Source of the DNA: a virus
Length of the DNA: 64,000 bases
Direction: 5' to 3' (one strand)
IMG/VR virus record: IMGVR_UViG_3300028883_000037
Span: 38,486 to 102,485 of that record
Shown: piece after piece, positions 1 through 64,000 of the stretch
How positions within the stretch are numbered: the first letter of the stretch is position 1
Layout of the letters: each line of letters begins with the position of its first letter
Translations under genes and position numbers: made by a program
The notes under the pieces: model-generated
Told to the model about the DNA's origin: nothing
Databases searched by the model: none
What the model saw: the letters and a program-made list of their open reading frames with translations, nothing else

Positions 1-515
1 TAATAACATACAAGATCGTCAAATGATTTGTCATGTAATTCTACTACGTTATTTAATTTCATAATATTGTCACTCATGCCAAATTGCAAGACCGTGAAAT
101 TCTCAGACAAAAGATTAACAAGATTCTGTGTGTCCTCAACTGACATTCGGCGCAAATGTGCCCAACGCTTTGAACAATTTGATATAAACACAATTGGGTT
201 ATCATAATCCTTTATTAATTCTTGCCCCCTAGATATCTCTTCTTCCTTGATTTTCATATAAGGGTAATAATCGTTATCTGGTAAACCTAAAGTTCTTAGT
301 TTTTGTTTAGACCAATGATCTCCCCTACCATCTCCTTTTGTTTCTATGGGATTCTCTACCAGTCTAATTTCTTTGCATATACCCTCGAAAATTCTACTAA
401 ATCTCTTTGAATTATGATGCAAATTAACGATACAATCAGGAACAGCTTTACATATTGGGGTAATTGTGAAAAGATCTCCAAAGCCCGGAGAATCACCAGG
501 AAGGCCAATTATCAT
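1..515 (-). CDS. GT9-like glycosyltransferase (3' part outside window)
   Basis: Reading continues from an ATG at 515 to the window edge without a stop, so only about 171 N-terminal residues are visible. The start MIIGLPGDSPGFGDLF and the later stretch VFISNCSKRWAHLRRMS, followed by a short beta-strand-like VLQFGMSD, resemble heptosyltransferase-type (GT9) proteins, which move a sugar from a nucleotide donor to a surface glycan. The ATG overlaps the TGA of the upstream kinase-methyltransferase gene (ATGA), suggesting translational coupling. The role, perhaps modification of a surface or virion glycan, is inferred. The family call is moderate because the donor-binding half lies outside the window. 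Confidence 0.55.
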   Translation of the reverse strand, partial: MIIGLPGDSPGFGDLFTITPICKAVPDCIVNLHHNSKRFSRIFEGICKEIRLVENPIETKGDGRGDHWSKQKLRTLGLPDNDYYPYMKIKEEEISRGQELIKDYDNPIVFISNCSKRWAHLRRMSVEDTQNLVNLLSENFTVLQFGMSDNIMKLNNVVELHDKSFDDLVCY

Positions 516-1714
516 TTTCTGTCCAATCTATACATATTCCGTGGCCTAATAGTATCCGTAGCTAGACCCAAATGTTCAGCAACAACAAAATTAGTTAGAT
601 GTTTATTACAAATATGATCAAGCATTTCCTGAACAGACCCAAAATCCCACTCCTGGCCAGGCAAGGGTTTACTTCCCCAAGATTGTTCTTTGTGATGTTC
701 CTCCAATAATATAGAGGACCTTACCTTGTTATTTAAAAAAGCATAAATCTTATTCTTAGGGTTAATATGATGTATAACAGAAAAACACAACGCAATATCA
801 CATTGATCAATGATTTCCTCTTCGCCAAGATTACGATGAATAATCGAGATTTGGTCTAATTCTTCTAACTCGATAATTCGCCTAGCTGCCTCCGCAGTTT
901 TCCCACATACCTCAAACCCTACCACCTTTTGAGCCCCGAGTTCAGCAGCTAAATGAGACATCCTACCCAAATTGCAACCAATATCGAAAACCACTTTATC
1001 CTTAAAAAATCCAGGTAATTTTTCACGAATAATATTAGGCCTTTGATCTGCTCTGTGTCCACGAACAGTGAAATTCTTGCCAGTCCAAGCGTAATAAGGC
1101 TTATCGGAACCAGTAGATACAAAGCCCTTCATCCAAGGTTCATCAGTAATATCTCTCTTCATCGTTTTCCCCTTAAAACAATTAATCTTCTTAACTAAAT
1201 ATTTGTAATTAGATGGATCCCACCTCTTGGAATTATTATTCCCGCACATATCCGGAGAAGACTCAAACGGTACATTGTGAACCAACTTATATGATCTATT
1301 AAAATCGATCATATATACCTCGTTTCCACATACCACAAAACTATCCAATTTTATATCACCATGTACAAATCCCCTATCAAATACGGCCCTTATTTGACCA
1401 AGAACCACATCCTCAAGACCATCAAAATAAGTATCCTCAGATATAGGACCACCAGACTTGAAATCCATAATGATCAATTCAACATCACCGAATTTCTTAT
1501 AAGAATGCACCTTCGGTATAAACGGTAAATCTAAGGAAATAATAATATCGTATTCTTCTTTCAAAGATTTAATATTATTATTCGGAAAAGAAAATTTGAA
1601 AAAGAGATCTCCAGACCTATAATATTGCGCTACATGCGTCAGGGGGCGAATAGGCAATCTATAGTAATCATCATACCCCAAAGACCTCAATATCTTCTCA
1701 AAACTGTGTTCCAC
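512..1714 (-). CDS. kinase-like / SAM methyltransferase fusion
   Basis: A 400-residue protein with two enzyme-like halves. Residues about 1-170 look like a small protein- or sugar-kinase fold: HGDIKLDSFVV (an HxD catalytic loop) followed by MIDFN, where a kinase has its metal-binding DFG. Residues about 230-400 hold a Rossmann methyltransferase with the glycine motif FDIGCNLGRMS. The gene sits between a collagen-motif protein and a GT9-like glycosyltransferase, overlapping the latter by 4 bases. That context suggests glycan tailoring by phosphorylation and methylation, which is inference. No clear glycine-rich kinase loop is visible, so the N half may bind substrate without catalysis. Confidence 0.6.
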   Translation of the reverse strand: MEHSFEKILRSLGYDDYYRLPIRPLTHVAQYYRSGDLFFKFSFPNNNIKSLKEEYDIIISLDLPFIPKVHSYKKFGDVELIIMDFKSGGPISEDTYFDGLEDVVLGQIRAVFDRGFVHGDIKLDSFVVCGNEVYMIDFNRSYKLVHNVPFESSPDMCGNNNSKRWDPSNYKYLVKKINCFKGKTMKRDITDEPWMKGFVSTGSDKPYYAWTGKNFTVRGHRADQRPNIIREKLPGFFKDKVVFDIGCNLGRMSHLAAELGAQKVVGFEVCGKTAEAARRIIELEELDQISIIHRNLGEEEIIDQCDIALCFSVIHHINPKNKIYAFLNNKVRSSILLEEHHKEQSWGSKPLPGQEWDFGSVQEMLDHICNKHLTNFVVAEHLGLATDTIRPRNMYRLDRK

Positions 1715-1715
1715 T

Positions 1716-2582
1716 TCATCTCACCCTCGTAGCAACCAAATAACTACCCTCTTTAAACGTCAAAACATCACTACCAACAAACCCCTTACACCACCGCAAA
1801 GCAACCACACCAGACAAACCAGTCACAACACGCAAACAAATCCTCAACAAACCCTCAACCGAACTAGAAACAGAAACCGACATCTCAGAACACAAATCAA
1901 ACTGAGACTGAACACACAAAGACCCCTCACAATACACATACGAACCCAACCCAACAGAACCCTCCGGCGCACAAACCTCAAACTTCAAACCAGTGCCAGA
2001 AGAAGCATCATCAAAAACAACAAACTCCAAAACCCACTCACTATCATTACCAACATCAATAAACAAATCAGCATCATCAACCAAATCAACATCATCAACA
2101 ACCTGATCCGAACCCTTAGTCACCACAACAGAACCACCAGAACAAACACCAGCAGGCCCAGTAGCACCAACAGGACCAATCGGACCAGTAACACCAGAAG
2201 ACAAACCCTCAAAAACAGGAGGACCCTCAGCACCCAACTCCTCAACCTCAATATTAATAACATCCCTCAACTTCGAATCAAAATCCTCCAAACCAGACCT
2301 ATCAAAATCATAGCGAATAAAAACCGTATCACTGGCCCTGATCGTAAAACGATACAAATCCTCCTCAATAAAAACAAAATTATACTCCTCATTATCAATA
2401 AAAACAGACTCATCCAACTCAATATAACTGGAAACAGGATCAACCAAACGACCAGTCAAATCCAACAACTGTCTAGCCTGAGACTCACCAATAATCTTCT
2501 CAGTACTAGCAATAGAATCATCACTAAGCCTAATAATAAGCCTAACATTCCCATCAATACGATCAACAGTAATATTCGACAT
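1716..2582 (-). CDS. collagen-motif structural or adhesin-like protein
   Basis: 288 residues, mostly acidic and beta-strand-like, with a short Gly-X-Y stretch near residues 130-145 (GPIGPVGATGPAG). Such stretches are common in phage fibre and head-decoration proteins, where they form short triple helices. The C-terminal half is rich in Val and Ser and looks like a beta sandwich. The coding strand is strongly G/T-biased at third positions. A perfect TATAAATA lies about 18 bases upstream on the same strand, and GGGGA precedes the ATG. Likely a virion or fibre-associated protein, but no specific family was recognised. Confidence 0.55.
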   Translation of the reverse strand: MSNITVDRIDGNVRLIIRLSDDSIASTEKIIGESQARQLLDLTGRLVDPVSSYIELDESVFIDNEEYNFVFIEEDLYRFTIRASDTVFIRYDFDRSGLEDFDSKLRDVINIEVEELGAEGPPVFEGLSSGVTGPIGPVGATGPAGVCSGGSVVVTKGSDQVVDDVDLVDDADLFIDVGNDSEWVLEFVVFDDASSGTGLKFEVCAPEGSVGLGSYVYCEGSLCVQSQFDLCSEMSVSVSSSVEGLLRICLRVVTGLSGVVALRWCKGFVGSDVLTFKEGSYLVATRVR

Positions 2583-2599
2583 CGAAAATCCCCTGTATA

Positions 2600-2607
2600 T
2601 ATTTATA
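2600..2607 (-). promoter_or_regulatory. T4-late-type promoter element TATAAATA
   Basis: Perfect match to the T4 late -10 consensus on the minus strand, about 18 bases upstream of the gene starting at 2582. A gp55-like sigma factor is encoded at 39390-40337, which makes late-promoter use plausible. On the other strand the same bases lie just before the ribosome site of the cupin gene at 2619. Confidence 0.5.
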
Positions 2608-2618
2608 AGGAGACCAAA

Positions 2619-3032
2619 ATGTTAGAACCATATAGACATAGAGGCATCAAAAACCACGAATGGGGCCAAATCAAAACCGTCATAGACGGACCCCACTACT
2701 CCCTGAGAATCCTAACAGTATATCCAAACAACCTAACATCCCCACTAATCTTCCACCACAAAACCCAAAGAACAATACACACAACATCGGGATTCCTAAA
2801 CATCCAAATCTACACCTGCATCCAAGACAAATTATCTACAGAAGAAAAAGACTGGGGCAAAATATTCGACTACATATTATCAGAAGGAATGAGCATAACC
2901 ATCAACCCATACCAAGCATACAAATTCTGGGCATGGGAAACAACAGCAACAGCCATCGAAGCCTCATGCCCAGAACAAAACGACATACAAATAATAGCAA
3001 ATCAAGGTTATGCACCAGAATTAAGCAAATAA
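2619..3032 (+). CDS. cupin, mannose-6-phosphate isomerase type II-like
   Basis: 137 residues. The order of elements fits sugar-binding cupins of the type II mannose-phosphate isomerase group: NHEWGQIKTV at the start, a first cupin strand with FHHKTQRTIH in the metal-binding His region, TSGF (the usual V.SG turn), and a second half with NPYQAYKFWAWE. The start follows AAGGAGACCAAA. It is a lone plus-strand gene whose 3' end overlaps the convergent gene at 3021-3239 by 12 bases. Its third positions are almost all A or C, the mirror of the neighbouring minus gene. Role in sugar supply or binding is inferred from the fold. Confidence 0.5.
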   Translation: MLEPYRHRGIKNHEWGQIKTVIDGPHYSLRILTVYPNNLTSPLIFHHKTQRTIHTTSGFLNIQIYTCIQDKLSTEEKDWGKIFDYILSEGMSITINPYQAYKFWAWETTATAIEASCPEQNDIQIIANQGYAPELSK

Positions 3033-3239
3033 AGCATCCTCAAACGAAGAGAATTCTTTAACATCCAAATATTCCCCACGAACAAAATGACCCTTCTTCC
3101 ACAAAGACGTAATATCCTTCCAAATGTGCACCTCCTGGCCACAATGTCTAGACTGCACAATGTCCCTGTACTTATTTGGACTTACCTCCTCAAATAAATT
3201 CTCTTTAGCCAAACTACGCTCGCGCATAACGTCAGTCAT
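3021..3239 (-). CDS. small hypothetical protein, 72 aa
   Basis: Not recognised. A charged soluble protein with a mid-region CGQEVHIWKDITSLWKKG. The start follows GGGGGAGATCTTGAC. It overlaps the 3' end of the convergent cupin gene and lies 14 bases downstream of the next minus gene, so it probably belongs to the same transcript as 3254-3769. Confidence 0.4.
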   Translation of the reverse strand: MTDVMRERSLAKENLFEEVSPNKYRDIVQSRHCGQEVHIWKDITSLWKKGHFVRGEYLDVKEFSSFEDALFA

Positions 3240-3253
3240 GTCAAGATCTCCCC

Positions 3254-3769
3254 CTACATGTCCAAAATTCTACGCTCAAAAGGTATCTTCCTAACCTCTG
3301 GTTTCTTGAACTTCCTACGTTCCGCCTCCTTTCTAAACCTCTGGTAAATCTTAAAATCACGTAAAGCACCATCTAAGATCTCTTTTTTATCAAGGAAACC
3401 AGGTAACCCCTCAGTAAAACGAACTATGATGTTCTTCAAATAATTAATTATGTTAATCACATGAGTGTCAGATAATTTAGATATTTTCCTGGACACCATC
3501 TTACCATTACATTTATAAGTCCAAGAATCAGTATCCACAATATTAAAAACGCTAGGCAATGGACAACAAAACAATAATTGTTCTGCACATAGAGCAGATA
3601 AGAAAACAGCAACATCCGAATCAAAACACCTAATAACATAACCATCCGGACGCAAACAAATATTCACCTTGGGTATAGTAACATCATACTTACATAAATT
3701 AACACAAAGAACATTACTATTCTCATTATTAAGATCATCACTAAAAATGAAATTAAAACAACCAAGCAT
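3254..3769 (-). CDS. hypothetical protein, ~171 aa
   Basis: Not recognised. I chose the internal ATG at 3769 (MLGCFNFIFSDD) over the ATG at 3832: the upstream stretch overlaps the ribosome site of the divergent gene at 3832, and GGGAT precedes the internal ATG. The N half is Cys- and Val-rich and beta-like. The C-terminal third is basic (RFRKEAERRKFKKPEVRK) and could bind nucleic acid. If the upstream start is used, the protein gains a hydrophobic 21-residue leader that could be a signal anchor. Confidence 0.4.
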   Translation of the reverse strand: MLGCFNFIFSDDLNNENSNVLCVNLCKYDVTIPKVNICLRPDGYVIRCFDSDVAVFLSALCAEQLLFCCPLPSVFNIVDTDSWTYKCNGKMVSRKISKLSDTHVINIINYLKNIIVRFTEGLPGFLDKKEILDGALRDFKIYQRFRKEAERRKFKKPEVRKIPFERRILDM

Positions 3770-3831
3770 ACTAAATAATATCCCGAAGACGTACAATAGA
3801 AAGTAAATACAACAAACACAGGAGAACAACA

Positions 3832-4341
3832 ATGAGCAAAGAGCAGGAAACTAAAGAACAAAGTGCAGTAAAAATCAACTACAAACTAGTAAACAAATAC
3901 AAACTACTATCCGGAATAGCCAGAAGAGCAGGACTAGCCGCAGAAGAACTGAAAAGAGACCTCAGCGGAAGCCTAAAAGACCTAGTCCAGAAATCCACCA
4001 AAGCAGACAGAGAAAGAGAAGACTTCGAAGACAAAATAGCCATCAAACAAATCGACGACGAAAACTACCAATTAACACAAGAAGAAAAAGAAGAACACAA
4101 AAAAGTAAAAAGAAACGAATACGACGCAAGAACAGAATTAAATAACAAATCAAGAGAAAAAGACAAAGAATTCACAAACAGCAAAGAATATAAAAACCAA
4201 ATACAATGCGAAAAAGAACTAGAAGAATGGCTATGTAAAGTCAGCAACCATCTCGGCTGCAGCCAAGACGCCATAGACTGGGAAAAAGGGACATACACCC
4301 CAGAAGAAGATCAAGACGACATACCAGAAGACCTGTTATAA
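3832..4341 (+). CDS. hypothetical charged coiled-coil protein
   Basis: 169 residues, very rich in Lys and Glu, with heptad-like helices between about residues 50 and 130 (for example EEKEEHKKVKRNEYDAR). It ends in an acidic tail, EDQDDIPEDLL. The start follows CAGGAGAACAACA. No family was recognised. It is a lone plus-strand gene with A/C-rich codons. Its stop codon overlaps the stop of the tiny convergent lipoprotein gene at 4336-4419. Confidence 0.5.
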   Translation: MSKEQETKEQSAVKINYKLVNKYKLLSGIARRAGLAAEELKRDLSGSLKDLVQKSTKADREREDFEDKIAIKQIDDENYQLTQEEKEEHKKVKRNEYDARTELNNKSREKDKEFTNSKEYKNQIQCEKELEEWLCKVSNHLGCSQDAIDWEKGTYTPEEDQDDIPEDLL

Positions 4342-4419
4342 CACAGGAATATCCGGCCTTAAACAACCACTCAAAAGAACCAAAACAAAACACAACAAAA
4401 GCCTTAACAAAATCTTCAT
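4336..4419 (-). CDS. tiny lipoprotein, 27 aa (Rz1/spanin-like size)
   Basis: A short open frame with a strong ribosome site (TTGGAGGATTCCT then ATG). The product MKILLRLLL... has a hydrophobic core and a lipobox LLSGC, leaving a mature peptide of nine residues, CLRPDIPVL. Outer-membrane spanins of the Rz1 type are very small lipoproteins often containing proline, so a lysis role is possible, but no inner-membrane partner is next to it. It lies at the end of the minus gene run and converges on 3832-4341. Confidence 0.5.
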   Translation of the reverse strand: MKILLRLLLCFVLVLLSGCLRPDIPVL

Positions 4420-4447
4420 AGGAATCCTCCAATAACAATAATTTTGA

Positions 4448-4679
4448 CTACACATACTTCTCAGGATTGAGCTTAAAAAGCCGCATAAGCTCAATCCTAG
4501 CTTCATCGTTAGACTGCATATTAATCAAGTCAGCAATATCATCCCAAGACCTGACCTCTAAACCACTTCCCGATGTGCAATTGCAGCTAGGGTCAAAAAA
4601 ACGGAACACCATTAGAAATAATATACCCAATCATATGACCACAAACCACAAGAACGAAGAGAAAAACGTCTCTCACCAC
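4448..4679 (-). CDS. small membrane-anchored protein with probable frameshift at a T7 run
   Basis: Two open frames join at a run of seven T on the coding strand (plus 4596-4602). The first starts at a GTG overlapping the upstream stop (TAGTG at 4679) and encodes a hydrophobic leader, VVRDVFLFVLVVCGHM..., ending at TGA right after CCG TTT TTT. The +1 (or -2) frame continues as FDPSCNCTSGSGLEVRSW to 4448. Together they give an anchored protein of about 76 residues. Alternatives are an independent downstream start (ATG at 4612, no clear ribosome site) or a homopolymer sequencing error. Confidence 0.4.
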
Positions 4680-4933
4680 TACTGGTTATCGCCTCCTGCA
4701 CTTCCTCTATCGTGGCATCCCTCATTCTTCTTATACTCCCTAATAACGGCCTCTTCGAAGTCCCTAAAGACTTCTACCAGTCTCATAAACTGAGCAAATT
4801 TGCAACCGTAATCATCAAAAGGCGTCAACTTCAAAAAATTATCATTAATCTCTATATTCTTACGACCACCAACCGGCCTAAGATCAACCTCTATACAAGC
4901 AGTAGACTGTCTAACTACCTTATCAGCCAACAT
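4679..4933 (-). CDS. hypothetical protein, 84 aa
   Basis: Not recognised. I chose the ATG at 4933 because GGGGGGTG lies just upstream; a GTG at 4939 overlapping the previous stop is the alternative. The sequence is amphipathic, with FAQFMRLVEVFRDFEEAV as a likely helix. It is part of a tight minus run (4448-6520) with 1-35 base overlaps, probably one transcript. Confidence 0.45.
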   Translation of the reverse strand: MLADKVVRQSTACIEVDLRPVGGRKNIEINDNFLKLTPFDDYGCKFAQFMRLVEVFRDFEEAVIREYKKNEGCHDRGSAGGDNQ

Positions 4934-4935
4934 GA

Positions 4936-5217
4936 TCACCCCCCATCGAGACGTAGAACCTGCCCCTCATCAAAACACTCCATATCAGAAACGAATTTAA
5001 TTACAACACCGCCAACTCTATACATCATGGAAGTAATCTTACTAACATACAAACCCTGATCACGCAACAAACGCAAGACACAAGGAATATGTGACATAGA
5101 AACGGAACAAAGAATTAAAGAAGTCTCAGAAGCCTTAATCGCATCAACCAAAGGACCGATATCAACCCTCCTGTAAACATCTATCAAATTTAACCCTCCC
5201 GAATTAATATCCATCAT
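4936..5217 (-). CDS. hypothetical protein, 93 aa
   Basis: Not recognised. A compact alpha/beta-like sequence with a hydrophobic middle (SLILCSVSMSHIPCVLRLL) followed by VGGVVIKFVSD. It overlaps both neighbours by a few bases in the same minus run, so translational coupling is likely. Confidence 0.45.
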   Translation of the reverse strand: MMDINSGGLNLIDVYRRVDIGPLVDAIKASETSLILCSVSMSHIPCVLRLLRDQGLYVSKITSMMYRVGGVVIKFVSDMECFDEGQVLRLDGG

Positions 5218-5413
5218 TTACCCCAATCGAAACATCGACCCTACGGCACCCAACAACAGAACCCATAGGGACCTCTAAAAACAAATAACAATCATCACTA
5301 TTACCAACGTAAGTATATCTTTTACCATCTCTAATTATGAAATGCACATCTTCCTGATCAATCCACAGTTCATGATTGCTAGAGTGAAGCTCGTTTTTCT
5401 GTATCCTTATCAT
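5204..5413 (-). CDS. hypothetical protein, 69 aa
   Basis: Not recognised. Predicted mostly beta strands (LWIDQEDVHFIIRDGKRYTY, then CYLFLEVPMGSVVGC). It overlaps the upstream 241-aa gene by 35 bases and the downstream gene by 14. Confidence 0.45.
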   Translation of the reverse strand: MIRIQKNELHSSNHELWIDQEDVHFIIRDGKRYTYVGNSDDCYLFLEVPMGSVVGCRRVDVSIGVNDGY

Positions 5414-6104
5414 TTCTTCTCTCCATATCTACGTCAGTCAACACATTGTGCAAATCCACCGTATCTTTATGTTCAGCATTGGTAATCAAATACAAAATCC
5501 TAGAAATAATATTATCCTCAATACCACTACGTGCAGTATATTCATCAAGCAAATCTCTAGCCTTAGAAACAGAATCAACCTCACCAACAAAATCAGACAA
5601 CATAATCTGAAACTCAAAATGCAAATCTTCAGGTAATAAATCAATCAATTTAGGATCAACAAAAGACATGCTAGCATCATCACTCATCTTCGCCCTATAA
5701 TAAGGATCATCATCCTTGATATCGCCATATAAACCCAAATTCTCCCTAGGATAATACTTCATCAATGCACCTGTGCTCATCTCCCTCTTGCCACCTATCG
5801 AAATCGAAATCGAATTACCCAACTGGGGCCTATGGGAGGACTCATCACTAGCAATAAAACATCTCAGCAGATATAGGATCTTTGCGTTCTCTGTTGCCTT
5901 CCTTTTTATTTCCTCGACATAAGCTACCTTATCAGGTATTTCCTTAACGAAATCAACGAGGAGCTCGTCTGCCCTCTTCTCTAGGTCCTCCAGAGGACCG
6001 AGCTGACCCACAATATCCAGCTTGTCCTCCAAAGACAACCCACCAGAAGATACGAGGCGCACAGCCTCATGCAATTCGTATAATTCCTCGGGATATAATC
6101 TCAT
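5379..6104 (-). CDS. hypothetical helical protein, 241 aa
   Basis: Not recognised. Long Leu- and Glu-rich helices fill both halves, around a polar linker near residues 95-145 containing SISISIGGKREM. No signal peptide or membrane segment. The ATG overlaps the upstream stop by 4 bases. Confidence 0.5.
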   Translation of the reverse strand: MRLYPEELYELHEAVRLVSSGGLSLEDKLDIVGQLGPLEDLEKRADELLVDFVKEIPDKVAYVEEIKRKATENAKILYLLRCFIASDESSHRPQLGNSISISIGGKREMSTGALMKYYPRENLGLYGDIKDDDPYYRAKMSDDASMSFVDPKLIDLLPEDLHFEFQIMLSDFVGEVDSVSKARDLLDEYTARSGIEDNIISRILYLITNAEHKDTVDLHNVLTDVDMERRNDKDTEKRASL

Positions 6105-6520
6105 TTTATAACATCCAAAACTTTTTCTACTTCAAGACCCCTAATCGTGCCCATAATCTCCTTAGTCTTATGCACAATATGCGGCAGTATCTCATTTTGA
6201 CTTAATACGATATCACTATTCCAAACCTCATGCCCCATAAATTCAACATGAGTGCGAATACCAGTAGAAACAAGTTTAAAATGTTCAGAATTAAGATTGA
6301 TATTTAATAATCGAATTGTGCTGGCCAGAGACTCGCTAATAGGATCCTGTAAAGCAGCTCGTAAAAAATGTTTTAAAGCACGACAGACTGCTTTTCCTTC
6401 ATTTTCATCCTGTGGAACCTTTACACCACGAATAAAAAATTCGCCATTATTAGTTATTTTAAGTATTTCTCCTTCTTCATCTGATTTGAAAACGAAACTA
6501 TCTTCGCTATTTTCTGACAT
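6101..6520 (-). CDS. hypothetical protein, 139 aa
   Basis: Not recognised. An acidic N terminus is followed by a short beta region (LKITNNGEFFIRGVKV) and a mainly helical C part. The start follows GGGGGCAAC. It is the first gene of the minus run that ends at 4336 and lies just downstream of the tRNA genes, so it may share their transcript. Confidence 0.5.
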   Translation of the reverse strand: MSENSEDSFVFKSDEEGEILKITNNGEFFIRGVKVPQDENEGKAVCRALKHFLRAALQDPISESLASTIRLLNINLNSEHFKLVSTGIRTHVEFMGHEVWNSDIVLSQNEILPHIVHKTKEIMGTIRGLEVEKVLDVIK

Positions 6521-6541
6521 GTTGCCCCCTTGCTTTGTAGT

Positions 6542-6617
6542 TGGTGGTCCCGGCAGGATTCGAACCTGCGACCAGCTGATTATGAGTCAGCGGCTCTCAC
6601 CTCTGAGCTACGGGACC
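6542..6617 (-). tRNA. tRNA with CAU anticodon (elongator Met or Ile2)
   Basis: A full cloverleaf on the minus strand: acceptor GGTCCCG/CGGGACC, D arm with GCTCAGAGGTGAGAGC, anticodon stem GCTGA/TCAGC with loop CTCATAA (anticodon CAU), canonical T arm GCAGG-TTCGAAT-CCTGC, discriminator A and an encoded CCA. The anticodon stem lacks the three G:C pairs of initiators, so it is an elongator Met or a lysidine-type Ile tRNA. The sequence alone does not decide between them. Confidence 0.9.
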
Positions 6618-6656
6618 TATTCGTAACCCTTTTATCTGTTCTAAATTTAGGATAAA

Positions 6657-6732
6657 TGGTTGCGGGCCGTGGTAACGCTCCACGATTAGCGGGTTATGAG
6701 CCCGCCCAGGAGACTTCTCCTAGCCACCCGCA
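6657..6732 (-). tRNA. initiator-tRNA-fMet-like RNA with aberrant D and T arms
   Basis: A 76-base element 39 bases upstream of the CAU tRNA. The acceptor is TGCGGGT/GCCCGCA with discriminator A and encoded CCA. The anticodon stem-loop is GCGGG-CTCATAA-CCCGC, with the three consecutive G:C pairs typical of initiator tRNA. The T arm has a perfect five-pair stem, CGTGG/CCACG, but its loop is AGCGTTA instead of TTCRANY. The D region folds as AGGAGA-AG-TCTCCT without the GG of a D loop. It may be a divergent initiator tRNA, a tRNA mimic, or a decaying gene. Confidence 0.55.
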
Positions 6733-6743
6733 ACAGGAAGAAA

Positions 6744-6774
6744 GAACAGGCCTGGCGAGGGGGCGGCCCTGTTC
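6744..6774 (-). terminator. hairpin, probable terminator before the tRNAs
   Basis: Seven-pair stem GAACAGG/CCTGTTC around a G/C-rich loop. Read on the minus strand it is followed by TTTCTTCC, a weak T tract. It lies between the 101-aa gene and the tRNA-like element, so it could end the upstream transcript or act as a processing site. Confidence 0.4.
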
Positions 6775-6790
6775 CTCCAGGGGAGAGAAA

Positions 6791-7096
6791 TCACGTGGTC
6801 TGACCGCGACCTCTCCTTAACATATTAACCGTAGCACGATAATCACCAGTCGATACCGCACTATTCCCAAAAAAATTATCCAATTGCTGGAATAACGTAA
6901 TACCATTACCAAGTTCAGTAGCAGTAATAGCAAAATCCGTCAAATCACCATCAACAATCTCATCCGCGCCGCCACTATTATAGCCATTATCGAAATATTC
7001 TTCGGTCATAGCATTGATCTGATCCATGACCTTAGCTAATTCCTCAATCCTAGCAATAAACGTACTCGTAAAAGCACTCTTGTGATTAACAGCCAT
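6791..7096 (-). CDS. hypothetical protein, 101 aa
   Basis: Not recognised by family. A small soluble alpha-helical protein with a conserved-looking core, EEYFDNGYNSGGADEIVDGD, and an Arg-rich end, MLRRGRGQTT. The start follows GAGGAGGCTTTCCTA. Its compact, regular sequence resembles small virion or head-associated proteins, but that is impression only. Confidence 0.5.
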   Translation of the reverse strand: MAVNHKSAFTSTFIARIEELAKVMDQINAMTEEYFDNGYNSGGADEIVDGDLTDFAITATELGNGITLFQQLDNFFGNSAVSTGDYRATVNMLRRGRGQTT

Positions 7097-7137
7097 TAGG
7101 AAAGCCTCCTCAAGGGTTCACAAATATCTTTGAGCCT

Positions 7138-7683
7138 CTACTCCCTCCCAAGAATCTCCCTCATATCCCTCTCACCAATAGCCTTCCTGATCGCAGATAT
7201 ATCCGCTTCATAACTAGCAACACTCTTAGACAAAACCTCAACCTCGCTAGATTTGGACTCTAAACACTCCTGCAAAGAAGATAACTTCTTATCCCTTTCA
7301 GCAATCATTTTTCTAGAACAATCACGCATATCCTCCAACTCCTTGGTAATCTTATCAACAGCAATTTGCTTCTCTTTAGCCTCTTTGACAGCCCTATCTC
7401 GGTGCGATATCATATCAGTGTACTTCTTATCCATCGGAAGACCGACAACGAACCTCGGAGAGATATTAGTCAAGATACTATGAACTGGGCATTCATAATT
7501 CGAATTATCAACATCTTTAAATTGAGTCTGCTCATAAATTACAGACAACAAAATATACCCATCAGGAATACCACCACCTGCATCACAAGTACGAATGTCC
7601 GTATACTCATTAGGATCAACAAAAATAACTGGTTGTGGAACACCACCAACTGGCCCAAGAATCGCCTTCGTGCTACTGCCCAT
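7138..7683 (-). CDS. hypothetical protein with coiled-coil C half
   Basis: 181 residues from the ATG at 7683, chosen because AAAGGAGAACAAC directly precedes it; an in-frame ATG upstream at 7812 has no such site. The N half is Pro- and Gly-rich (ILGPVGGVPQPVIFVD). Residues about 95-180 form a charged coiled coil. No family was recognised. Confidence 0.55.
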   Translation of the reverse strand: MGSSTKAILGPVGGVPQPVIFVDPNEYTDIRTCDAGGGIPDGYILLSVIYEQTQFKDVDNSNYECPVHSILTNISPRFVVGLPMDKKYTDMISHRDRAVKEAKEKQIAVDKITKELEDMRDCSRKMIAERDKKLSSLQECLESKSSEVEVLSKSVASYEADISAIRKAIGERDMREILGRE

Positions 7684-7781
7684 GTTGTTCTCCTTTCTTA
7701 GGTTATTATCCCACAGCACATAGAGTGAAATACAACTTACACGATACATCAGTCGTGATAAAATAAATAAGGAGAGACACA

Positions 7782-7964
7782 ATGGACATAGAAACCGAAA
7801 TCCAATTATCATACCTAGACGAAGATATCGAAAAAGCTATAGAATCCTTCTCGGAATTGTCCGAAGAAGACAAAGATAAAATAGTAACTAGATTAAACAA
7901 ATCGGCGGATGAACATGATGTTACCATTCAAGAAGCAATTAGAAGATGCTCTGAACGAAGCTAG
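7782..7964 (+). CDS. small acidic hypothetical protein, 60 aa
   Basis: A plus-strand gene with a strong ribosome site, AAGGAGAGACACA. The sequence is helical and acidic (SELSEEDKDKIVTRL). AATAAATA, one base from the T4-late element, lies directly before the ribosome site. Its 3' end overlaps the next plus gene by 56 bases in another frame. No function assigned. Confidence 0.5.
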   Translation: MDIETEIQLSYLDEDIEKAIESFSELSEEDKDKIVTRLNKSADEHDVTIQEAIRRCSERS

Positions 7965-8439
7965 CATAAAAGACCTCACCAGAAAAATCAAACGCACAAA
8001 CGCAAGACGAAAAACCAGCTCAAAACCAATCCCGCCACCCAAAACCATAGACAAACCACAAGACATCAGTAAACTAATCCTACCACAAGAAGAAAGAGAA
8101 GCCATAAAGAAAATAACAATAAAATTAAACAGCTTCCTTGCGCACCTTGTGAAGATAAAACCCGAACTTAGAGAATTCGCAATAAAAGTCAATAAAGCAC
8201 TAAACCAACTCTACGGAAAAACCAAACTGCCATTATCTGCACAAGAATTCGACACGATAATGGGAGAAGACCTAGAAGACACCACAGACAAAATCGCCAA
8301 AGCATTTTGGATCGGAATATCGCACATAATAAACATAATCAAAAAATCAAAATACAATACACCAGACCAAATCAACGACTTCTCACGAGCATACCAGAAC
8401 ATACTAAGGATGATCGAATCCGGACTCAGATCGAGTTAG
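7909..8439 (+). CDS. hypothetical basic helical protein
   Basis: 176 residues; an ATG at 7915 is an equally possible start. The N-terminal third is very basic (LTRKIKRTNARRKT) with a Pro-rich linker; the rest is helical. The gene is translated in a frame different from its upstream neighbour, with a long overlap, and converges on 8426-9070 with a 14-base overlap. No family was recognised. Confidence 0.5.
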   Translation: MNMMLPFKKQLEDALNEASIKDLTRKIKRTNARRKTSSKPIPPPKTIDKPQDISKLILPQEEREAIKKITIKLNSFLAHLVKIKPELREFAIKVNKALNQLYGKTKLPLSAQEFDTIMGEDLEDTTDKIAKAFWIGISHIINIIKKSKYNTPDQINDFSRAYQNILRMIESGLRSS

Positions 8440-9070
8440 CACTCAAAGTCCTCTCATCTAACAAAGGGCGTTCATCATTATCAACAGCAAAAAACATATA
8501 AGACAAACAATGCTTAGACCTCGTCCATAAAAACTTTCCACCGCCATCATCTGGCGACGACCTCTCTATAATATGTTCCTTATGCTTATCAAAATCGCCT
8601 ATCCATCTATTTCCTCGCTCATCATCTTTATTCTTCGGAGCAACAAAAGACAAATCCAACTTCCTGTGATGAAAAACACCCCACTTAACAAAATCATATG
8701 CCTCATCGGTTAACGGAGGCTCATCTTTCGGTTCCCCAGCTGCCGTCAACGAATCAAAAAGATATGCGCTTAACAAATAAGTAGGAACAGTAAAGAAACT
8801 AGTCCTAGTATTACCAACATTGAACAACTGCTCATCGCCCAACACAAAAGAATCCCTATCCCTACCACCACCCGGCCTTAAATAATCATTATAAGAAGAA
8901 ATCTGGAACCTAAAAGTAGCAAACTCACCATCATGTAAACCAACAACAGCATGTATCCCAACCTTATATAACAAATCACCCGGACCAGTAAAGACCAAAC
9001 TATGTGGCACATACCCTTGCACCCTAGTTATAATATGGCGAATCGAATTGTAATAGCTAGTCGTTGTCAT
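8426..9070 (-). CDS. hypothetical protein, 214 aa
   Basis: Not recognised. A soluble, probably globular protein, mixed alpha/beta, with loops rich in Gly and Asp (LRPGGGRDRDS and SSPDDGGGKF). It is the last gene of the minus run 8426-11232, in which each gene overlaps the next. Confidence 0.5.
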   Translation of the reverse strand: MTTTSYYNSIRHIITRVQGYVPHSLVFTGPGDLLYKVGIHAVVGLHDGEFATFRFQISSYNDYLRPGGGRDRDSFVLGDEQLFNVGNTRTSFFTVPTYLLSAYLFDSLTAAGEPKDEPPLTDEAYDFVKWGVFHHRKLDLSFVAPKNKDDERGNRWIGDFDKHKEHIIERSSPDDGGGKFLWTRSKHCLSYMFFAVDNDERPLLDERTLSANSI

Positions 9071-9272
9071 CTAAATCCCTCTTAATGCTATCATCGGACA
9101 AATAAGTCGTAAGAGCGATCCTAAACACGCCCTTGTAATCCTTATCTTCCATCCAACCTAACAGATTATCAAGGTCCCGCAACCCACTATCAGAAGCAGC
9201 AACCTCATCAATCGTCTTGCCCTTATTATCACCAAAAGGGATCCTAAAATTTTTAGCCTGTTTGAAAGTCAT
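9057..9272 (-). CDS. DUF3820 / exonuclease-X C-terminal-like small protein
   Basis: 71 residues with the motif IPFGDNKGKTIDEVAA followed by LLGWMEDKDY. The pattern of FG-x-xKGK, then I..v, then a WM.. helix matches the small domain found alone or at the C end of ExoX-type exonucleases and in DUF3820 proteins, thought to bind nucleic acid. No exonuclease catalytic domain is attached here. Overlaps both neighbours by 4-14 bases. Confidence 0.55.
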   Translation of the reverse strand: MTFKQAKNFRIPFGDNKGKTIDEVAASDSGLRDLDNLLGWMEDKDYKGVFRIALTTYLSDDSIKRDLDDND

Positions 9273-9517
9273 CCAAAAGACCTCGACACCTTAGGTTTAG
9301 GACTAGGAGAAACTGATTTGGGCCTGGACAAACCACTACGGTGTTCCTCAATTATCTTAGCTAATGTTTGCCCTTCATCATAGGACACATTCTCACCTTT
9401 TTTCTTGAACCTCTCGCACAACTGCTCCGCATTAAGGGTGTCCCCCAATTGACCACACATCTTCTTCGCTCTTACAGCAAGCGCTTTCATCCTCGGCGTC
9501 AAATCCCCACTCGGCAT
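9269..9517 (-). CDS. hypothetical basic protein, 82 aa
   Basis: Not recognised. Basic and helical, ending in a Ser/Pro/Lys-rich tail (KSVSPSPKPKVSRSFG). The ATG at 9517 follows AGGACAAGATT. It overlaps the upstream gene by 86 bases in another frame, which is long; internal starts at 9493 or 9460 would reduce this. Confidence 0.4.
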   Translation of the reverse strand: MPSGDLTPRMKALAVRAKKMCGQLGDTLNAEQLCERFKKKGENVSYDEGQTLAKIIEEHRSGLSRPKSVSPSPKPKVSRSFG

Positions 9518-10196
9518 AATCTTGTCCTTTCATCAAAAACTTGTTAATCCTCATTTTTCTAAGGAACTCAACAGACCACTCCCCAAGCCCGAAATTGACC
9601 CCATAAAAACTCACATTATCATCCACACAACACTTAGAAATATAACGATCAATAACAGCATTAGTCTCAAACTTACACGTAGGAAAAACATCCACAGCCT
9701 CATCAGGTCTCAGATAATCTATAGAAACATCCCCAGAATGACCACGAGCATGCTCACATTGTAATAAAGCACTCAGATATGGGGCATGCGGTACCACATA
9801 ATGTGAACCAGGATGACAAGACCTAGAGACCGTCTGTAAAGAATCTAGCACCACATCATCAGCATAAACCAGCCCGTTATCAGACCGCAACAATTCTCTA
9901 AAGCTAACACCAGCACAACAAGTGGAAATAGTCAACTTCAAAAGACCCTCTCTATCATAATTAAGAAATTCGGATAACCTGATGTAAATCAGTATCGTCG
10001 GACCCATACGGGTTAACGTAGAAGCCACACACTTAACACGGCGGTCATAACTCCCATTAAGGAATTTCGTATTCCAAGATGATGGCATGAAAATAATGTT
10101 TTTGACCGGAGATGGCGGCACAGGACAATGTACAACTTTAACAACTTGATCTGAGAATTCATCCCAGGTTCTATCCATCCATTGTTTCGGTTTCAT
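9432..10196 (-). CDS. hypothetical protein, 254 aa
   Basis: Not recognised. A soluble protein with many Cys and His residues (CHPGSHYVVPHAPYL and LLQCEHARGH) that could bind metal or be catalytic, but no known active-site pattern is clear. It ends with an acidic, Cys-containing tail and overlaps the zinc-finger gene upstream by 26 bases. Confidence 0.45.
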   Translation of the reverse strand: MKPKQWMDRTWDEFSDQVVKVVHCPVPPSPVKNIIFMPSSWNTKFLNGSYDRRVKCVASTLTRMGPTILIYIRLSEFLNYDREGLLKLTISTCCAGVSFRELLRSDNGLVYADDVVLDSLQTVSRSCHPGSHYVVPHAPYLSALLQCEHARGHSGDVSIDYLRPDEAVDVFPTCKFETNAVIDRYISKCCVDDNVSFYGVNFGLGEWSVEFLRKMRINKFLMKGQDYAEWGFDAEDESACCKSEEDVWSIGGHP

Positions 10197-11232
10197 ATTG
10201 TGCCTCTAAATCTTCCATTTCGTAAACATAATCACGTTGAGCCCTTCTAATATCACTCTCGAGCCGTTCCTCATCCGCTCTTGCTTGTCTCTCTTCTTTT
10301 CTAGCATTCACATCAATAATTACATGCTTCTTAAGAACAGAATCATCAACCTTTTGCGGAGCTGGCAGACTCATAGCAGGATTCAAACGTTTAAACAAAG
10401 TGGAAATAGCATTCTCATTCTGCATCATCTCCAGAACTTCCTGCACAGTGGGAATCGATTCCAATATCTCCTTTGCTTTGGAGCGAGTCAACCTCCCAGT
10501 TGTAACCAATTCCTCTGTAGCCCTATTCTCAGCGTCATTAATAACATGTTTTACTCTATCCTTGCCTTGCTTCAGGATACTGGTCTGCATCCGGACTTTG
10601 TTTTCGATCTCCATTTCCTGTTCTCTACATGCGGCATATTGCTGTTGTAGATCAGATCGTTCTTTGATCAAGTGAGAGGCCAAATCCTTCTTTATAGAAT
10701 TAACAACATCAGCCCTCTGTTCACGCAAAGCTTTCTTCTTCTGAGTCTTTTCCTCAAACAATCTCTTAATCTCTTCCTTGTGCCTTTCTTTCATTTCCTT
10801 CTCTTTACGTCGATATTCGTCATCCACATCGGCAAGCTGAATATCTATCTGCGTAGTAGCTGATTCCTGGTGTTTCTCCACCAAATCGTCTATCTGGGAA
10901 TCTTTTCTGGTTATAATGTCTTTTAATTGCTCCGATGTCAGCGTCAACCCAGCCTGGAGCCTAAGGCGATCCTCCAGTGTACTGGTTCCTTCTAGTTCAT
11001 CTGACAAGGCCTTTCGAATGGTGTCTGCTCTGCTTTTTATGAGGGATTTAAGTTGGTTTCTTTCCGTAGTGGAGGTTATAACTTCTTCTTGTACTTCCTG
11101 TACTTCCTGTACTTCCTGTACTTCCTGTACTTCCTGTACTTCCTGATCACCAGTACATTTCTTTTGATGATTTGTTAGAGCGAACTTCTTACTAAACGAC
11201 CTATTACACTTATCACATACGAATTCAGACAT
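10171..11232 (-). CDS. C2H2-type zinc-finger / coiled-coil protein
   Basis: 353 residues. The N terminus is a classical zinc finger, FVCDKCNRSFSKKFALTNH, with ligands Cys-x2-Cys-x12-His-x4-Cys at about residues 5-26. A run of (EVQ) repeats near residues 31-50, encoded by a six-fold 9-base tandem repeat, leads into a long charged coiled coil to about residue 270 and a second helical segment at the end. C2H2 fingers are uncommon in phages; the finger may bind DNA or a partner while the coiled coil oligomerises. It is the first gene of a minus run. Confidence 0.6.
   Translation of the reverse strand: MSEFVCDKCNRSFSKKFALTNHQKKCTGDQEVQEVQEVQEVQEVQEVQEEVITSTTERNQLKSLIKSRADTIRKALSDELEGTSTLEDRLRLQAGLTLTSEQLKDIITRKDSQIDDLVEKHQESATTQIDIQLADVDDEYRRKEKEMKERHKEEIKRLFEEKTQKKKALREQRADVVNSIKKDLASHLIKERSDLQQQYAACREQEMEIENKVRMQTSILKQGKDRVKHVINDAENRATEELVTTGRLTRSKAKEILESIPTVQEVLEMMQNENAISTLFKRLNPAMSLPAPQKVDDSVLKKHVIIDVNARKEERQARADEERLESDIRRAQRDYVYEMEDLEAQYETETMDG
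11091..11144. repeat. 9-base tandem repeat (GTACTTCCT x6)
   Basis: Six perfect in-frame copies inside the zinc-finger gene, encoding (EVQ)n. Copy number is likely to vary between isolates by slippage, changing the spacer between finger and coiled coil. Confidence 0.9.
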
Positions 11233-11282
11233 GCTTATCTCCTAGCATTTCGGCTGATGGGCATTTGTATCTGAGTGTTTCT

Positions 11283-11531
11283 TTATTTAAAGTTATAACG
11301 CCCAGGCGTTTTTCTTGACGGGGTCACCGGGCTTAATTTCCTGGATCTCAATATCGAAGCTATCGGTATTATGCTTTTAGCGAAGAACAGAGCTTGTCTT
11401 TTACAGTATGTCTTTAATTCAAATCCCTTTGTGCTCTGTAAAATGACAACATCTTCTTTATTCGTTACCGACCAATGCCAGTTATTATCTTGTCCGACAT
11501 AGATCTTAATCAGATCCTTTTTTCTCTGCAT
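11283..11531 (-). CDS. hypothetical protein, 82 aa (DUF1508-like pattern)
   Basis: A small protein whose middle (NWHWSVTNKEDVVILQSTKG followed by a Cys/Arg-rich helix) resembles the W.W.l...G.vi..s..gY pattern of DUF1508/YegP domains. The function of that family is unclear. The C-terminal tail is basic. It overlaps the upstream gene by 26 bases. Confidence 0.4.
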   Translation of the reverse strand: MQRKKDLIKIYVGQDNNWHWSVTNKEDVVILQSTKGFELKTYCKRQALFFAKSIIPIASILRSRKLSPVTPSRKTPGRYNFK

Positions 11532-11814
11532 CTTTTTTCTCCTCCCAATATTTCTTTATCTCTTCCTCGGATACCGGAAATGATTTTATACAAATTTCTA
11601 ATTTAACCAGATTCGGGTAATCCATACCTTCGCGAAAATCCTTCAGACCCTTATCGTTTGGGTTCTGATAGGCCATTACAACCCATCCACTAGAGAATCT
11701 TATATTTCCAAGTAAATCAGATAACGTTAGAGATTTACCTGTTTTTATATTAGTCAACCATTCTGCATCAGCCCCTGCGGTTGGTATGAACGTTCCTTCT
11801 ATTTTAGATTCCAT
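11506..11814 (-). CDS. hypothetical protein, 102 aa
   Basis: Not recognised. The start at 11814 was chosen because GGAGGAAGA precedes it. A longer frame would have to begin inside the strong hairpin at 11830-11863. The sequence contains SSGWVVMAYQNPND and a charged helical tail. Confidence 0.5.
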   Translation of the reverse strand: MESKIEGTFIPTAGADAEWLTNIKTGKSLTLSDLLGNIRFSSGWVVMAYQNPNDKGLKDFREGMDYPNLVKLEICIKSFPVSEEEIKKYWEEKKDAEKKGSD

Positions 11815-11829
11815 TCTTCCTCCGAACAC

Positions 11830-11863
11830 ACAGAAGGCCGAGCGATCAACCTCGGCCTTCTGT
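11830..11863 (-). terminator. 13-pair perfect hairpin
   Basis: ACAGAAGGCCGAG pairs perfectly with CTCGGCCTTCTGT around an eight-base loop, between two minus genes. No T run follows on the minus strand, so it may slow polymerase, protect RNA ends, or need a factor. Confidence 0.6.
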
Positions 11864-11881
11864 CTTTGGGTACCCAATATT

Positions 11882-12268
11882 TTACCCTAGAACTTTTACT
11901 TCGTCTAGCGCATGTTTTCCTCTAGCGGTCCTGACGAATCTGGCTGTATTGTGTGCTGGCACTGGCAAGCAACTCGGTCTTTGTTCTGGATTAGCATAGA
12001 ATGCGTGATCATCAAATTGGGCTGGATGACGGTAGTCCTGCACAATGAGCACAGAGCGAACCCTACTAGGGGGCTTCGTCACAATCTTATTCCCAACCTT
12101 TTTAACACGCCTCTCCAACCTAGCTCTCTTAAATCGACAAATTGTAATGGCCTTAACCTTAAGACTCGCAGAAATATAATTTTTTCTTAACCTACCAAAC
12201 CTCAAAGACTCGCTCGGGATCGCTGGACACACATAATTGTCTTCTGGAAGAATCGGTTGCTTAGCCAT
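11882..12268 (-). CDS. hypothetical basic protein, 128 aa
   Basis: Not recognised. Strongly basic centre (RFKRARLERRVKKVGNK), suggesting nucleic-acid binding. The start follows GGAGGCTAGT. It is bounded downstream by the hairpin at 11830-11863, so it probably ends a transcript. Confidence 0.5.
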   Translation of the reverse strand: MAKQPILPEDNYVCPAIPSESLRFGRLRKNYISASLKVKAITICRFKRARLERRVKKVGNKIVTKPPSRVRSVLIVQDYRHPAQFDDHAFYANPEQRPSCLPVPAHNTARFVRTARGKHALDEVKVLG

Positions 12269-12280
12269 ACTAGCCTCCTA

Positions 12281-12487
12281 TTATATATTTACAAAAACAA
12301 CATAACCTACACCCATAATAAGAGCAGAAATAATCATACCATCGCCAATATCAGCTAACTTCCGACCATCTCCATAACTATCCATACGATATAACCCATA
12401 ATTATGAACAAAAAGGCCAAGGAACAGAATGAATATAATGAGACCTATTATCAGATGCTCTATTGCGGAAATCTGATCTCCGGTCAT
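12281..12487 (-). CDS. small two-segment membrane protein (holin-like size)
   Basis: About 68 residues from the ATG at 12487 (AGGAAGAACAGAGA upstream); an ATG at 12517 is possible but has no spacing for a ribosome site. Two hydrophobic segments, LIIGLIIFILFLGLFV and MIISALIMGVGYVVFV, flank a charged loop. The size and topology fit small holins, but no lysin lies next to it, so the role is open. Confidence 0.5.
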   Translation of the reverse strand: MTGDQISAIEHLIIGLIIFILFLGLFVHNYGLYRMDSYGDGRKLADIGDGMIISALIMGVGYVVFVNI

Positions 12488-12583
12488 TCTCTGTTCTTCC
12501 TGATGGTCTTTTCGCATCCTATCTTTGTATCATAAATAACCAAATTATCATATAAATTTAATAATATCTGGAGCACGATAAAA

Positions 12584-12598
12584 TAACGCAGAGCGTTA
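12584..12598. promoter_or_regulatory. inverted repeat, candidate operator of the XRE gene
   Basis: TAACGC-AGA-GCGTTA, a perfect six-base inverted repeat, lies 28 bases before the start of the XRE-type regulator. Such regulators commonly bind palindromes at their own promoters; binding here is inferred. Confidence 0.4.
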
Positions 12599-12625
12599 CA
12601 TCACCCATTATAAGGAGGGCAAATC

Positions 12626-12820
12626 ATGCCTAAACAACCAAAATTCTGTAAGTGGCTAAAGCGATACAGAGAACGCAAAGACCTGACCCAAAAGGAAACC
12701 GCAAACACCCTAGAGGTCTCCACGCCAAGAATATCCGAATGGGAACGAAACACCCGCTCCCCAAAAATACTCACCCAAGAAGGAATCAAAGCAAGACTAA
12801 TCAGCAAATACGGAGAATAA
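12626..12820 (+). CDS. XRE/Cro-type helix-turn-helix regulator
   Basis: 64 residues, nearly all one HTH domain: LKRYRERKDLTQKETA then LEVSTPRISEWE, the standard Cro/C1 helices 2 and 3 with the SEWE end of the recognition helix. A very strong ribosome site, AAGGAGGGCAAATC, precedes it. It is divergent from the minus run ending at 12281 and could control that promoter region and its own. A candidate operator lies just upstream. Confidence 0.8.
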   Translation: MPKQPKFCKWLKRYRERKDLTQKETANTLEVSTPRISEWERNTRSPKILTQEGIKARLISKYGE

Positions 12821-12855
12821 ATTTCACACCGAGCAGAATCAGGTACGATACAAAC

Positions 12856-13302
12856 ATGAGATACCTGATTCTGCTCCCCCTGCTCTGCACCAACCTCTCA
12901 GCACGAGGAATCCGAATAACATACCAACCAGAAATAAAAAGATACCCAATAAGGACCCGCATCCAACCAAGCACAGCATCAAGACCACTCTGGCCAAGTC
13001 CCAAAACACCAAATATAAAACCACTACCAAGACTCAAACAACAAAAACCAAAATTCGACGAATACAAATTCTACAAACTAAAACAAAAAATGGGATACAA
13101 AGAATACGACGACCAATACAACCGCTGGAAACAAAGCACACAATATTTAACATATCTAGACAAGAAAAACAAACCAAAACCGACTAGAAAAGAAGATATC
13201 AGAGAAGAAGATATAGATAAGAAAAACCAAGCACTAATGCATGCAATAACCACAACACCAAAAACCAGAAAAGATGAACTAGACGACATAGGCGACGAAT
13301 AA
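12856..13302 (+). CDS. exported hypothetical protein, 148 aa
   Basis: The ATG at 12856 begins a typical signal peptide (MRYLILLPLLCTNLSARG). The mature part is basic, Pro- and Lys-rich, with a charged helical C-terminal half. The open frame extends further upstream, but that part overlaps the XRE gene and lacks a start with a ribosome site. It probably follows the XRE gene on one plus transcript. A periplasmic or surface role is likely; family unknown. Confidence 0.5.
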   Translation: MRYLILLPLLCTNLSARGIRITYQPEIKRYPIRTRIQPSTASRPLWPSPKTPNIKPLPRLKQQKPKFDEYKFYKLKQKMGYKEYDDQYNRWKQSTQYLTYLDKKNKPKPTRKEDIREEDIDKKNQALMHAITTTPKTRKDELDDIGDE

Positions 13303-13647
13303 TCAAAGCCACCTACATAATCCAGAAACATTATTCGCTTTCAATTCTTTACCATCACCAGTCCTAACACCAGCATCACTCAGCAGAACCGCCAAATCCG
13401 CACAGGAAAAATACGGAGCAGCAAGTAATAAAAACTCCACCAACTCAGAATTAGCCCTACCCAAAGTCAAATCAGATAAAAGAACACAGAACCTATACTC
13501 ATTATTACCCTTACCAATAACTACCAGCTTATTATACTGATCCAACCATTCTGGTTCAGAATCAGACAACATGGTCTTAGCTTTATCAACCTCTATATCA
13601 CATAATCTACTACCGATCTGTGCAAAAAGCATTTGTCCATCCCCCAT
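13303..13647 (-). CDS. hypothetical protein, 114 aa
   Basis: Not recognised. A Leu-rich alpha/beta protein with FLLLAAPYFSCADLAVLL and a Gly-rich turn AGVRTGDGKE. Its start overlaps the stop of the upstream gene by one base, so the two are probably co-translated. Confidence 0.45.
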   Translation of the reverse strand: MGDGQMLFAQIGSRLCDIEVDKAKTMLSDSEPEWLDQYNKLVVIGKGNNEYRFCVLLSDLTLGRANSELVEFLLLAAPYFSCADLAVLLSDAGVRTGDGKELKANNVSGLCRWL

Positions 13648-13856
13648 TACTTGACCTTGATTTTTCTAAAACTCGTCTTGTTACTGACCTTGAATATCAA
13701 GTCATCCTCACTAATAAATAATACACCACGAACCCTAAACCATTTGCACTCGATACAAGGATTGATCTTCCCAACAGCATCCTCCGGACATTCGGCACGA
13801 ACGAAAATCTGCTCATCGATACTCGGACCCTCTTGCGGAATGACCTCGTATATCAT
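13647..13856 (-). CDS. hypothetical protein, 69 aa
   Basis: Not recognised. The ATG at 13856 was chosen because GGGAGGTGGGTA directly precedes it; a frame starting 27 bases upstream includes that site. Contains a CIEC pair (NPCIECKWF) that could bind metal. Confidence 0.45.
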   Translation of the reverse strand: MIYEVIPQEGPSIDEQIFVRAECPEDAVGKINPCIECKWFRVRGVLFISEDDLIFKVSNKTSFRKIKVK

Positions 13857-13902
13857 TACCCACCTCCCGCGTAATGATATCAACCAACAAACAACAAAGA
13901 AA

Positions 13903-14109
13903 TTAACTAAGAAATATCAATTCACAACACCCATCCATATCACACTCAGGACAACAAACCCTAGATAAATCCTTACTCTCGACATATCCCTTCGGAGCAT
14001 GCTCCGGACAACAACCGCCACAGACAGAACCGCACTTCTTGCAGACATAGACAGCAATATTCTTATCCGGGACTCGCACATCCCCCAGTGGTGTAACAAC
14101 CCTATCAAT
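13903..14109 (-). CDS. Cys-rich zinc-ribbon-like protein with non-ATG (ATT) start
   Basis: An open frame of 68 codons with dense Cys pairs: VCKKCGSVCGGCCPEH, then VCCPECDMDGCC. The pattern is clearly protein-like. There is no ATG; the first plausible start is ATT overlapping the upstream stop (TAATT, the place of the usual TAATG), with AAGGA just before. An alternative is GTG 24 codons' worth of sequence nearer the first Cys. In the other frame a TTG start gives a sequence without sense. The protein probably binds zinc. Confidence 0.5.
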   Translation of the reverse strand: MDRVVTPLGDVRVPDKNIAVYVCKKCGSVCGGCCPEHAPKGYVESKDLSRVCCPECDMDGCCELIFLS

Positions 14110-14360
14110 TAATCCTTATCAAGAAAATATTCAACAGTCTTCTTTAGAAGACAATCCGACCTATTATTTAGAAAATCAATCAAGAATTTCTTTTGAGCAT
14201 TAACCTCCTTAATATGACGCTCAAGCTCATCTAACGGAATATCTATCTCATTTTGAACAATACCACGACATTTATTCATAAAAAATTTATAATGGTGATC
14301 GAATTCCTCCTGGAATCCAATCCAATCCTTCCATAATTGTTCCCTAGGATCAGAACTCAT
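14109..14360 (-). CDS. hypothetical helical protein, 83 aa
   Basis: Not recognised. Aromatic and charged helices (WIGFQEEFDHHYKFFMNK). It overlaps the upstream gene by 4 bases (ATGA) and leads directly into the Cys-rich frame downstream. Confidence 0.45.
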   Translation of the reverse strand: MSSDPREQLWKDWIGFQEEFDHHYKFFMNKCRGIVQNEIDIPLDELERHIKEVNAQKKFLIDFLNNRSDCLLKKTVEYFLDKD

Positions 14361-14581
14361 TTCTTCTCCCTTTCCTCTGGCGAATCCTTGGGAGTACCAT
14401 GTTTAATCACCTTAACCCTAATAGGACCACCCTTAGACTTCTTACTCTTATTATCCAAAGCACGATTAATAAGCCAATTCAACTCGCGCTCATCAATCTC
14501 GACAAGAACCACATCGCCAGTCGGTTCCCCAGATTTATCTTCCATAGAAAATTCAGAAGGCAATACACATCTAAAGGACAT
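14357..14581 (-). CDS. hypothetical protein, 74 aa
   Basis: Not recognised. An internal ATG 12 codons in (MEDKSGEPTGD) is an alternative start. The centre is a likely helix, INRALDNKSKKSKGG, followed by a strand IRVKVIKHG and a charged tail. Confidence 0.45.
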   Translation of the reverse strand: MSFRCVLPSEFSMEDKSGEPTGDVVLVEIDERELNWLINRALDNKSKKSKGGPIRVKVIKHGTPKDSPEEREKK

Positions 14582-14626
14582 CCCACAATCCCCATCCTTT
14601 TTTGAAAAAATCCTATCTCAAGTGAA

Positions 14627-14941
14627 TTAATCGACAATTCCGAGATTAGATATAATCTCCCTAGCCCTAGCCTTCCTCGCATCCTCTAAGAACGCCGGCT
14701 CACAGTTCTCCTCGTTGATCACGAAGCCGTTGTAGATCGTCCACGTGATCACGTGGTTGTAACCAAAGATGATGCTTGTTTCGTTAACGTGCTCGATCGA
14801 GAACTCCTCCTCGTAGCCCTTGAAGTAGCGCTTGGCCTCACGGTACACGCTGGACATCAACTCTTCGATATTGTCCGCGTAGAACTCCAAGAACTCGTCC
14901 AGCTCTTCCTTCTCAAGCTCCGCCTTCGTCTTCTTCCCCAT
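14627..14941 (-). CDS. hypothetical protein, 104 aa, unlike neighbours in codon use
   Basis: The ATG at 14941 follows GAGGAGACGAAGC. The protein is acidic and helical at the N end (EELDEFLEFYADN) with a beta region, IIFGYNHVITWTIYNG. Its codons favour C and G at third positions, visibly more GC-rich than the flanking genes, which suggests recent arrival. Function unknown. Confidence 0.5.
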   Translation of the reverse strand: MGKKTKAELEKEELDEFLEFYADNIEELMSSVYREAKRYFKGYEEEFSIEHVNETSIIFGYNHVITWTIYNGFVINEENCEPAFLEDARKARAREIISNLGIVD

Positions 14942-14952
14942 GCTTCGTCTCC

Positions 14953-15198
14953 TCACGCGCCGGGCAAGGCGTCTATGATCATATCCGCATCAATATAGAC
15001 ATTCCAATCATAATCAGAACCTAACTCCCAAATCTGAAATTTCTCATAATTTGGAGGAAAACCGGGGAACTTCGCCTCATCAATAACCTTAAAATCAGCA
15101 CCAATACGACCAGCCCAAGACCTCATCAAAGGAAAAGTAATATTACACAACTCCGGAAACCAATTATCAATAGCAATAGTATAAACACACTTCTCCAT
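14953..15198 (-). pseudogene. truncated glycosyltransferase N-terminal fragment
   Basis: 81 residues resembling the nucleotide-sugar-binding start of GT-A glycosyltransferases: YTIAIDNWFPE, then FPPNYEKFQIWEL, then VYIDADMIID with the DxD metal motif. The frame stops right after this motif, where such enzymes normally continue for 150 or more residues. The next gene has unrelated, more GC-rich codons and starts 12 bases on, so the rest was probably replaced. A stand-alone short protein is the alternative. Confidence 0.5.
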
Positions 15199-15203
15199 AA
15201 TCC

Positions 15204-15422
15204 CTACTCTTCCGATTGTGCCACAACCTTATTGTCCTTAACAACCGCATTGGCCTTCTCCAAACATTCGCTGCAAATCCTAAAATATTCAGAAAGCGAA
15301 CTAGAAGATCTGCGCGACGACATTTCAGCATTAATAGAATAAACAATATCAACTTGTGGCTTGCCCCTCTGGCCACAAACATGACACCAATCAGAACTAT
15401 TATGTTCAAGAAACTCAGGCAT
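15204..15422 (-). CDS. small zinc-ribbon protein, 72 aa
   Basis: The ATG at 15422 follows AAAAGGAGGAGAATA. Two Cys pairs, CHVCGQRG and CSECL, are spaced about 40 residues apart, forming a likely zinc ribbon. The short helix between them is Ser-rich (SSRRSSSSLSEYF). Partner or target unknown. Confidence 0.55.
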   Translation of the reverse strand: MPEFLEHNSSDWCHVCGQRGKPQVDIVYSINAEMSSRRSSSSLSEYFRICSECLEKANAVVKDNKVVAQSEE

Positions 15423-15494
15423 TATTCTCCTCCTTTTCGAATGCGCAGCATGAAATACCTTTAGATTTATCTTTATCGGTAGCCGCCTCATCAG

Positions 15495-15959
15495 TCATTT
15501 GACTCGTAATGGTTCGTAATGGTGTTTAATCTGATGCAAAACCCCTGGGCCAACAATACCCCAATCCACATAAGGACGCTTGCCCGCGTTTAACACCAAA
15601 GGACAACCAAAAGCGGCATCGTCCACGTAAACCCTCGCGTACGCCTTCGGGGACGTCGTCCAATCCTGTGGGTTACAATTGGCATGTGTGAACAAATCGA
15701 CGTTACTCATGCTTTGGATAAATTTCCAAGCCTCATCTAACATGTTCCCGCCTTCTTGCCCGTTACTCCGCATCGTCCACAAAATCAGCGTAGCGCCCAC
15801 ATCATACCACTTCTCCAGCCAATAAAAAGCCCCAGGAACCGGTGCCCCAATACGGGGGAACTCGTGCTCAACGATAGTCCCATCGAAATCTACCGCTACA
15901 GGAAACTCGGCATATCTTGGGATCTTGATTTCATCAGCGTCCCCTTTTTCGTTAGGCAT
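15495..15959 (-). CDS. HAD-superfamily phosphatase-like protein
   Basis: 154 residues from the ATG at 15959 (AAAGAGGAGTGTTT upstream). The N-terminal VAVDFDGTIVEHEFP is the HAD nucleophile motif DxDGT; LILWTMRS gives the motif II Ser/Thr region; VYVDDAAFG near the end fits motif IV acidic residues. A short cap (WLEKWYDVG) lies between. HAD enzymes of this size remove phosphates from small metabolites or polynucleotide ends. Next to an RNA ligase-like gene, an RNA end-repair role is attractive but inferred. Confidence 0.7.
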   Translation of the reverse strand: MPNEKGDADEIKIPRYAEFPVAVDFDGTIVEHEFPRIGAPVPGAFYWLEKWYDVGATLILWTMRSNGQEGGNMLDEAWKFIQSMSNVDLFTHANCNPQDWTTSPKAYARVYVDDAAFGCPLVLNAGKRPYVDWGIVGPGVLHQIKHHYEPLRVK

Positions 15960-16002
15960 AAACACTCCTCTTTGCTTGACAACTCGAACCCACACAAAGG
16001 AC

Positions 16003-16044
16003 CGGGGACCGGAACAAGCTCCTGCTTGTAACTCATGGTCCCCG
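16003..16044 (-). other. hairpin upstream of the HAD gene
   Basis: CGGGGACC pairs with GGTCCCCG over a 26-base loop that itself contains ACAAGC/GCTTGT. It lies between the RNA ligase-like gene and the HAD gene; no T run follows. It may be a processing or regulatory structure. A 46-codon open frame starts inside it, but overlaps the HAD gene and looks unlikely. Confidence 0.4.
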
Positions 16045-16079
16045 CTCCCGTCTTACAGCAGCATCTCAGACCAACACTT

Positions 16080-16682
16080 TCATCTGTCTTCCTTTCTGCG
16101 CTGTGCTTTCCAATCGATGCCAAAATCACCCGATTTGATCTTGACCATACGTCCATCTTTGTGATGCCAAACAATTCCTTCAATCCCTGCAGTTTCCAAG
16201 AACTCGCGAATGCCATCGAACGTCAGCTTGAATTCCATGTGGATGATGTGCTGCCCGTGCCCCAACAATACATGGTCTTTCAGTCCATACGGATTCCCTT
16301 GGACCTTTGGTCCGACAAGCTCATATGTCCCTGGACGCCACGTACTGGTTCTGTTGAAAGCTTCCCAGTGCCATAGATCTTGAGAGATGCTGCCATTGTT
16401 TTCTGGTCCGTTACTGACAGGCACCCACCCATGCTTGTTGCCGGTCACAGGATCTTCAGGACCGGCCTGGACGAAGCCTTTAGGCGCATCCTTGCCCTTC
16501 TTCAACTGGTATCGCTTCCAGTAATTCTGACTCTCGTCAACCATGCAGGATGTTCCATCCCATTTGACCGTCGGAGTTCCTCCACCAGCCAAAACCCATT
16601 CAGATCCTGGAACCACCTCATCGTAGACTTGTCGGTCACCATCGTAATTCCGCTTGAACAAACTAGGAATCTTCTTCATCAT
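16080..16682 (-). CDS. RNA ligase-like nucleotidyltransferase
   Basis: 200 residues. VKWDGTSC at about 39-46 matches nucleotidyltransferase motif I (KxDG), where Lys40 would carry the adenylate. ELVGPKVQGNPYG fits the motif III region, IEGIVWHH motif IV (EGhV), and MVKIKSGDFG motif V (KxK). The length and motif spacing match small phage RNA ligases of the DUF5565 type. The protein should seal or adenylate RNA ends, for example tRNAs cut by host defences. It sits just upstream of a HAD phosphatase gene, consistent with end repair. Confidence 0.7.
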   Translation of the reverse strand: MMKKIPSLFKRNYDGDRQVYDEVVPGSEWVLAGGGTPTVKWDGTSCMVDESQNYWKRYQLKKGKDAPKGFVQAGPEDPVTGNKHGWVPVSNGPENNGSISQDLWHWEAFNRTSTWRPGTYELVGPKVQGNPYGLKDHVLLGHGQHIIHMEFKLTFDGIREFLETAGIEGIVWHHKDGRMVKIKSGDFGIDWKAQRRKEDR

Positions 16683-16708
16683 TCTATCCTTTTATTCGTC
16701 CATGACCG

Positions 16709-17038
16709 CTACAACTCAATACGTGCCACGTTGATCTTTAGGGTATCGATTGCGCCGTTGAGATCTATTATTCTGTCCCGCAACTCCACCGCTAACGGCG
16801 TGGCATCTTCGAAAGCCTCCGTCTTCTTGTTGGCATCCTCCGGCGTATCATCCTCACGCATAACCGGCCTCGCCGATATCAACAAACGCTCATTCAGCTC
16901 CCGCAACTCGGAAATAGCCTTATTCAAATTGTGCAACTGCCTCGCTATGTGCCCCTCCCGCTCCGGATCCGGATACGGCTCGCCCCGTTCAACCAAACGA
17001 TCCTCTTCTACTGTAAAAACCTCCCTCACTCTGCCCAT
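16709..17038 (-). CDS. hypothetical coiled-coil protein, ~109 aa
   Basis: Not recognised. The second ATG (17038) is eight bases from AAGGAG and preferred. Two helical segments (HNLNKAISELRELNERLL and LRDRIIDLNGAIDTLK) flank a polar loop. Probably a small oligomeric protein. Confidence 0.5.
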   Translation of the reverse strand: MGRVREVFTVEEDRLVERGEPYPDPEREGHIARQLHNLNKAISELRELNERLLISARPVMREDDTPEDANKKTEAFEDATPLAVELRDRIIDLNGAIDTLKINVARIEL

Positions 17039-17069
17039 AATCATGTCTCCTTAACCATTGGCTTTGGGA

Positions 17070-17261
17070 CTTCATATCCGGGTGCTCACGCAACGAAATA
17101 TGGTTAGAGATCTATCTCGTATCCGTCTGCTGTCTACAAAGTATTATCTCCATCATCCTTCTCCCCGTTCATTACTGTTAATTAACATTAATCGGAAACC
17201 ATATCTCGTGACTCCAAGCTGGGTTTGTCGCCTTCGTATCCAGATACTCGAACAACGAAAA
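17070..17261. repeat. imperfect direct repeat in a 229-base non-coding gap
   Basis: Bases 17070-17099 and 17232-17261 match at 22 of 30 positions by hand count, with most differences A/G. Core: CTTC.TATCC.G.T.CTC then CAACGAAA. The gap between the coiled-coil gene and the methyltransferase fusion is otherwise without a visible gene. The repeats could be promoters, protein-binding sites or remnants of insertion. Confidence 0.45.
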
Positions 17262-17273
17262 TAATTGACGATA

Positions 17274-19301
17274 TCACTTACCAAATATAAAGATCGGTTC
17301 GAACGTCCTTTCTCGGCCCATAAAGCTAGCTGTCTTCATATCCACGGTCTTGATTAGTCTCCTCTTATTATTCCTGGCTATCTTCATACAAAGATCGGAA
17401 TGTCTGCGTGGGACATTTAAGGCAACCAAACCCTCGAAGGACATAATATTCTCATATATTCCCTCAGAAGATACACACTGGGAATCAAGACCACAATAGA
17501 ATTCGGTGTCATCATAAGGAGGACTAGTAAATAACAAATCACCTTTCACGAGACTCAATTTGGAACTGTCGCCGTGAATAAATTCAGGATTATGCTTAAC
17601 TCTACAACCAACAAACTTCCTCATGTCTCGATGAGAATCAACACACAATGGATTCAGGTCATATCCAACATATCTATAATCACTGTCCATAGTAGCTAAA
17701 AATCTGCCGCCCCAGCCCATACAAGGATCAACAATAACTCCACCATTAGGTAAAAACTCCTCGTATATATTACGGGCAACCCAAGGTTTGAACACAGATA
17801 CGCTAGTAAAATCTTTAAAATACTTCGCAATGTACGAAACTAAACCGTGGATATTCACCTCGCGGTCTCTATTCCATAAATTATTCAAAGCTTTTCGTAA
17901 AACAGATGTATTCCCAGCTTCCCACACTGAAGAAACTGGCAAGTAGTCTTTGTGATGAGAACTCCAAAAATGTTGTGAGAAATGTTTTATGAAATCCACA
18001 ACCGGTTTATTGGGATAATTAGCATTTAGACTCCACCCGTTCTTCGCCTTATAAGCCTTACATCCCTTAATAGCTCTAGTCAGTACACCTTTGCGGAACT
18101 TAACACCTTTAAAACCATAATCTAACAACCAGTCACAACAAGCGTCAGGATCATTAAATATCAACTTCCAATTAGGACAATAATAGATATCGATATCTTC
18201 TAATTCAAAATCATAAAATTTGCCATTCCAAACTTTGACAATGACATCGTTCTTGAAAGCAACCAAATATTGTTTAATAAGCCTAGACCTATCGACACCA
18301 GGAATCTCAGATTCCTCTCTAGACTTCACCTCGTAATAATCACCGTTGATTAGAAAATCAATAAAACAAACACTACCATCACTCTCGAACTCAGCATTAC
18401 GCAGAATTTCGCTATCTGGGGAAAGATTCATAGATTTAAGAAATTTCTTTTCTAATTTGGTATCAAGACGCAGACCCTTAAAATTGAAACTTTGGCTTCT
18501 TCTATTCAACAACAATTTGGTATATTCGGCTTTAGATCTTGCCTTGATACCATGTTTCTTCAAATGGTGAGAAACATTACCAAGCATAGTACCTACTTCA
18601 TCTGCGATATCGGCCATACTCCTTTGTTTGTTAACGTACTGGTCAAACAACCAATCCTTATCGTTCAGCTGATAATATTTGGAGGGCCTAATAACCCCGC
18701 CTTGTTTCCTAATAGCAAAACCAAAATGCCTCAACCTATTGAGGACTGCGCTATATGACTTATTGAAATGTTCAGCGATCTTAGAAATAAGCCATCCCCT
18801 ATCAACATACAATTCTTTCAATTCATCATAAGTAACATCGAAATTGCCAAAAGCAAATTCGGATTCAACACCAAATCTCTTAGCAGCCATACATACCGTA
18901 TTAGCACGAACACCCAACTTATTAGCTATCTGTCTAAAAGAAAACTTTTGAGCCTCCTTAATAAAAGCCGCTTTATCATTCAATAAAGTAGGTCTCTTTG
19001 CTTCGTCCATATTCCTGAATTCCATATCTGGATAAGTCTTCTTTAATTTCCTCTTTAAAGTAGGAATAGCAACATCATAATCTTTTTTAAGGCGATCCAA
19101 ACTAACGCCAGAATCATATTTGGCCTTTATCTCTTTCAAAGGAAGCTTCTTAGTAGCCATCTTGGACATATGGCTACTCTTAATATTATTCCTCTTAGCG
19201 AAAGCCGAAACACTGCCTACATTACAACCCAAAATCCTGGAAACCTCGGAAAAAGATTTCCCCTCAACCTCAACCATTTTTCTAATCATGTTAACATCCA
19301 T
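17274..19301 (-). CDS. HTH array / PD-(D/E)XK nuclease / DNA amino-methyltransferase fusion
   Basis: 675 residues from the ATG at 19301, chosen for its ribosome site TTAGGAGGCATATT. Residues 1-255 hold about five small HTH units of the kind found in homing endonucleases (FSEVSRILGCNVGSVSAFA, SFRQIANKLGVRANTVCMA and others). Residues 300-330 carry FIDFLINGDYYEVKSR, a D..ExK nuclease core. Residues 500-675 are a methyltransferase with DPCMGWGGRF (SAM motif I) and TSPPYDD (catalytic motif IV of N4/N6-amino methylases). One chain may thus bind, cut and methylate DNA. It is last in a three-gene cassette downstream of the capsid gene. Confidence 0.75.
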   Translation of the reverse strand: MDVNMIRKMVEVEGKSFSEVSRILGCNVGSVSAFAKRNNIKSSHMSKMATKKLPLKEIKAKYDSGVSLDRLKKDYDVAIPTLKRKLKKTYPDMEFRNMDEAKRPTLLNDKAAFIKEAQKFSFRQIANKLGVRANTVCMAAKRFGVESEFAFGNFDVTYDELKELYVDRGWLISKIAEHFNKSYSAVLNRLRHFGFAIRKQGGVIRPSKYYQLNDKDWLFDQYVNKQRSMADIADEVGTMLGNVSHHLKKHGIKARSKAEYTKLLLNRRSQSFNFKGLRLDTKLEKKFLKSMNLSPDSEILRNAEFESDGSVCFIDFLINGDYYEVKSREESEIPGVDRSRLIKQYLVAFKNDVIVKVWNGKFYDFELEDIDIYYCPNWKLIFNDPDACCDWLLDYGFKGVKFRKGVLTRAIKGCKAYKAKNGWSLNANYPNKPVVDFIKHFSQHFWSSHHKDYLPVSSVWEAGNTSVLRKALNNLWNRDREVNIHGLVSYIAKYFKDFTSVSVFKPWVARNIYEEFLPNGGVIVDPCMGWGGRFLATMDSDYRYVGYDLNPLCVDSHRDMRKFVGCRVKHNPEFIHGDSSKLSLVKGDLLFTSPPYDDTEFYCGLDSQCVSSEGIYENIMSFEGLVALNVPRRHSDLCMKIARNNKRRLIKTVDMKTASFMGRERTFEPIFIFGK

Positions 19302-19395
19302 AATATGCCTCCTAACGCATGTCTCCTGATCGCACTTATATCGCCATATAGAATCGCGTAAATTAATTATGACACGGTATGGTAAAAAGTTAATG

Positions 19396-21066
19396 TCATA
19401 ATATCTCAACAAAATATTCTGTAGACAATTTATGATGATTCAAAGGAGAAAGCTCAACAATATCACAATCATATCTATCACGAATCCAATCACGAATATG
19501 TCTATCAACATGTAAAACAATCTTACGACCAGTATTACGTTTAATTAAACCACCAATAAAATTCTCACACCAATCCTCGAATCCTCCGTAATCAACACCA
19601 TCTAAATAATCTTCCTTGTCATGAAAAGGAGGAGAAGTAAACAAAAAATCATAATCAGACCAATCCAGATCTTCCCATCTAGATCCAAATAATGAAAAAG
19701 AAAATTTCTTCTTTGAAGACAACCACTCACCTAAATTAGTAAGATTCTCATAAGTATTAGGGTCAGTACCAACATACTCAATATTACCCAAACAAGAAGC
19801 AATTAACCTATTACCCCACCCAGCACAAGGATCAAACCACCGACCACGTAAACCAAACTTCTCGATAACAGCCAAAATAACAGGAACACTCAACAAACTA
19901 GCCCTACTAAAACCCGCAAATAACAATTCCCTAACAAACCTAGACGGATACAAGCGCCTATTGGGAATTCCAAAAAAATTCTTACAAGCCCTACTAACCA
20001 TCTTAGGATATTTAGATAAATTAGCAACAGCAGGACCATTCCTAGAGACGCACCAAATATTAGGACAAAAATCCAAAACAATATTATTACCATAAGGAAA
20101 ACTATTAACGATCTTATCATCCCTCAAATAAGAATTCAAATCAATCTTATTGAGCTTTTCAAATTCAGCATCAATATCATATCTCGGATTAATCCAGCCG
20201 GACTTAACCACGAAACCACAAAACACAGAACGAACAGCCTCAACCTCCACAATCTCATTCGACTTCATATCGAAAGAAAAATCTTGAATATTACGGAACC
20301 TAAACGAACCACAAACAACAAACCTAGACCTCTTTCTAACAGAAAAAACACTACAATCAGAATATAACCAATCACCAATCAGTTTAACCTGCCTATTCCC
20401 ACACCACCTGATAAAACATCTAGAACTACGAACCTTAACCCCATTCCTAGAAACACCAACATTAAAACAAACAACATCCTCTACAACACTCAACGCACCA
20501 CCAGAAAACACAACAACGGCACAAACAGAACCATTGCTCTTAGATCTCAAACAAACACGACCACCACCATCAAATAACCCACGAACAAAATGACGAATCA
20601 AATCAGAAGGAACAACATCAAACAACCCAGAACCACCACCATCCCTCCACTTCAGCAAACCATGACCAACCAGACAATCAGACATAACAACGCTATTAAA
20701 AACAACACCACAAGAACCATTAGAAAAATGAACCTTACCCTTATACTTAATATCAGAAACGAATCCACGTATAACACACTCATCCCTGACAGGTAAAAAG
20801 AAACGAACAGACCTCCTAGAACCAGCAGACTTAGCCAAACAACCACGAGAAGCCAGAAAACCTAACCAATAAGCCTTCCTTTCACAATCAATAACATCAA
20901 AATAATGATCATCTACATCAACCTTAACGCCAGAAGAAGACCCAGAAAGAGACAAAACCCTCATCCTACGTCTGACCGTAGATAAACTAATGCCAAGCTC
21001 AGAAGCAATCCTCTTTTGAGAAAACTTCTTCTTATATAAACCAACAATAACATCATCTCGATTCAT
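19396..21066 (-). CDS. HTH / degenerate LAGLIDADG / DNA amino-methyltransferase fusion
   Basis: 556 residues. An N-terminal HTH (FSQKRIASELGISLSTVRRR) is followed by a LAGLIDADG-type region: YWLGFLASRG near residue 67 and FVRGLFDGGG near 160. In active enzymes each motif ends in an acidic residue before Gly; here they are Arg and Gly, so cutting is probably lost. Residues 390-556 are a methyltransferase with FDPCAGWGNRL and FTSPPF. The MTase part is related in layout to that of the neighbouring fusion. Coding third positions are strongly G/T. The start overlaps the HNH gene by 14 bases, and the 95-base gap downstream leads to the first fusion. Confidence 0.75.
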   Translation of the reverse strand: MNRDDVIVGLYKKKFSQKRIASELGISLSTVRRRMRVLSLSGSSSGVKVDVDDHYFDVIDCERKAYWLGFLASRGCLAKSAGSRRSVRFFLPVRDECVIRGFVSDIKYKGKVHFSNGSCGVVFNSVVMSDCLVGHGLLKWRDGGGSGLFDVVPSDLIRHFVRGLFDGGGRVCLRSKSNGSVCAVVVFSGGALSVVEDVVCFNVGVSRNGVKVRSSRCFIRWCGNRQVKLIGDWLYSDCSVFSVRKRSRFVVCGSFRFRNIQDFSFDMKSNEIVEVEAVRSVFCGFVVKSGWINPRYDIDAEFEKLNKIDLNSYLRDDKIVNSFPYGNNIVLDFCPNIWCVSRNGPAVANLSKYPKMVSRACKNFFGIPNRRLYPSRFVRELLFAGFSRASLLSVPVILAVIEKFGLRGRWFDPCAGWGNRLIASCLGNIEYVGTDPNTYENLTNLGEWLSSKKKFSFSLFGSRWEDLDWSDYDFLFTSPPFHDKEDYLDGVDYGGFEDWCENFIGGLIKRNTGRKIVLHVDRHIRDWIRDRYDCDIVELSPLNHHKLSTEYFVEIL

Positions 21067-21793
21067 AATTATCCCTAATAACAGAAAGAAAAGACAAAAA
21101 CTCAGAATCAGACCTACGCTTCTTAGCCCTATTCAAGGCTCTAAGAACCAACCTCACATTACCAATAACATGACCAACATCATTATCAACCCTATCAACA
21201 GACAAAGACAAACAAGGATGTCTATAACAACACATCCTAATACCAGACAACGTACATCGTCCACCCTGTTTATCAAACAAATCCAATAAAAAATCCGTCG
21301 TCAAATCAGAATCCTCACCACGCATAACATTCCTTCTTAAAGAAGAAACGAAATCTCTAGAAACACAATCATCAGGAACAAACAAATCAGAATTAATCAA
21401 ACAATCAACCAAAAACAATAAATCCTCAGTAGAACCCGTATTACGAGCCAAATTCAAACCCATACAAATTAATTGAATATTACCAATAATATGACCAACA
21501 TCATTATCAATCCTATCAATAGAAACAGAAAACAAAGAACCATCATATACAAGCGGGGTATTAGAGACACAACACCGACCGTTATTCTTATGAAATAATT
21601 CTAGAACATATTCTCTATTAATAGAGAAATCTCTGCCTTTCTTACGATCCTCAAATTTAGCCGTACCAAGACATCTAGTAATATAATTATTCAAAGAAGT
21701 TTTATATCTATTAGAATCCCTATAAATCTGAGAAGCATTACGCCGTGATCTACTTTTCTTTACATAACGTCTATTTCGTTCTTTCCTGTCCAT
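21053..21793 (-). CDS. double HNH-type endonuclease
   Basis: 246 residues containing two copies of one domain: LFHKNNGRCCVSNTPL...SIDRIDNDVGHIIGNIQLI at about 67-112 and LFDKQGGRCTLSG...SVDRVDNDVGHVIGNVRLV at about 172-220. This is the phage HNH pattern (DRID..xGH..GN..L) with an associated Cys. The N terminus is very basic. Such proteins are usually free-standing homing nucleases; tandem copies might make a single-chain dimer. It opens the cassette with the two methyltransferase fusions and overlaps the first of them. Confidence 0.75.
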   Translation of the reverse strand: MDRKERNRRYVKKSRSRRNASQIYRDSNRYKTSLNNYITRCLGTAKFEDRKKGRDFSINREYVLELFHKNNGRCCVSNTPLVYDGSLFSVSIDRIDNDVGHIIGNIQLICMGLNLARNTGSTEDLLFLVDCLINSDLFVPDDCVSRDFVSSLRRNVMRGEDSDLTTDFLLDLFDKQGGRCTLSGIRMCCYRHPCLSLSVDRVDNDVGHVIGNVRLVLRALNRAKKRRSDSEFLSFLSVIRDNYESR

Positions 21794-21803
21794 AACATGT
21801 TCC

Positions 21804-21870
21804 TAATAAAAGTATTCATAAACAATAAAAAACAAACAATATCATATTTTTTATTTAATAAAAGTATTCA
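21804..21870 (-). repeat. 15-base perfect direct repeat before the HNH gene
   Basis: TAATAAAAGTATTCA occurs at 21804-21818 and again at 21856-21870, 52 bases apart, in the AT-rich gap between the capsid terminator and the HNH gene. The first copy touches the ribosome site. They could be duplicated promoter elements or the target duplication of the cassette. Confidence 0.55.
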
Positions 21871-21986
21871 CAGAATCGTAAAAATTGTTCTATTAGCCAA
21901 TCAAACCAACATCACTAACCCGGTTATATAGACATTAATCCATCAGACAGACCAATTAAATACAGATGAGCTAAAACCAAATACAA

Positions 21987-22015
21987 AAACGGCCAGGATT
22001 TTGTCCTGGCCGTTT
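21987..22015 (-). terminator. intrinsic terminator of the capsid gene
   Basis: On the minus strand AAACGGCCAGGA pairs with TCCTGGCCGTTT over a five-base loop, followed by TTTTTGT. It lies 27 bases after the capsid stop, as expected for a strong end to the most abundant transcript. Confidence 0.85.
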
Positions 22016-22041
22016 CCGTTATCCAAAAAACCTGTAAAATA

Positions 22042-23580
22042 TTACAGATTAGAGACAGTGACAGTTCCGTAGTATAAGCCACCATCCTCGATAAGTTTCT
22101 TACCGTAACGGGTCATGATGCCCTTATTCGGCGTGAAGCTATTCGGGTCAAGAACCGTCGGCGTACTCAGCAGCGGAATATACGGCGCATAGAAATAACC
22201 GCTATCCAGCACAGAATTACCCTTGAAGCCCATCAGGATCTTACAATTCGGGAACAGAGGATCCTTGTACAGACGCAGCTTGCCCTGGATCGTACCCGCA
22301 GAAGTGATACCAATATCGATACCATCCTGCGCCAGAGCATCACTACCACGGAAATCATTCAGCTGCTCAAACTTGCTGGCGATATCCGCAGACGTCACCA
22401 TCCAGTTCGCCGGACCACGGAGCGTAGTACGATGAATGATGTTCGCAACCTCAAGGACCTTGTACAGCAACGCAATGTTGCGATCCGTGAAGTTAACCGA
22501 AGCACCAGCAGCCGTGCCAAAATTATGCGTAGCACGAATACTAGAAGCGATAATCAGATCGTTAATAATTTCACGATCGATCTCCGCAACCATCTCATCC
22601 GCCATCAGATCCGTCAAGGTGCCCTCAGCGTCGATATTATGAACCGACTTAAGGTCCTGAGCAGCTTCCAAAGACCACGTGGTCTTCAACTTTCGAGCCA
22701 CAGCACTCACCGAATCACTATCAATCGAGAGAGTGATCTCGGGCTGGAACGGGTTGTTCTCCAAATCGTACTCATAATCCGCTCGGACGATGGCCGTATC
22801 CGGAAGAGTACCGCTCGCCAACGTGATCACAACCTCACCAGTCTGGTGATTGAACGCCGTCGCACCACTAGTCGAAACATCAACCTCGACCGACGGACAA
22901 TTCGTGTTGTCACCAGCAAACACGTTCTCGACTTCACCGGTGCTGTCAAAAGTGACCTGCAGACAGGGTTCTGCATCTTCACAATTGTCATCATCTTCGG
23001 CGTAGACGTTCACGAGCACCGTGCCGGCGAGAATCGGCTTATGAATCAGCGTGCCGCGAATCACCGTACCACCGCTCTCGATATCAAGGCTTTCACCCTT
23101 TACCGTCTGAGAGCTGTAGTAAGGATCAAGTGCCCAACCATTCTGACGGCTGAACTGCTGCGCCGTATTCTGACGCATGATCTGCGTACCGGCGAGCGTC
23201 TGACCCTTATTCAGAGCATAGCGGTACCTGATGTAGAAGATCAGGCTTGCGGGGCTGCTCATGGGCTGTACACCGACAAGGTTATCTGCGATCAGTCGCG
23301 GATAGCTCTTGCGGATGAGGGGAAGGGCAAACCGGGTAAAGTCGGCGATGTTGCCGGTGGTGGTCGCTTCTTCCATTATCGGCGTGGAGTTGGCTTGGTA
23401 GCCATGCTGGTTTTCCATCATGGCCGCCATGAGGGCGAACTTCGCGGGCTTGATTTCGGCACAGCGTTGCAGCACTGGTGCCCATTTTTCGACGAGTTGA
23501 TTGCGTTTGGCCTCATGGATGAGATGGGCCTGGCGCTGTTGTCGTTTGCTTTCTATCAGGGTTGGTCTACCCGAACGCAT
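22042..23580 (-). CDS. major capsid protein (T4 gp23-like)
   Basis: 512 residues, close to the T4 gp23 length. The stretch PRLIADNLVGVQPMSSPASL followed by FYIRYRYA is the conserved gp23 N-arm region, in which T4-type capsid proteins read like .QPM.gP.g.if. The C-terminal half keeps the repeated alternation of strands expected for the HK97-type fold. An acidic, Cys-containing insertion near residues 190-240 looks lineage-specific. Upstream neighbours are scaffold and protease in T4 order, and the protein is probably N-terminally trimmed by that protease. The gene ends at a strong terminator. Confidence 0.9.
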   Translation of the reverse strand: MRSGRPTLIESKRQQRQAHLIHEAKRNQLVEKWAPVLQRCAEIKPAKFALMAAMMENQHGYQANSTPIMEEATTTGNIADFTRFALPLIRKSYPRLIADNLVGVQPMSSPASLIFYIRYRYALNKGQTLAGTQIMRQNTAQQFSRQNGWALDPYYSSQTVKGESLDIESGGTVIRGTLIHKPILAGTVLVNVYAEDDDNCEDAEPCLQVTFDSTGEVENVFAGDNTNCPSVEVDVSTSGATAFNHQTGEVVITLASGTLPDTAIVRADYEYDLENNPFQPEITLSIDSDSVSAVARKLKTTWSLEAAQDLKSVHNIDAEGTLTDLMADEMVAEIDREIINDLIIASSIRATHNFGTAAGASVNFTDRNIALLYKVLEVANIIHRTTLRGPANWMVTSADIASKFEQLNDFRGSDALAQDGIDIGITSAGTIQGKLRLYKDPLFPNCKILMGFKGNSVLDSGYFYAPYIPLLSTPTVLDPNSFTPNKGIMTRYGKKLIEDGGLYYGTVTVSNL

Positions 23581-23617
23581 TTCGTTTTCTCCTGCTGTGG
23601 TTTGTTTTCCCGAGCTG

Positions 23618-24298
23618 TTACTTCAGGTAAGCTGGACCCGAATCGATGCTTTTGGCAATTTCGTTAACTTGCGGATCGCTGCTAGTGAAGTTGCTGCTTC
23701 TTTTTACAGGAGCTGCCACAGCGTCCTCGTTTACCAATTTCTTCGTCTTGGGCTTGGACGATTCAGTCTTGACAACCTTTTTCTGGGGTCTTCCGACTGA
23801 TTCGTTGATCTTGGGCCGTCTTGCCGTAAGCATCTTGTTTGCTTCGAGCAGTTTCTTTGCAAGGCCGTGACTTCGGCTTACTTTCTGCTCTAGGGCTTTT
23901 CTACCTTCCTCAAGTTTAGCAACCTTGAGGCGCAGCTTTTTGTTTTCCTCCACAGCCTGACCATCTTGGATGTCCAATTCGACGCCTTCGATCAATCGTT
24001 TGATGCCGGATAGCGTCTTGGAGTCCTTCGATTCGCCAATTGCCGTTTGCTTCTGCGCTTCTCGTGTTACCGAATTAACCCGAGCCTCTAGGAAGATCTC
24101 TACCTTCCTAGCCAACTCGGCCTTATATTTCTCAGTACTCTCGATGCAGACTGCTTTCGCTTTCTGCAATCTATCCTTGAAAGTTTCTTCAAGCCGCTGT
24201 TCCTCAGACTTAACATAGCTCTCAACAGCCTCAATAAGACCGTCGGCCATTTCCGCAGAACCACCCAGCTGCTTGACCAATTCTCGAATCTTATCCAT
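23618..24298 (-). CDS. prohead scaffold / core protein (gp22-like)
   Basis: 226 residues, almost wholly helical and charged, with coiled coils between about 20 and 170 and a Lys-rich tail (KKVVKTESSKPKTKKLV). Position between protease and capsid genes, length and composition match T4-type assembly core proteins, which fill the prohead and are degraded by the protease. Sequence identity to T4 gp22 cannot be judged by eye; the call rests on order and character. Confidence 0.75.
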   Translation of the reverse strand: MDKIRELVKQLGGSAEMADGLIEAVESYVKSEEQRLEETFKDRLQKAKAVCIESTEKYKAELARKVEIFLEARVNSVTREAQKQTAIGESKDSKTLSGIKRLIEGVELDIQDGQAVEENKKLRLKVAKLEEGRKALEQKVSRSHGLAKKLLEANKMLTARRPKINESVGRPQKKVVKTESSKPKTKKLVNEDAVAAPVKRSSNFTSSDPQVNEIAKSIDSGPAYLK

Positions 24299-24327
24299 CG
24301 AGATCTCCCTTCAAAAATTAGTTTTGC

Positions 24328-26136
24328 TTAAGAATTAATTCTTAATTCTTTAAGCACCTCGTTCACCAACGCACACTCACGTAAACGACGCAAATCCCGC
24401 TTAGGCTTAGACTTAAGACGAGGACGTCTCCTATTGTCTTGGGACTCCATAAGACGAAGCTGAGCAGTCAAAACAGAAGGCTCAGCCACAGCATCAAAAG
24501 TTATAATCGAATATCCAGGTTGAACCTCATAACACTCCTCATCGCCCTCTCTAACAAGGTCCATATCACCAACACCACGAGAGCTGATTCCAACCGGGAT
24601 CTTCTTCTCAAACATATAAGCCAATTGTGCGCCATGCGGAGCACGAGCATCATTAAGGATCTCAGATTCACCATATACAGTCTTGCCATCCATCCACAAT
24701 TTTGTTATTAGATGGCATATCTTATCCAAATGAATCTTCGAGTCACAATTACCAGTCCAGAACGAACAACCATTCTGCTCCATATAAAAATTGCCATGCT
24801 CAGTAGTCAAACACCAAATCTTGCCATCATACTGAGATGACCCTATCTGCAAAAAACGATCATCAAGATGGATACCAGTAGTATGAGACAAAGTCAACTG
24901 ATGAAGTGGCTTCTTATTCTCAGCCTTAATTATATGACCAGCAAACTCATAATATTCATTAGTCGCAATCATCGTCCTATAACAACAATGACCAGCTTTG
25001 ACCCAACACTCATGAAGATCATTAATCAACTTTTCAGACACACTAAAAACATTAGAACGACCATGTTTCTGTCTGCCATCACCAAGCTGGAACCAATACA
25101 CTAACTCCTCAAGATATTTCCCATCCAATTGCTTAACATCTTCAGGAATAAACTTAGAATACTTATCTCCAAGTTTTTCCAAATAAGTAGCTAATCGTCT
25201 ATCAAAAGCTCTAAAGCCACGATCAGTCTCTACCCAACTCTTACCAGGAAGGACCTTCTCAAGAAGACCCCTAATCTGATCCTTGTAATCATCTTTAATC
25301 TGACTAATTTCAACCCTATAACTTCTAAGGTTCTTATCCGTCGCTGTAGAATCCCTATGAACACCACCCTCAGCAAGATACAGGCCAAGAAAAGCTGTAA
25401 AGACCTCAGTCGGGATTTGTAGAGGTTCGGACTCGTGTGCATTGGGAGAATCTACGCCAGGAATAATGTAAACTTCCTCATCCTTCCCAATCCATTCTGC
25501 TGTTCTTGGTATACGATGTTTGTTGTATTGTTTACGGTTTTTATAGATGTTATCTGCGGTTGTTTCTAGTTGCTCTTGTACGTGATTCCCATCAGAACGA
25601 GTTACTGTAAGCACCTTGTGTGGTGCTGTGAATTTGGAATCAATATGTCTTCCTTTGAAATGATATACCGTACCACTATAATCTTCGTCAATTACGGCAT
25701 GTACCTTAGAAGGGATCATCTGTCCATTAACTCTGGAATAGACATAATCTCCTTCTTTGATATCATTATAGTCTTTCCATCCAGATGTAGTAAGGACACG
25801 AATCGGCCCATGATCTAAAGTCAGACATGGATGATCCAATTCGCCCAAAACCCTACGCTCATTAACAGGCTTCTGGAGAGACTTCACAGCCTCACGCATA
25901 ACATCCATAGGATAAATGCGCCCATTCTGATTCTTCTCATCAGCAACCTGATAAATCCCCGTCACCTTCATGACGGGGGTCGTCTTAGTCCTGCCATCCA
26001 CATCCTCTTTGATGGTTCCCTTCTTCATATCAACGATCTCTAATTTCCTAGCATCGTTGATCATCTTATAACCATTGGGAATTATACCATTACAGGCTAA
26101 ATCCCGTACCTCGGAGATGGTGTAAAGCTTACGCAT
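24328..26136 (-). CDS. prohead protease (gp21-like) with intein
   Basis: 602 codons. Without the intein the protein is about 242 residues, near the T4 gp21 size. The host halves meet at GELDHP | CDSKIHLDKICHLI, the active-site His region of this serine protease family; SSRGVGDMDL after the intein includes the catalytic Ser. It processes scaffold and capsid proteins inside the prohead. Splicing would be needed to rebuild the His region, so unspliced precursor should be inactive. It lies 11 bases from the acidic gene upstream. Confidence 0.85.
   Translation of the reverse strand: MRKLYTISEVRDLACNGIIPNGYKMINDARKLEIVDMKKGTIKEDVDGRTKTTPVMKVTGIYQVADEKNQNGRIYPMDVMREAVKSLQKPVNERRVLGELDHPCLTLDHGPIRVLTTSGWKDYNDIKEGDYVYSRVNGQMIPSKVHAVIDEDYSGTVYHFKGRHIDSKFTAPHKVLTVTRSDGNHVQEQLETTADNIYKNRKQYNKHRIPRTAEWIGKDEEVYIIPGVDSPNAHESEPLQIPTEVFTAFLGLYLAEGGVHRDSTATDKNLRSYRVEISQIKDDYKDQIRGLLEKVLPGKSWVETDRGFRAFDRRLATYLEKLGDKYSKFIPEDVKQLDGKYLEELVYWFQLGDGRQKHGRSNVFSVSEKLINDLHECWVKAGHCCYRTMIATNEYYEFAGHIIKAENKKPLHQLTLSHTTGIHLDDRFLQIGSSQYDGKIWCLTTEHGNFYMEQNGCSFWTGNCDSKIHLDKICHLITKLWMDGKTVYGESEILNDARAPHGAQLAYMFEKKIPVGISSRGVGDMDLVREGDEECYEVQPGYSIITFDAVAEPSVLTAQLRLMESQDNRRRPRLKSKPKRDLRRLRECALVNEVLKELRINS
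24748..25827 (-). mobile_element. intein in prohead protease, with LAGLIDADG nuclease
   Basis: 360 residues (104-463 of the precursor). It starts with Cys (CLTLDHGPIRVLTTSGW, block A), has FTAPHKVLTV as block B with the conserved His, and ends QNGCSFWTGN before Cys+1. The two LAGLIDADG motifs, AFLGLYLAEG and LVYWFQLGDG, keep acidic residues, so the homing nuclease may be active. The penultimate residue is Gly, where most inteins have His. Confidence 0.9.
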
Positions 26137-26147
26137 TCTTGATCTCC

Positions 26148-29144
26148 TTAGTCCTTCAGAGGACGAGCTAACTTAGCAGCCTTAGTGCCATCATAATCTT
26201 TATCAGAGAAAGTAGGTTTCGGATTCATCTGCTTACCATCACCATCCTTGCGAGCAGCATCCGCACTGTCATGTCCAGAATCCTGGGGCTTACCAATATC
26301 ATTGTCCTCAGAAACCGAACATTCATCTTCCTCACCCTCACCATCTTCCTCACCATCTTCCTCACTCATAGAGCACTCATCAGTCTGAGCAGACCCGTCA
26401 TCCTCATCTTCCGACTCGCCACTCTTCTTAAACTTATGCTTCTCTAAAGCCGGAGGAAGCTTACCCTCGCCAAACTCCTCAGGAGAGGACAACTCATTCT
26501 CCTCATCCTCCTCTTCCTCATCCTCCAACTCCTCTTCCTCACCCTCCAATTCCTCTTCCTCACCCTCCAACTCATCCTCCTCACCTTCAATATAATCTTC
26601 CTGATCATCAAGGAACTCTTCCTTATCCTCAAGATCATCCTGCTCCTGATCAATTAACTCATCCTCATCGCCCATCTCGCCCTCCATATCCCCCATCTCG
26701 CCCTCCATATCCCCCATATCATCAATATCCGGAGGAAGACCACCATCCTCAGCACTATTCAAAGCCTGAACAATCTCATCAATATCCTTATCCGTAACAA
26801 TCGTCACAGCCTTCATCTCTTCCGAGACAGTCCTGCCACGACGAGAAACGGACTCCTCCGTGGCATTCAAAGTAGCACGACCCTTAACAGGCATCGCCAT
26901 CCGGCGTCTCCGAGTACCATCCTTGTACTGATCCTCGGAAGCCTCACCACCACCAGAACCAGCAGACTTGCCATCACTGCTAGTCATAGAAGCCGCAGCA
27001 ATACTCTTACCATCCTGACCATCCATACCATCAGACTTGCCACCAAAACTGCGACCATCACTATCCTGCGTACCACAACCAGTCACACAATCCTGAGGGC
27101 CAATCTTCTCGATATCGACCTTCTTACCACCATCCCCACGACCATCGCTCTTGGTCAAAGAACGCTGAGCAACACCCTTACCACCCTGGACATCCATCTC
27201 ATGCCCAGCTCCGGCAATATTCTCAGCAATACCAAGAGACTCCTCTACCTGAGTATAGATGTCAGCGCCACAAGCCGGGCAAACCGCACCATCCTCAGTA
27301 AGAGCCTCAGCTGGGTCGATATCCCCCTCACTACACTCCGGGCACACAATATTCTCACCAAGACCAGTCTTCTTCGGCGTATCGCCAGAATGACCAGCAT
27401 CCTTCTTCACGTTCATCTCCGGCTCGCCCTGGCAACCCATCGCATCACCCTTGGAGGGCTCTTTCTTGCCCTTCTGACCACCTTCCTTCGTCTGGGTAAC
27501 CTTATTGGGCCAAGTAGAATGGTCTTCGCCAAAGCCATACGAACCGATCTTGACATCTGGGCTATCATAAGCGTACTGATCCTCGCTCATGACCTTGCCT
27601 TCTCTCTCAGCGGACTCTAGAGAAAACTCTTCCTCTTCTTCCTCTTCTTCCCCAGGCTCCGCAAGAACACCAGCCAGATCCTCATCACCAAGATCTTCTT
27701 CCTCGCCCTCTAAGCCTTCATCACCAAACGGCAAATCAGCCCCAGGAGAACCACCAAGACCAAGGTCCTCATCACCGGCCTCATCACCCAGGTCCATATC
27801 ACCGAACTCATCAGGCTCAGCATCTGGCTCAGGAATAGCATCGAAATCGGACAACGTCATCGCATCATCCAGAAGATTCTCGCTAACAGACGCAACAAGC
27901 TCCTCAGCCTCCATGAGCGTCGCATCATCAATCTCATTACCCTGCTCTTCCATACGCATGATCAGGTCTTCAAGAGATTCAGTTAATTCCTCATCTCCAC
28001 CGCCAGAAATAACATCACGCATATCCTTGAGGGCAGTCAGGTAGATCTTAGCCTTTGCAGTGCGTGTATCGACATCTTCGTTAAAGACCATCCCCAGGAA
28101 TATGCCATAATCGCTGGCGAAATTCTTGCTCTCACCAAGAAGCTTGACATTCTTAACCAACGGAGGATATTCTGCCTTACGAGCCGTAAGCTTCCAATCT
28201 TCCAGAATTGTATCGTGGTTGGCTACAGCATTCGTGCGATACATCAAAGTGCCCAAATCGTCGGCCAAACAATGGTTCATACAACCCTGTGCAGCCAACG
28301 CATTACCTACGAGGTCCTGTGTTTCCTGGAGAGTAAGGAGACAAAATTCCTGGGATTCTACAAGGAAGGGCGTCAAATTCTTGATAGCGTTCTTCACACC
28401 TTCTCGACCCTCGGACACCAACGACGCACAATGCTTAATCCTCTTCTGGAAACCATCTGACTTATAAGCCTCTAGAGCAACCTTCTTCATCTTCCTAGCA
28501 ATAATTCTGCGACGTGTAAACTCATTAACAGGAAGCTTAATAGTAGAATTATTAAAAGTTCCCTCAACGATACGCCCTCGGGAAACCTTAACACTACCTT
28601 CTAAAACATCACAAATCTTTTTAATGATTTCAGGTTTTTTGTGTTCGTCAATGACATTAGTACGCATAGGAACAAAACGGTTAATACCATCTCTGGTAGT
28701 GATAATACCATGCTCAGGAATCACGCCTCGCTGGAAGCGAGCCATTGCGATCTTCTTGAAGTGGTTATCAGCTTTTTCGATATCGTCTTGCTTGATGGAT
28801 TCGATGAGTCCGAGCAGGCTCTCTACGTAGTGCTTTTCTTTTTCTTCAGACTCGACCACTCTGACTTCTCTGATGCTCTCTATCTGCACCTGTGAGCGGC
28901 TTTTTTTGTTGATACTGGCGGTGTAGTACTTGCCTGTCGATTGCTCCTGGAATATTAAGTTTTTGGGCTCAAGGGATACGAGCTCCCAGTTTTCGTTGAC
29001 TTTTTTACCCATTTCTCGGATTCTTTCCGAGAATACGGCTACCTGACTTTGTGCGCCTGCGTTTAAACGCCGCAGAAACTTCCTAGCATCCATCTCGACT
29101 ACGGATACTGGTGTCTGTTTCTGATTAGCGATTTTCTTCGACAT
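26148..29144 (-). CDS. large acidic head-region protein, 998 aa
   Basis: Not recognised as a family. Residues 1-400 are basic to neutral and globular. The middle and C-terminal parts are extremely acidic low-complexity, with repeats such as GDMEGEM and ELEGEEEELE, Gly/Ser-rich linkers, and a probable zinc ribbon (CPECSEGD...CPACGAD) near residue 620. Position between portal and prohead protease suggests a prohead core or packaged internal protein; the many Glu could mimic DNA. Third positions on the coding strand change from A/C-rich at the 5' end to G/T-rich further on. Confidence 0.55.
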   Translation of the reverse strand: MSKKIANQKQTPVSVVEMDARKFLRRLNAGAQSQVAVFSERIREMGKKVNENWELVSLEPKNLIFQEQSTGKYYTASINKKSRSQVQIESIREVRVVESEEKEKHYVESLLGLIESIKQDDIEKADNHFKKIAMARFQRGVIPEHGIITTRDGINRFVPMRTNVIDEHKKPEIIKKICDVLEGSVKVSRGRIVEGTFNNSTIKLPVNEFTRRRIIARKMKKVALEAYKSDGFQKRIKHCASLVSEGREGVKNAIKNLTPFLVESQEFCLLTLQETQDLVGNALAAQGCMNHCLADDLGTLMYRTNAVANHDTILEDWKLTARKAEYPPLVKNVKLLGESKNFASDYGIFLGMVFNEDVDTRTAKAKIYLTALKDMRDVISGGGDEELTESLEDLIMRMEEQGNEIDDATLMEAEELVASVSENLLDDAMTLSDFDAIPEPDAEPDEFGDMDLGDEAGDEDLGLGGSPGADLPFGDEGLEGEEEDLGDEDLAGVLAEPGEEEEEEEEFSLESAEREGKVMSEDQYAYDSPDVKIGSYGFGEDHSTWPNKVTQTKEGGQKGKKEPSKGDAMGCQGEPEMNVKKDAGHSGDTPKKTGLGENIVCPECSEGDIDPAEALTEDGAVCPACGADIYTQVEESLGIAENIAGAGHEMDVQGGKGVAQRSLTKSDGRGDGGKKVDIEKIGPQDCVTGCGTQDSDGRSFGGKSDGMDGQDGKSIAAASMTSSDGKSAGSGGGEASEDQYKDGTRRRRMAMPVKGRATLNATEESVSRRGRTVSEEMKAVTIVTDKDIDEIVQALNSAEDGGLPPDIDDMGDMEGEMGDMEGEMGDEDELIDQEQDDLEDKEEFLDDQEDYIEGEEDELEGEEEELEGEEEELEDEEEEDEENELSSPEEFGEGKLPPALEKHKFKKSGESEDEDDGSAQTDECSMSEEDGEEDGEGEEDECSVSEDNDIGKPQDSGHDSADAARKDGDGKQMNPKPTFSDKDYDGTKAAKLARPLKD

Positions 29145-29240
29145 CGCAAAATCCCCTGAGTTAAATGGTTATGTAATCCCTGGAAAATACCAGAATTTTC
29201 AGAGTAAATTTGATTTTAAAGTAGGCTTGAAATAGTGAGA

Positions 29241-32200
29241 TCACTCTGTGGCATAATCAGAGGTGTATTCCTCGACACCCTCGGCAATGGTCCTAGTCAC
29301 CGGTTGAGACATAACAAAGGAATCATCCATTCTCTTAAGAGCAAGCAAATAATCTTCCTTAGCCTCCTCGATGACCTTGGTATCAACACTAACAGGACCA
29401 ATAGACCCCTTCTCAATACCATCAAATTCATTCTTATTAAGGAAGGACTCAACAGACAAACCATAATCCTTTTCCGAATTCGTCTGTTCCTGTATCTTCT
29501 GAGCCTCATAGATAGACTTCATAGTCTCATTTAGAAGCTCCTTCTCATCCTCATCGAGATCCTCTTCCTTGATATCCGGCTCCTTCAAAGCATTATCGCT
29601 GTTAGCCTTCAGAGATAATATTTCATCAGGAGTAAGATCTGTAAATCTCTCAATAATCCATTCTGGAGGAAACCACCCAAGGTCCTTCAAATTACCCATA
29701 ATATTAGACCTGGTATTCCACGTCTCGATACGATACAGCTCATCTATAGCTGAGGCAGCCGTCATATACAGGTCAAACTCACGCATATCGCTCACATCAT
29801 GATTGCGAAGAGCTAGATGCACTAGACAAATCTTCTTAAGACCCAAAACCACTTCACGTTGAATCCACTGAACACTCTTAGCGAACTCAGGAGAAACAGA
29901 AGACAAAGACTTGCCATCAGATTCGGAAGGATCGCCAATACCAACACGGCTAAATGGAATCTTCAAACCAGAAACCATCTTCTTCTTGAAATATTCGATA
30001 TCAGCAATCTTATCCAAATTCTCAGCACCAGGCAGCGTGTCTATGGACGGCCCGGTCCCATCGGGACGCTTTGGCATCCAGAAATCATCTTCCTGTATTA
30101 ACGGATTCCAACGTTCATTAATCTCCCCAGTACCAGGATCTACAAACCTATGCTTCTTCATCTGTCTAGCAAGAAGCTGGATATATTGGGGTACTTGGTG
30201 CGGAGGGATCTGGCCAATTGGAATATTAAAAATTCTCTTTTCAGGAGCGCGGGTCTGATGCGTATAAATTCCGTTATAAATGACATTATGAACGTCATTC
30301 TCGACTGTTACATCATAAACCAGATCTTCTCCGATTTCTTCTACTCCGAGAATTCGTTCGTGTTCTGGTAGTTCTTCTTTTGTAAAATAAAGGACCCACG
30401 ACTCTGTATCTGGCATTGTTCTATTGGTTTTCTTATCTATAATATGTCCACCATCTCGTTTACGATGTGATATTAGGCCAGCAGACCAACCCATTCTATC
30501 AATAAGTTCTTTGAAGTCTTCGACAAGTTTTTCATTACAACATTCTATTGTATGCCCCTCAGTTATGCCACCTTTGAAATATCTGCTATTTCCATCCGCG
30601 TCTAAATAACCATCAATAAATGCAATTTGTATTTTACGTGGTGATCTGTAGACCCAAGATGGTATTCTCTTGTTTTCCGCTCCTTGTATGAAGCCATTAA
30701 TCAACATAAAATCGACAAGATGTTTGGAATAGACGTAATAAGATCCTAGTCTATAATCTTCATCCTGACCAAATGATACTTCCGTAACTATTTTCTCGAA
30801 CAATTGTTTATATTGTTCGTTTATTTCACGGTCATCACCTAGGGCAAAACCAACCTGTTTAATTCGTCCCCTGGTGCTTACGTAACCGTCCCCTATCATG
30901 AAACCAAACCATTTTGCAAAATCCTCATCAGCAACTAATGGAACATTATATTGCCGACAAATTCGCTGAGGAAAATTATAACACCAACCTTTCATATATT
31001 CGAGATTTTGTTTAATATTAATTTCTTGTAAAATAGATTCGGCTAAATCCTTCTCAATATAGGCATGCTCGCTTAAAAAAGCTTTTATTGTGGTATTCGA
31101 GTCCTTCCCTATAGAACAATTTACAGGTTCACTTAGTCTAGCATAAATCGGAACATCCGGGTGTTCTAATTTTATTAATTCTTCGTTTTCTATTCGTGGC
31201 AATAAGAACCTATGACAATAATGCTTAGCACAAGTATTTTCTAGAGTTTTTAAATCTTGTGTATCAACATATTCTAATTTATCATGATAAAGTACACCAT
31301 CTTTCTTATATGGCGATACAACAAGAATAGGATGAGTCGCATTCGTGAATATCTCGCGATGTCGTGAAAATACACGATAAATTTTATGTCTTCCATTACA
31401 AACACAGTTAATGATTTTTGTTGGTTTTTGCTCTATATCCCGATCTAAACAAAAAGCTGTATCGCCGACCTCAATATCTCTAACATGCTTATAACCATCT
31501 GGTGTAGAAACCCTTGTATCTCCACGAACACATACCCTGTAGATGAGGGCTGCATCTTCCATAAGGCGCAACCTCTTATAATCTTTCCGACCTCCATCAA
31601 GAATAGAATTATGAACTACAGCACCATTTGCTACGAAATTATGATAATTGGATTCGACTCCGATATCAAACACTTGCTTATTATCTCTTTTTTCTATTCT
31701 GCTGATACCCTCTACAACAATATTGTCCTTCTCTGGGACTATTATCATATCCCCATGAGACAATTCATTTACTTGCTTATAGACAAGATTATTCCCTTGG
31801 TAAGTCATAACAGGATGATTGGATGTAAGATCTAGTCTCCTGCACGATGTGTGGATGCTATAGGTCTGCTTATACCCATTATCCACAAGATCTATAACTC
31901 TTGTAGGTACATTGTGCATACCATCAAAACTATAGACAATCTCCCCACTACGAATTTCCTCAATCCTCTTTTGCCCATTAGGTGTGTCAACCAGAGTGCC
32001 CTCAATACAACACTTACCATACGGTTCATAAATATTCTCCAAACTGGTCAGACGCATATGCAGCACTTGCCAAGGGTACAAGAATTCAGGCTCGCCGGCA
32101 ACAGCGTTTTGATAATAAAAACCGACTAAATCATCATATTTAGTATGAATTCTAGTAAAATTATAAATGTTCATGAAACGATACCCAGAAACACCATTAC

Positions 32201-32642
32201 GGTGTTTCGTAGGCACAATCTCTGCAGCAAAATCACCAAACTTGCACAAATATCTGATAATAGGACGAATTTCCCTATCAATCATCAGAGTATTATACAG
32301 AAAATCTTCAATTACCTTCTTGACTTTCTTGTTCTTTGCCTTAACCAACACACTGTGCTTGCGTTCTGGGTCAACAAGACTAGACTCATCTGCATAAATA
32401 TCCAAAGCTAGAGAAATTTCCCCAGTCTGGTCCATCATATCATAATCTTTGTAGCGCTCTAACCTGTTAATCTGTAGGTTGGTCTGTTCCAACAAAGCAG
32501 ACTGCCTACCTACATTTAATAATTGACCACCCTGAGTGACCCTCTCAACATCATCTTGGTCGGAATATAGGTTGTCCACCCGATATAGGTTGGCTTGCTT
32601 GAAGTAAGCACGTATCCGATCCCAAAGCTGAAAACTAGGCAT
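29241..32642 (-). CDS. portal protein (gp20-like) with two inteins
   Basis: 1133 codons; the mature protein would be about 572 residues, against about 520 in T4. Extein parts read as a T4-type portal: ENIYEPYGK | SILDGGRKDYKRLRLMEDA...LIYRV | TRAPEKRIFNIPIGQ, then FWMPKRPDGTGP and the long helical C end. The portal forms the dodecameric DNA channel at one head vertex. Both inteins sit within 25 extein residues of each other in the most conserved stretch. Both must splice for a working portal. Confidence 0.9.
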   Translation of the reverse strand: MPSFQLWDRIRAYFKQANLYRVDNLYSDQDDVERVTQGGQLLNVGRQSALLEQTNLQINRLERYKDYDMMDQTGEISLALDIYADESSLVDPERKHSVLVKAKNKKVKKVIEDFLYNTLMIDREIRPIIRYLCKFGDFAAEIVPTKHRNGVSGYRFMNIYNFTRIHTKYDDLVGFYYQNAVAGEPEFLYPWQVLHMRLTSLENIYEPYGKCCIEGTLVDTPNGQKRIEEIRSGEIVYSFDGMHNVPTRVIDLVDNGYKQTYSIHTSCRRLDLTSNHPVMTYQGNNLVYKQVNELSHGDMIIVPEKDNIVVEGISRIEKRDNKQVFDIGVESNYHNFVANGAVVHNSILDGGRKDYKRLRLMEDAALIYRVCVRGDTRVSTPDGYKHVRDIEVGDTAFCLDRDIEQKPTKIINCVCNGRHKIYRVFSRHREIFTNATHPILVVSPYKKDGVLYHDKLEYVDTQDLKTLENTCAKHYCHRFLLPRIENEELIKLEHPDVPIYARLSEPVNCSIGKDSNTTIKAFLSEHAYIEKDLAESILQEINIKQNLEYMKGWCYNFPQRICRQYNVPLVADEDFAKWFGFMIGDGYVSTRGRIKQVGFALGDDREINEQYKQLFEKIVTEVSFGQDEDYRLGSYYVYSKHLVDFMLINGFIQGAENKRIPSWVYRSPRKIQIAFIDGYLDADGNSRYFKGGITEGHTIECCNEKLVEDFKELIDRMGWSAGLISHRKRDGGHIIDKKTNRTMPDTESWVLYFTKEELPEHERILGVEEIGEDLVYDVTVENDVHNVIYNGIYTHQTRAPEKRIFNIPIGQIPPHQVPQYIQLLARQMKKHRFVDPGTGEINERWNPLIQEDDFWMPKRPDGTGPSIDTLPGAENLDKIADIEYFKKKMVSGLKIPFSRVGIGDPSESDGKSLSSVSPEFAKSVQWIQREVVLGLKKICLVHLALRNHDVSDMREFDLYMTAASAIDELYRIETWNTRSNIMGNLKDLGWFPPEWIIERFTDLTPDEILSLKANSDNALKEPDIKEEDLDEDEKELLNETMKSIYEAQKIQEQTNSEKDYGLSVESFLNKNEFDGIEKGSIGPVSVDTKVIEEAKEDYLLALKRMDDSFVMSQPVTRTIAEGVEEYTSDYATE
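30255..31532 (-). mobile_element. intein 2 in portal gene, LAGLIDADG type, ends in Gln
   Basis: 426 residues (371-796), from CVRGDTRVSTPDG to YNGIYTHQ before Thr+1. Block B is FTNATHPILVV. Nuclease motifs WFGFMIGDGY and AFIDGYLDADG keep both acidic residues. The last residue is Gln, where Asn is usual; a minority of known inteins use Gln and still splice. Confidence 0.9.
31608..32012 (-). mobile_element. mini-intein 1 in portal gene
   Basis: 135 residues (211-345), from CCIEGTLVDTPNG to ANGAVVHN before Ser+1. Block B is LTSNHPVMT. There is no room for a nuclease domain, so this copy cannot home by itself. Confidence 0.9.
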
Positions 32643-32670
32643 AAGTATCCACCTCTTATTTTATGTATTT

Positions 32671-33966
32671 TTATTTCAATTTAAGGTGAAACTTGGACAA
32701 AGGAGGCGTTTTGTACTTTCTATAACCATAAGTACTCACAAATTCGGACTCAACCATATGAGCAGAACGAGCCTGATTATACAACGTCTTCTTATGCAAC
32801 TTCCAACCATCCTCATTAACATAGAAATATGAAGGGGCAGTATAACCATCAAAAACCCAATTCGAGGCCCTATAGATCGTACCAGCATGTCCAGCAGAAG
32901 GATCTGAAAAACTAAACAAATAACGAATATTAGAAGGAACCAACTTGACACACCTACTTAGAAAATAAGAAGCAAGATTCTTATTCCTAACAAAAGGAAC
33001 AATAACAAACCTACTCAACTCCATAGCTTCATCCTTCCTGCAATACGATACATAAACCTCCCTACGGATAGGATGAGAAAAAACAGCACCACAAACCAAC
33101 TTATCCCCAATATAACCACCAACATAAAAGCCCCTTCTGCCAAGAGAACCCATATAATGATAATTGCACATCAAATATTGCATTTCATCTTCATTAGCAA
33201 TTTTAATACTTAAATCTTTAAGATCAATTTTCTCTGACTCTTTATAAAAACCAACCCACCTCTTCAACAAAGCTTGCATCTTATTAAAATCAAATAACTG
33301 ATGCTCCCAGACCGTCTTTAACTCATAACCATCGAGCGTAGAAACATACGAACTCTTAGCCTCATCTTTCCTGGCAACATCGGGTCTGCGGTGCACCCAG
33401 TGGCTATTGACTTCTAACAGCAAATCTGTCTCGTCACGATGAATAAGGAAATCGAAAGTATATGGACCCAAAACAACTTGATGCTTATACTCAATATTCA
33501 GAGAATCAAGAATCTCCTGCATCCTTTTCTCGGTATTTGGAGTACTAGTGAGTTGCTTCACTAAGGATACAGCGTGAGCTTTTCTATAATTTTCATCCAT
33601 CCAAGCCTTTTTAGCAGCCTCGGAACACTTCCTCCTGGACTCCACATCCCGTACTGACTCAGAGTGTTTACTGCGGTATTTCTCGTCTTTCCATAATTCT
33701 TGGGACGATTTCTTTCTCTTATCGACATAATCTTTCTTTTCCCATATTTTCTTTTGTATCGTGGAGTGTTTCTTTTTTATGTCTGGTTTATTACAGGCAC
33801 ATTTATAACATAACCAGTCAATATTATTGTTTCTTATGCGTGATTTAACTCTGATGGTTAGGTCTCTGGTCGCATTACAATTATCACATTTGGCTACTAT
33901 TTTAGGACGTTTTTGGGACAGGTCTACGTTGCCGAATTTTTGTTTGGTGAGATTCCAGTCGATCAT
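32671..33966 (-). CDS. zinc ribbon / Vsr-like nuclease / Mom-like DNA modification fusion
   Basis: 431 residues. Cys27, 30, 53 and 56 form a zinc ribbon. Residues 60-140 carry NUMOD-like repeats (SSQELWKDEKYRSKHSES). Residues 145-225 are a Vsr/EDxHD-type nuclease: YTFDFLIH, LLLEVNSHW, then TVWEHQL. Residues 255-425 match the GNAT-like Mom family, which alters adenine in phage DNA: NYHYMGSLG, MELSRFVIVPF, then GTIYRASNWVFDG. The gene lies between portal and terminase, with a 4-base overlap with the terminase stop region. It looks like a free-standing homing gene that also modifies DNA. A paralogue is at 49554-51290. Confidence 0.75.
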   Translation of the reverse strand: MIDWNLTKQKFGNVDLSQKRPKIVAKCDNCNATRDLTIRVKSRIRNNNIDWLCYKCACNKPDIKKKHSTIQKKIWEKKDYVDKRKKSSQELWKDEKYRSKHSESVRDVESRRKCSEAAKKAWMDENYRKAHAVSLVKQLTSTPNTEKRMQEILDSLNIEYKHQVVLGPYTFDFLIHRDETDLLLEVNSHWVHRRPDVARKDEAKSSYVSTLDGYELKTVWEHQLFDFNKMQALLKRWVGFYKESEKIDLKDLSIKIANEDEMQYLMCNYHYMGSLGRRGFYVGGYIGDKLVCGAVFSHPIRREVYVSYCRKDEAMELSRFVIVPFVRNKNLASYFLSRCVKLVPSNIRYLFSFSDPSAGHAGTIYRASNWVFDGYTAPSYFYVNEDGWKLHKKTLYNQARSAHMVESEFVSTYGYRKYKTPPLSKFHLKLK

Positions 33967-36900
33967 CTCATTATGGGTCCGCCGTTATCTAATCGTATGG
34001 TTTTGATTTTCTGTGTTATCATGAATCTAGGATCGACCAATTTAGAATTAGCTGGCAATCCTCCGAGGGTCATAATATATTCGTTGAATTCTTGTTCTGG
34101 GGTCTTATGTTCTGATAGTTCTGGGCATAAAATAACAGGAGCTAGAGCGTGTATTCCACCAGAATCGTTCAGTTGGCCTATTTGCCGTGCTGCGTCAGGT
34201 GGGTCTATTACGTCGTTGTTTAGGCTGGGCACATTGTGCACAGGTATTAGTGAGGCGTGATCCGATATCACAGCCTCCGGAAGTCCAACCAGGGACATCC
34301 CCAGAGCCATTACGATATCACTGTGATTTCCTGGACCTGGAACGTGTCCAATTTTATTTCCACCTAGGTGTATAAAGATGTGCAACTGGTCTACGAGTTC
34401 TGCGCTGTATACTCTAACTCCATCCTCTACTCCGATGTTGTCTAATATTGCTTTTACTAGCGTTGGTTTGTGTGCAGGTGAAGTTGGAAAACCGACTTTG
34501 GCTGTTCTTTGTCCTTTGGCGGTCTTCATGTGGTAGACGTTGGAATATCCGAAGTTATTGTAGAATTGCTGGCATACGGGTATCCCGAGTCCTGTTCTTT
34601 CTGGGACCACAAAGGCATTGTTGAAGTATCTGGCCAAATAATCCATCATACACATTAGGAAATACGGCTGAACTTGCATGTTCAATTCTGCTACTTGTTC
34701 ACAGTCATTACAGTCGATTACTACTATTGCTGATAGGTCGTTATCTTCTCCGCTGGAGATATCGACGCCCATACTGTAGGTGTGGCCTGGTGCGCCTGGC
34801 CGTATTATTTTGCCTTGTTCTATGAGGTCTGGCTGCGGTTTGATTGGACGCTTCCAGATTTTGAGTTTACCATCGAAGTCCAGTTCTAGTTCTTCGCTTG
34901 TGGTTGGGTGTATATAGGGGACTTTTCCTACTACGAAGTATTTCCGTCCCCCGTTGTTATCCAGGTCATCTACTAGGTATAACAGTTGATTTCTTGATAA
35001 TACTGTGTTTCCGGTTCCTATGAATTCTGCTAGGATTTCTTGTCTAAAGAGGTGTGCTTCTCCTCTTTGCTGTAGTTGTCTGTATTGTTCTTCTAGCCAG
35101 GGTGAGTAGTATGGTCCCCATTTTTCTTTTTCTTCTTTTGTTCTGCATTTCCGGATTCCGTCTGTGGGGCATATTCTTCTTTTTTGACCTGTTTTTTGAT
35201 CCTCGAATTCTATGGACCAGTCCATGTCCCACCAATTGACTATGATGGGGTTAAAGTCGTTTCTTTTCTTTTCAGCGTCACTCCATGTTACTTCATACCA
35301 ATTCCCTACTCCGTTACATGTACTAATAACTATCACAGATCCACCATGTTGCAGTGTCTTATGACTTATAAAACCGTTTGCTATGTAGGTATTGTTTTCG
35401 GGCACGCTAAGATCTAGAGTTTTTGCTTTACTTTCTCTTATAGACTTAACTTTCATAGGCACTAGGCCATTACTTAGTATTCTACCTAGAGCAGTATCTT
35501 TGTTATCATCACAGAGCAGGTCTATTGCTCTGTTATATGGTATTCTATTATTCCTTTGATAGTATCTGGTTATAGATTTTTTATTTGATTTTCTACAAAA
35601 TTCTTCAACTGCTTTATGTCGTATTGATAATCCGTGTTCCTGTTTAGGCGCATCTAGTATTACGTTCTTTCTATCTGATATGAATCCTATTTCGTTTATA
35701 AATCTTATATAATTTCTACGATCTATTGTTGATAATCTGTATGATTTCTTGCTGTTGGTAAATCCTCCTCTTCCTTCAGATGTTCTAGTTATAATGCCCA
35801 ATGAGAACAGAGATGATCTCACTTGGTCTATAAGAACCTTCGATACAGACGAACAAGTAATTCTTTTATTTGATGACGAGCCATCGGCTTCAAAATAACC
35901 TCTCAAAAATGCACATATGATTTCTGGGCCACTTGACAAAATCGCCTTTGGGATTCTAGCGTGATATACATCTTCCTTAATCAATCCATGCCTAAACATC
36001 CAGTCTACAAATGGGGCATTATAGACTTTGATATCAACCGTATGACACGCATATTCGGTTTTTGGATTTAGTCCGATATTCTTTAGTTTAATTATTAATT
36101 TTTCATGTAGCTGTTTGTCTGTAGGACAGCAATGCGGTTTTATTCTTTTCGGTCTAGAGACGGAGGAACTTCCGTCTCCGATATAATAACCTATAATCTC
36201 AGCAAGATCAACGGTCATTATATCTGGCAATTTTTGTGGCTTATGATGTACACAAGATGGACAAATATATTTTTCTTTCTTCGATTTCCGTAAAGTTATA
36301 ACCTTGAGAACAAATTTTTTGTAGCACTTATGACATATTACCTCAGTATGATCTCTGTTCTTAAGGTTCCCAAGATTAATTAGGTCACATTCCGGCTCTA
36401 CAAAAACATGTGGCTTTCCTCTACACGTATTTGGCAATAAGCAAACATAATCATCCTGTTTTAATTCTCTTAATTCTTTCCAGACATATTCTCCTTGTTC
36501 GTTAAATATTCTAAGTTTATGGTGTGGTGTTGCTTCAAATTCATAACCCAATTCGGTCTCAATATGTAAAGTATTGGTATATCCACTATTGAAGATAGCA
36601 GAACATTGCTTATCTCCAGAGTCCGTAGGGAGATCGATATCTAGATTCCCAAATTCCCCAATTCCAGTATTGTCATTAAGCATCTCCTTTATCTCTATCA
36701 AACCATCGTTTGTAGAGATAATTGAATCGTCAGAAACACAAGGCCAGCCTGCTGCCCACATCTCATCCATGTGCGGCATAAATCCAGCTTCATCAATAAT
36801 ATTCAAAGATGAAGAATTAGATCTCAGTGTTTCTTTAGAGGATGTCAGACTACTGATCTGTGATCCATTCGGAAACACGATCTCATGTTCATTGTATGTG

Positions 36901-38267
36901 GGTGGTGGATCGCCGTAGATCTGATGGAATTCTTTAGGCAGGTTATCATAGACGAATTTGATGTTCTTATCTAGGAAGGCTTTGGCGTCTCTGTCTCTTT
37001 TTGAGACGATTAAGATGGTTTTATGGGAGAAGAACATTCCATTCCATAGGGCATATGCCCCGGATAATGTGCTTATGCCGCAATTATGAACAACGGCTCC
37101 ATCTACGATATAATTATGAGTTTCTGGAATCGTAAGATCATAAACTTCACTTTCTGTATCTACTGGTTTAACAGATTTAATCTGACCCTTAATTCTATTA
37201 AATATAAATCCTTTTGTGATTTCTTTTCTTGGTTTTTTGCCAAATATTCCTATATATTTTGTAAATAATTCAAAATCTCTACCACCTATAATCCTTAATT
37301 TAGATATGGTTCCCTTACCAGGATAAATTTTAGAATTTATCCCGAATCTACTAAGAAGTTGTTTTAATTGATATAATATTATAACAGATTCCTGAGCTAT
37401 TCCAGCTTCATTACAATCCTTACCGCTATACCACCCATCTCCAGAGAACATCCTGTTTATCAAAGTAGCTACTGAGTCATTGTTCCAAGAAAAAACTTCT
37501 GCTGGTATTCGTTTTTGCTTGCCTGTTTGTTTGTCTATTCCAAGAGAACGCAACCATTTTCTAGCTTCAGAATGATTTGTCTGCATCCTATAATTATTGC
37601 TATCTGGAGCAAACGAACTAGAATGTGGCCTGATCTTCAGACGAACACCAAATTTTAATTCAAAATGCTTCTGGAATTCCAAAAGATATTTCCATCTCTT
37701 ATTTGTAAAATTAATCCATCTACCATAACATCCGTCCGTGATCAAATACCCCAACAAAATGGCATCGGACGTCATCCGGTTATTATAACAGCAGATGTCC
37801 GATACCTCTACAAGTACATCGTTTAAAGACAGATCAATTGCTTTTACCCAACCTTTGCTTGTTAAGAATTGATGATCGCCCGTACATATCGACCTATGGC
37901 CAGTTTTAGTCCTAACTTCGTAAAGATTCGTAGAAATTCCATTATTATGAACATCAGATACTTTCTGCACATCGAGACGGTTGTCTTTGAGAGTATATAC
38001 GATATCACCCTTCCTAATTTCTTCGATAGGACAAGGTCCGTTTGGCGTCCATACCATACTCCCTTTCACGAAGCACTGCCTCGTTTTTCTGTAAACGTTA
38101 AATCTGTATTTTTTGAAATCTTCTAAGCTCTTCTTTTGGTAATCAAATAATCCAAATGGTAAAATACCAGCAACCGGGTGTTTGATCTTACAAAAATTCT
38201 CTATAAAATACATTGGGCTTCTCTGGCAACGCCGGAGAAGATCGGACATCAACTTTTTTCTATTCAT
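33963..38267 (-). CDS. terminase large subunit (gp17-like) with two inteins
   Basis: 1434 codons; about 642 residues without the inteins. ATPase parts: VYRKTRQ | CGISTLSGAYALW (a Walker A variant whose basic residue lies before the loop, as in several phage terminases), LNIIDEAGF (Walker B), AGWP | TLQHGG then ISTCNG (coupling motif). Nuclease part: MGVDISSGEDND, VVPERTGLGI and GNHSDIVMALG give the RNase H-like acidic residues. It cuts and pumps DNA through the portal. Intein 1 sits in the Walker A loop and intein 2 next to the coupling motif, so splicing is required for function. Confidence 0.9.
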   Translation of the reverse strand: MNRKKLMSDLLRRCQRSPMYFIENFCKIKHPVAGILPFGLFDYQKKSLEDFKKYRFNVYRKTRQCFVKGSMVWTPNGPCPIEEIRKGDIVYTLKDNRLDVQKVSDVHNNGISTNLYEVRTKTGHRSICTGDHQFLTSKGWVKAIDLSLNDVLVEVSDICCYNNRMTSDAILLGYLITDGCYGRWINFTNKRWKYLLEFQKHFELKFGVRLKIRPHSSSFAPDSNNYRMQTNHSEARKWLRSLGIDKQTGKQKRIPAEVFSWNNDSVATLINRMFSGDGWYSGKDCNEAGIAQESVIILYQLKQLLSRFGINSKIYPGKGTISKLRIIGGRDFELFTKYIGIFGKKPRKEITKGFIFNRIKGQIKSVKPVDTESEVYDLTIPETHNYIVDGAVVHNCGISTLSGAYALWNGMFFSHKTILIVSKRDRDAKAFLDKNIKFVYDNLPKEFHQIYGDPPPTYNEHEIVFPNGSQISSLTSSKETLRSNSSSLNIIDEAGFMPHMDEMWAAGWPCVSDDSIISTNDGLIEIKEMLNDNTGIGEFGNLDIDLPTDSGDKQCSAIFNSGYTNTLHIETELGYEFEATPHHKLRIFNEQGEYVWKELRELKQDDYVCLLPNTCRGKPHVFVEPECDLINLGNLKNRDHTEVICHKCYKKFVLKVITLRKSKKEKYICPSCVHHKPQKLPDIMTVDLAEIIGYYIGDGSSSVSRPKRIKPHCCPTDKQLHEKLIIKLKNIGLNPKTEYACHTVDIKVYNAPFVDWMFRHGLIKEDVYHARIPKAILSSGPEIICAFLRGYFEADGSSSNKRITCSSVSKVLIDQVRSSLFSLGIITRTSEGRGGFTNSKKSYRLSTIDRRNYIRFINEIGFISDRKNVILDAPKQEHGLSIRHKAVEEFCRKSNKKSITRYYQRNNRIPYNRAIDLLCDDNKDTALGRILSNGLVPMKVKSIRESKAKTLDLSVPENNTYIANGFISHKTLQHGGSVIVISTCNGVGNWYEVTWSDAEKKRNDFNPIIVNWWDMDWSIEFEDQKTGQKRRICPTDGIRKCRTKEEKEKWGPYYSPWLEEQYRQLQQRGEAHLFRQEILAEFIGTGNTVLSRNQLLYLVDDLDNNGGRKYFVVGKVPYIHPTTSEELELDFDGKLKIWKRPIKPQPDLIEQGKIIRPGAPGHTYSMGVDISSGEDNDLSAIVVIDCNDCEQVAELNMQVQPYFLMCMMDYLARYFNNAFVVPERTGLGIPVCQQFYNNFGYSNVYHMKTAKGQRTAKVGFPTSPAHKPTLVKAILDNIGVEDGVRVYSAELVDQLHIFIHLGGNKIGHVPGPGNHSDIVMALGMSLVGLPEAVISDHASLIPVHNVPSLNNDVIDPPDAARQIGQLNDSGGIHALAPVILCPELSEHKTPEQEFNEYIMTLGGLPANSKLVDPRFMITQKIKTIRLDNGGPIMR
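35358..36740 (-). mobile_element. intein 2 in terminase, terminal residue Lys
   Basis: 461 residues (510-970), from CVSDDSIISTNDG to IANGFISHK before Thr+1. Block B is FEATPHHKLRI. It carries an internal zinc ribbon (CHKC...CPSC) and LAGLIDADG motifs IIGYYIGDG and FLRGYFEADG. The final codon is AAG (Lys, plus 35358-35360) where Asn is expected, and Asn cyclisation normally releases the intein. Confidence 0.85.
37083..38075 (-). mobile_element. intein 1 in terminase (Walker A site)
   Basis: 331 residues (65-395), from CFVKGSMVWTPNG to VDGAVVHN before Cys+1. Block B is ICTGDHQFLT. LAGLIDADG motifs LLGYLITDGCY and LINRMFSGDG keep the acidic residues. Confidence 0.9.
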
Positions 38268-38841
38268 CTTGTTTCTTCGGTTGCGATAGAAGCGCCACTA
38301 AATCAAGATCACCAGTAATATGCTCACCCCCCTGTACATTAACAATCACATCGTTGTTCTTTACAGAAGCCATCAACTTCGCAACCGAGTCCAATGCCCT
38401 ACTAGCATTAGAATTAATATCAGACTTAACCTGCAATGCCTTAATATAATTATCAAGTAAAGGAGTCAACCCTTTTTGATCAGAATTCTGTAACTTAGCA
38501 TTCAATGCACTCTTAATAGTCTGTATAGCCTCTTCCACCTGGTCTCTATCACTTCTCTGATTATTGATTATCTCGTCTACAGACACGGAGAATTTAGTTA
38601 ACATCTCTGCCACACCCTGAGAGAATTCTGATTTCTCTGGTGAAGCATCAATATCTAAAGGAGCTGGAAGCGGCTCGAAGTATGGATCTACTAATTCAGG
38701 TTCAGCTACCTGATGCTGTAGCGGCGGTGCTTCTGGTGGTGGATCTGGACATTCTTCTATTTCTTCTAGTATATCTTGCAATTCATCTGGACTGATACTT
38801 CCTTCTTCGAAATCGTCTGGATGCGATTCTTCAGACATCAC
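38260..38841 (-). CDS. terminase small subunit-like (gp16-like)
   Basis: 193 residues. An acidic Pro-rich N-terminal region is followed by a helical core (VEEAIQTIKSALNAK and ALDSVAKLMASVKNND) and a short strand-like end, VNVQGGEHITGDLDL. Layout and position, directly upstream of gp17 with an 8-base overlap, match T4 gp16, which regulates terminase and recognises DNA for packaging. Sequence similarity is weak, so the call leans on synteny. Confidence 0.6.
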   Translation of the reverse strand: MMSEESHPDDFEEGSISPDELQDILEEIEECPDPPPEAPPLQHQVAEPELVDPYFEPLPAPLDIDASPEKSEFSQGVAEMLTKFSVSVDEIINNQRSDRDQVEEAIQTIKSALNAKLQNSDQKGLTPLLDNYIKALQVKSDINSNASRALDSVAKLMASVKNNDVIVNVQGGEHITGDLDLVALLSQPKKQDE

Positions 38842-39412
38842 AAGCTTCTCTGAACTTATGTAGGGTATCTAAATCAAATCTGCATGGTCTTCTATTTCTT
38901 GAGACCAGCCACCCTCTATTTATATCCCAGATTGTCTTATCTGCTCTGTGGCCACTGCCGTTTTCATAAGATTCTCCTATATCCCTCCATCCGCCCATAT
39001 TTAGGGCTATGATTCTATTGACAAATTTTTTGAGCGTTTCTGTGTGTTTGAATCCAGATAAAGATTCTCTGATTTGTGATATGGTCTTGGTGTGGTTGTC
39101 ACACAGAAATAATATTGCTTCTCTAAGGTTGTCCGCTACGTCTCGCTGTATTCTGTGTCCGCTTCTGGTTGGGTCTGTATCTGCTGATTTCTTGGGTACT
39201 ATTCTTGATTTCATATTAATTGTCTTTGGTCTTGCGTTCTTCATTCTTGTTTTTCTATACATTTTTTCTCTGGCCGATTTTGGTGTACTTTCTGAGAGGG
39301 CCTTGTCGATTTGTTTCATGTTATCGTCCAGTTCTTGTCCTGAGGCCGAGATATAAGACCATAATATATCTTTTAGTAGTTTCTTTTGATCAGTACTCAG
39401 GGTCTTGCTCAT
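38831..39412 (-). CDS. hypothetical basic protein between sigma and terminase genes
   Basis: 193 residues, not recognised. The N half is basic (MYRKTRMKNARPKTINMKSR); the C half looks like a winged-helix-type region (REAILFLCDNHTKTISQIRE, then LKKFVNRIIALNMGGW). Overlaps of 11 and 23 bases with its neighbours tie it to the sigma-terminase transcript. A DNA-binding role is likely but the target is unknown. Confidence 0.5.
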   Translation of the reverse strand: MSKTLSTDQKKLLKDILWSYISASGQELDDNMKQIDKALSESTPKSAREKMYRKTRMKNARPKTINMKSRIVPKKSADTDPTRSGHRIQRDVADNLREAILFLCDNHTKTISQIRESLSGFKHTETLKKFVNRIIALNMGGWRDIGESYENGSGHRADKTIWDINRGWLVSRNRRPCRFDLDTLHKFREACDV

Positions 39413-40337
39413 TGTCGTCTGACTTCCTTTTGAACATTTGATCTTCTTCGTTCATTGGGGAATCAGTAAATTCCTCTGACCTAAGACGTATAAATTTTAG
39501 GAAGTTTGTAATGGTTTGACGACTCAGATCAGTTTCATCAACCAGTTTCCCTATCATGCCATCATGTGCGCGGTCGTCTTTGTCATAGAGCTCCTCTAGA
39601 GCTTCTATGATCCTGTTATATTCCTGGTTATATTTGCAGATTTGTTTGGCTTCATTTAAGAAACGCTCAAGTGCAAAGCTTTTGTTTTGTGCTTTATTCT
39701 CTAGGTGATTTTGTAGAAGAGGACTGTTTTTCTTATCTCTGTTCTCTTTCTTAATATGGGCCAGAATCACGGTTCGACCTATCTGCGACCACAGGTTGAA
39801 TATCTTGGAGGTGCCTCTATAATAAATATTACACTCAACAACTTCCTCATCATCACGATCATCATCAAAACCCAACCAAAGCGATTCTATATTACCACGC
39901 GTGAACTTATTACCACACTTTTTGCACCTCTTAAAACGCTTAACAACATCATCAATAAATACAAACTCATCAGCAATCAAAGAATCATTTGGCCTCTGAG
40001 TATTATAACATAATTTACAGTGTGGCCTAGCCTCATACTTGTATAAAGCACTCTCTATCTGCACCCATGCAACCTGATAGAGATCATTAATAGACGCATC
40101 ATCCTTACCTGGGCATATCTGCCCCAAATTATGCGCTTTGATTAAGTTGTCGATGAGATCACCAGCTGAGACCATAATCTGGTCTCTCAAATCCACATCC
40201 GTGCAGCTTGTCTCATGATATCTGTATAATAACCTCTCTACCTTCTCATTATCAAAATAATAATTAGATTTATATATTTCGTGTCTGTGGCTATTTTTTC
40301 GGGATTTTGTACCTGGACTTGATGAACTTTTTGCCAT
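39390..40337 (-). CDS. late sigma factor (gp55-like) with inserted zinc ribbon
   Basis: 315 residues. A sigma region 2-like core is split: DLYQVAWVQIESALYKYEA before and IFNLWSQIGRTVILAHIKKE after. Between them sits a roughly 80-residue insertion with CKLC and CKKC pairs, a zinc ribbon. Near the C end DETDLSRQTITNFLKFIRL looks like an HTH, which T4 gp55 lacks. Such factors direct host RNA polymerase to TATAAATA-type late promoters, two of which occur in this window. The gene overlaps uvsW by 47 bases. Confidence 0.7.
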   Translation of the reverse strand: MAKSSSSPGTKSRKNSHRHEIYKSNYYFDNEKVERLLYRYHETSCTDVDLRDQIMVSAGDLIDNLIKAHNLGQICPGKDDASINDLYQVAWVQIESALYKYEARPHCKLCYNTQRPNDSLIADEFVFIDDVVKRFKRCKKCGNKFTRGNIESLWLGFDDDRDDEEVVECNIYYRGTSKIFNLWSQIGRTVILAHIKKENRDKKNSPLLQNHLENKAQNKSFALERFLNEAKQICKYNQEYNRIIEALEELYDKDDRAHDGMIGKLVDETDLSRQTITNFLKFIRLRSEEFTDSPMNEEDQMFKRKSDDNEQDPEY

Positions 40338-42006
40338 CTATTTCTGCCTTAGATGTGATAACTTTTGTTGGGTAACCCATCTCGACCACAGTCTTAAGGT
40401 TTTCCCTAGAATGCTTATATAAATATTTATTTGTGAGATGAAAGAATCCAAATACCCTTGCCCAACCTCGTTTGTTCCTACGAACCGACCTACCGACCTT
40501 CTGGTCAAACTGAGACCATTGCCCACCACCCCCAATAATAACCAAATTCTCCACACCACACTTCAAATCAAAACCACGACCAACAATCTTACTACCAATC
40601 AAACACTTCAAATCTCTACGCTCAAACGCCTCAACACACTCTCGGCGATACTTCTTAGAAGATTTACCATATATAAACACAGAACCAGGAATATGCTCCT
40701 GTAGACCAAAACCAAGAGGCTCAATAGGAGAAGTATCAATCAAAATAAGCGTACCTTCCTCTCCAAACTGCAGAGGAATAGTAGCAACCAAAGAATGAAA
40801 ATCATCATTATCAACAATATCTTCCTTCAAAGCAATATCATAAGCACGACCATCACGCCTATCCCCATCCTCGATAGCAATGAAAAACATCCTAATAGGA
40901 ATAATCCGCCCAGCCGCCTGAACCTCCTCCCTACTCGTCTCCGAAATAATACTACCCATATGCTCCTTCAAAATCAAATTCTTAACAGGCTTAGAACGCT
41001 CATAAGGAGTTGCACTAAAACCAAACTTTCTACGCCCCTTAAAATACCTCTTAAACAACTTAGCATACTGCTTAGTCGTAGCCAAATCCACCTCATCGAC
41101 CAATAACAAATCACATTTCGATACCATCCCCTGTATTTCTCTAGCATGTTCCAACCTAGTCTTATAAGCCTTCATCCTAATCTCAAAATCAACCTCAGCA
41201 CAATAATTGCGGAGTAATAAAGAAACAGGACCACTTAACTCAGAAACAGCCTCCGGATTATCCAACAACGCCTCACCAACCGCAGTAGGCAAAGCCCTGC
41301 GGATATGTCCCAAAGCATTCTCCGATTTGCTAGACAACCATCTCTCCAACATAGACAAAGCACGCTTGACTTTCATTTTCTTGCATATATCATCAAATTC
41401 AGGCTTAGTAGGAGAAGATAAAGACTGAATACTACCTATAATCACCTGATTCCCATTCGGCATATTCCCAAAACAGAACATACCAACATCATTATTATGG
41501 ACAACATTACGAAGATTAACTCTCTCTACGATCTGTTCGAGAACAACAACCTGCTCCGTAATAACCACAGTAGGACAACGAAACATCTTAATCAAACCAC
41601 AAGCAACCTCGGTCTTACCACTGCCCGTAGTCGATTTGATAATACCTATTTCCTTCTCACAACACACCTTAAGAGCATCAACCTGATACTTCAGAAGCGT
41701 AATACCATCCAACAGCGTCTCAGTTATCTGATCACGATTAGGAGCCGGATATTTCGGCGCAGGTCTCTCGTCAGAGATCTCCAGAGGTATTCTATTCTGC
41801 TCACAACATATCTTAAGTTCATCTAGGAAAGATAATTCAAGTCTAGCGTGTTTCTGGTTGTATTTCCTGACCCACCCATCCCAATCGCTTGTGGAATATC
41901 TTGCTCTTGGGTCTAATACTGAAAAATGGGATTTAACTACGTCTTCATTGTCTGATGTTAGTTGCTCTAGATAGATGTGTCTGTTATCAATTATCCTTGC
42001 CAGCAC
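40291..42006 (-). CDS. uvsW: UvsW-like SF2 helicase
   Basis: 571 residues. Helicase motifs in order: TTGSGKT (126-132), DEVD (304-307), SAT (331-333) and the motif VI stretch FDQKVGRSVR (500-509). The layout, with a helical insertion between motifs I and II and an N-terminal small domain, matches T4 UvsW, which unwinds branched DNA and R-loops and helps shift from origin- to recombination-dependent replication. It starts the minus transcript that continues through sigma and terminase. On the plus strand A/C-rich sequence changes to G/T-rich near 41800. Confidence 0.8.
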   Translation of the reverse strand: MLARIIDNRHIYLEQLTSDNEDVVKSHFSVLDPRARYSTSDWDGWVRKYNQKHARLELSFLDELKICCEQNRIPLEISDERPAPKYPAPNRDQITETLLDGITLLKYQVDALKVCCEKEIGIIKSTTGSGKTEVACGLIKMFRCPTVVITEQVVVLEQIVERVNLRNVVHNNDVGMFCFGNMPNGNQVIIGSIQSLSSPTKPEFDDICKKMKVKRALSMLERWLSSKSENALGHIRRALPTAVGEALLDNPEAVSELSGPVSLLLRNYCAEVDFEIRMKAYKTRLEHAREIQGMVSKCDLLLVDEVDLATTKQYAKLFKRYFKGRRKFGFSATPYERSKPVKNLILKEHMGSIISETSREEVQAAGRIIPIRMFFIAIEDGDRRDGRAYDIALKEDIVDNDDFHSLVATIPLQFGEEGTLILIDTSPIEPLGFGLQEHIPGSVFIYGKSSKKYRRECVEAFERRDLKCLIGSKIVGRGFDLKCGVENLVIIGGGGQWSQFDQKVGRSVRRNKRGWARVFGFFHLTNKYLYKHSRENLKTVVEMGYPTKVITSKAEIDGKKFIKSRYKIPKK

Positions 42007-42256
42007 GTTTAATCCCCTTCTTCTGTCCTGATTGGGCCTCTGTATAGTAGCGTACTTCTGTGGCGTTTACCCACTTGAAATCGCCCCTGATGTTTGGTAT
42101 CAAGAATTCTGTGCGAAGAACTTCGTCTTTTTCATTAGTTACAGTTTCTATTTTGAATACCGGGAAGAGTTTACGTATAGCAAAACCATAATCTTTAGCA
42201 GTTTTCTCGTTCTTGAAAACAACCCGACATATCGGGTTGTGTATCGGCGCATCCAT
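41987..42256 (-). CDS. hypothetical protein, 89 aa
   Basis: Not recognised. A small alpha/beta protein (CRVVFKNEKTAKDYGFAIR, then FLIPNIRGDFKWVNATEVRY). Start follows GGGGATGAAAC. It overlaps uvsW by 20 bases and lies immediately upstream of it, so they are probably co-expressed. Confidence 0.5.
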   Translation of the reverse strand: MDAPIHNPICRVVFKNEKTAKDYGFAIRKLFPVFKIETVTNEKDEVLRTEFLIPNIRGDFKWVNATEVRYYTEAQSGQKKGIKRAGKDN

Positions 42257-42569
42257 GTTTCATCCCCAATATAAGAAAAATGGTCAAAAGCACAAGAATA
42301 ATCCAGGCAAAAATGACCTTTTTGCCTGGTACAAAATATTCCCTTATGCCTATTATTGGCGGTTTTCGACTGTAGTCGAAACTATATGATATCCTTTTAG
42401 AAACCCTGAGTAAATTATTCTTATTATCTTGTACCACAGCGTGCAGAGGGCAATCCATCTTGCTGATCTCTTCATCTAGAGCAGCAATAGCATCCTCAGA
42501 AGAATCGAACCTATCCCCTAATACGTGTTTGACATTATCCTTATCAGTAATAGAAACAGACCATCTCAT
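42195..42569 (-). CDS. hypothetical C-terminally anchored membrane protein
   Basis: 124 residues: a soluble N domain (ITDKDNVKHVLGDRFDSSED), a basic stretch, then one membrane segment, VIFAWIILVLLTIFLILGM, near residue 90, and a short Cys-containing tail. No signal peptide, so a tail-anchor topology is likely. It overlaps the next gene by 62 bases. Confidence 0.45.
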   Translation of the reverse strand: MRWSVSITDKDNVKHVLGDRFDSSEDAIAALDEEISKMDCPLHAVVQDNKNNLLRVSKRISYSFDYSRKPPIIGIREYFVPGKKVIFAWIILVLLTIFLILGMKHGCADTQPDMSGCFQERENC

Positions 42570-42859
42570 GACTTCTTCCTAGATTTAGTCTTCTTTATAC
42601 TCTTAACCGGATTCAATAAAGCAAGTTTAAGCTGTACCAAAATAGAAGCAAACTTCCCCCTAATCACACACTCATCCAAAGTCTGCAAAACAAACTTAGT
42701 AACATCATCACTAATATTAACAACCTCTTTATCCTTAGATTCTTCCAAAGATTTACTAAGTAACAACACCTTATCGGCATCGCTACCGCGAATCTCGGTA
42801 TTCTCAATGATTCTGGATAGAAAGTCTTTCTGGATTTCACTTATATTATAATTAGGCAT
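42566..42859 (-). CDS. hypothetical protein, 97 aa
   Basis: Not recognised. Helical, with a strongly basic end (KSIKKTKSRKKS) suggesting nucleic-acid contact. ATGA overlap with the downstream gene. Confidence 0.45.
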   Translation of the reverse strand: MPNYNISEIQKDFLSRIIENTEIRGSDADKVLLLSKSLEESKDKEVVNISDDVTKFVLQTLDECVIRGKFASILVQLKLALLNPVKSIKKTKSRKKS

Positions 42860-42893
42860 ATCAGTCTCCCTAAATTAGATACGCCTAAACAAC

Positions 42894-43217
42894 TCATTCA
42901 GAATCTTTCAGAATCTTCCTTAACTCATCATAAGTAACATATCTTCCCTTAGCTTTCTGCACATCCTTCTCCTGAGCAGCACGACCAACCTTATGCACAT
43001 CGGAATCTTTAGCCTTACCGACAGGCTTCATGGTCGTATCTTCCTGCTCACTAATACTATAATCATCAACAGAAACATGCAACTCCAAATTACCACACTT
43101 AATAAAACTACCAAACTGCTCCGTAGAGACTATCTCCGCCTCTCCTAGCAAATCCGGAAGATACGCAACAGCCTTCTTGAGACCCTTCTCATTCAAGAAT
43201 TTTTTACTCATCATCAC
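42894..43217 (-). CDS. hypothetical protein, 107 aa
   Basis: Not recognised. The start could be any of the first three Met codons. A small beta region (FIKCGNLELHVSVDDYS) is followed by a charged linker and a short helix. The start overlaps the stop of the 278-aa gene upstream by 4 bases. Confidence 0.45.
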   Translation of the reverse strand: MMMSKKFLNEKGLKKAVAYLPDLLGEAEIVSTEQFGSFIKCGNLELHVSVDDYSISEQEDTTMKPVGKAKDSDVHKVGRAAQEKDVQKAKGRYVTYDELRKILKDSE

Positions 43218-44050
43218 CCCACAGTCAAATTAAATCTTGGACTAACCCTAGTCTCGCCATTCGGTAATTCAACCTCAATCTGATAAAGATAAGTCCCTCT
43301 AAGAAGCATACTAGTATCAATCTTAGTTTTAAGAACAAAAGGATTAGTCCTATAGGAGCCCTGCCTCAAACCAATATCCATAGGAATATCCTGGAAATCC
43401 TCGAGAACCTCACAATTCTCCGTGAAGATAGTCAAAGTAGCACAAAGACGAGGCAAAATAGGAGCAATCTTATTATAATCGTAATCATATAACGGAAGAG
43501 GCATCAAACCGACCTCAAGATTCCTAATCTCTGGTTTATGGAATTTGACATCTAGAGCCTCAAAACCAAGTCTAATAGTGCTTAGGTCGCTATCACAATA
43601 AGTGCTATTTGGTTGTAACCAGAACTCGTTACAGCATCTTTTCCAATTATCTTCATCATCAAGAAAAGCTTCCTTTTCCTCCGCAGACCAGCTATCCCAT
43701 CCTTCCGGCTCTTCTGGAATATAATTCCAAACGTCAAAATAAATCTCAGGAGCAGGTAAATCCTCCGGAACATCCCATATCAGACTAAATTGCCCAGGAA
43801 GTATATTATCATCTTCATCAATATCACGCGTAACCGGAGAAGGATACCCCGTCTCATCAGGATACAACATCGGAAATTGTGCTAATAAATTCTCATCTTG
43901 AACAGAAGTCCTATAAATATCCACACGACGTATCGCGAATGGTTCTGTAGGTATGCCATTCTTATAAAAGGTTACATTCAGACGTAATTTACTACCGGTT
44001 CTTCCGCTAATACGCGTCAGAACATCAGTGTCAGTTCCTGGACATGCCAT
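43214..44050 (-). CDS. probable virion beta-rich protein, 278 aa
   Basis: Not recognised by name. Mostly beta strands with repeated Pro/Asp loops, as in baseplate or fibre-attachment proteins; residues 5-45 (VLTRISGRTGSKLRLNVTFY) and the end (YLYQIEVELPNGETRVS) resemble Ig-like strand pairs. It follows the tail chaperone gene in the tail cluster, and the ribosome site is AGGAGGTATAATT. A structural tail role is inferred from place and composition. Confidence 0.5.
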   Translation of the reverse strand: MACPGTDTDVLTRISGRTGSKLRLNVTFYKNGIPTEPFAIRRVDIYRTSVQDENLLAQFPMLYPDETGYPSPVTRDIDEDDNILPGQFSLIWDVPEDLPAPEIYFDVWNYIPEEPEGWDSWSAEEKEAFLDDEDNWKRCCNEFWLQPNSTYCDSDLSTIRLGFEALDVKFHKPEIRNLEVGLMPLPLYDYDYNKIAPILPRLCATLTIFTENCEVLEDFQDIPMDIGLRQGSYRTNPFVLKTKIDTSMLLRGTYLYQIEVELPNGETRVSPRFNLTVG

Positions 44051-44077
44051 AATTATACCTCCTGTGATATGTTTGAA

Positions 44078-44278
44078 TTATCGGGAGGTATTTTTGGTAG
44101 CTTCTTTGTTCCTTCTCTCATTCTCTTTCGAAATACGATCCAACCACCACTGACGGGTCTCAGCCGTCATAGTATTAATCTCAAATAGGGAAAGGTGCCC
44201 ATACGTCTTAAGCAAAAATTCCTGCTCTAGTAAATGTTTATATTCCCTCTCGCATGCCTCGTGATTTCGGCGTTCGAA
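44078..44278 (-). CDS. frameshift extension of the tail chaperone (gp51-like position)
   Basis: An open frame, +1 to the preceding gene, encoding FERRNHEACEREYKHLLE... and ending EINTMTAETRQWWLDRIS followed by a basic tail. No ATG, GTG or usable TTG lies near the overlap, and a TGA closes the frame upstream, so it can hardly be started on its own. The R.WW..R...E signature resembles the second parts of phage tail-assembly chaperones, which are made by frameshifting. Fusion with the upstream product would give about 396 residues. Confidence 0.6.
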   Translation of the reverse strand, partial: FERRNHEACEREYKHLLEQEFLLKTYGHLSLFEINTMTAETRQWWLDRISKENERRNKEATKNTSR

Positions 44279-45269
44279 AAAAGTCTGTCGTAAACGGCAA
44301 CCCCATTTTCATATCCTCATCACAATGTGGGCAAGTAACCTCTATATCAGTATCAATACCAGGCATATTATCATCCATAGCCTGCCTGATTACAGAAGTG
44401 TCCCTAGCATGCATCTTCCTAACAATCTGAGCAATTTTGCCCCGATCATCATCACCATTAATACTAACAATAGCTAGATCCAAATTCTGTTCAATAGTCT
44501 CATTCAACACAACCGGAGCCTTTTGTTTAGCAAAAGGCCTAGGACCCTTGTGCGCCGTTCTAGCCTGCTTAGGCATAGAAGCAGAAATAGCCTTGGTGCG
44601 CTTAGTGATCTCCCGCACATCCCTCCATCGCATAAACCTAACAGCAACATAAACCCTTCTACCAGTAATCTCAGAAAAATAAGGAAGATCGACCTCAAAA
44701 GGCTCATTCTTAGAAGGACCCTTCAAAGTATCAGCAAGTTCATTCAGATCATACTCATGCACACTATCCCGAGCACAATCCTCATTCGTGCATTTGACCG
44801 TGAACTCATAAATATTACCATACGAAATACCACGAAGATAATAAAGAAGAAACGTCCAATCACCAATAATAAGATCAGTAGAAGAAAAACCATTTGGAAA
44901 TCTAACATGATTATCCATAATATAATCTAAAGCTTGTCCAGAACCAGTTAACCTAGATGTCGCTAATATCTTGTCAGCTTTAATAGTCATCGGGAGGACT
45001 TCTATCTTACCATCCGGAAGCCTATCAGAATAATATCTGCCCTGACTTGGGAGAGTAACCTTCTCCCACGGAATAAGCTGCTCCGACGGAGTATTAGCTA
45101 TAAAATCAACTAATTCAGCAGAAGACAAACTAGATTGCGTCTGCAATTTGTTAGTACTGGCCTGAAAACGCAGACGTGCTTTTCTAGCTACCTCGGCATT
45201 TTCTTGGGGAGCAACGGGATCTACAGGATCCGTATCCACAGAATTAAGGTCAATCTCTTTTTCTGACAT
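44238..45269 (-). CDS. tail assembly chaperone / baseplate hub (T4 gp26-like)
   Basis: 343 residues. LPSQGRYYSDRLPDGKIEV near the N end, a Zn-type CTNEDCARD stretch and CPHCDEDMKMGLPFTTDFF near the C end follow the T4 gp26 family plan. It lies directly downstream of two tail-tube genes, the place where myoviruses encode the chaperone that loads the tape measure. The last codons contain TTT TTT CGA, a likely recoding site into the extension at 44078-44278. The unshifted product ends 12 residues later. Confidence 0.7.
   Translation of the reverse strand: MSEKEIDLNSVDTDPVDPVAPQENAEVARKARLRFQASTNKLQTQSSLSSAELVDFIANTPSEQLIPWEKVTLPSQGRYYSDRLPDGKIEVLPMTIKADKILATSRLTGSGQALDYIMDNHVRFPNGFSSTDLIIGDWTFLLYYLRGISYGNIYEFTVKCTNEDCARDSVHEYDLNELADTLKGPSKNEPFEVDLPYFSEITGRRVYVAVRFMRWRDVREITKRTKAISASMPKQARTAHKGPRPFAKQKAPVVLNETIEQNLDLAIVSINGDDDRGKIAQIVRKMHARDTSVIRQAMDDNMPGIDTDIEVTCPHCDEDMKMGLPFTTDFFRTPKSRGMREGI
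44274..44285 (-). promoter_or_regulatory. putative programmed frameshift site GAC TTT TTT CGA
   Basis: Coding-strand reading is GAC UUU UUU CGA. A +1 slip of Phe-tRNA from UUU to UUC at UUU-C, with the slow codon CGA next, or a -2 slip on the U run, both enter the open frame downstream. The UUU-CGN context is like the known +1 site of influenza PA-X. Confidence 0.5.
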
Positions 45270-45300
45270 ATTCTTCTCCTTATAATTCGATAATTATATA

Positions 45301-45810
45301 CTAATCTTGCTTTTCAATCTGTGCATCATCATAAGACAACGTAACAGTAACTATTTTAATCTCCGAATTCGTAAACGATAAATCACCATGAGAAATACGA
45401 TATGGCCAAGCACCGCTCAAAGTGACCCTAATAACAACAACACCAGTCCCATCCAGCAACTCAAACCTGCAATTCTGTTTATAATTGTTATGTAACTTTA
45501 TACCAGAATCACTTTCATAGACCTGATCCTTCCATTTTTGGAGTTCCTGAGTAACCTCACCATCATCATAAAGCGTAACTCGCAAATCTGGCCAATTAAC
45601 AGATTTAGCATATTTATAAACTATCAAACCACCAAGAATTTCTTGTTTGTCTACCAAAGATTCCGGTAATTGCAATTCCTTGGCTAGTACTAATGGAAAT
45701 CTCGATACCGGACCTAAGCGCGCAATTCTCCATCTGTGATTGCGTAGAGTTTCGATGGTATTTGCAGGTGTGTTTTGGTCGCCAACGCTACCGACAATAA
45801 ACCCTGGCAT
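45301..45810 (-). CDS. tail tube protein paralogue 2 (gp19-like)
   Basis: 169 residues from the ATG at 45810, preferred over one 10 codons upstream because GGAGGTGTAACG precedes it and the paralogue also begins MPGFI. The beta-rich sequence with GAWPYRISHGDLSFTNSE and a final strand IVTVTLSYDDAQI fits T4 gp19-type tube monomers, which stack in hexameric rings inside the sheath. It follows the first tube gene across a terminator hairpin, so it may be expressed at another level, perhaps as a tube initiator or terminator. Confidence 0.7.
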   Translation of the reverse strand: MPGFIVGSVGDQNTPANTIETLRNHRWRIARLGPVSRFPLVLAKELQLPESLVDKQEILGGLIVYKYAKSVNWPDLRVTLYDDGEVTQELQKWKDQVYESDSGIKLHNNYKQNCRFELLDGTGVVVIRVTLSGAWPYRISHGDLSFTNSEIKIVTVTLSYDDAQIEKQD

Positions 45811-45832
45811 CGTTACACCTCCGGATAAGTAA

Positions 45833-45854
45833 AGAGCCACCCTAAGGTGGCTCT
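45833..45854 (-). terminator. terminator between tube paralogues
   Basis: On the minus strand AGAGCCACC pairs with GGTGGCTCT over a four-base loop, followed by TTACTTATCC. Placed right after the first tube gene, it should limit read-through into the second. Confidence 0.75.
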
Positions 45855-45881
45855 CTTATCTATCACCAAAACAAGAAAATT

Positions 45882-46424
45882 TTAGGTTGCACGATTAGCT
45901 CTATCAAATCTCATCGTGCACTCAATCGTCTGAATCTCAGTATCAGTATAATCCAAACCACCCCAATCAATATCTTGCGGCCAACATCCAAATAATTGCC
46001 AACGTTCACTCTCGCTTCCATCACCCTGGCGCATAATAAGGCTACCTTCCTGCTTATAAGCGCTAGGAATATACACCGGAATATTGCCAGTGTGAATACC
46101 AATCACACCATTCAGCCAATACCAGATCTCCTGTGATACGTCATTAGGTTGCTCGCCATCATACCACACCAGAGAAATCGGATCCCAATGGTGCTTGCCG
46201 GCGAAGTACGCTTGTTCTTGGTTGTGGTGCATCTCCGGCTCTTCGATGGTCGGATGAGGCCTAGACGCTTCCTTGAGGATCAGGAGAATCTCGCTAGGGA
46301 ATTGGCCTGTGCCACCCCCTCCGGTGCCTCTTCCGAGTGTCTGGAATATCCACCTATGCTTGCGGCGCGTTTCCATCTTATGGTCAGGACCTTCGCCGAC
46401 ACCACCAATTATGAATCCAGGCAT
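45882..46424 (-). CDS. tail tube protein paralogue 1 (gp19-like)
   Basis: 180 residues starting MPGFIIGGVGE, like the neighbouring paralogue. GCWPQDIDWGGLDYTDTE followed by TIECTMRFDRA matches the C-terminal strand pair of myovirus tube proteins. The terminator directly downstream and the good ribosome site (AAGGAGAAGATC) suggest this is the abundant major tube protein. Confidence 0.75.
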   Translation of the reverse strand: MPGFIIGGVGEGPDHKMETRRKHRWIFQTLGRGTGGGGTGQFPSEILLILKEASRPHPTIEEPEMHHNQEQAYFAGKHHWDPISLVWYDGEQPNDVSQEIWYWLNGVIGIHTGNIPVYIPSAYKQEGSLIMRQGDGSESERWQLFGCWPQDIDWGGLDYTDTEIQTIECTMRFDRANRAT

Positions 46425-46442
46425 GATCTTCTCCTTAACATT

Positions 46443-47204
46443 CTATATTATTTTTGCGCACTTCTCATACTCCTTTATTAAACTACATAAATTCGAAATA
46501 TCCTCAATAAACTTATCCTTTCTAGATTCAACACACATGTTCCTAGGAGAAGGATGATAGATCGGATATACATCCACACCAAACTTATCAGAATGAACGA
46601 TACTACCTAAATGATTACTCATCTTCTCATCGTCAAAAAACACATCGAAGCCGACGGCACCCAATGTGATCACCAGAATAGGTCTCAATAAAGTCAACTC
46701 AATTTCTAAGAAAGGACGACAACGTCCAGATTCCTCAATAGAAGGTTTCCTGTTTTCCGGAGTATAACATTTTACAGAATTCGTAATATAGAAATGATCT
46801 CTGGAAAGACCGAATTTTTCTACGGTTTCATTAAAAAATTTCCCAGCATCCCCGACAAATGGAATTCCGCACTGACATTCGTTATAACCGGGATTCTGCC
46901 CAACTATAAACCATCTCGAGACGTTCTTTGTGCTAAAAACATGCGGGTCGAAATCTTGTTGTCTACCAAGGCTACACATTGTGCAAGCATGGACAGTATC
47001 GCCCAATGGTCCCAACATTTTCTCTACTCTATGCATTTTATTGCCTTTATTACATTGAAGTTTACTCGGATCCCAATGGAAGTTAAGTAGCTCCTGCCAC
47101 ATAGCTTCGTCCCTGGCGTCTGCCTCTTCTTTGAGACGCTTAAACTCTTCTTGTTCTTGTTTTTTCTTTTTGCGTTTGGCAAGGAAATCAGCAGGAAGTT
47201 TCAT
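46443..47204 (-). CDS. uracil-DNA glycosylase, Fe-S family
   Basis: 253 residues. VGQNPGYNECQCGIPFVGD is the active-site GxxPGxxE loop and PIYHPSPRN the HPSP motif of family 4/5-type glycosylases. Cys74 and Cys77 (VHACTMC), with Cys136 and Cys152, can bind the 4Fe-4S cluster. The N terminus is a basic helical extension. It removes uracil from DNA, here probably phage repair. Its place inside the tail cluster is unusual and may reflect cargo insertion. Confidence 0.8.
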   Translation of the reverse strand: MKLPADFLAKRKKKKQEQEEFKRLKEEADARDEAMWQELLNFHWDPSKLQCNKGNKMHRVEKMLGPLGDTVHACTMCSLGRQQDFDPHVFSTKNVSRWFIVGQNPGYNECQCGIPFVGDAGKFFNETVEKFGLSRDHFYITNSVKCYTPENRKPSIEESGRCRPFLEIELTLLRPILVITLGAVGFDVFFDDEKMSNHLGSIVHSDKFGVDVYPIYHPSPRNMCVESRKDKFIEDISNLCSLIKEYEKCAKII

Positions 47205-47238
47205 AAAGGGGCTAATATCGGATAATTATAAAACGACA

Positions 47239-47267
47239 ATACCCGCTCTGGCCCCTAGAGCGGGTAT
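47239..47267 (-). terminator. intrinsic terminator
   Basis: ATACCCGCTCT pairs with AGAGCGGGTAT; on the minus strand it is followed by TGTCGTTTTATAATT. It ends the small-membrane-gene transcript before the glycosylase gene. Confidence 0.75.
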
Positions 47268-47311
47268 CGTATTAAGAAAGGAGGAACAAACGCACAAACG
47301 CGCTAAGCATG

Positions 47312-47383
47312 TTATTGGGTATTCGGGACCAAGGCGAAACCCCACACAAAGGCACATGCAAGCCCTGCGATTATCCGCCTCAC
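47312..47383 (-). CDS. possible 23-aa hydrophobic peptide
   Basis: A GTG overlapping the upstream stop (GTGA) opens a 23-codon frame with one hydrophobic helix, IIAGLACAFVWGFALV. There is no separate ribosome site, but stop-start overlap suggests coupling. Evidence is thin. Confidence 0.3.
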   Translation of the reverse strand: MRRIIAGLACAFVWGFALVPNTQ

Positions 47384-47634
47384 GAATCTCTTAACAACCT
47401 GGAGATTTCCGGGTCTATCAACTCAAGGACATCCGGGTCTATAGCATGACCCTTCTCCAGGACCTCAGCTACCCATTTGGCCGTCTGGGGATCGACCGGA
47501 GTAGGGATATCTACACCCCTGATCTCTTTCGCAAGGGAATACAGACCGAAACCAATCAGACCAATCCCCGCCACAGCAGCCCAACAGGGAACCGCTAAAG
47601 CAATCCCATGACCAACAACGCCAAAAGCCATCAT
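47380..47634 (-). CDS. small membrane protein, 84 aa
   Basis: The N-terminal half is hydrophobic (ALAVPCWAAVAGIGLIGFGL, one or two membrane segments); the C half is soluble and acidic. ATAAGGAGTCG precedes the two Met codons. It overlaps the 27-aa membrane peptide upstream. A lysis or envelope role is possible; family unknown. Confidence 0.45.
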   Translation of the reverse strand: MMAFGVVGHGIALAVPCWAAVAGIGLIGFGLYSLAKEIRGVDIPTPVDPQTAKWVAEVLEKGHAIDPDVLELIDPEISRLLRDS

Positions 47635-47714
47635 CGACTCCTTATGACGATCTCACCCTTGCTGGAATGACACAAACACAACAGAACAAACAACAACAAA
47701 CACAACAAAGCCAC
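47631..47714 (-). CDS. 27-aa single-span membrane peptide
   Basis: GTG start with a good ribosome site (ACGGAGGGTTATATC). The product is a hydrophobic helix (ALLCLLLFVLLCLC) and a short charged tail. Its TGA overlaps the ATG of the next gene, so the two are probably coupled. Confidence 0.45.
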   Translation of the reverse strand: MALLCLLLFVLLCLCHSSKGEIVIRSR

Positions 47715-47778
47715 GATATAACCCTCCGTTAACAACCGACCACTACCCTGTTGTATCGACCAAGCAACATGCAGACAG

Positions 47779-48672
47779 TTAGAGAGCGTCGTCACCATAA
47801 CACCGTTCATCCATCTGCTCCCCAGTCCTCATATTAACCCACACCTTGCGCTCATGATCACACCAAATCGCAAGAGTCGAACCATTATCTCGTTTTTGCC
47901 ACTCCTTAACCCACACCCGAGATTGCCTCGTCTTCCACTCATTATAAGACGGTTTATCGTCAAGTATAGATCTAACCTCAGCACAGCCCTCCTCGTCATC
48001 AACAGCTCCAAAAACAGCATCAAAACTTTCCTTGTAAGGCTGCATCGGATCAACAAAATATTCATCAACCCCAATTTCAGCAAGACGTCCCGTAAACTCA
48101 GCCGCGAAAGATTCGCTCCACACAGGAAGAATAGGGCTCACATTCACATGAACCCTAATACCAGCTTCCTTAAGCTCACGTACAGCCTTAAATCTCCGTT
48201 CCGTTAGGATCGGAACTGGTTCTAACTTGGTCAAGACTGATCTGGGGAAAGGCGTAATGGTGAAATGGACCCTAGCCCGAGGTAGCTGTTTGATCAAGTC
48301 AATATCATCAAGCACAAAAGGTGATCTTGTGAAGATGCCAACCTTGTTCAGTTTGCCGTGCTTCAAAATAATTTCCAAAGCAGCGCTGGTCAATCTGCTT
48401 TTGCGTTCTTGGGGTTGATAGGGGTCAGTCATCGTACCAAAGACCAACCTCATGCCATCATATTTCGGCAATTCCTTCACGAGTTTGTCTCGGATATGGT
48501 CCCTTGTCCGTACGAACTCCCCCCAGTCGTTGTCTTTGTCCTTGATGAAGAACCGCACATAACAGTATGTGCAGCCAAATTGACACCCCACATATGGATT
48601 CAGACAAATATCGTAATTCTTGAATCCAGATTTGGAGATGAGTGTGCCTCTTCTTGCCGTGACAACCTGCAT
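47779..48672 (-). CDS. radical SAM enzyme, SplB-like family
   Basis: 297 residues. NPYVGCQFGCTYCYV holds the Cys30-x3-Cys34-x2-Cys37 cluster that binds 4Fe-4S and SAM. FGTMTDPYQPQE and TRSPFVLDDIDLI follow the family layout of DNA-repair-type radical SAM proteins related to spore photoproduct lyase (Rv2578c/PA0069 group), whose substrates are mostly unknown. It sits near uracil-DNA glycosylase, so a DNA repair or modification role is plausible. The SAM-binding GGE loop is not obvious. Confidence 0.75.
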   Translation of the reverse strand: MQVVTARRGTLISKSGFKNYDICLNPYVGCQFGCTYCYVRFFIKDKDNDWGEFVRTRDHIRDKLVKELPKYDGMRLVFGTMTDPYQPQERKSRLTSAALEIILKHGKLNKVGIFTRSPFVLDDIDLIKQLPRARVHFTITPFPRSVLTKLEPVPILTERRFKAVRELKEAGIRVHVNVSPILPVWSESFAAEFTGRLAEIGVDEYFVDPMQPYKESFDAVFGAVDDEEGCAEVRSILDDKPSYNEWKTRQSRVWVKEWQKRDNGSTLAIWCDHERKVWVNMRTGEQMDERCYGDDAL

Positions 48673-48738
48673 GCTTTGGGCCTCCCAGCCTTTGCACGGT
48701 TGTATCGTCGAAGAGTATCACAGAAAGTTAATTATGCT

Positions 48739-49341
48739 CTATAACTCTTCCCTAATACCTTCATAATAAACCGCCCTCTTCTCAACACCACAAACAAAAC
48801 GATACAAGAGACCCTCAGCAGACTTTACCAAATTCCGGCCCTCAGAAACTTCCTTGACAAAACCCTTTGGTAACTCAACATCCTCATCCTCAGTCTCCGT
48901 CTCAATCTCCGCAACAACACCAACCTTATCCTTCGGAGACCGAATATCATCCACGACCCAATCACCATAACGATACCGAGTCTTCTCCATCCTAGTAGCC
49001 TTAATAGTCTCAGGCCACAACTTATCAAACATTTCTGAAGTAATAAAAGTCTCAGCCTCATCACTTTTCTTATAAAACTTGCACGTAATACTATACTCCG
49101 GGTCGTTCCCCTTGGACTTCTCCCTCCTAATACGCAAACTAAAACCAGGCTTATCAAAGAGCAAAGCCTGTTTGATCTCGGAAGGTTTCCCAACGCCATT
49201 CGGGACCTCCTTCAATTCAAACCTCTGCTCATATTCCTTAGTAACATCACCAGTAACCTCTTCTAAAATCGAAGAATATAACAGAGGAACAACATCTGGG
49301 AATTTATTATTGACCTCTTGGATATGTTCAGAAATATTCAT
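48739..49341 (-). CDS. CYTH/triphosphate tunnel metalloenzyme-like protein
   Basis: 200 residues. Strand motifs of the tunnel fold appear in order: EYEQRFELK (36-44, in place of the usual ExExK), LRIRRE (69-74), SITCKF (85-90), KTRYRY (120-125), VVDD (129-132) and VAEIETE (143-149). These Lys, Arg and Glu residues line the tunnel that binds triphosphates and metal. Members hydrolyse inorganic or nucleoside triphosphates or bind them. A perfect TATAAATA lies 21 bases upstream. Confidence 0.65.
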   Translation of the reverse strand: MNISEHIQEVNNKFPDVVPLLYSSILEEVTGDVTKEYEQRFELKEVPNGVGKPSEIKQALLFDKPGFSLRIRREKSKGNDPEYSITCKFYKKSDEAETFITSEMFDKLWPETIKATRMEKTRYRYGDWVVDDIRSPKDKVGVVAEIETETEDEDVELPKGFVKEVSEGRNLVKSAEGLLYRFVCGVEKRAVYYEGIREEL

Positions 49342-49361
49342 TGAAGCTCCTTTTACAAATA

Positions 49362-49369
49362 TATTTATA
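49362..49369 (-). promoter_or_regulatory. T4-late-type promoter element TATAAATA
   Basis: Perfect consensus on the minus strand, 21 bases upstream of the CYTH gene start. This spacing matches the one at 2600-2607 and fits recognition by the gp55-like sigma factor. Confidence 0.55.
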
Positions 49370-49563
49370 TGACAAAATTTGAGAAAAAACTAGACAAAAT
49401 ACTATCAGAAATGCTCGGGACGCATATAAAAGCACCAACACGAGCATTCCGAAGAGCAGGACTAACACTCAGAATAGGCAAAAGATTCGACGGACCGCCA
49501 GAAACACGATACAAGAAAATGATGACAACAAATTTCAAGAACCAGATGACATTCTACATATAA
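49369..49563 (+). CDS. small basic hypothetical protein, 64 aa
   Basis: A basic sequence (APTRAFRRAGLTLRIGKR) on the plus strand, divergent from the CYTH gene. No clear ribosome site: the ATG directly follows an AT-rich stretch. A/C-rich third positions like other plus genes support it a little. It overlaps the end of the Mom fusion by 10 bases. Confidence 0.35.
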   Translation: MTKFEKKLDKILSEMLGTHIKAPTRAFRRAGLTLRIGKRFDGPPETRYKKMMTTNFKNQMTFYI

Positions 49564-51290
49564 TATATAAACCTTTTCTTCTCATACCCCCATACCTTGT
49601 GATATCCGAACTTCTCACAATATTCTGATTCAGGCATTCTCATCTTGGATGCCTTATTCCACAGTGTTTTCTTATGGCAGACATACCCGAGATGATCTAC
49701 ATACCAGTAACTAGGTTTTACTATGCCGTCCAATCTCCAGTTAGATGCTTTATATATAGTTCCATGATGATTAAAAGTTAGATCTGCAAATGTAATTAAA
49801 CATTTTATATCTGAGCGGTAAGATTTTATGGCTTTAATAGATCGTGAAATCATAAAACTAGCAAAATTTTTCTTCTGATAAGAAGGATGTATACACAACC
49901 TTGTAAGTTCCAACATTTCTTTTGGTTTAAATCCTTGCTTATCCGCAGATTCTTTGCGAGTTAAGGGACCATAACAAACGACTCCGATTAAAATCTCGTC
50001 ACAATAGAAGCCAATATAGGTCCCTCTTTTACCTAATCTACCAGAATAATGATATTTTCCGACGAACAAAGTAGCTTCGTCCACATCAACTGGCCTAATT
50101 ACAACATCTTTAAATTCAAAATCTGTCTTCTTTACTTCCCCAATATTCAACCAATATCGGATTGTGTCCATGACCCTATCTTGGTTATCAAATTCATGCT
50201 CCCATATATACTTGATATCATACTTTGGATGATACCTTTTGGTGAATGTGGCTTTAGACCGATCTTTTGAAACAGTATGTGGTAAAGAATGCCAATAATC
50301 TCCATTTATATCAATCAATAAAGGCCTATGTATACCAAGTGATTTTTGTGGATCTATCCTACAATCCCAAATATAATAACCAACTTTGCACATCTCTGAT
50401 GTATCGTCGTGATATTCTATCCCAAGATCTGCTAACATGCTGTAGAATACCTTCTGGATCAAACTTGTTCTAGGTTGGTGTAACCTGATTATTGCCATTT
50501 TCTCCCTAAATGATGATGAATTAATGATCTCTAACATTTTGTCTCTGTATTCCGGATCTTGCCATCTCTTTTTAGATGCCAGAGAAGCTTTTTTCCTCAT
50601 AACATCATCACGCCACATTTCCCGTGATTTTTTAGCAATTCGTTCCCATGGTATCGTCTCTTTCCATTTACGGACCCATTCTGGATCAGAAAATAAAAGT
50701 TTATTTCGATCAGAACTTAATTTAGCCATCTTCTTTTTATATTCTGGATTAAGCCAGGGCATCTTACCATATTCTGACATCTGTTTACGAAAATCATCAG
50801 TAACCAGAAAATCTCTCCAATTTCCACGCATATTCCTCCAGAAAGTTGAAGAAGATTCACTCAACTTCTTCTTAAATTCCGGAGTATAGATGCCATCAAA
50901 TTTCCCTTCTTTATGTGCTCTGGAACCAGAGCAAGACTGACACGAAAAACGACCATCATTTCTACGTTTATTAGCTAAATAATTTCTGTATTTAAGAGTA
51001 ATTTTACTCTTGCAAACACTACATTCTCTGGTGATAATATCAGAATGCAAAGTCCTCCCAGAATCCTTGGCCTTCTTGGCCAACTTCCTACCAATTGCTT
51101 TTCCATTTTCTTTGACTTTACAAGAATGACAAACATATTCTTTTCTTGATAAAGTATTGACATAATATCTTATTCGCATTACCTTAATCTCTCGTATAGA
51201 ACCACATCTCACACAACCCAAAGGCACTTTATCATGACTGGTAAGGTTCTCTATCGACTTTATCTCAAATATTCCTTTTGATGTCAACAT
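49554..51290 (-). CDS. double zinc ribbon / Vsr-like nuclease / Mom-like modification fusion
   Basis: 578 residues, a larger paralogue of 32671-33966. Two zinc ribbons (Cys26/29/54/57 and Cys90/93/117/120) precede NUMOD-like repeats (for example KKRWQDPEYRDKM). Residues 305-368 are the nuclease: YIWDCRID, LLIDINGDYWHS and YIWEHEF. Residues 400-575 are the Mom-like GNAT domain: GKYHYSGRLG, LELTRLCIHP, GTIYKASNWRLDG. The gene sits between sheath and CYTH genes, after the sheath terminator. Its composition is not skewed like its neighbours, consistent with later arrival. Confidence 0.75.
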   Translation of the reverse strand: MLTSKGIFEIKSIENLTSHDKVPLGCVRCGSIREIKVMRIRYYVNTLSRKEYVCHSCKVKENGKAIGRKLAKKAKDSGRTLHSDIITRECSVCKSKITLKYRNYLANKRRNDGRFSCQSCSGSRAHKEGKFDGIYTPEFKKKLSESSSTFWRNMRGNWRDFLVTDDFRKQMSEYGKMPWLNPEYKKKMAKLSSDRNKLLFSDPEWVRKWKETIPWERIAKKSREMWRDDVMRKKASLASKKRWQDPEYRDKMLEIINSSSFREKMAIIRLHQPRTSLIQKVFYSMLADLGIEYHDDTSEMCKVGYYIWDCRIDPQKSLGIHRPLLIDINGDYWHSLPHTVSKDRSKATFTKRYHPKYDIKYIWEHEFDNQDRVMDTIRYWLNIGEVKKTDFEFKDVVIRPVDVDEATLFVGKYHYSGRLGKRGTYIGFYCDEILIGVVCYGPLTRKESADKQGFKPKEMLELTRLCIHPSYQKKNFASFMISRSIKAIKSYRSDIKCLITFADLTFNHHGTIYKASNWRLDGIVKPSYWYVDHLGYVCHKKTLWNKASKMRMPESEYCEKFGYHKVWGYEKKRFIYYM

Positions 51291-51350
51291 GTTCTTTATC
51301 CTTCCTATGTCTTGTCACGTCCTTGATGATTCGGTAAGTATATACATCAA

Positions 51351-51377
51351 AAAACCCAGCCTGTTGAGCTGGGTTTT
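51351..51377 (-). terminator. intrinsic terminator of the sheath gene
   Basis: On the minus strand AAAACCCAGC pairs with GCTGGGTTTT and is followed by TTGATG. It lies 30 bases past the sheath stop and separates the sheath from the Mom fusion. Confidence 0.8.
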
Positions 51378-51406
51378 CTGTTAAGCTGGATTTGAATGAC
51401 AAAATC

Positions 51407-54262
51407 CTAGGCAGACGTAACAACACCACCAGCCTGCAAAACTTCCTCACTGCTAAAGCTAGCCTCTGTACGGAGAACTACCAAATTAAGCTGGATGAAC
51501 TCAGCAGCGCGCGTCGGCTTAAGGAAGTAAGCCACGTGTAACTCGTTCCTATCTATTCTCTCCGGAGTATTATTGCGCTCATCACAAACCACCAAGAACG
51601 CAGTCAACCCACGGCGAGCCTGAATATCAGCCAAGAAAGGATTACTCGCACTAACCACCCTGGCCCGGGTAATCGCATCATTCGGCTCAAAAACGAACTC
51701 ACGCAAGAAATTAGTAGCATTCTTCTTAATGTAAATCAACAACATCCGAACATTCACACGATCCAACGCAGACTGACGACGCTGCAAAGTCCTCTGACCC
51801 CAAACCGTAATCCCATCCTGCGGGAAATTCACAATCGGGTTCACAGCATTACCACTACCGTACATCAAATCCCGCTCGCCCTGAGTCAAATCAACCTCAA
51901 CATCAAGCGGAGTAAGAAGACGACCACGAACAATACCAGCAGGCGCAAACCAAGTCTCAGCAACATTCTCAGTACGAGCAAAAACACTGCTCACATGCCC
52001 ACTCGGAGGAATGAAAATATTCCCACCATTGAACTGGTCAAACACCTTCAACCACGGATGATACAAAGCACCATAACTGGAATTAATCGTCTGAGTCAAA
52101 TCACTGAACAAAATACCATTATGCCAATCAACAACCTGCTGAGCGCGAAGACCAAACGGAGAATCCACAATGTACAAACAATCTCCACGACCCTCACAAA
52201 GCTGCAACCCCTGGCCAATCACAGCACCAGAAGTAAAGCCAGGAATCACCAGAACACTAATATCATAAACCTCCGGATTGGAGAAAGCAAAAATCCCCGT
52301 CTCCAAAGAAGGATTACCAATCACAGCACGATCAAGCTCAGAAGAATAAGCCGGATCAGTCGGAATACCATCAGCCTGACCACTCATCGCAGTACGGAAG
52401 AACGAACCAGGAGTCCGAATCTCGAAACTAGAATCATTAGGATCATTATTCAAGAACGAAGGTCTCGGAATCCACTGAACGTACGAATTACCATTCTCAC
52501 CACCGTATCGAGAACCTTCATTAATCACATTACCAATGTAACGATCATCAGTAGGATTAAAAGAAATATCCTCGATCCGATCTAGAACCTGAAGATTCCC
52601 ATCCTCAATCAGCAAGACGAACCGGCCAGCAACATCACCAGCAGCCTCGCCAGCCGAGAAAATATCCAAGCTATACAACAGATTATCAACCCAAGTACCC
52701 GGAGTCTTAGCAACAAGCCAGCCTACAATATTCTGGAAGTAAGCCGAATCCAACGCACACTCATCACTAACCGGATCAACCTCACAAGAAAGAGGAGAAC
52801 TTGGAGTCGTAGCACCAGCATCCGGAAGAGTCGTACGAGCATCAAAGTAAACCCGATAAGCTTGCTTATACGGGAACTGGATACCCAACGTCTCAGCAAA
52901 ACGAAGAGTTTTGAAATTAGAGGAAGTAGCCTGTAATTCTAATTGATCAAATTGATGACCAACCGAAGTCTCAACCACTACCTGCACTTCACCACCAGGA
53001 GTTATGATCGAGTAAACATCGAAGTATCTGTCCCCACCAGAAATACCACCAAGATCAATAGCGTTAGCTACCTGCTCAGCAGTTTGGGACAGACCAACCG
53101 GGATACTGAACTCGATATCCTCGGTTTCTTCTTGGCCTACCACCTTGATCCTAACTCGGTTGTTCTCGGTTGTGATGTCGTAATACTCGGTTATTGTCGA
53201 GATGAGGTTGGACCTGGGTATGTCGTAAGCATAGAGCGTTTGTCCAACTTCCAGAGAAAATCCTTCTGTACTCACCAGCTGGATGCTCTCACCTGCCGTA
53301 TCGGTCCGGAAGCACACTGTGTTGTCGGATTGTGCTACCGCGATATATGGTTCGCTGCTGGGGATGAGGGCGTTGATTGCGTCTGCGAAGTCCTCTGCAG
53401 AGTCAAAGGAGGTTCCATCAGCGATTGTGTATTCGTTTATTGTAGACGAGTCTTGTCTGTCTACGTTGAATGAGAAGATTCTGTTGTCGGGACGTACGGT
53501 GAAGGTGAAGGTGTCGTTTGCCCCGATCGGTACGGTTCCGGTGACGACTACGGTGAAGACGAGGCCGTCTCCGATGTCGATTGGTTCACTGGTTCCGAGG
53601 GTTCCGCTTTCTACGAGGGTGTCTACTAGGACGGTTATTCCGTCGGAGTTTCGGATTACTTCGAAGTCGGCTCCGTCAAGCAGGGATCCTCCGGTTTCGG
53701 TGGGATCGCTGGTGAGGATGATGGTGTAACTGTCGTCGATTGCACCTTCGTAGGCTGTGGGGTCTGCGAAGACGAGCGTGGCGGATGCTGGTCCTTCTGT
53801 GGTGTTGATTTCTATGTCGTTATAGTCGATGTTGCCGACGTCTGCTTCATGGAAGTTCAGGGCGTTGTCTTCGTCGATGATTCTGGTGCAGATTTTGCCG
53901 AAGTCGATGCCGGTGAATACGGGTACTCTGCCCCATCCTGATTCTCTGGCTCCGCTGTTGTCGATGCAAATGTCGGAAAGTTCTTCCGGTTGTCCTTCTT
54001 CGCATTCGACTCCTACTCGGAGTATCCAGGCACGGGAGCCCTCTTCGAAGTATGCTAGGGCTGCGTAGCCCATAAAGCTTTCGGGAAAGGGTTGACCGAA
54101 CGTATCGATATATTGCTGTGAGTTCGATACGAATGTGGGCGTTTGTAATGGCCCTCTGTTAGCTGTTCCTATAAACGCAGGGGTTAGCGCTCCTGTCGCT
54201 GTCGGAATTACGCTGAGGTCAATTTCCCGTGTAAAGACGCCAGGCGAGAGGTATACTGCCAT
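51407..54262 (-). CDS. tail sheath protein (gp18-like), extended
   Basis: 951 residues from the ATG at 54262 (CTAGGAGAATTGATC upstream); T4 gp18 has about 660. The N-terminal VYLSPGVFTREIDLSV followed by AFIGTANRGP is the typical sheath start, and the C-terminal region (TRARVVSASNPFLADIQARRG) the inner-domain handshake part. The extra length falls in the middle as beta-rich, probably surface-exposed inserts. Coding third positions change from A/C in the 5' part to G/T in the 3' part near 53100. It contracts to drive the tube into the host. Confidence 0.85.
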   Translation of the reverse strand: MAVYLSPGVFTREIDLSVIPTATGALTPAFIGTANRGPLQTPTFVSNSQQYIDTFGQPFPESFMGYAALAYFEEGSRAWILRVGVECEEGQPEELSDICIDNSGARESGWGRVPVFTGIDFGKICTRIIDEDNALNFHEADVGNIDYNDIEINTTEGPASATLVFADPTAYEGAIDDSYTIILTSDPTETGGSLLDGADFEVIRNSDGITVLVDTLVESGTLGTSEPIDIGDGLVFTVVVTGTVPIGANDTFTFTVRPDNRIFSFNVDRQDSSTINEYTIADGTSFDSAEDFADAINALIPSSEPYIAVAQSDNTVCFRTDTAGESIQLVSTEGFSLEVGQTLYAYDIPRSNLISTITEYYDITTENNRVRIKVVGQEETEDIEFSIPVGLSQTAEQVANAIDLGGISGGDRYFDVYSIITPGGEVQVVVETSVGHQFDQLELQATSSNFKTLRFAETLGIQFPYKQAYRVYFDARTTLPDAGATTPSSPLSCEVDPVSDECALDSAYFQNIVGWLVAKTPGTWVDNLLYSLDIFSAGEAAGDVAGRFVLLIEDGNLQVLDRIEDISFNPTDDRYIGNVINEGSRYGGENGNSYVQWIPRPSFLNNDPNDSSFEIRTPGSFFRTAMSGQADGIPTDPAYSSELDRAVIGNPSLETGIFAFSNPEVYDISVLVIPGFTSGAVIGQGLQLCEGRGDCLYIVDSPFGLRAQQVVDWHNGILFSDLTQTINSSYGALYHPWLKVFDQFNGGNIFIPPSGHVSSVFARTENVAETWFAPAGIVRGRLLTPLDVEVDLTQGERDLMYGSGNAVNPIVNFPQDGITVWGQRTLQRRQSALDRVNVRMLLIYIKKNATNFLREFVFEPNDAITRARVVSASNPFLADIQARRGLTAFLVVCDERNNTPERIDRNELHVAYFLKPTRAAEFIQLNLVVLRTEASFSSEEVLQAGGVVTSA

Positions 54263-54302
54263 GATCAATTCTCCTAGTTCGGCATCAAACCGCCGTTAAT
54301 CA

Positions 54303-54310
54303 TACTTATA
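54303..54310 (-). promoter_or_regulatory. late-promoter-like TATAAGTA upstream of the sheath
   Basis: One mismatch to TATAAATA on the minus strand, 41 bases before the sheath ATG. Its position in the only gap before a major structural gene supports it. Confidence 0.35.
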
Positions 54311-54352
54311 TTTGCAGAGACTTTTTAAGATGATTAACTAGGAGAAGTCATG

Positions 54353-54649
54353 TTATGATTCTAGGTTAGAGGTATCCAATATTACTCTGATCATTCCTCT
54401 TTTAGATAAGCGCTCGATTTGCGATTCCCATAATCTGTCTTTAACGACCTCGATATGCTGATTTGGTCGTATGGGCTTATCCACAGCACCTAAAAAGAAA
54501 TCCACTCTCTTGCCGTCTTCTTTCTTTGGAGATCGGAGATGGATGGTTACCAACTGCTTGGATGTGTTCAGTATACGAACAATATCAGCCGTTTCTTTCT
54601 TGGCTTTTCTGGCTTGCATTTCCCGTACTGTTAATGGTCTCTTAGCCAT
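54353..54649 (-). CDS. hypothetical small virion-cluster protein, 98 aa
   Basis: Not recognised. A basic N-terminal helix (REMQARKAKKETAD) and a beta part (LVTIHLRSPKKEDG then FFLGAVDKPIRPNQ). It lies between sheath and gp15-like genes with an 8-base overlap to the latter, so it is probably a tail or neck component. Confidence 0.5.
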   Translation of the reverse strand: MAKRPLTVREMQARKAKKETADIVRILNTSKQLVTIHLRSPKKEDGKRVDFFLGAVDKPIRPNQHIEVVKDRLWESQIERLSKRGMIRVILDTSNLES

Positions 54650-55526
54650 CTCTCCTCCTCGTTTCGGCTAAAGGTAGGTCCTTTTTGCCGGAAATTGTTC
54701 CTAGTAATTCTCCGGTGGCAAGTTTGCCATCACCTTCCCGTAGAGTAGTTACTGTGCCGAGAATAGTAGGAACAACTTTATTCGGAAGAGGAATCCAACC
54801 TTCCATAGTAATCCTATAATCATGACGTTTATTCTGACGTTGCTCCGCAGGAACCTCATCATCAACAGCAAAAGTCACACCATCATACGTCATAAACACC
54901 GAACCACGCAAATGATCATCCTCAACAAGAAACTCCGCAGTAGGGAAAAAACGCCTATGCAACTGATAACCAATAACCTCCAAATCCCTCTTATGCTCAG
55001 CCCACACAGACAACAAATAAGAAATCTTAGCCGGTATAGGACGATATACAAGAGCAACCCTACTCGCATCCGAGTCAAGATACCTCTTATTCATATAATG
55101 ACCCTCAGGACTAAACTTCTCATAATGAAACTCACTAGACTCCCTAGTAATAGACATAACAGGAAGACTAATCCTACCCTTCCTAAGATCCTGCGCCCAA
55201 ACCAAATAAGGCTTATCCCCACCACTAATCCTAACCTGCAACATCCGGACACTATCCTGCGTAGGAACAGGCATACCAGCAAAATAATTCTTAATACCCC
55301 TATCCATAGTACGAAACCCAGGCTCCATGATCTCATGAACTTCCTGGGAGATGTCTACATTCTGTCTCTCAAATAGAATATCATCCCTAGCCGTACCCTC
55401 ATTCTTCATCTTCTGAAGCATAGCAGGACGGGGCTGTTCCAAACCCTTACCATCCTTCGGCGTCTCATATTGAGACGTCTGAACTATCGGATTGGACTCG
55501 TTGAAGTCAAAATCATATACTGGCAT
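54642..55526 (-). CDS. tail completion protein (gp15-like)
   Basis: 294 residues. The stretch LPVMSITRESSEFHYEKFSP..., then YRPIPAKISYLLSVWAEHKR, then YQLHRRFFPTAEF follows the T4 gp15 plan (a PV..... strand, a Pro-x-Asn/Ser strand, then an EQILPFF-like helix). gp15 caps the tail tube and sheath at the head-proximal end. Adjacent genes encode sheath and connector proteins. The match is by pattern, not close identity. Confidence 0.6.
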   Translation of the reverse strand: MPVYDFDFNESNPIVQTSQYETPKDGKGLEQPRPAMLQKMKNEGTARDDILFERQNVDISQEVHEIMEPGFRTMDRGIKNYFAGMPVPTQDSVRMLQVRISGGDKPYLVWAQDLRKGRISLPVMSITRESSEFHYEKFSPEGHYMNKRYLDSDASRVALVYRPIPAKISYLLSVWAEHKRDLEVIGYQLHRRFFPTAEFLVEDDHLRGSVFMTYDGVTFAVDDEVPAEQRQNKRHDYRITMEGWIPLPNKVVPTILGTVTTLREGDGKLATGELLGTISGKKDLPLAETRRRDG

Positions 55527-55843
55527 TATTTCTTCCTATCAACGAGGTCAATGATCGTAGACTTCTTAGAAAGACGTTCAAAAGCAAACTTCACCGCCGA
55601 AGTCTGTTGCTCCACCTGCTGAGCCTTAGAACCAGACGGATCCTGCTTGGTTTTCGGAATACCAACAGTCACACCGCTCGGCTTAAAACGCACTAGGGGC
55701 ACCAACCTACCCTCTGATTTGGTTTTTATTGTCTGTTCTGCATCCTTGGCCGCAGACACAATGATCTTCTTTTTAAGATCTTTCATCTTAGCTGTAGCTA
55801 ATCTTCGTATATCTTTAGTCGATTTAACAATTATTTTGGACAT
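55526..55843 (-). CDS. hypothetical basic protein, 105 aa
   Basis: Not recognised. Lys-rich throughout, with a Pro/Gly loop (FKPSGVTVGIPKTKQDPSG). Its stop overlaps the start of the gp15-like gene by one base. A CCTCC/GGAGG pair (55853-55867) flanks its ribosome site and could mask it in RNA. Confidence 0.45.
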   Translation of the reverse strand: MSKIIVKSTKDIRRLATAKMKDLKKKIIVSAAKDAEQTIKTKSEGRLVPLVRFKPSGVTVGIPKTKQDPSGSKAQQVEQQTSAVKFAFERLSKKSTIIDLVDRKK

Positions 55844-55870
55844 ATTATCCTCCTTTTTATTTTTGGAGGA

Positions 55871-56539
55871 TTACGTGACAGGAAAACCCGACCCGATATG
55901 CAGTTTAAGTTTACCACGATCTAATTCCAACATCTCCATTCCGGCTACCTTAGCTGCTCGAGACGCAATAGAAACTATTTCCTTCTCCAATGTCTCAGAC
56001 ATACTGTCCATCATATCCTGAATCTTTACTAACTCTACGATTATATTCTGTAGGTACTCTACAGAGAATTCTGGATCATGAATTTCTTTTATTTGTATCG
56101 TAATGACAGAATAAGACCCTCTTGGCTTTATTTGTAGTTCCGTATCTGTAAGTCTATAAGAGAAACTATCTATTAGGAATTTCCTTGTAGCATAACGCAA
56201 TATACGCATTTTTGGTATTCTTTTAGACAATTCTTTTAACATATGAAGATGTACTTCAAACGTCATTTTAGTTTCATTTAATATTTCTTTTATCTTATTT
56301 AGAAAGATCTCGACATCTCTTGTTTTTTGAACCACATGCGTAGAGATCTTGATTGGCCCATTCTGATCTACCAGGACATGTTCCAATCGGATCTCTTTCG
56401 TTGTTTCCTTCAATATAATCTTACTTCTATCTCCCGGTCCAAATACAGATTTACTGCTAGTTCTATAGCCTTTCTCTTTCGCGGCAGATAAAATATGTGC
56501 AACTGTTACTGGTTTCGCAATCTGTATCGATTTCGTCAT
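55871..56539 (-). CDS. hypothetical protein, 222 aa
   Basis: Not recognised. Mixed alpha/beta with a Lys-rich N half (KEKGYRTSSKSVFGPGDRSK) and a helical C half (YLQNIIVELVKIQDMMDSM). TATAATAT occurs just upstream, a possible promoter. In a virion gene run between the fibre and gp15-like genes. Confidence 0.45.
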   Translation of the reverse strand: MTKSIQIAKPVTVAHILSAAKEKGYRTSSKSVFGPGDRSKIILKETTKEIRLEHVLVDQNGPIKISTHVVQKTRDVEIFLNKIKEILNETKMTFEVHLHMLKELSKRIPKMRILRYATRKFLIDSFSYRLTDTELQIKPRGSYSVITIQIKEIHDPEFSVEYLQNIIVELVKIQDMMDSMSETLEKEIVSIASRAAKVAGMEMLELDRGKLKLHIGSGFPVT

Positions 56540-56574
56540 ACCATATTATATCAAGTTCCGGTATTCTCGGAATT

Positions 56575-57975
56575 TCACTTTATCAATAACTTAATCTGTT
56601 CCTGTAATTGTGTTATCTGATCTGTCAATCTAGAATTCTCTTCCTCTGTTTTTCGAATCACACTCTGGATAGCGGCCGCCAATATCGGCGTAACTCGTGC
56701 ATAATCTACCATCTGATACTTAGGATCGCCATCATCATCTACCTCATTCGGTTCCCCAGTAACAGCTGTTGGGACAACCTGCTGTAATTCATCCGCTATA
56801 AACCCTAATTGCACAATATCTGATTCTTTAAATTCAAATAATCTGGGTTTTATCTGCATAATCTGTTGTATCGCTTCGGAATCAGATAGATCATGAATAT
56901 TGCGCTTTAATCGCCTATCTGACGATGTGTTATAAGCTATATTGGTGCCATCTGTCGAGATACTACCTTTCAACCCGCCGTTATACCAAATCGCCACCAG
57001 ATCCCCCGTAGTAGTTCGTCTACCTATATTCATACAATTACCACTGTCTCTAGATAATATCGCGTAGCCATTCACTGGCTGAAAACCAACGTAACTACCA
57101 GTATCGCTTATTATACTCGGAACAACAGCATACCCATTGAAAGTCACATCACCAAGACTTGTAATCCGCATACGCTCAGTAGGTGATGATGCACCATCCG
57201 ATGACGTCCAAAAAGACAACCTACCAGGCATATCAGACCCATTACTTGGCGTATTATCCACATAACACCGTATACTACCAGCATCCTTAAACCCGGTTCC
57301 ATCATTACCACTAAAATTAATACCCCCAATATTATCACCATTTTGAACTATCGTATTATTACCAACCACACTACCACGAGATTTATTAAATGACAGAAAT
57401 GAGCCAGTAGCACTATTCTCGGTAATAATGAAAGCACCAGAAGCTGTTGCAAAATTCGTACCTTCAACCTGGAACCTAGAAGTCGTAGAACCATTAAACA
57501 AATTGTTACGCAAATTGCCTATCCCAAAATTACCATTAGTGTCAAAACGAGCACTCTCAGTAAACTCACCCCTCGTAAAAATAACACAACTGGCAGTACT
57601 AACATGAGAATCTCCACACACCGTAACACCAGCACCCTTATTATAAGCAGTACCACCATAAATAGACAAAGCATTATTATCAACATCTCTAAAAACATCT
57701 TGCTGATATAACCTCAATCCCAAAGTCTCGACTTGCATAACCGTCTGAGGATTCGTAGAATCCGTCAAATTATTAATCTGCAAATTACCATTATCACTAG
57801 TAAGTTCCCATCCCGGAGAAGTATTATCTTCCTGGATCAGTAGGGATGGAGACGAACTGAATAAGGTCAAGCTCTCAAGCGTCGGATTTTGGTCTAATGG
57901 ACCTGCTGGACCTGTTGGACCAGTTGGACCAATATTGCCAGTCTTCTCAGAGCCGTCAGAAGTTATAATTTTCAT
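56575..57975 (-). CDS. tail fibre with collagen motif and S74 chaperone domain
   Basis: 466 residues. The N terminus has GPTGPTGPAGP, a short collagen-type trimer. The middle is a Gly/Asn-rich beta-helix typical of fibres. The C-terminal 110 residues begin TSSDRRLKRNIHDL, the peptidase S74 intramolecular chaperone that cuts itself before the Ser after trimer folding, and end in a coiled coil (LTDQITQLQEQIKLL). It should bind the host surface. Confidence 0.85.
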   Translation of the reverse strand: MKIITSDGSEKTGNIGPTGPTGPAGPLDQNPTLESLTLFSSSPSLLIQEDNTSPGWELTSDNGNLQINNLTDSTNPQTVMQVETLGLRLYQQDVFRDVDNNALSIYGGTAYNKGAGVTVCGDSHVSTASCVIFTRGEFTESARFDTNGNFGIGNLRNNLFNGSTTSRFQVEGTNFATASGAFIITENSATGSFLSFNKSRGSVVGNNTIVQNGDNIGGINFSGNDGTGFKDAGSIRCYVDNTPSNGSDMPGRLSFWTSSDGASSPTERMRITSLGDVTFNGYAVVPSIISDTGSYVGFQPVNGYAILSRDSGNCMNIGRRTTTGDLVAIWYNGGLKGSISTDGTNIAYNTSSDRRLKRNIHDLSDSEAIQQIMQIKPRLFEFKESDIVQLGFIADELQQVVPTAVTGEPNEVDDDGDPKYQMVDYARVTPILAAAIQSVIRKTEEENSRLTDQITQLQEQIKLLIK

Positions 57976-57984
57976 GGATTGTCC

Positions 57985-58599
57985 TTATCCGTCAGCTTGA
58001 TTTGCCTTCGTAGGAAGAAGAGAAATGTCGCCACTGATATTTTGAACCAAACAAGACCAGTAAAGCCAGCGATATTTGAAATTTCCTGTATCACTAGACT
58101 TAATAACCCTATAAGTATCAATACTATTACCCTTATCCTGCCTCAAATCCGTAAACTGGGTAACAGCTAAGGTATTATGAGGAACAATTAGAACATCACC
58201 CTCAGCAATCATCCTCCTACCAAACAACCTCAACACAGATGCCCTAGAGAAGTGCACCGTAGTCTCATTCTCAACATCTACGCCCCACTTCTTGATCTCG
58301 ATCTCAGCGGGCTCTGGCTCGAACATCCCCTTCAATTTTTTGGGGGCAAGGTATGTTGGATCAGCATCTTCTTCCCATACTTCGTCTCTACGATCTGATC
58401 TGGTTCTTGGATAGATTTCTATCCATGCTCCAGATATGTTCACGATCTCTTCGGCTTGTCTTTCTGCGAATGAGATATCCGGGCTACCATGGTTATAGGT
58501 AGAAAGTAGAGAATTTTGCTTTTCCTCATCAGAACGATAATCGGGAAGATTATCCCTAGTATCGTATTGCTGATTAAAGTCGAAATTTATAATAGACAT
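57985..58599 (-). CDS. neck protein (gp14-like)
   Basis: 204 residues. IEIYPRTRSDRRDEVWEED near residue 60, the KKWGVDVENETTVHFSRAS strand region, AEGDVLIVPHN and the closing YRVIKSSDTG...YWSCLVQN follow the T4 gp14 order (early PR, an FGLEI..-like strand, then an F-rich end). gp14 sits between head and tail. The gene starts inside a one-base overlap with the Cys-containing gene upstream. Confidence 0.6.
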   Translation of the reverse strand: MSIINFDFNQQYDTRDNLPDYRSDEEKQNSLLSTYNHGSPDISFAERQAEEIVNISGAWIEIYPRTRSDRRDEVWEEDADPTYLAPKKLKGMFEPEPAEIEIKKWGVDVENETTVHFSRASVLRLFGRRMIAEGDVLIVPHNTLAVTQFTDLRQDKGNSIDTYRVIKSSDTGNFKYRWLYWSCLVQNISGDISLLPTKANQADG

Positions 58600-59123
58600 C
58601 AGTAGAACTCCGCACTAAGCCTGCCCTGTGGATCAACAGGTTCAAGTGGGCCAGGAACTGGCGTCAAAGAAGCCCTCAGAGGATCATTTGGGATCAGATC
58701 CGGGTCTGGTGCTCTCCTGAGCGGATCTTCTGTGGTAACGCACCCCGTGAAGTTAGACCCTTCGCTACTGCACAGTGGGTCTTCCGGATTTTCTGGTTCT
58801 CTTACCTTGGCATTATCTTTCAGAATTTTGTACCAATCCTCGACACAATTCTTAGGACAAAAATTGCCGTTTGGGGGTGGTCCTTCCGGTAGTTCAAAAA
58901 AGATCCCGGTGCTATTCTGTCCTCTTGGGAGTAGAGTTCTAACCAATCTGGATCCTGGTATAAGCTCTAGTGCATCTTCGACTGGTATTATAGAGGCATT
59001 ACAGTTGATGTTTCTACTTAGGGCTAGTCCTGTTAGACTGCTTGTGGGTTCACATCCTGGTACTTGTAGGACGTTTCCTGGTTTGACTTCTAGTTTGTTT
59101 CGTATAGTTATTGTAGTACTCAT
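58599..59123 (-). CDS. hypothetical Pro-rich protein, 174 aa
   Basis: Not recognised. Pro-, Asn- and Asp-rich with several Cys (FCPKNCVEDW and CSSEGSNFTGC); likely extended or knotted, as in small virion attachment proteins. Located between connector-type genes. Strong G/T bias of the plus strand here. Confidence 0.45.
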   Translation of the reverse strand: MSTTITIRNKLEVKPGNVLQVPGCEPTSSLTGLALSRNINCNASIIPVEDALELIPGSRLVRTLLPRGQNSTGIFFELPEGPPPNGNFCPKNCVEDWYKILKDNAKVREPENPEDPLCSSEGSNFTGCVTTEDPLRRAPDPDLIPNDPLRASLTPVPGPLEPVDPQGRLSAEFY

Positions 59124-59139
59124 ATCTTATCTTTGAATA

Positions 59140-59661
59140 TTATCGGTAAGCTCCAACGCCTCTCTTGTATCGAACAATCCCCTGCGCAGTAGCACTAGGA
59201 TTCATCAAAATCTTAGCAGCAATACCAAAATGAACATTAGACTCAAGATCCTCAATCTCAATATTATCGCTCGGATCCACATCATTCTCTAAAAGAAAAT
59301 CACGAATACTAGACAACTTATCATCCGTAAAACCATACATCTGAAAAGCATTATTCTGAACCCTAATCCACCCCATCTCAATCATAGCATAATCACGTGG
59401 ATCAGAACCATCCCTGAAAAACTCCACGGCTCTCTCATCAGCACCATTCTCCAGAAGCCACTCCGCAACCTCATCAGACAGAGGCTCCAGAGGTATAATT
59501 TCAGGCGTATCTGGATCATCCAAATCCACACCGAGAGCACTGGATAAAGCAATCATCATATGATTATAATCACTAATATCCCCATCAGCAAAGGTCTCTT
59601 GACCACTATCATCAAGCCACCATTCGCCGGATATAGACTCAGCTATCTGCCACATGTTCAT
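59140..59661 (-). CDS. hypothetical acidic protein, 173 aa
   Basis: Not recognised. Very acidic (DSGQETFADGDISD) with helical repeats suggestive of short ankyrin-like or TPR-like elements (WLLENGADERAVEFFRDG, then FLLENDVDPSDN). It starts the minus run that includes fibre and sheath, and is divergent from the plus gene at 59742. Confidence 0.45.
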   Translation of the reverse strand: MNMWQIAESISGEWWLDDSGQETFADGDISDYNHMMIALSSALGVDLDDPDTPEIIPLEPLSDEVAEWLLENGADERAVEFFRDGSDPRDYAMIEMGWIRVQNNAFQMYGFTDDKLSSIRDFLLENDVDPSDNIEIEDLESNVHFGIAAKILMNPSATAQGIVRYKRGVGAYR

Positions 59662-59699
59662 GTCTTATGTTTGTTTATCCGAATCGTAAATAAGCTAGG

Positions 59700-59722
59700 A
59701 ACAACGTTGTGGTAACGTTGTT
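59700..59722. promoter_or_regulatory. 9-base inverted repeat in a divergent intergenic region
   Basis: AACAACGTT-GTGGT-AACGTTGTT lies between the starts of 59140-59661 (minus) and 59742 (plus). Its place suggests an operator controlling both; a terminator is unlikely between divergent starts. Confidence 0.45.
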
Positions 59723-59741
59723 AAAAGCTAAGGGGAAAGAA

Positions 59742-60128
59742 ATGAAAAAACTGTCTAAAGCCAAAAAAGAATGGATAAGAAGCACCACAGGATGGGACCA
59801 ATACTCAAATTCCACCAAATTCTCAATAATTTATAGAGCATTATCTGGAATACGAAACCCACACCGGACAACAGAGACATTATTGGACGAGGCTCTACGA
59901 GCAGATAAGCTCCATGACGGGCATCCTCAGATAATAGTAGAAGCTATAGAGGATTTAATTCCTGATTTCTTCAAGGATCTACCTACGGAAGGAACCCCGG
60001 ATATGATCAGGAAAAAGGCTTTTATTTCCGAGTTTATAACCTGTGAAGTCCGGAACGGAGAGACACGATACGATAAACCGAACCTCAGAAAAAACAAGTC
60101 AAAAGCGAAATGGGCAGATGATTTCTAA
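59742..60128 (+). CDS. hypothetical basic protein, 128 aa
   Basis: Not recognised. The start at 59742 follows AAGGGGAAAGA. A soluble, basic, helical protein (LSKAKKEWIRSTTGW at the start, RKNKSKAKWADDF at the end). It overlaps the end of the convergent gene at 60125 by 4 bases. Confidence 0.5.
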   Translation: MKKLSKAKKEWIRSTTGWDQYSNSTKFSIIYRALSGIRNPHRTTETLLDEALRADKLHDGHPQIIVEAIEDLIPDFFKDLPTEGTPDMIRKKAFISEFITCEVRNGETRYDKPNLRKNKSKAKWADDF

Positions 60129-60586
60129 CCTTCGGACTCTGCTTCCTTTACGCCTAGCCCGTGATATAGAAGCAGAAGAGCAATACCAACTTCTGGGTCT
60201 AACGTTAATATTTCTTTTCTCAAGCGCTCCTCGAGTTTGTTCTTGAATCTCAACATGTCCTCAGTAACTAGATCATATACTTGCTCTTCGATATCATCTA
60301 GATTACTGATGTTTAAACCAGTAATCTTTCTTGCATCCCTGACCAATTCGTCATAAAATCCTAGGGGGTATTTCGGGATAATGGTCCATTCGCCGGTCTC
60401 ATCTGGGTCAGTATTCGGGACGACTATGTTAAGATCCATCTCGTCGCGAGGTGACAATTTACCAGACTTTCTAAGATGGTCCGTGATCTCGTCTTCCGAT
60501 AGTTTGGTAATCTTCGATATCCCTCCGAGGTCAAGATTGTTATCCCAAAGCAGAGCCAAGATCTCGAGAGCTTCTTCTTTCTTCAT
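60125..60586 (-). CDS. hypothetical protein, 153 aa
   Basis: Not recognised. The ATG at 60586 was chosen for its ribosome site (TGGAGGGTGGTGGC); an in-frame upstream start would lie inside the hairpin region and another gene. Likely HTH-like start (LGGISKITKLSEDEITDHL) followed by helices. Could be a small regulator. Confidence 0.45.
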   Translation of the reverse strand: MKKEEALEILALLWDNNLDLGGISKITKLSEDEITDHLRKSGKLSPRDEMDLNIVVPNTDPDETGEWTIIPKYPLGFYDELVRDARKITGLNISNLDDIEEQVYDLVTEDMLRFKNKLEERLRKEILTLDPEVGIALLLLYHGLGVKEAESEG

Positions 60587-60604
60587 GCCACCACCCTCCA
60601 AATG

Positions 60605-60632
60605 GAGAGCATGGACGAAAGTCCATGCTCTC
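60605..60632 (-). terminator. 12-pair hairpin with GAAA/TTTC loop
   Basis: GAGAGCATGGAC pairs perfectly with GTCCATGCTCTC. It follows the stop of the 25-aa membrane peptide by 6 bases, so it probably ends or separates that small transcript. Confidence 0.6.
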
Positions 60633-60638
60633 TCTATA

Positions 60639-60716
60639 TCATCGCTTAATGACGATGACCTCGGAACTGCTCGCAAGACAGCAACCAACAATCACCCCAA
60701 GTATGAACCAAGGCAT
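60639..60716 (-). CDS. 25-aa membrane peptide
   Basis: A short frame, MPWFILGVIVGCCLASSS, with a good ribosome site (GTGAGGAGTCGTC). One hydrophobic helix, then a charged end. The first residues MPWF recur inside the protein just upstream, suggesting duplication. Confidence 0.45.
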   Translation of the reverse strand: MPWFILGVIVGCCLASSSEVIVIKR

Positions 60717-60725
60717 GACGACTCC

Positions 60726-60899
60726 TCACATTTTATCGATGTGCTTTCTCGCAGCCTCCCTGATGGGCTCGGTGGCGATAAGCACAAGAACAACGAACCA
60801 AGGCATGGCTATCCCTCTACCCAAAGCAAGACCGCAATCGAACACGACAACAATCAAAAAACAAACGCGCCTGTCTATGTCGTTGTATCGCCGTGTCAT
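60726..60899 (-). CDS. 57-aa two-segment membrane peptide
   Basis: ATG at 60899. Basic start (MTRRYNDIDRR), hydrophobic CFLIVVVFDCGLAL, second segment MPWFVVLVLIATEP, charged end. A second start at the internal MPWF codon has its own AGAGGGATAGCC site, so two products are possible, as in holin/antiholin pairs. Confidence 0.45.
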   Translation of the reverse strand: MTRRYNDIDRRVCFLIVVVFDCGLALGRGIAMPWFVVLVLIATEPIREAARKHIDKM

Positions 60900-61021
60900 C
60901 TAACAAACAGTCATCGCCCAATCCACAAAACACCCAACAAACATTGGCGTTCAACCCATAAACCAGATGAAGGCAATCCTGCTAGATACGCAAGAATAAA
61001 AATGAAGACTTACGAAGACAA

Positions 61022-62152
61022 CTAATGAAGAATGGGACCCAAAGGTTCAGAATGCAAAATTGCGTCCTGAACTGTCTTTTCTTTCTCCTGTTGTCCCTCG
61101 GTCCTCATCTGTTCACCATTCAGACTCAAAGAACCACCGCCAGGAGCAGGTATATTACCGAACTTGCTCCTGACATTTCCAATCATAATCTTAGCTTCTG
61201 CAATCAGAGCTCTCTTAGTAAGTTCTCTAGCCCAAGGGCTTCTGAAATGGTTAACAACCGGGATGTATTCTATAACTACAGGAAAACTGCCACGTGGTGT
61301 TGGAAACAACCTAATCTTATTATCTCCTTTAACTTCCCATTGTCCCTCGGTACCCAATATTCGCTGACTGAATTTGCGATACGATAACAACATGTGGTAA
61401 TCAAGGAGTAAATTCTGAATGCCAGTAACGTTTCCTATATTGAACAGGAAACTATTATGTACGACAAAATCGTTTGCAATTAAATTATGAAATTCTTTGG
61501 TTTCAAAATCATATGTCTCAAATTCACCAACTTCTACAATTGATGATATTTTAGCTAAGATTACAGTATCTGATTTCCTCATATAAAGGCGCTGATCAAC
61601 TGTGAGGTCCTTTGCTAACTTCCAACCATTTTCACTCATAAACTTATGATTAAATGATGCAACAACAGTAGAATCATCTGCGGTTATCTCTAAACATTTC
61701 TTCATACCTGATTCTTTTCTACTGATAATCTCATCTTCTACAATATTGCCGTTACTATATGACAATATCTTAGACCCTACCTGTAGGTCTCTCGCTTGTA
61801 TTTTCCCATCATACAACGAAATAAGACAATCACCGCGCAGACATTCAGCTCCAAATATGTCACCAATACGCGTGGTCGCCGGATCCCACGAAACATTCTG
61901 AACCCAATAAGCGTCCTGGGGCAGATTATAACCATTAACCAAAGGCTGAGTATTAAAGTACGCATACTTCTGTTCAGAAGGAAAGTAAGTAGCTATAAAA
62001 TCACAAGTGGATCTTATAGCCTGTTCCAATTGCGGTTCTGTAATCTCATTAGCAATTACAGGGTGGCCAAGTGTCGATAATACCTCGAATTTGGTCTCGT
62101 CGTTGTTCTTACGTAGTACAACGGGTAATTTATCAGGACCAATAATAGCCAT
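61022..62152 (-). CDS. neck / head-completion protein (gp13-like) with mini-intein
   Basis: 376 codons; about 246 residues when spliced. The C extein carries LLLDYHMLLSYRKFSQRILG, then the beta strands of TEGQWEVKGDNKIRLFPTP, then a basic helix (KIMIGNVRSKFGNI) and a Gly-rich turn with LSLNGEQM, a pattern common in T4-type neck proteins that seal the filled head. The intein splits DIFGAE | SFLFNIG. Ribosome site AAGGAGGATTTTTGA. Assignment to gp13 specifically is tentative. Confidence 0.6.
   Translation of the reverse strand: MAIIGPDKLPVVLRKNNDETKFEVLSTLGHPVIANEITEPQLEQAIRSTCDFIATYFPSEQKYAYFNTQPLVNGYNLPQDAYWVQNVSWDPATTRIGDIFGAECLRGDCLISLYDGKIQARDLQVGSKILSYSNGNIVEDEIISRKESGMKKCLEITADDSTVVASFNHKFMSENGWKLAKDLTVDQRLYMRKSDTVILAKISSIVEVGEFETYDFETKEFHNLIANDFVVHNSFLFNIGNVTGIQNLLLDYHMLLSYRKFSQRILGTEGQWEVKGDNKIRLFPTPRGSFPVVIEYIPVVNHFRSPWARELTKRALIAEAKIMIGNVRSKFGNIPAPGGGSLSLNGEQMRTEGQQEKEKTVQDAILHSEPLGPILH
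61454..61843 (-). mobile_element. mini-intein in neck protein
   Basis: 130 residues (104-233), from CLRGDCLISLYDG to IANDFVVHN before Ser+1. Block B is VVASFNHKFMS, with Ser where Thr is usual. No nuclease domain. Confidence 0.9.
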
Positions 62153-62216
62153 TCAAAAATCCTCCTTTCCTATTTTTAATTTACATAAAGAAAGGAGACA
62201 GACGAAAGGAGAAAAT

Positions 62217-62627
62217 ATGGCCGAATACAAGATAGAATACCAGAAAATAGACCAAGCACGATCTTTCCCGATACCCACATGGTCAGAAAAATTCGAAAAG
62301 ATCGACGACGAATGGCTATGGATCTGGAAACAAGACCCAAAATGGTCCTTCCCCCTACAGGAAGTAAGAGACAATTATAAACTAGCATTACAATGCTCAA
62401 GAGATATACTCGACATATTCACAGAAGCAGCCGAAAGAACAAAAAGAGAAATATCTCTCAAACACAAATGTCCAAACTTCAACTTAACAGAAATAGAAGC
62501 CGGAGAAACAGGAGCAGAATTCTGCAGATGCTTTCCAGAATGCGAAAACAGACATGAAAAAGCCGAAAAACTCGAAGAACACATCTACACCTGGTCCGAA
62601 TTACTCTGCACCACCATCGGGGTCTAG
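62217..62627 (+). CDS. hypothetical Trp-rich protein, 136 aa
   Basis: Start at 62217 after GACGAAAGGAGAAAAT. Contains several Trp (DDEWLWIWKQDPKWSFP) and Cys/His in the second half (HKCPNFNLTE, then FCRCFPECENRHEK), a possible zinc site. First of three short plus genes divergent from the neck gene. Unknown function. Confidence 0.5.
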   Translation: MAEYKIEYQKIDQARSFPIPTWSEKFEKIDDEWLWIWKQDPKWSFPLQEVRDNYKLALQCSRDILDIFTEAAERTKREISLKHKCPNFNLTEIEAGETGAEFCRCFPECENRHEKAEKLEEHIYTWSELLCTTIGV

Positions 62628-62628
62628 C

Positions 62629-62934
62629 ATGATTGGCGGGATCATCATAGAAGTAGCAGAAACAGACAACAAAATCTTCGTAGACGTACATAGCACAATA
62701 AACACCCAGACCATCGGAATACTACTCGAAAAAGACGAAAACAGTTCCCAAATAGAAATCGGGGACCTGGTTTGGTGGCATGGAAAATATGCATTTTGGA
62801 CACCAGCAGAAAACCACACCAAAAGCAGAATGCAACTCAAATGCAACTTCGACTATGACGTACAACTAAATAAAATAGGACCTAGCGGAGTGATATTGCC
62901 CAACAGACCACAAGACAGAGTATATAAGGGATGA
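62629..62934 (+). CDS. hypothetical protein, 101 aa
   Basis: Not recognised. ATG at 62629, 2 bases after the previous stop. A small beta-barrel-like sequence (IIIEVAETDNKIFVDVHS, then IEIGDLVWWHGKYAFWTPA). Confidence 0.5.
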   Translation: MIGGIIIEVAETDNKIFVDVHSTINTQTIGILLEKDENSSQIEIGDLVWWHGKYAFWTPAENHTKSRMQLKCNFDYDVQLNKIGPSGVILPNRPQDRVYKG

Positions 62935-62935
62935 A

Positions 62936-63049
62936 ATGAATACCAAAATACCAGGCATATGCGCCAAGAAACTCCACATAAAGAAAGACTGTGTAGAATT
63001 TAGAGGGAAACAGGGTGTTATATCAAACAGGAAATATCAGAATGTTTAG
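62936..63049 (+). CDS. small basic protein, 37 aa
   Basis: ATG at 62936, one base after the previous stop, with AAGGGATGAA as ribosome site. Basic with two Cys (CAKKLHIKKDCVEFRGK). It ends the plus run before the tRNA gene. Confidence 0.4.
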   Translation: MNTKIPGICAKKLHIKKDCVEFRGKQGVISNRKYQNV

Positions 63050-63114
63050 AGGAGTGTATAAATGAGGACAACAAGAATTCTGAGGTGTATGTAGTTGTGA
63101 CAGTGAATCACAAG

Positions 63115-63186
63115 GCCACCATGGCTCAGCGGTAGAGCAGTGCCTTAGTAAGGCTCAGGTCGCAGGTTCGAATCCTGCTGGTGGCT
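63115..63186 (+). tRNA. tRNA-Thr-like, anticodon AGU
   Basis: Acceptor GCCACCA/TGGTGGC, D arm GCTCAGCGGTAGAGC, T arm GCAGG-TTCGAAT-CCTGC: a sound cloverleaf. The anticodon stem GTGCC/GGCTC has a T-T mismatch at its second pair, with loop TTAGTAA, giving AGU (Thr, ACU/ACC). A34 is rare in bacterial tRNAs except Arg. The discriminator is T and CCA is not encoded. Confidence 0.8.
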
Positions 63187-63188
63187 CT

Positions 63189-63695
63189 TTAAATTGGGAA
63201 GTGAAAACCACCCTCGCCATAAATAACACCATTAACTTCCATCTTAAATACATCTAAAGAAATTATAGATTCCAATTTATTCTTTAATTCCGTTACGATA
63301 GCGTCAAGTTTTATATCAGGCTGTCGGAAACCATTATGTAGACTTGGCCCAGTCTTGAATTCGCCCGAGTTTATAACAGTTTGTGTTCCTACTGGAGTTC
63401 CGGGGACTAGGGTATCGGCCATAGCACAATAATGCCCACTTATTGTGAAACGGGCTGGTCTATCACCGAATTGTCTAGTAAATGCGACTGGTTTGGCGAA
63501 GTAAAAGGGCAGGTCCGTACATACGTCATCATCAAGCAGAGCTTCTATTGTGTCTGCTTGTCGTTCTAGATCACGTATGGTCTCGAACCTCTTGCCACGT
63601 ATCGGAACCACCCTAAGATATGCCGTAAATGGGACCTTCCTGTCTAATGGCCCATGTGGCTTCGTTCCTGGTGCTTCTGATAGTTGTTGTGGCAT
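63189..63695 (-). CDS. hypothetical virion-cluster protein, 168 aa
   Basis: Not recognised. Pro-rich N terminus (APGTKPHGPLDRKVPF), then beta-like strands (PFYFAKPVAFTRQFGD), ending VNGVIYGEGGFHFPI. It abuts the tRNA-Thr gene convergently and lies downstream of a partial gene at the window edge. Confidence 0.45.
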   Translation of the reverse strand: MPQQLSEAPGTKPHGPLDRKVPFTAYLRVVPIRGKRFETIRDLERQADTIEALLDDDVCTDLPFYFAKPVAFTRQFGDRPARFTISGHYCAMADTLVPGTPVGTQTVINSGEFKTGPSLHNGFRQPDIKLDAIVTELKNKLESIISLDVFKMEVNGVIYGEGGFHFPI

Positions 63696-63714
63696 TGGTA
63701 CACCTTACCATTGT

Positions 63715-63742
63715 CGGAGCAACGTTTTTACACGTTGCTCCG
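63715..63742. terminator. 11-pair hairpin with T runs
   Basis: CGGAGCAACGT pairs with ACGTTGCTCCG. Read on the plus strand it is followed by TTTTTATT; on the minus strand no T run follows. It lies between two minus genes, so it may work as a factor-assisted terminator or as an RNA barrier. Confidence 0.5.
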
Positions 63743-63766
63743 TTTTTATTCAATGGTTAAGAGGCT

Positions 63767-64000
63767 CTACGCAGTGAAGGCGTCGCTGGGACAAGCAGTC
63801 CGAAGCTCGCCGTACAGATCGTCAGTGATGTTGGCCTCTGTCTTCTGGATTTGGATCTCACGGGGGTTGCCCGGAAGACGTACCGGAAGATCAAGACCGC
63901 TGACGCCTGCGTATACCTCGCTAAGGGTGCACGGATCACGCGGCGCAACAACAACCGGATGACCGTAACGGAACGCATCCGTCCGGAAACTGGAATCACG
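63767..64000 (-). CDS. partial hypothetical protein (5' part outside window)
   Basis: 77 codons to the stop at 63767, with no start inside the window. The visible end (FRYGHPVVVAPRDPCTLSEV, then LDLPVRLPGNPREIQIQ) is beta-rich and GC-richer than its neighbours. Likely a virion protein by position; not recognised. Confidence 0.5.
   Translation of the reverse strand, partial: RDSSFRTDAFRYGHPVVVAPRDPCTLSEVYAGVSGLDLPVRLPGNPREIQIQKTEANITDDLYGELRTACPSDAFTA

Follow-up and report, generated by a model that had tools for sequence, protein, structure and literature searches.

The DNA analyzed here, referred to as the window, comprises 64,000 nucleotides of a 102,485-bp virus record and raises the question of what a single gene that joins a Vsr-like nuclease to a Mom-like DNA-modification domain is doing between the terminase and portal genes of a phage, and in particular whether it is a homing gene, a cargo that protects phage DNA, a weapon against rivals or an artefact.

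Position and domain architecture of the fusion gene

From the letters alone this gene, here called W1, had been placed between portal and terminase, and it was found exactly there as an intact open reading frame (ORF; Table 1), the start of which shares the 4 nt ATGA with the end of the terminase gene and which stops 28 bp short of the portal gene. The portal protein of a close relative matches T4-type portals, namely those of Flavobacterium phage immuto, Microcystis phage Mel-JY01 and Rhodothermus RM378, with 26-33% identity. Intein-like insertions were seen in the portal and terminase genes of the window (two each) and in structural-type genes at 24328-26136 and 61022-62152; the portal of one related locus (L004) is free of them.

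Table 1. Fusion genes of the window, their domains and their neighbors (window coordinates; residue numbers refer to W1)
Feature	Position	Strand	Basis
W1 (P0001), EDxHD-Mom fusion gene, 431 aa	32671..33966	-	Intact ORF; Pfam Mom, PADLOC homing endonuclease, PDB 3r3p and 8bv8, AlphaFold pLDDT 92.5
Putative zinc ribbon, residues 25-58 (C27, C30, C53, C56)	33793..33894	-	Cys conserved in about 42-46 of 59 relatives; predicted zinc binding
Helical NUMOD-like repeats, residues 61-138, presumed DNA-binding/targeting	33553..33786	-	Short helices in model; far more variable than nuclease and Mom domains
Vsr-fold EDxHD nuclease, residues 142-239 (E146, D172, H192, D201, K204)	33250..33543	-	3r3p match; conserved residues
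Mom-family GNAT, residues 250-426 (H270, Y271, E316, R319, S333, D355, Y365)	32689..33219	-	PF25680; 8bv8 top Foldseek match; residues mapped on Mu Mom
Terminase large subunit, with inteins; upstream flank of W1 site	33963..38267	-	Homologous terminase ORFs in related loci; identity by sequence reading and synteny
Portal protein, with inteins; downstream flank of W1 site	29241..32642	-	Synteny and homology
W2 (P0002), second EDxHD-Mom fusion gene, 578 aa, downstream of tail sheath gene	49554..51290	-	Pfam Mom E=4.4e-31
Tail sheath protein, upstream flank of W2 site	51407..54268	-	Conserved neighbor in L220-L274 with and without fusion gene; name by sequence reading

W1 is a four-part chain in which a CxxC/CxxC motif and helical repeats precede an EDxHD nuclease of the Vsr fold and a C-terminal Mom-family domain. 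The presence of a Vsr-like nuclease and a Mom-like domain in one chain, the central claim of the sequence-only reading, was borne out by profile, PDB and structure-model matches. That reading had also proposed structure prediction as a check, and the AlphaFold model of W1 (pLDDT 92.5) shows both the Vsr-like and the GNAT/Mom-like fold, with a relative placement of the domains that is uncertain because of a pTM of 0.60. When the model was compared with the PDB by Foldseek, 8bv8 was the best match (2.8e-10), and in a viral structure library the best matches were two-domain proteins named 'endonuclease-like' and 'homing endonuclease'. The profile of the 59 relatives matched 3r3p (3e-13) and 8bv8 (5e-11) in the PDB; its one further match, a weak one, linked the repeat region with a spore germination protein. 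A zinc ribbon is consistent with the cysteine pairs C27xxC30 and C53xxC56, which recur in about 45 of the 59 relatives and may bind zinc, and the run of short helices is likewise consistent with NUMOD-like repeats, although no NUMOD profile matched.

The nuclease domain of W1 matched the catalytic domain of I-Bth0305I (PDB 3r3p), its nearest solved relative, both in a single-sequence phmmer search (E=4e-5) and by Foldseek (2.6e-4, TM-score 0.79 on the target), and the PADLOC homing endonuclease profile matched W1 with E=3e-7. The two enzymes share the fold of the catalytic domain and the aligned positions of catalytic residues; however, the solved structure of I-Bth0305I comprises the catalytic domain only, and the sources searched mention no Mom domain in this enzyme. 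Across 59 distinct aligned fused proteins, which show about 27-52% identity to the window protein and underlie all residue-conservation counts given here, D172, H192, D201 and K204 are invariant, while E146 of the EDxHD motif, the residues of which were assigned from the alignment, is E in 23 and Q in 32 proteins and is also Q in the paralogue at 49554. The very-short-patch repair endonuclease Vsr has the same nuclease fold, but W1 shows no sign of a repair role, and Pfam Vsr (PF03852) gave no match to the window protein at E<=10 and a weak one in 10 of the 59 relatives.

For the C-terminal part, Pfam Mom (PF25680) matched W1 with E=2.4e-19 and 70.2 bits (gathering cut-off 27.1) and was found in each of the 59 relatives when matches with E up to 1 were counted, the Mom-like phrog_1384 matched W1 with E=3.3e-24, and a single-sequence search with W1 reached Mu Mom (PDB 8bv8) at 2e-4. 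W1 shares with the Mom of phage Mu (PF25680, phrog_1384) both the fold and the signature H-Y / E-L-x-R / N-x-x-S / D / G-x-x-Y, and individual residues of Mu Mom could be mapped onto W1 (H58-H270, Y59-Y271, E108-E316, R111-R319, S124-S333, D149-D355 and Y159-Y365). The window protein has the residues common to Mu Mom and stand-alone Moms (H270, Y271, E316, R319, N330, S333, D355, G362 and Y365), and most stand-alone Moms carry the same signature as the W1 clade. Within the fused family H270, Y271, R301, R319, G362, Y365, Y380, Y382, K392 and E406 are invariant in 59 of 59 proteins, S333 is S or T throughout, D355 is D in 58, and the E/D, S/T and D positions of the signature are kept in 55-59. 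The title of 8bv8 names the inactive mutant S124A, and S124 is the residue that aligns with S333. In the few usable close pairs, dN/dS being saturated for most others, ratios of 0.00-0.07 for the Mom and 0.01-0.10 for the nuclease domain indicate purifying selection on both. Mu Mom stands by itself as a protein and has the regulator Com; the Mom of W1, in contrast, forms the C-terminal part of a nuclease and has additional conserved residues (R301, Y380, Y382, K392 and E406), several of which are common to Hef-like proteins. Mom of phage Mu modifies adenines genome-wide and shields phage DNA from host restriction, and the conserved residues suggest that the Mom domain of W1 most likely still modifies adenine in DNA.

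Extent of the family and kinship with Hef-like homing endonucleases

A conserved-motif search detected 80 loci in viral contigs and none among 84,980 bacterial and archaeal species, each represented by one genome, and plasmids gave no match; a bacterial or plasmid origin was rejected on these grounds. Among the ORFs of the loci collected, about 78 distinct intact ones in large viral contigs carry both domains and one is nuclease-only; most Mom-only ORFs run off a contig end or come from other subfamilies. The relatives come from dozens of contigs of independent metagenomes, and there are up to about 8-9 copies per genome, in one 341-kb phage. By the family profile, the nuclease of W2 spans residues 275-383 and its Mom domain residues 394-574; a search with this paralogue alone as query found no relatives.

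Distances between nuclease domains follow those between Mom domains (Mantel r=0.69), whereas the N-terminal region gave r=0.24 and 0.29 against these two, values lowered in part by its poorer alignment. Likewise, four co-resident copies in one 341-kb phage share 55-72% in the nuclease and 59-74% in the Mom domain as against 21-34% in the N-terminal region. These sequence comparisons suggest a conserved cut-and-mark cassette that may be joined to interchangeable targeting regions. In the record of L088, a frame of 1,310 aa (G019:C1:45743-49288) has many tandem copies of the N-terminal helical repeats before nuclease and Mom. In-frame stops occur in several copies, but most of them lie upstream of the N-terminal region or in its most variable start and are not clear lesions; in L212 a stop lies within the nuclease domain.

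Genes for Hef-like homing endonucleases are frequent in jumbo phages and in T4-like ones. One of these enzymes, Hef of T4-like phage U5, cuts nrdB (PMC2988022) and has been described as unlike known homing endonucleases (PMC3322345). The Hef-like set considered here comprises phrog_3339, phrog_559, Hef of phage U5 and homologues from Campylobacter phages, Klebsiella phage RaK2, PA5oct and Caulobacter phage Cr30. The 'homing endonuclease' family phrog_3339 matched W1 across residues 11-393, and tblastn of W2 against Hef-like proteins gave matches over residues 260-567 with E down to 5e-8. Hef-like proteins resemble W1 in that an EDxHD nuclease is followed collinearly by a Mom-like GNAT domain, an order found in those of coliphage N2 and of Vibrio, Acinetobacter, Campylobacter, Klebsiella, Caulobacter, Bacillus and Pseudomonas phages; one Acinetobacter phage record is annotated as 'putative nuclease/acetyltransferase'. 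Their genes also stand alone, like W1, between essential phage genes (nrdA/nrdB, capsid, tail tube, topoisomerase and DNA polymerase genes). However, the Mom-like domain of Hef-like proteins has L, M, F or I for Y271 and G for N330 and varies at D355, whereas the window clade keeps the full signature and has other N-terminal targeting regions; for Hef of coliphage N2 the Mom score is marginal. In the trees all fused Mom-like domains lie apart from stand-alone Moms (99% support), the nuclease tree separates the Hef clade from the window clade (100%), and the Mom tree supports the Hef clade with 100% and the window clade with 68%. Since the two clades separate, the window clade is a sister group, outside Hef in the narrow sense, and the simplest reading of these sequence relationships would be one ancestral nuclease-Mom fusion behind both. 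In our literature search no paper tying Hef to Mom was found, and the literature found assigns no role to the C-terminal half of Hef-like homing endonucleases; from the window clade this half can be recognized as a Mom-family domain, which in that clade has its full signature.

Occupied and empty insertion sites

Our survey of the terminase-portal site took in 80 portal loci. The fusion gene lies in the terminase-portal gap or directly before the portal gene, on the plus strand, in about nine loci (L089, L090, L093, L094, L101, L102, L125, L133 and L149) and before the portal gene on the opposite strand in five (L114 and L116-L119), while terminase and portal genes are directly adjacent (gap under 100 bp) in about 26 of the 80. 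The occupied locus L094 and the empty locus L095 part at the portal ribosome-binding site GAGGAACTAATATG, and their 6,746 bp from there on show 99.97% identity; they are comparable on one side only, as L094 starts inside the fusion gene with its left flank out of view, and the divergence may be an assembly break at a strain polymorphism. In a further pair with 85.5% identity over 4.6 kb, L090 has the fusion gene and L091 is without it at the same place. Just before the portal gene of L091, the stretch KYGYRKIYGAEN at 400-590 is similar to the C terminus of the fusion protein and may be the remnant of a lost copy.

A second site adjoins the tail sheath gene. In L221 the fusion gene lies between the sheath gene and a gene resembling those for uracil-DNA glycosylases, and this site is empty in L220, with flanks that are 73-82% identical. 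Other copies of the fusion gene adjoin major capsid and protease genes. Because occupied and empty forms of both the terminase-portal and the tail-sheath site coexist, the gene behaves as a free-standing homing endonuclease gene, and the homing role suggested by the sequence-only reading is further supported by the multi-copy spread and by the collinear homology to Hef-like homing endonucleases.

Proposed function and rival explanations

In our view W1 is probably a free-standing homing gene of the Hef/EDxHD kind with a Mom domain that is likely to be active, the likeliest use of which would be to mark the carrier's DNA near the gene's own target. The N-terminal Cys-motif and helical-repeat region, which varies between copies, would pick a DNA target near the insertion site. 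By analogy with Hef and I-Bth0305I, the Vsr-fold nuclease would then cut phages without the gene, and recombination repair would copy the gene and flanking DNA into the cut genome. The Mom-family GNAT would most likely modify adenine in DNA and might thereby mark carrier DNA at or near the element's target, the chain sparing marked and cutting unmarked DNA; such marking may be a helpful rather than an essential function. Since there are several copies per phage, each with a complete Mom, an element-specific role of Mom fits better than one shared cargo. It speaks against the proposal as a whole that E146 of the nuclease motif is Q in 32 of the 59 aligned proteins.

The earlier proposal that Mom protects the carrier from its own nuclease was weakened, as a strict requirement, by natural alleles. 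In L005, a 56-bp deletion frameshifts the Mom domain and removes much of it with the nuclease left intact, the gene being otherwise identical to that of L004 (the two phages are 99-99.9% identical), and L213 and L214 are nuclease-only copies with intact catalytic residues. Given these alleles, Mom activity is not strictly needed by the carrier, unless another copy protects in trans. A homing gene can gain immunity simply because its own insertion splits the target. The near-identity of L094 and L095 across the whole portal gene means that any target inside this gene would expose the carrier to its own nuclease as well. This leaves a target that straddles the insertion point, one outside the portal gene, or shielding of the carrier by modification. 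Self-protection by modification is speculative and offered only as a hypothesis, and its fullest version, a homing endonuclease with its own modification-based immunity in which the same targeting region would direct the nuclease to empty sites that bear no mark and Mom to the carrier's DNA, as a mobile single-chain cross between homing and restriction-modification, seems to us rather unlikely. If it were true, the homing nucleases with methyltransferase-like domains at 17274-19412 and 19396-21066 of the same phage would be convergent versions of such immunity.

Several other explanations of the fusion were weighed. The Mom domain may be a generic anti-restriction cargo of a homing endonuclease, modifying many adenines genome-wide against host restriction and giving no protection from the chain's own nuclease, in which case the selfish gene would pay its way because Mom shields the phage genome. 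Mu Mom is known to act in this manner, stand-alone Mom-like genes occur in many phages, and purifying selection and the kept signature of the Mom domain fit as well; however, several complete copies often reside in one genome, where they would be redundant as cargo, and Mom almost always comes joined to the nuclease (78 distinct ORFs have the pair and one has only the nuclease), so that we consider this explanation possible, though short of probable. It is unlikely that the Mom-like domain has lost its enzymatic activity and serves as a DNA-binding or scaffolding part of a Hef-like homing endonuclease: Hef-like relatives lost part of the signature, so the domain can persist without full Mom chemistry, and a Mom-truncated allele exists, but a full signature that is (near-)invariant in 59 divergent proteins is hard to explain without catalysis.

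The architecture of W1, with nuclease and modification domain in one chain, is also that of Type IIC restriction-modification enzymes, and marker exclusion is known for free-standing homing endonucleases, those of T4 excluding the alleles of rival phages. Both facts could be taken to favor a phage-borne weapon that cuts unmarked DNA of rival phages or hosts, with homing as a by-product. However, Type IIC enzymes carry a methyltransferase, whereas W1 has a Mom-type GNAT and the phage distribution of a homing gene; its relatives occupy gaps beside phage structural genes, none is found in the bacterial and archaeal species genomes or plasmids searched, unlike restriction-modification systems, and the homology to Hef points to homing, all of which makes a weapon highly unlikely. 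The chance that two unrelated genes were fused by a sequencing or frame error, for which nothing speaks beyond the unusual architecture, is negligible: dozens of contigs, drawn from independent metagenomes, contain this fusion at 27-52% identity, the genome that carries W1 has a second copy, and Hef-like proteins occur in isolate phages, and these many independent homologues rule out a single-gene artefact or frame error. For the favored reading as a homing gene with a marking domain, the full Mom signature makes DNA marking by selfish phage nucleases testable, be it for self-immunity or for evading host restriction, and the family would offer many ready-made enzymes for cutting and adenine modification with different targeting regions.

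Nuclease-like or modification-like domains also occur in other ORFs of the window and elsewhere. The ORF at 19396-21066 (minus strand), near the major capsid gene and with relatives in L186-L194, joins a LAGLIDADG homing nuclease to a methyltransferase-like domain (WFDPCAGWGNR...TSPPF); Pfam LAGLIDADG was found in seven of eight members, and Foldseek matched meganucleases and SAM methyltransferases. In the ORF at 17274-19412 (minus strand; relatives in L184 and L196), HTH repeats and a TnsA/REase-like segment share one chain with a methyltransferase-like domain (DPCMGWGGR...TSPPYDD), for which profile support is weak. In Synechococcus phage DSL-LC03 (L183), a 'type II restriction endonuclease' gene (24-581) overlaps a stand-alone Mom-like gene (544-1194), possibly as a split nuclease plus Mom pair. 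By reading, the ORF at 512-1714 (minus strand) has a kinase-like domain followed by a SAM-methyltransferase-like domain, and that at 21053-21793 (minus strand), beside the major capsid gene, resembles an HNH-type endonuclease with two similar halves.
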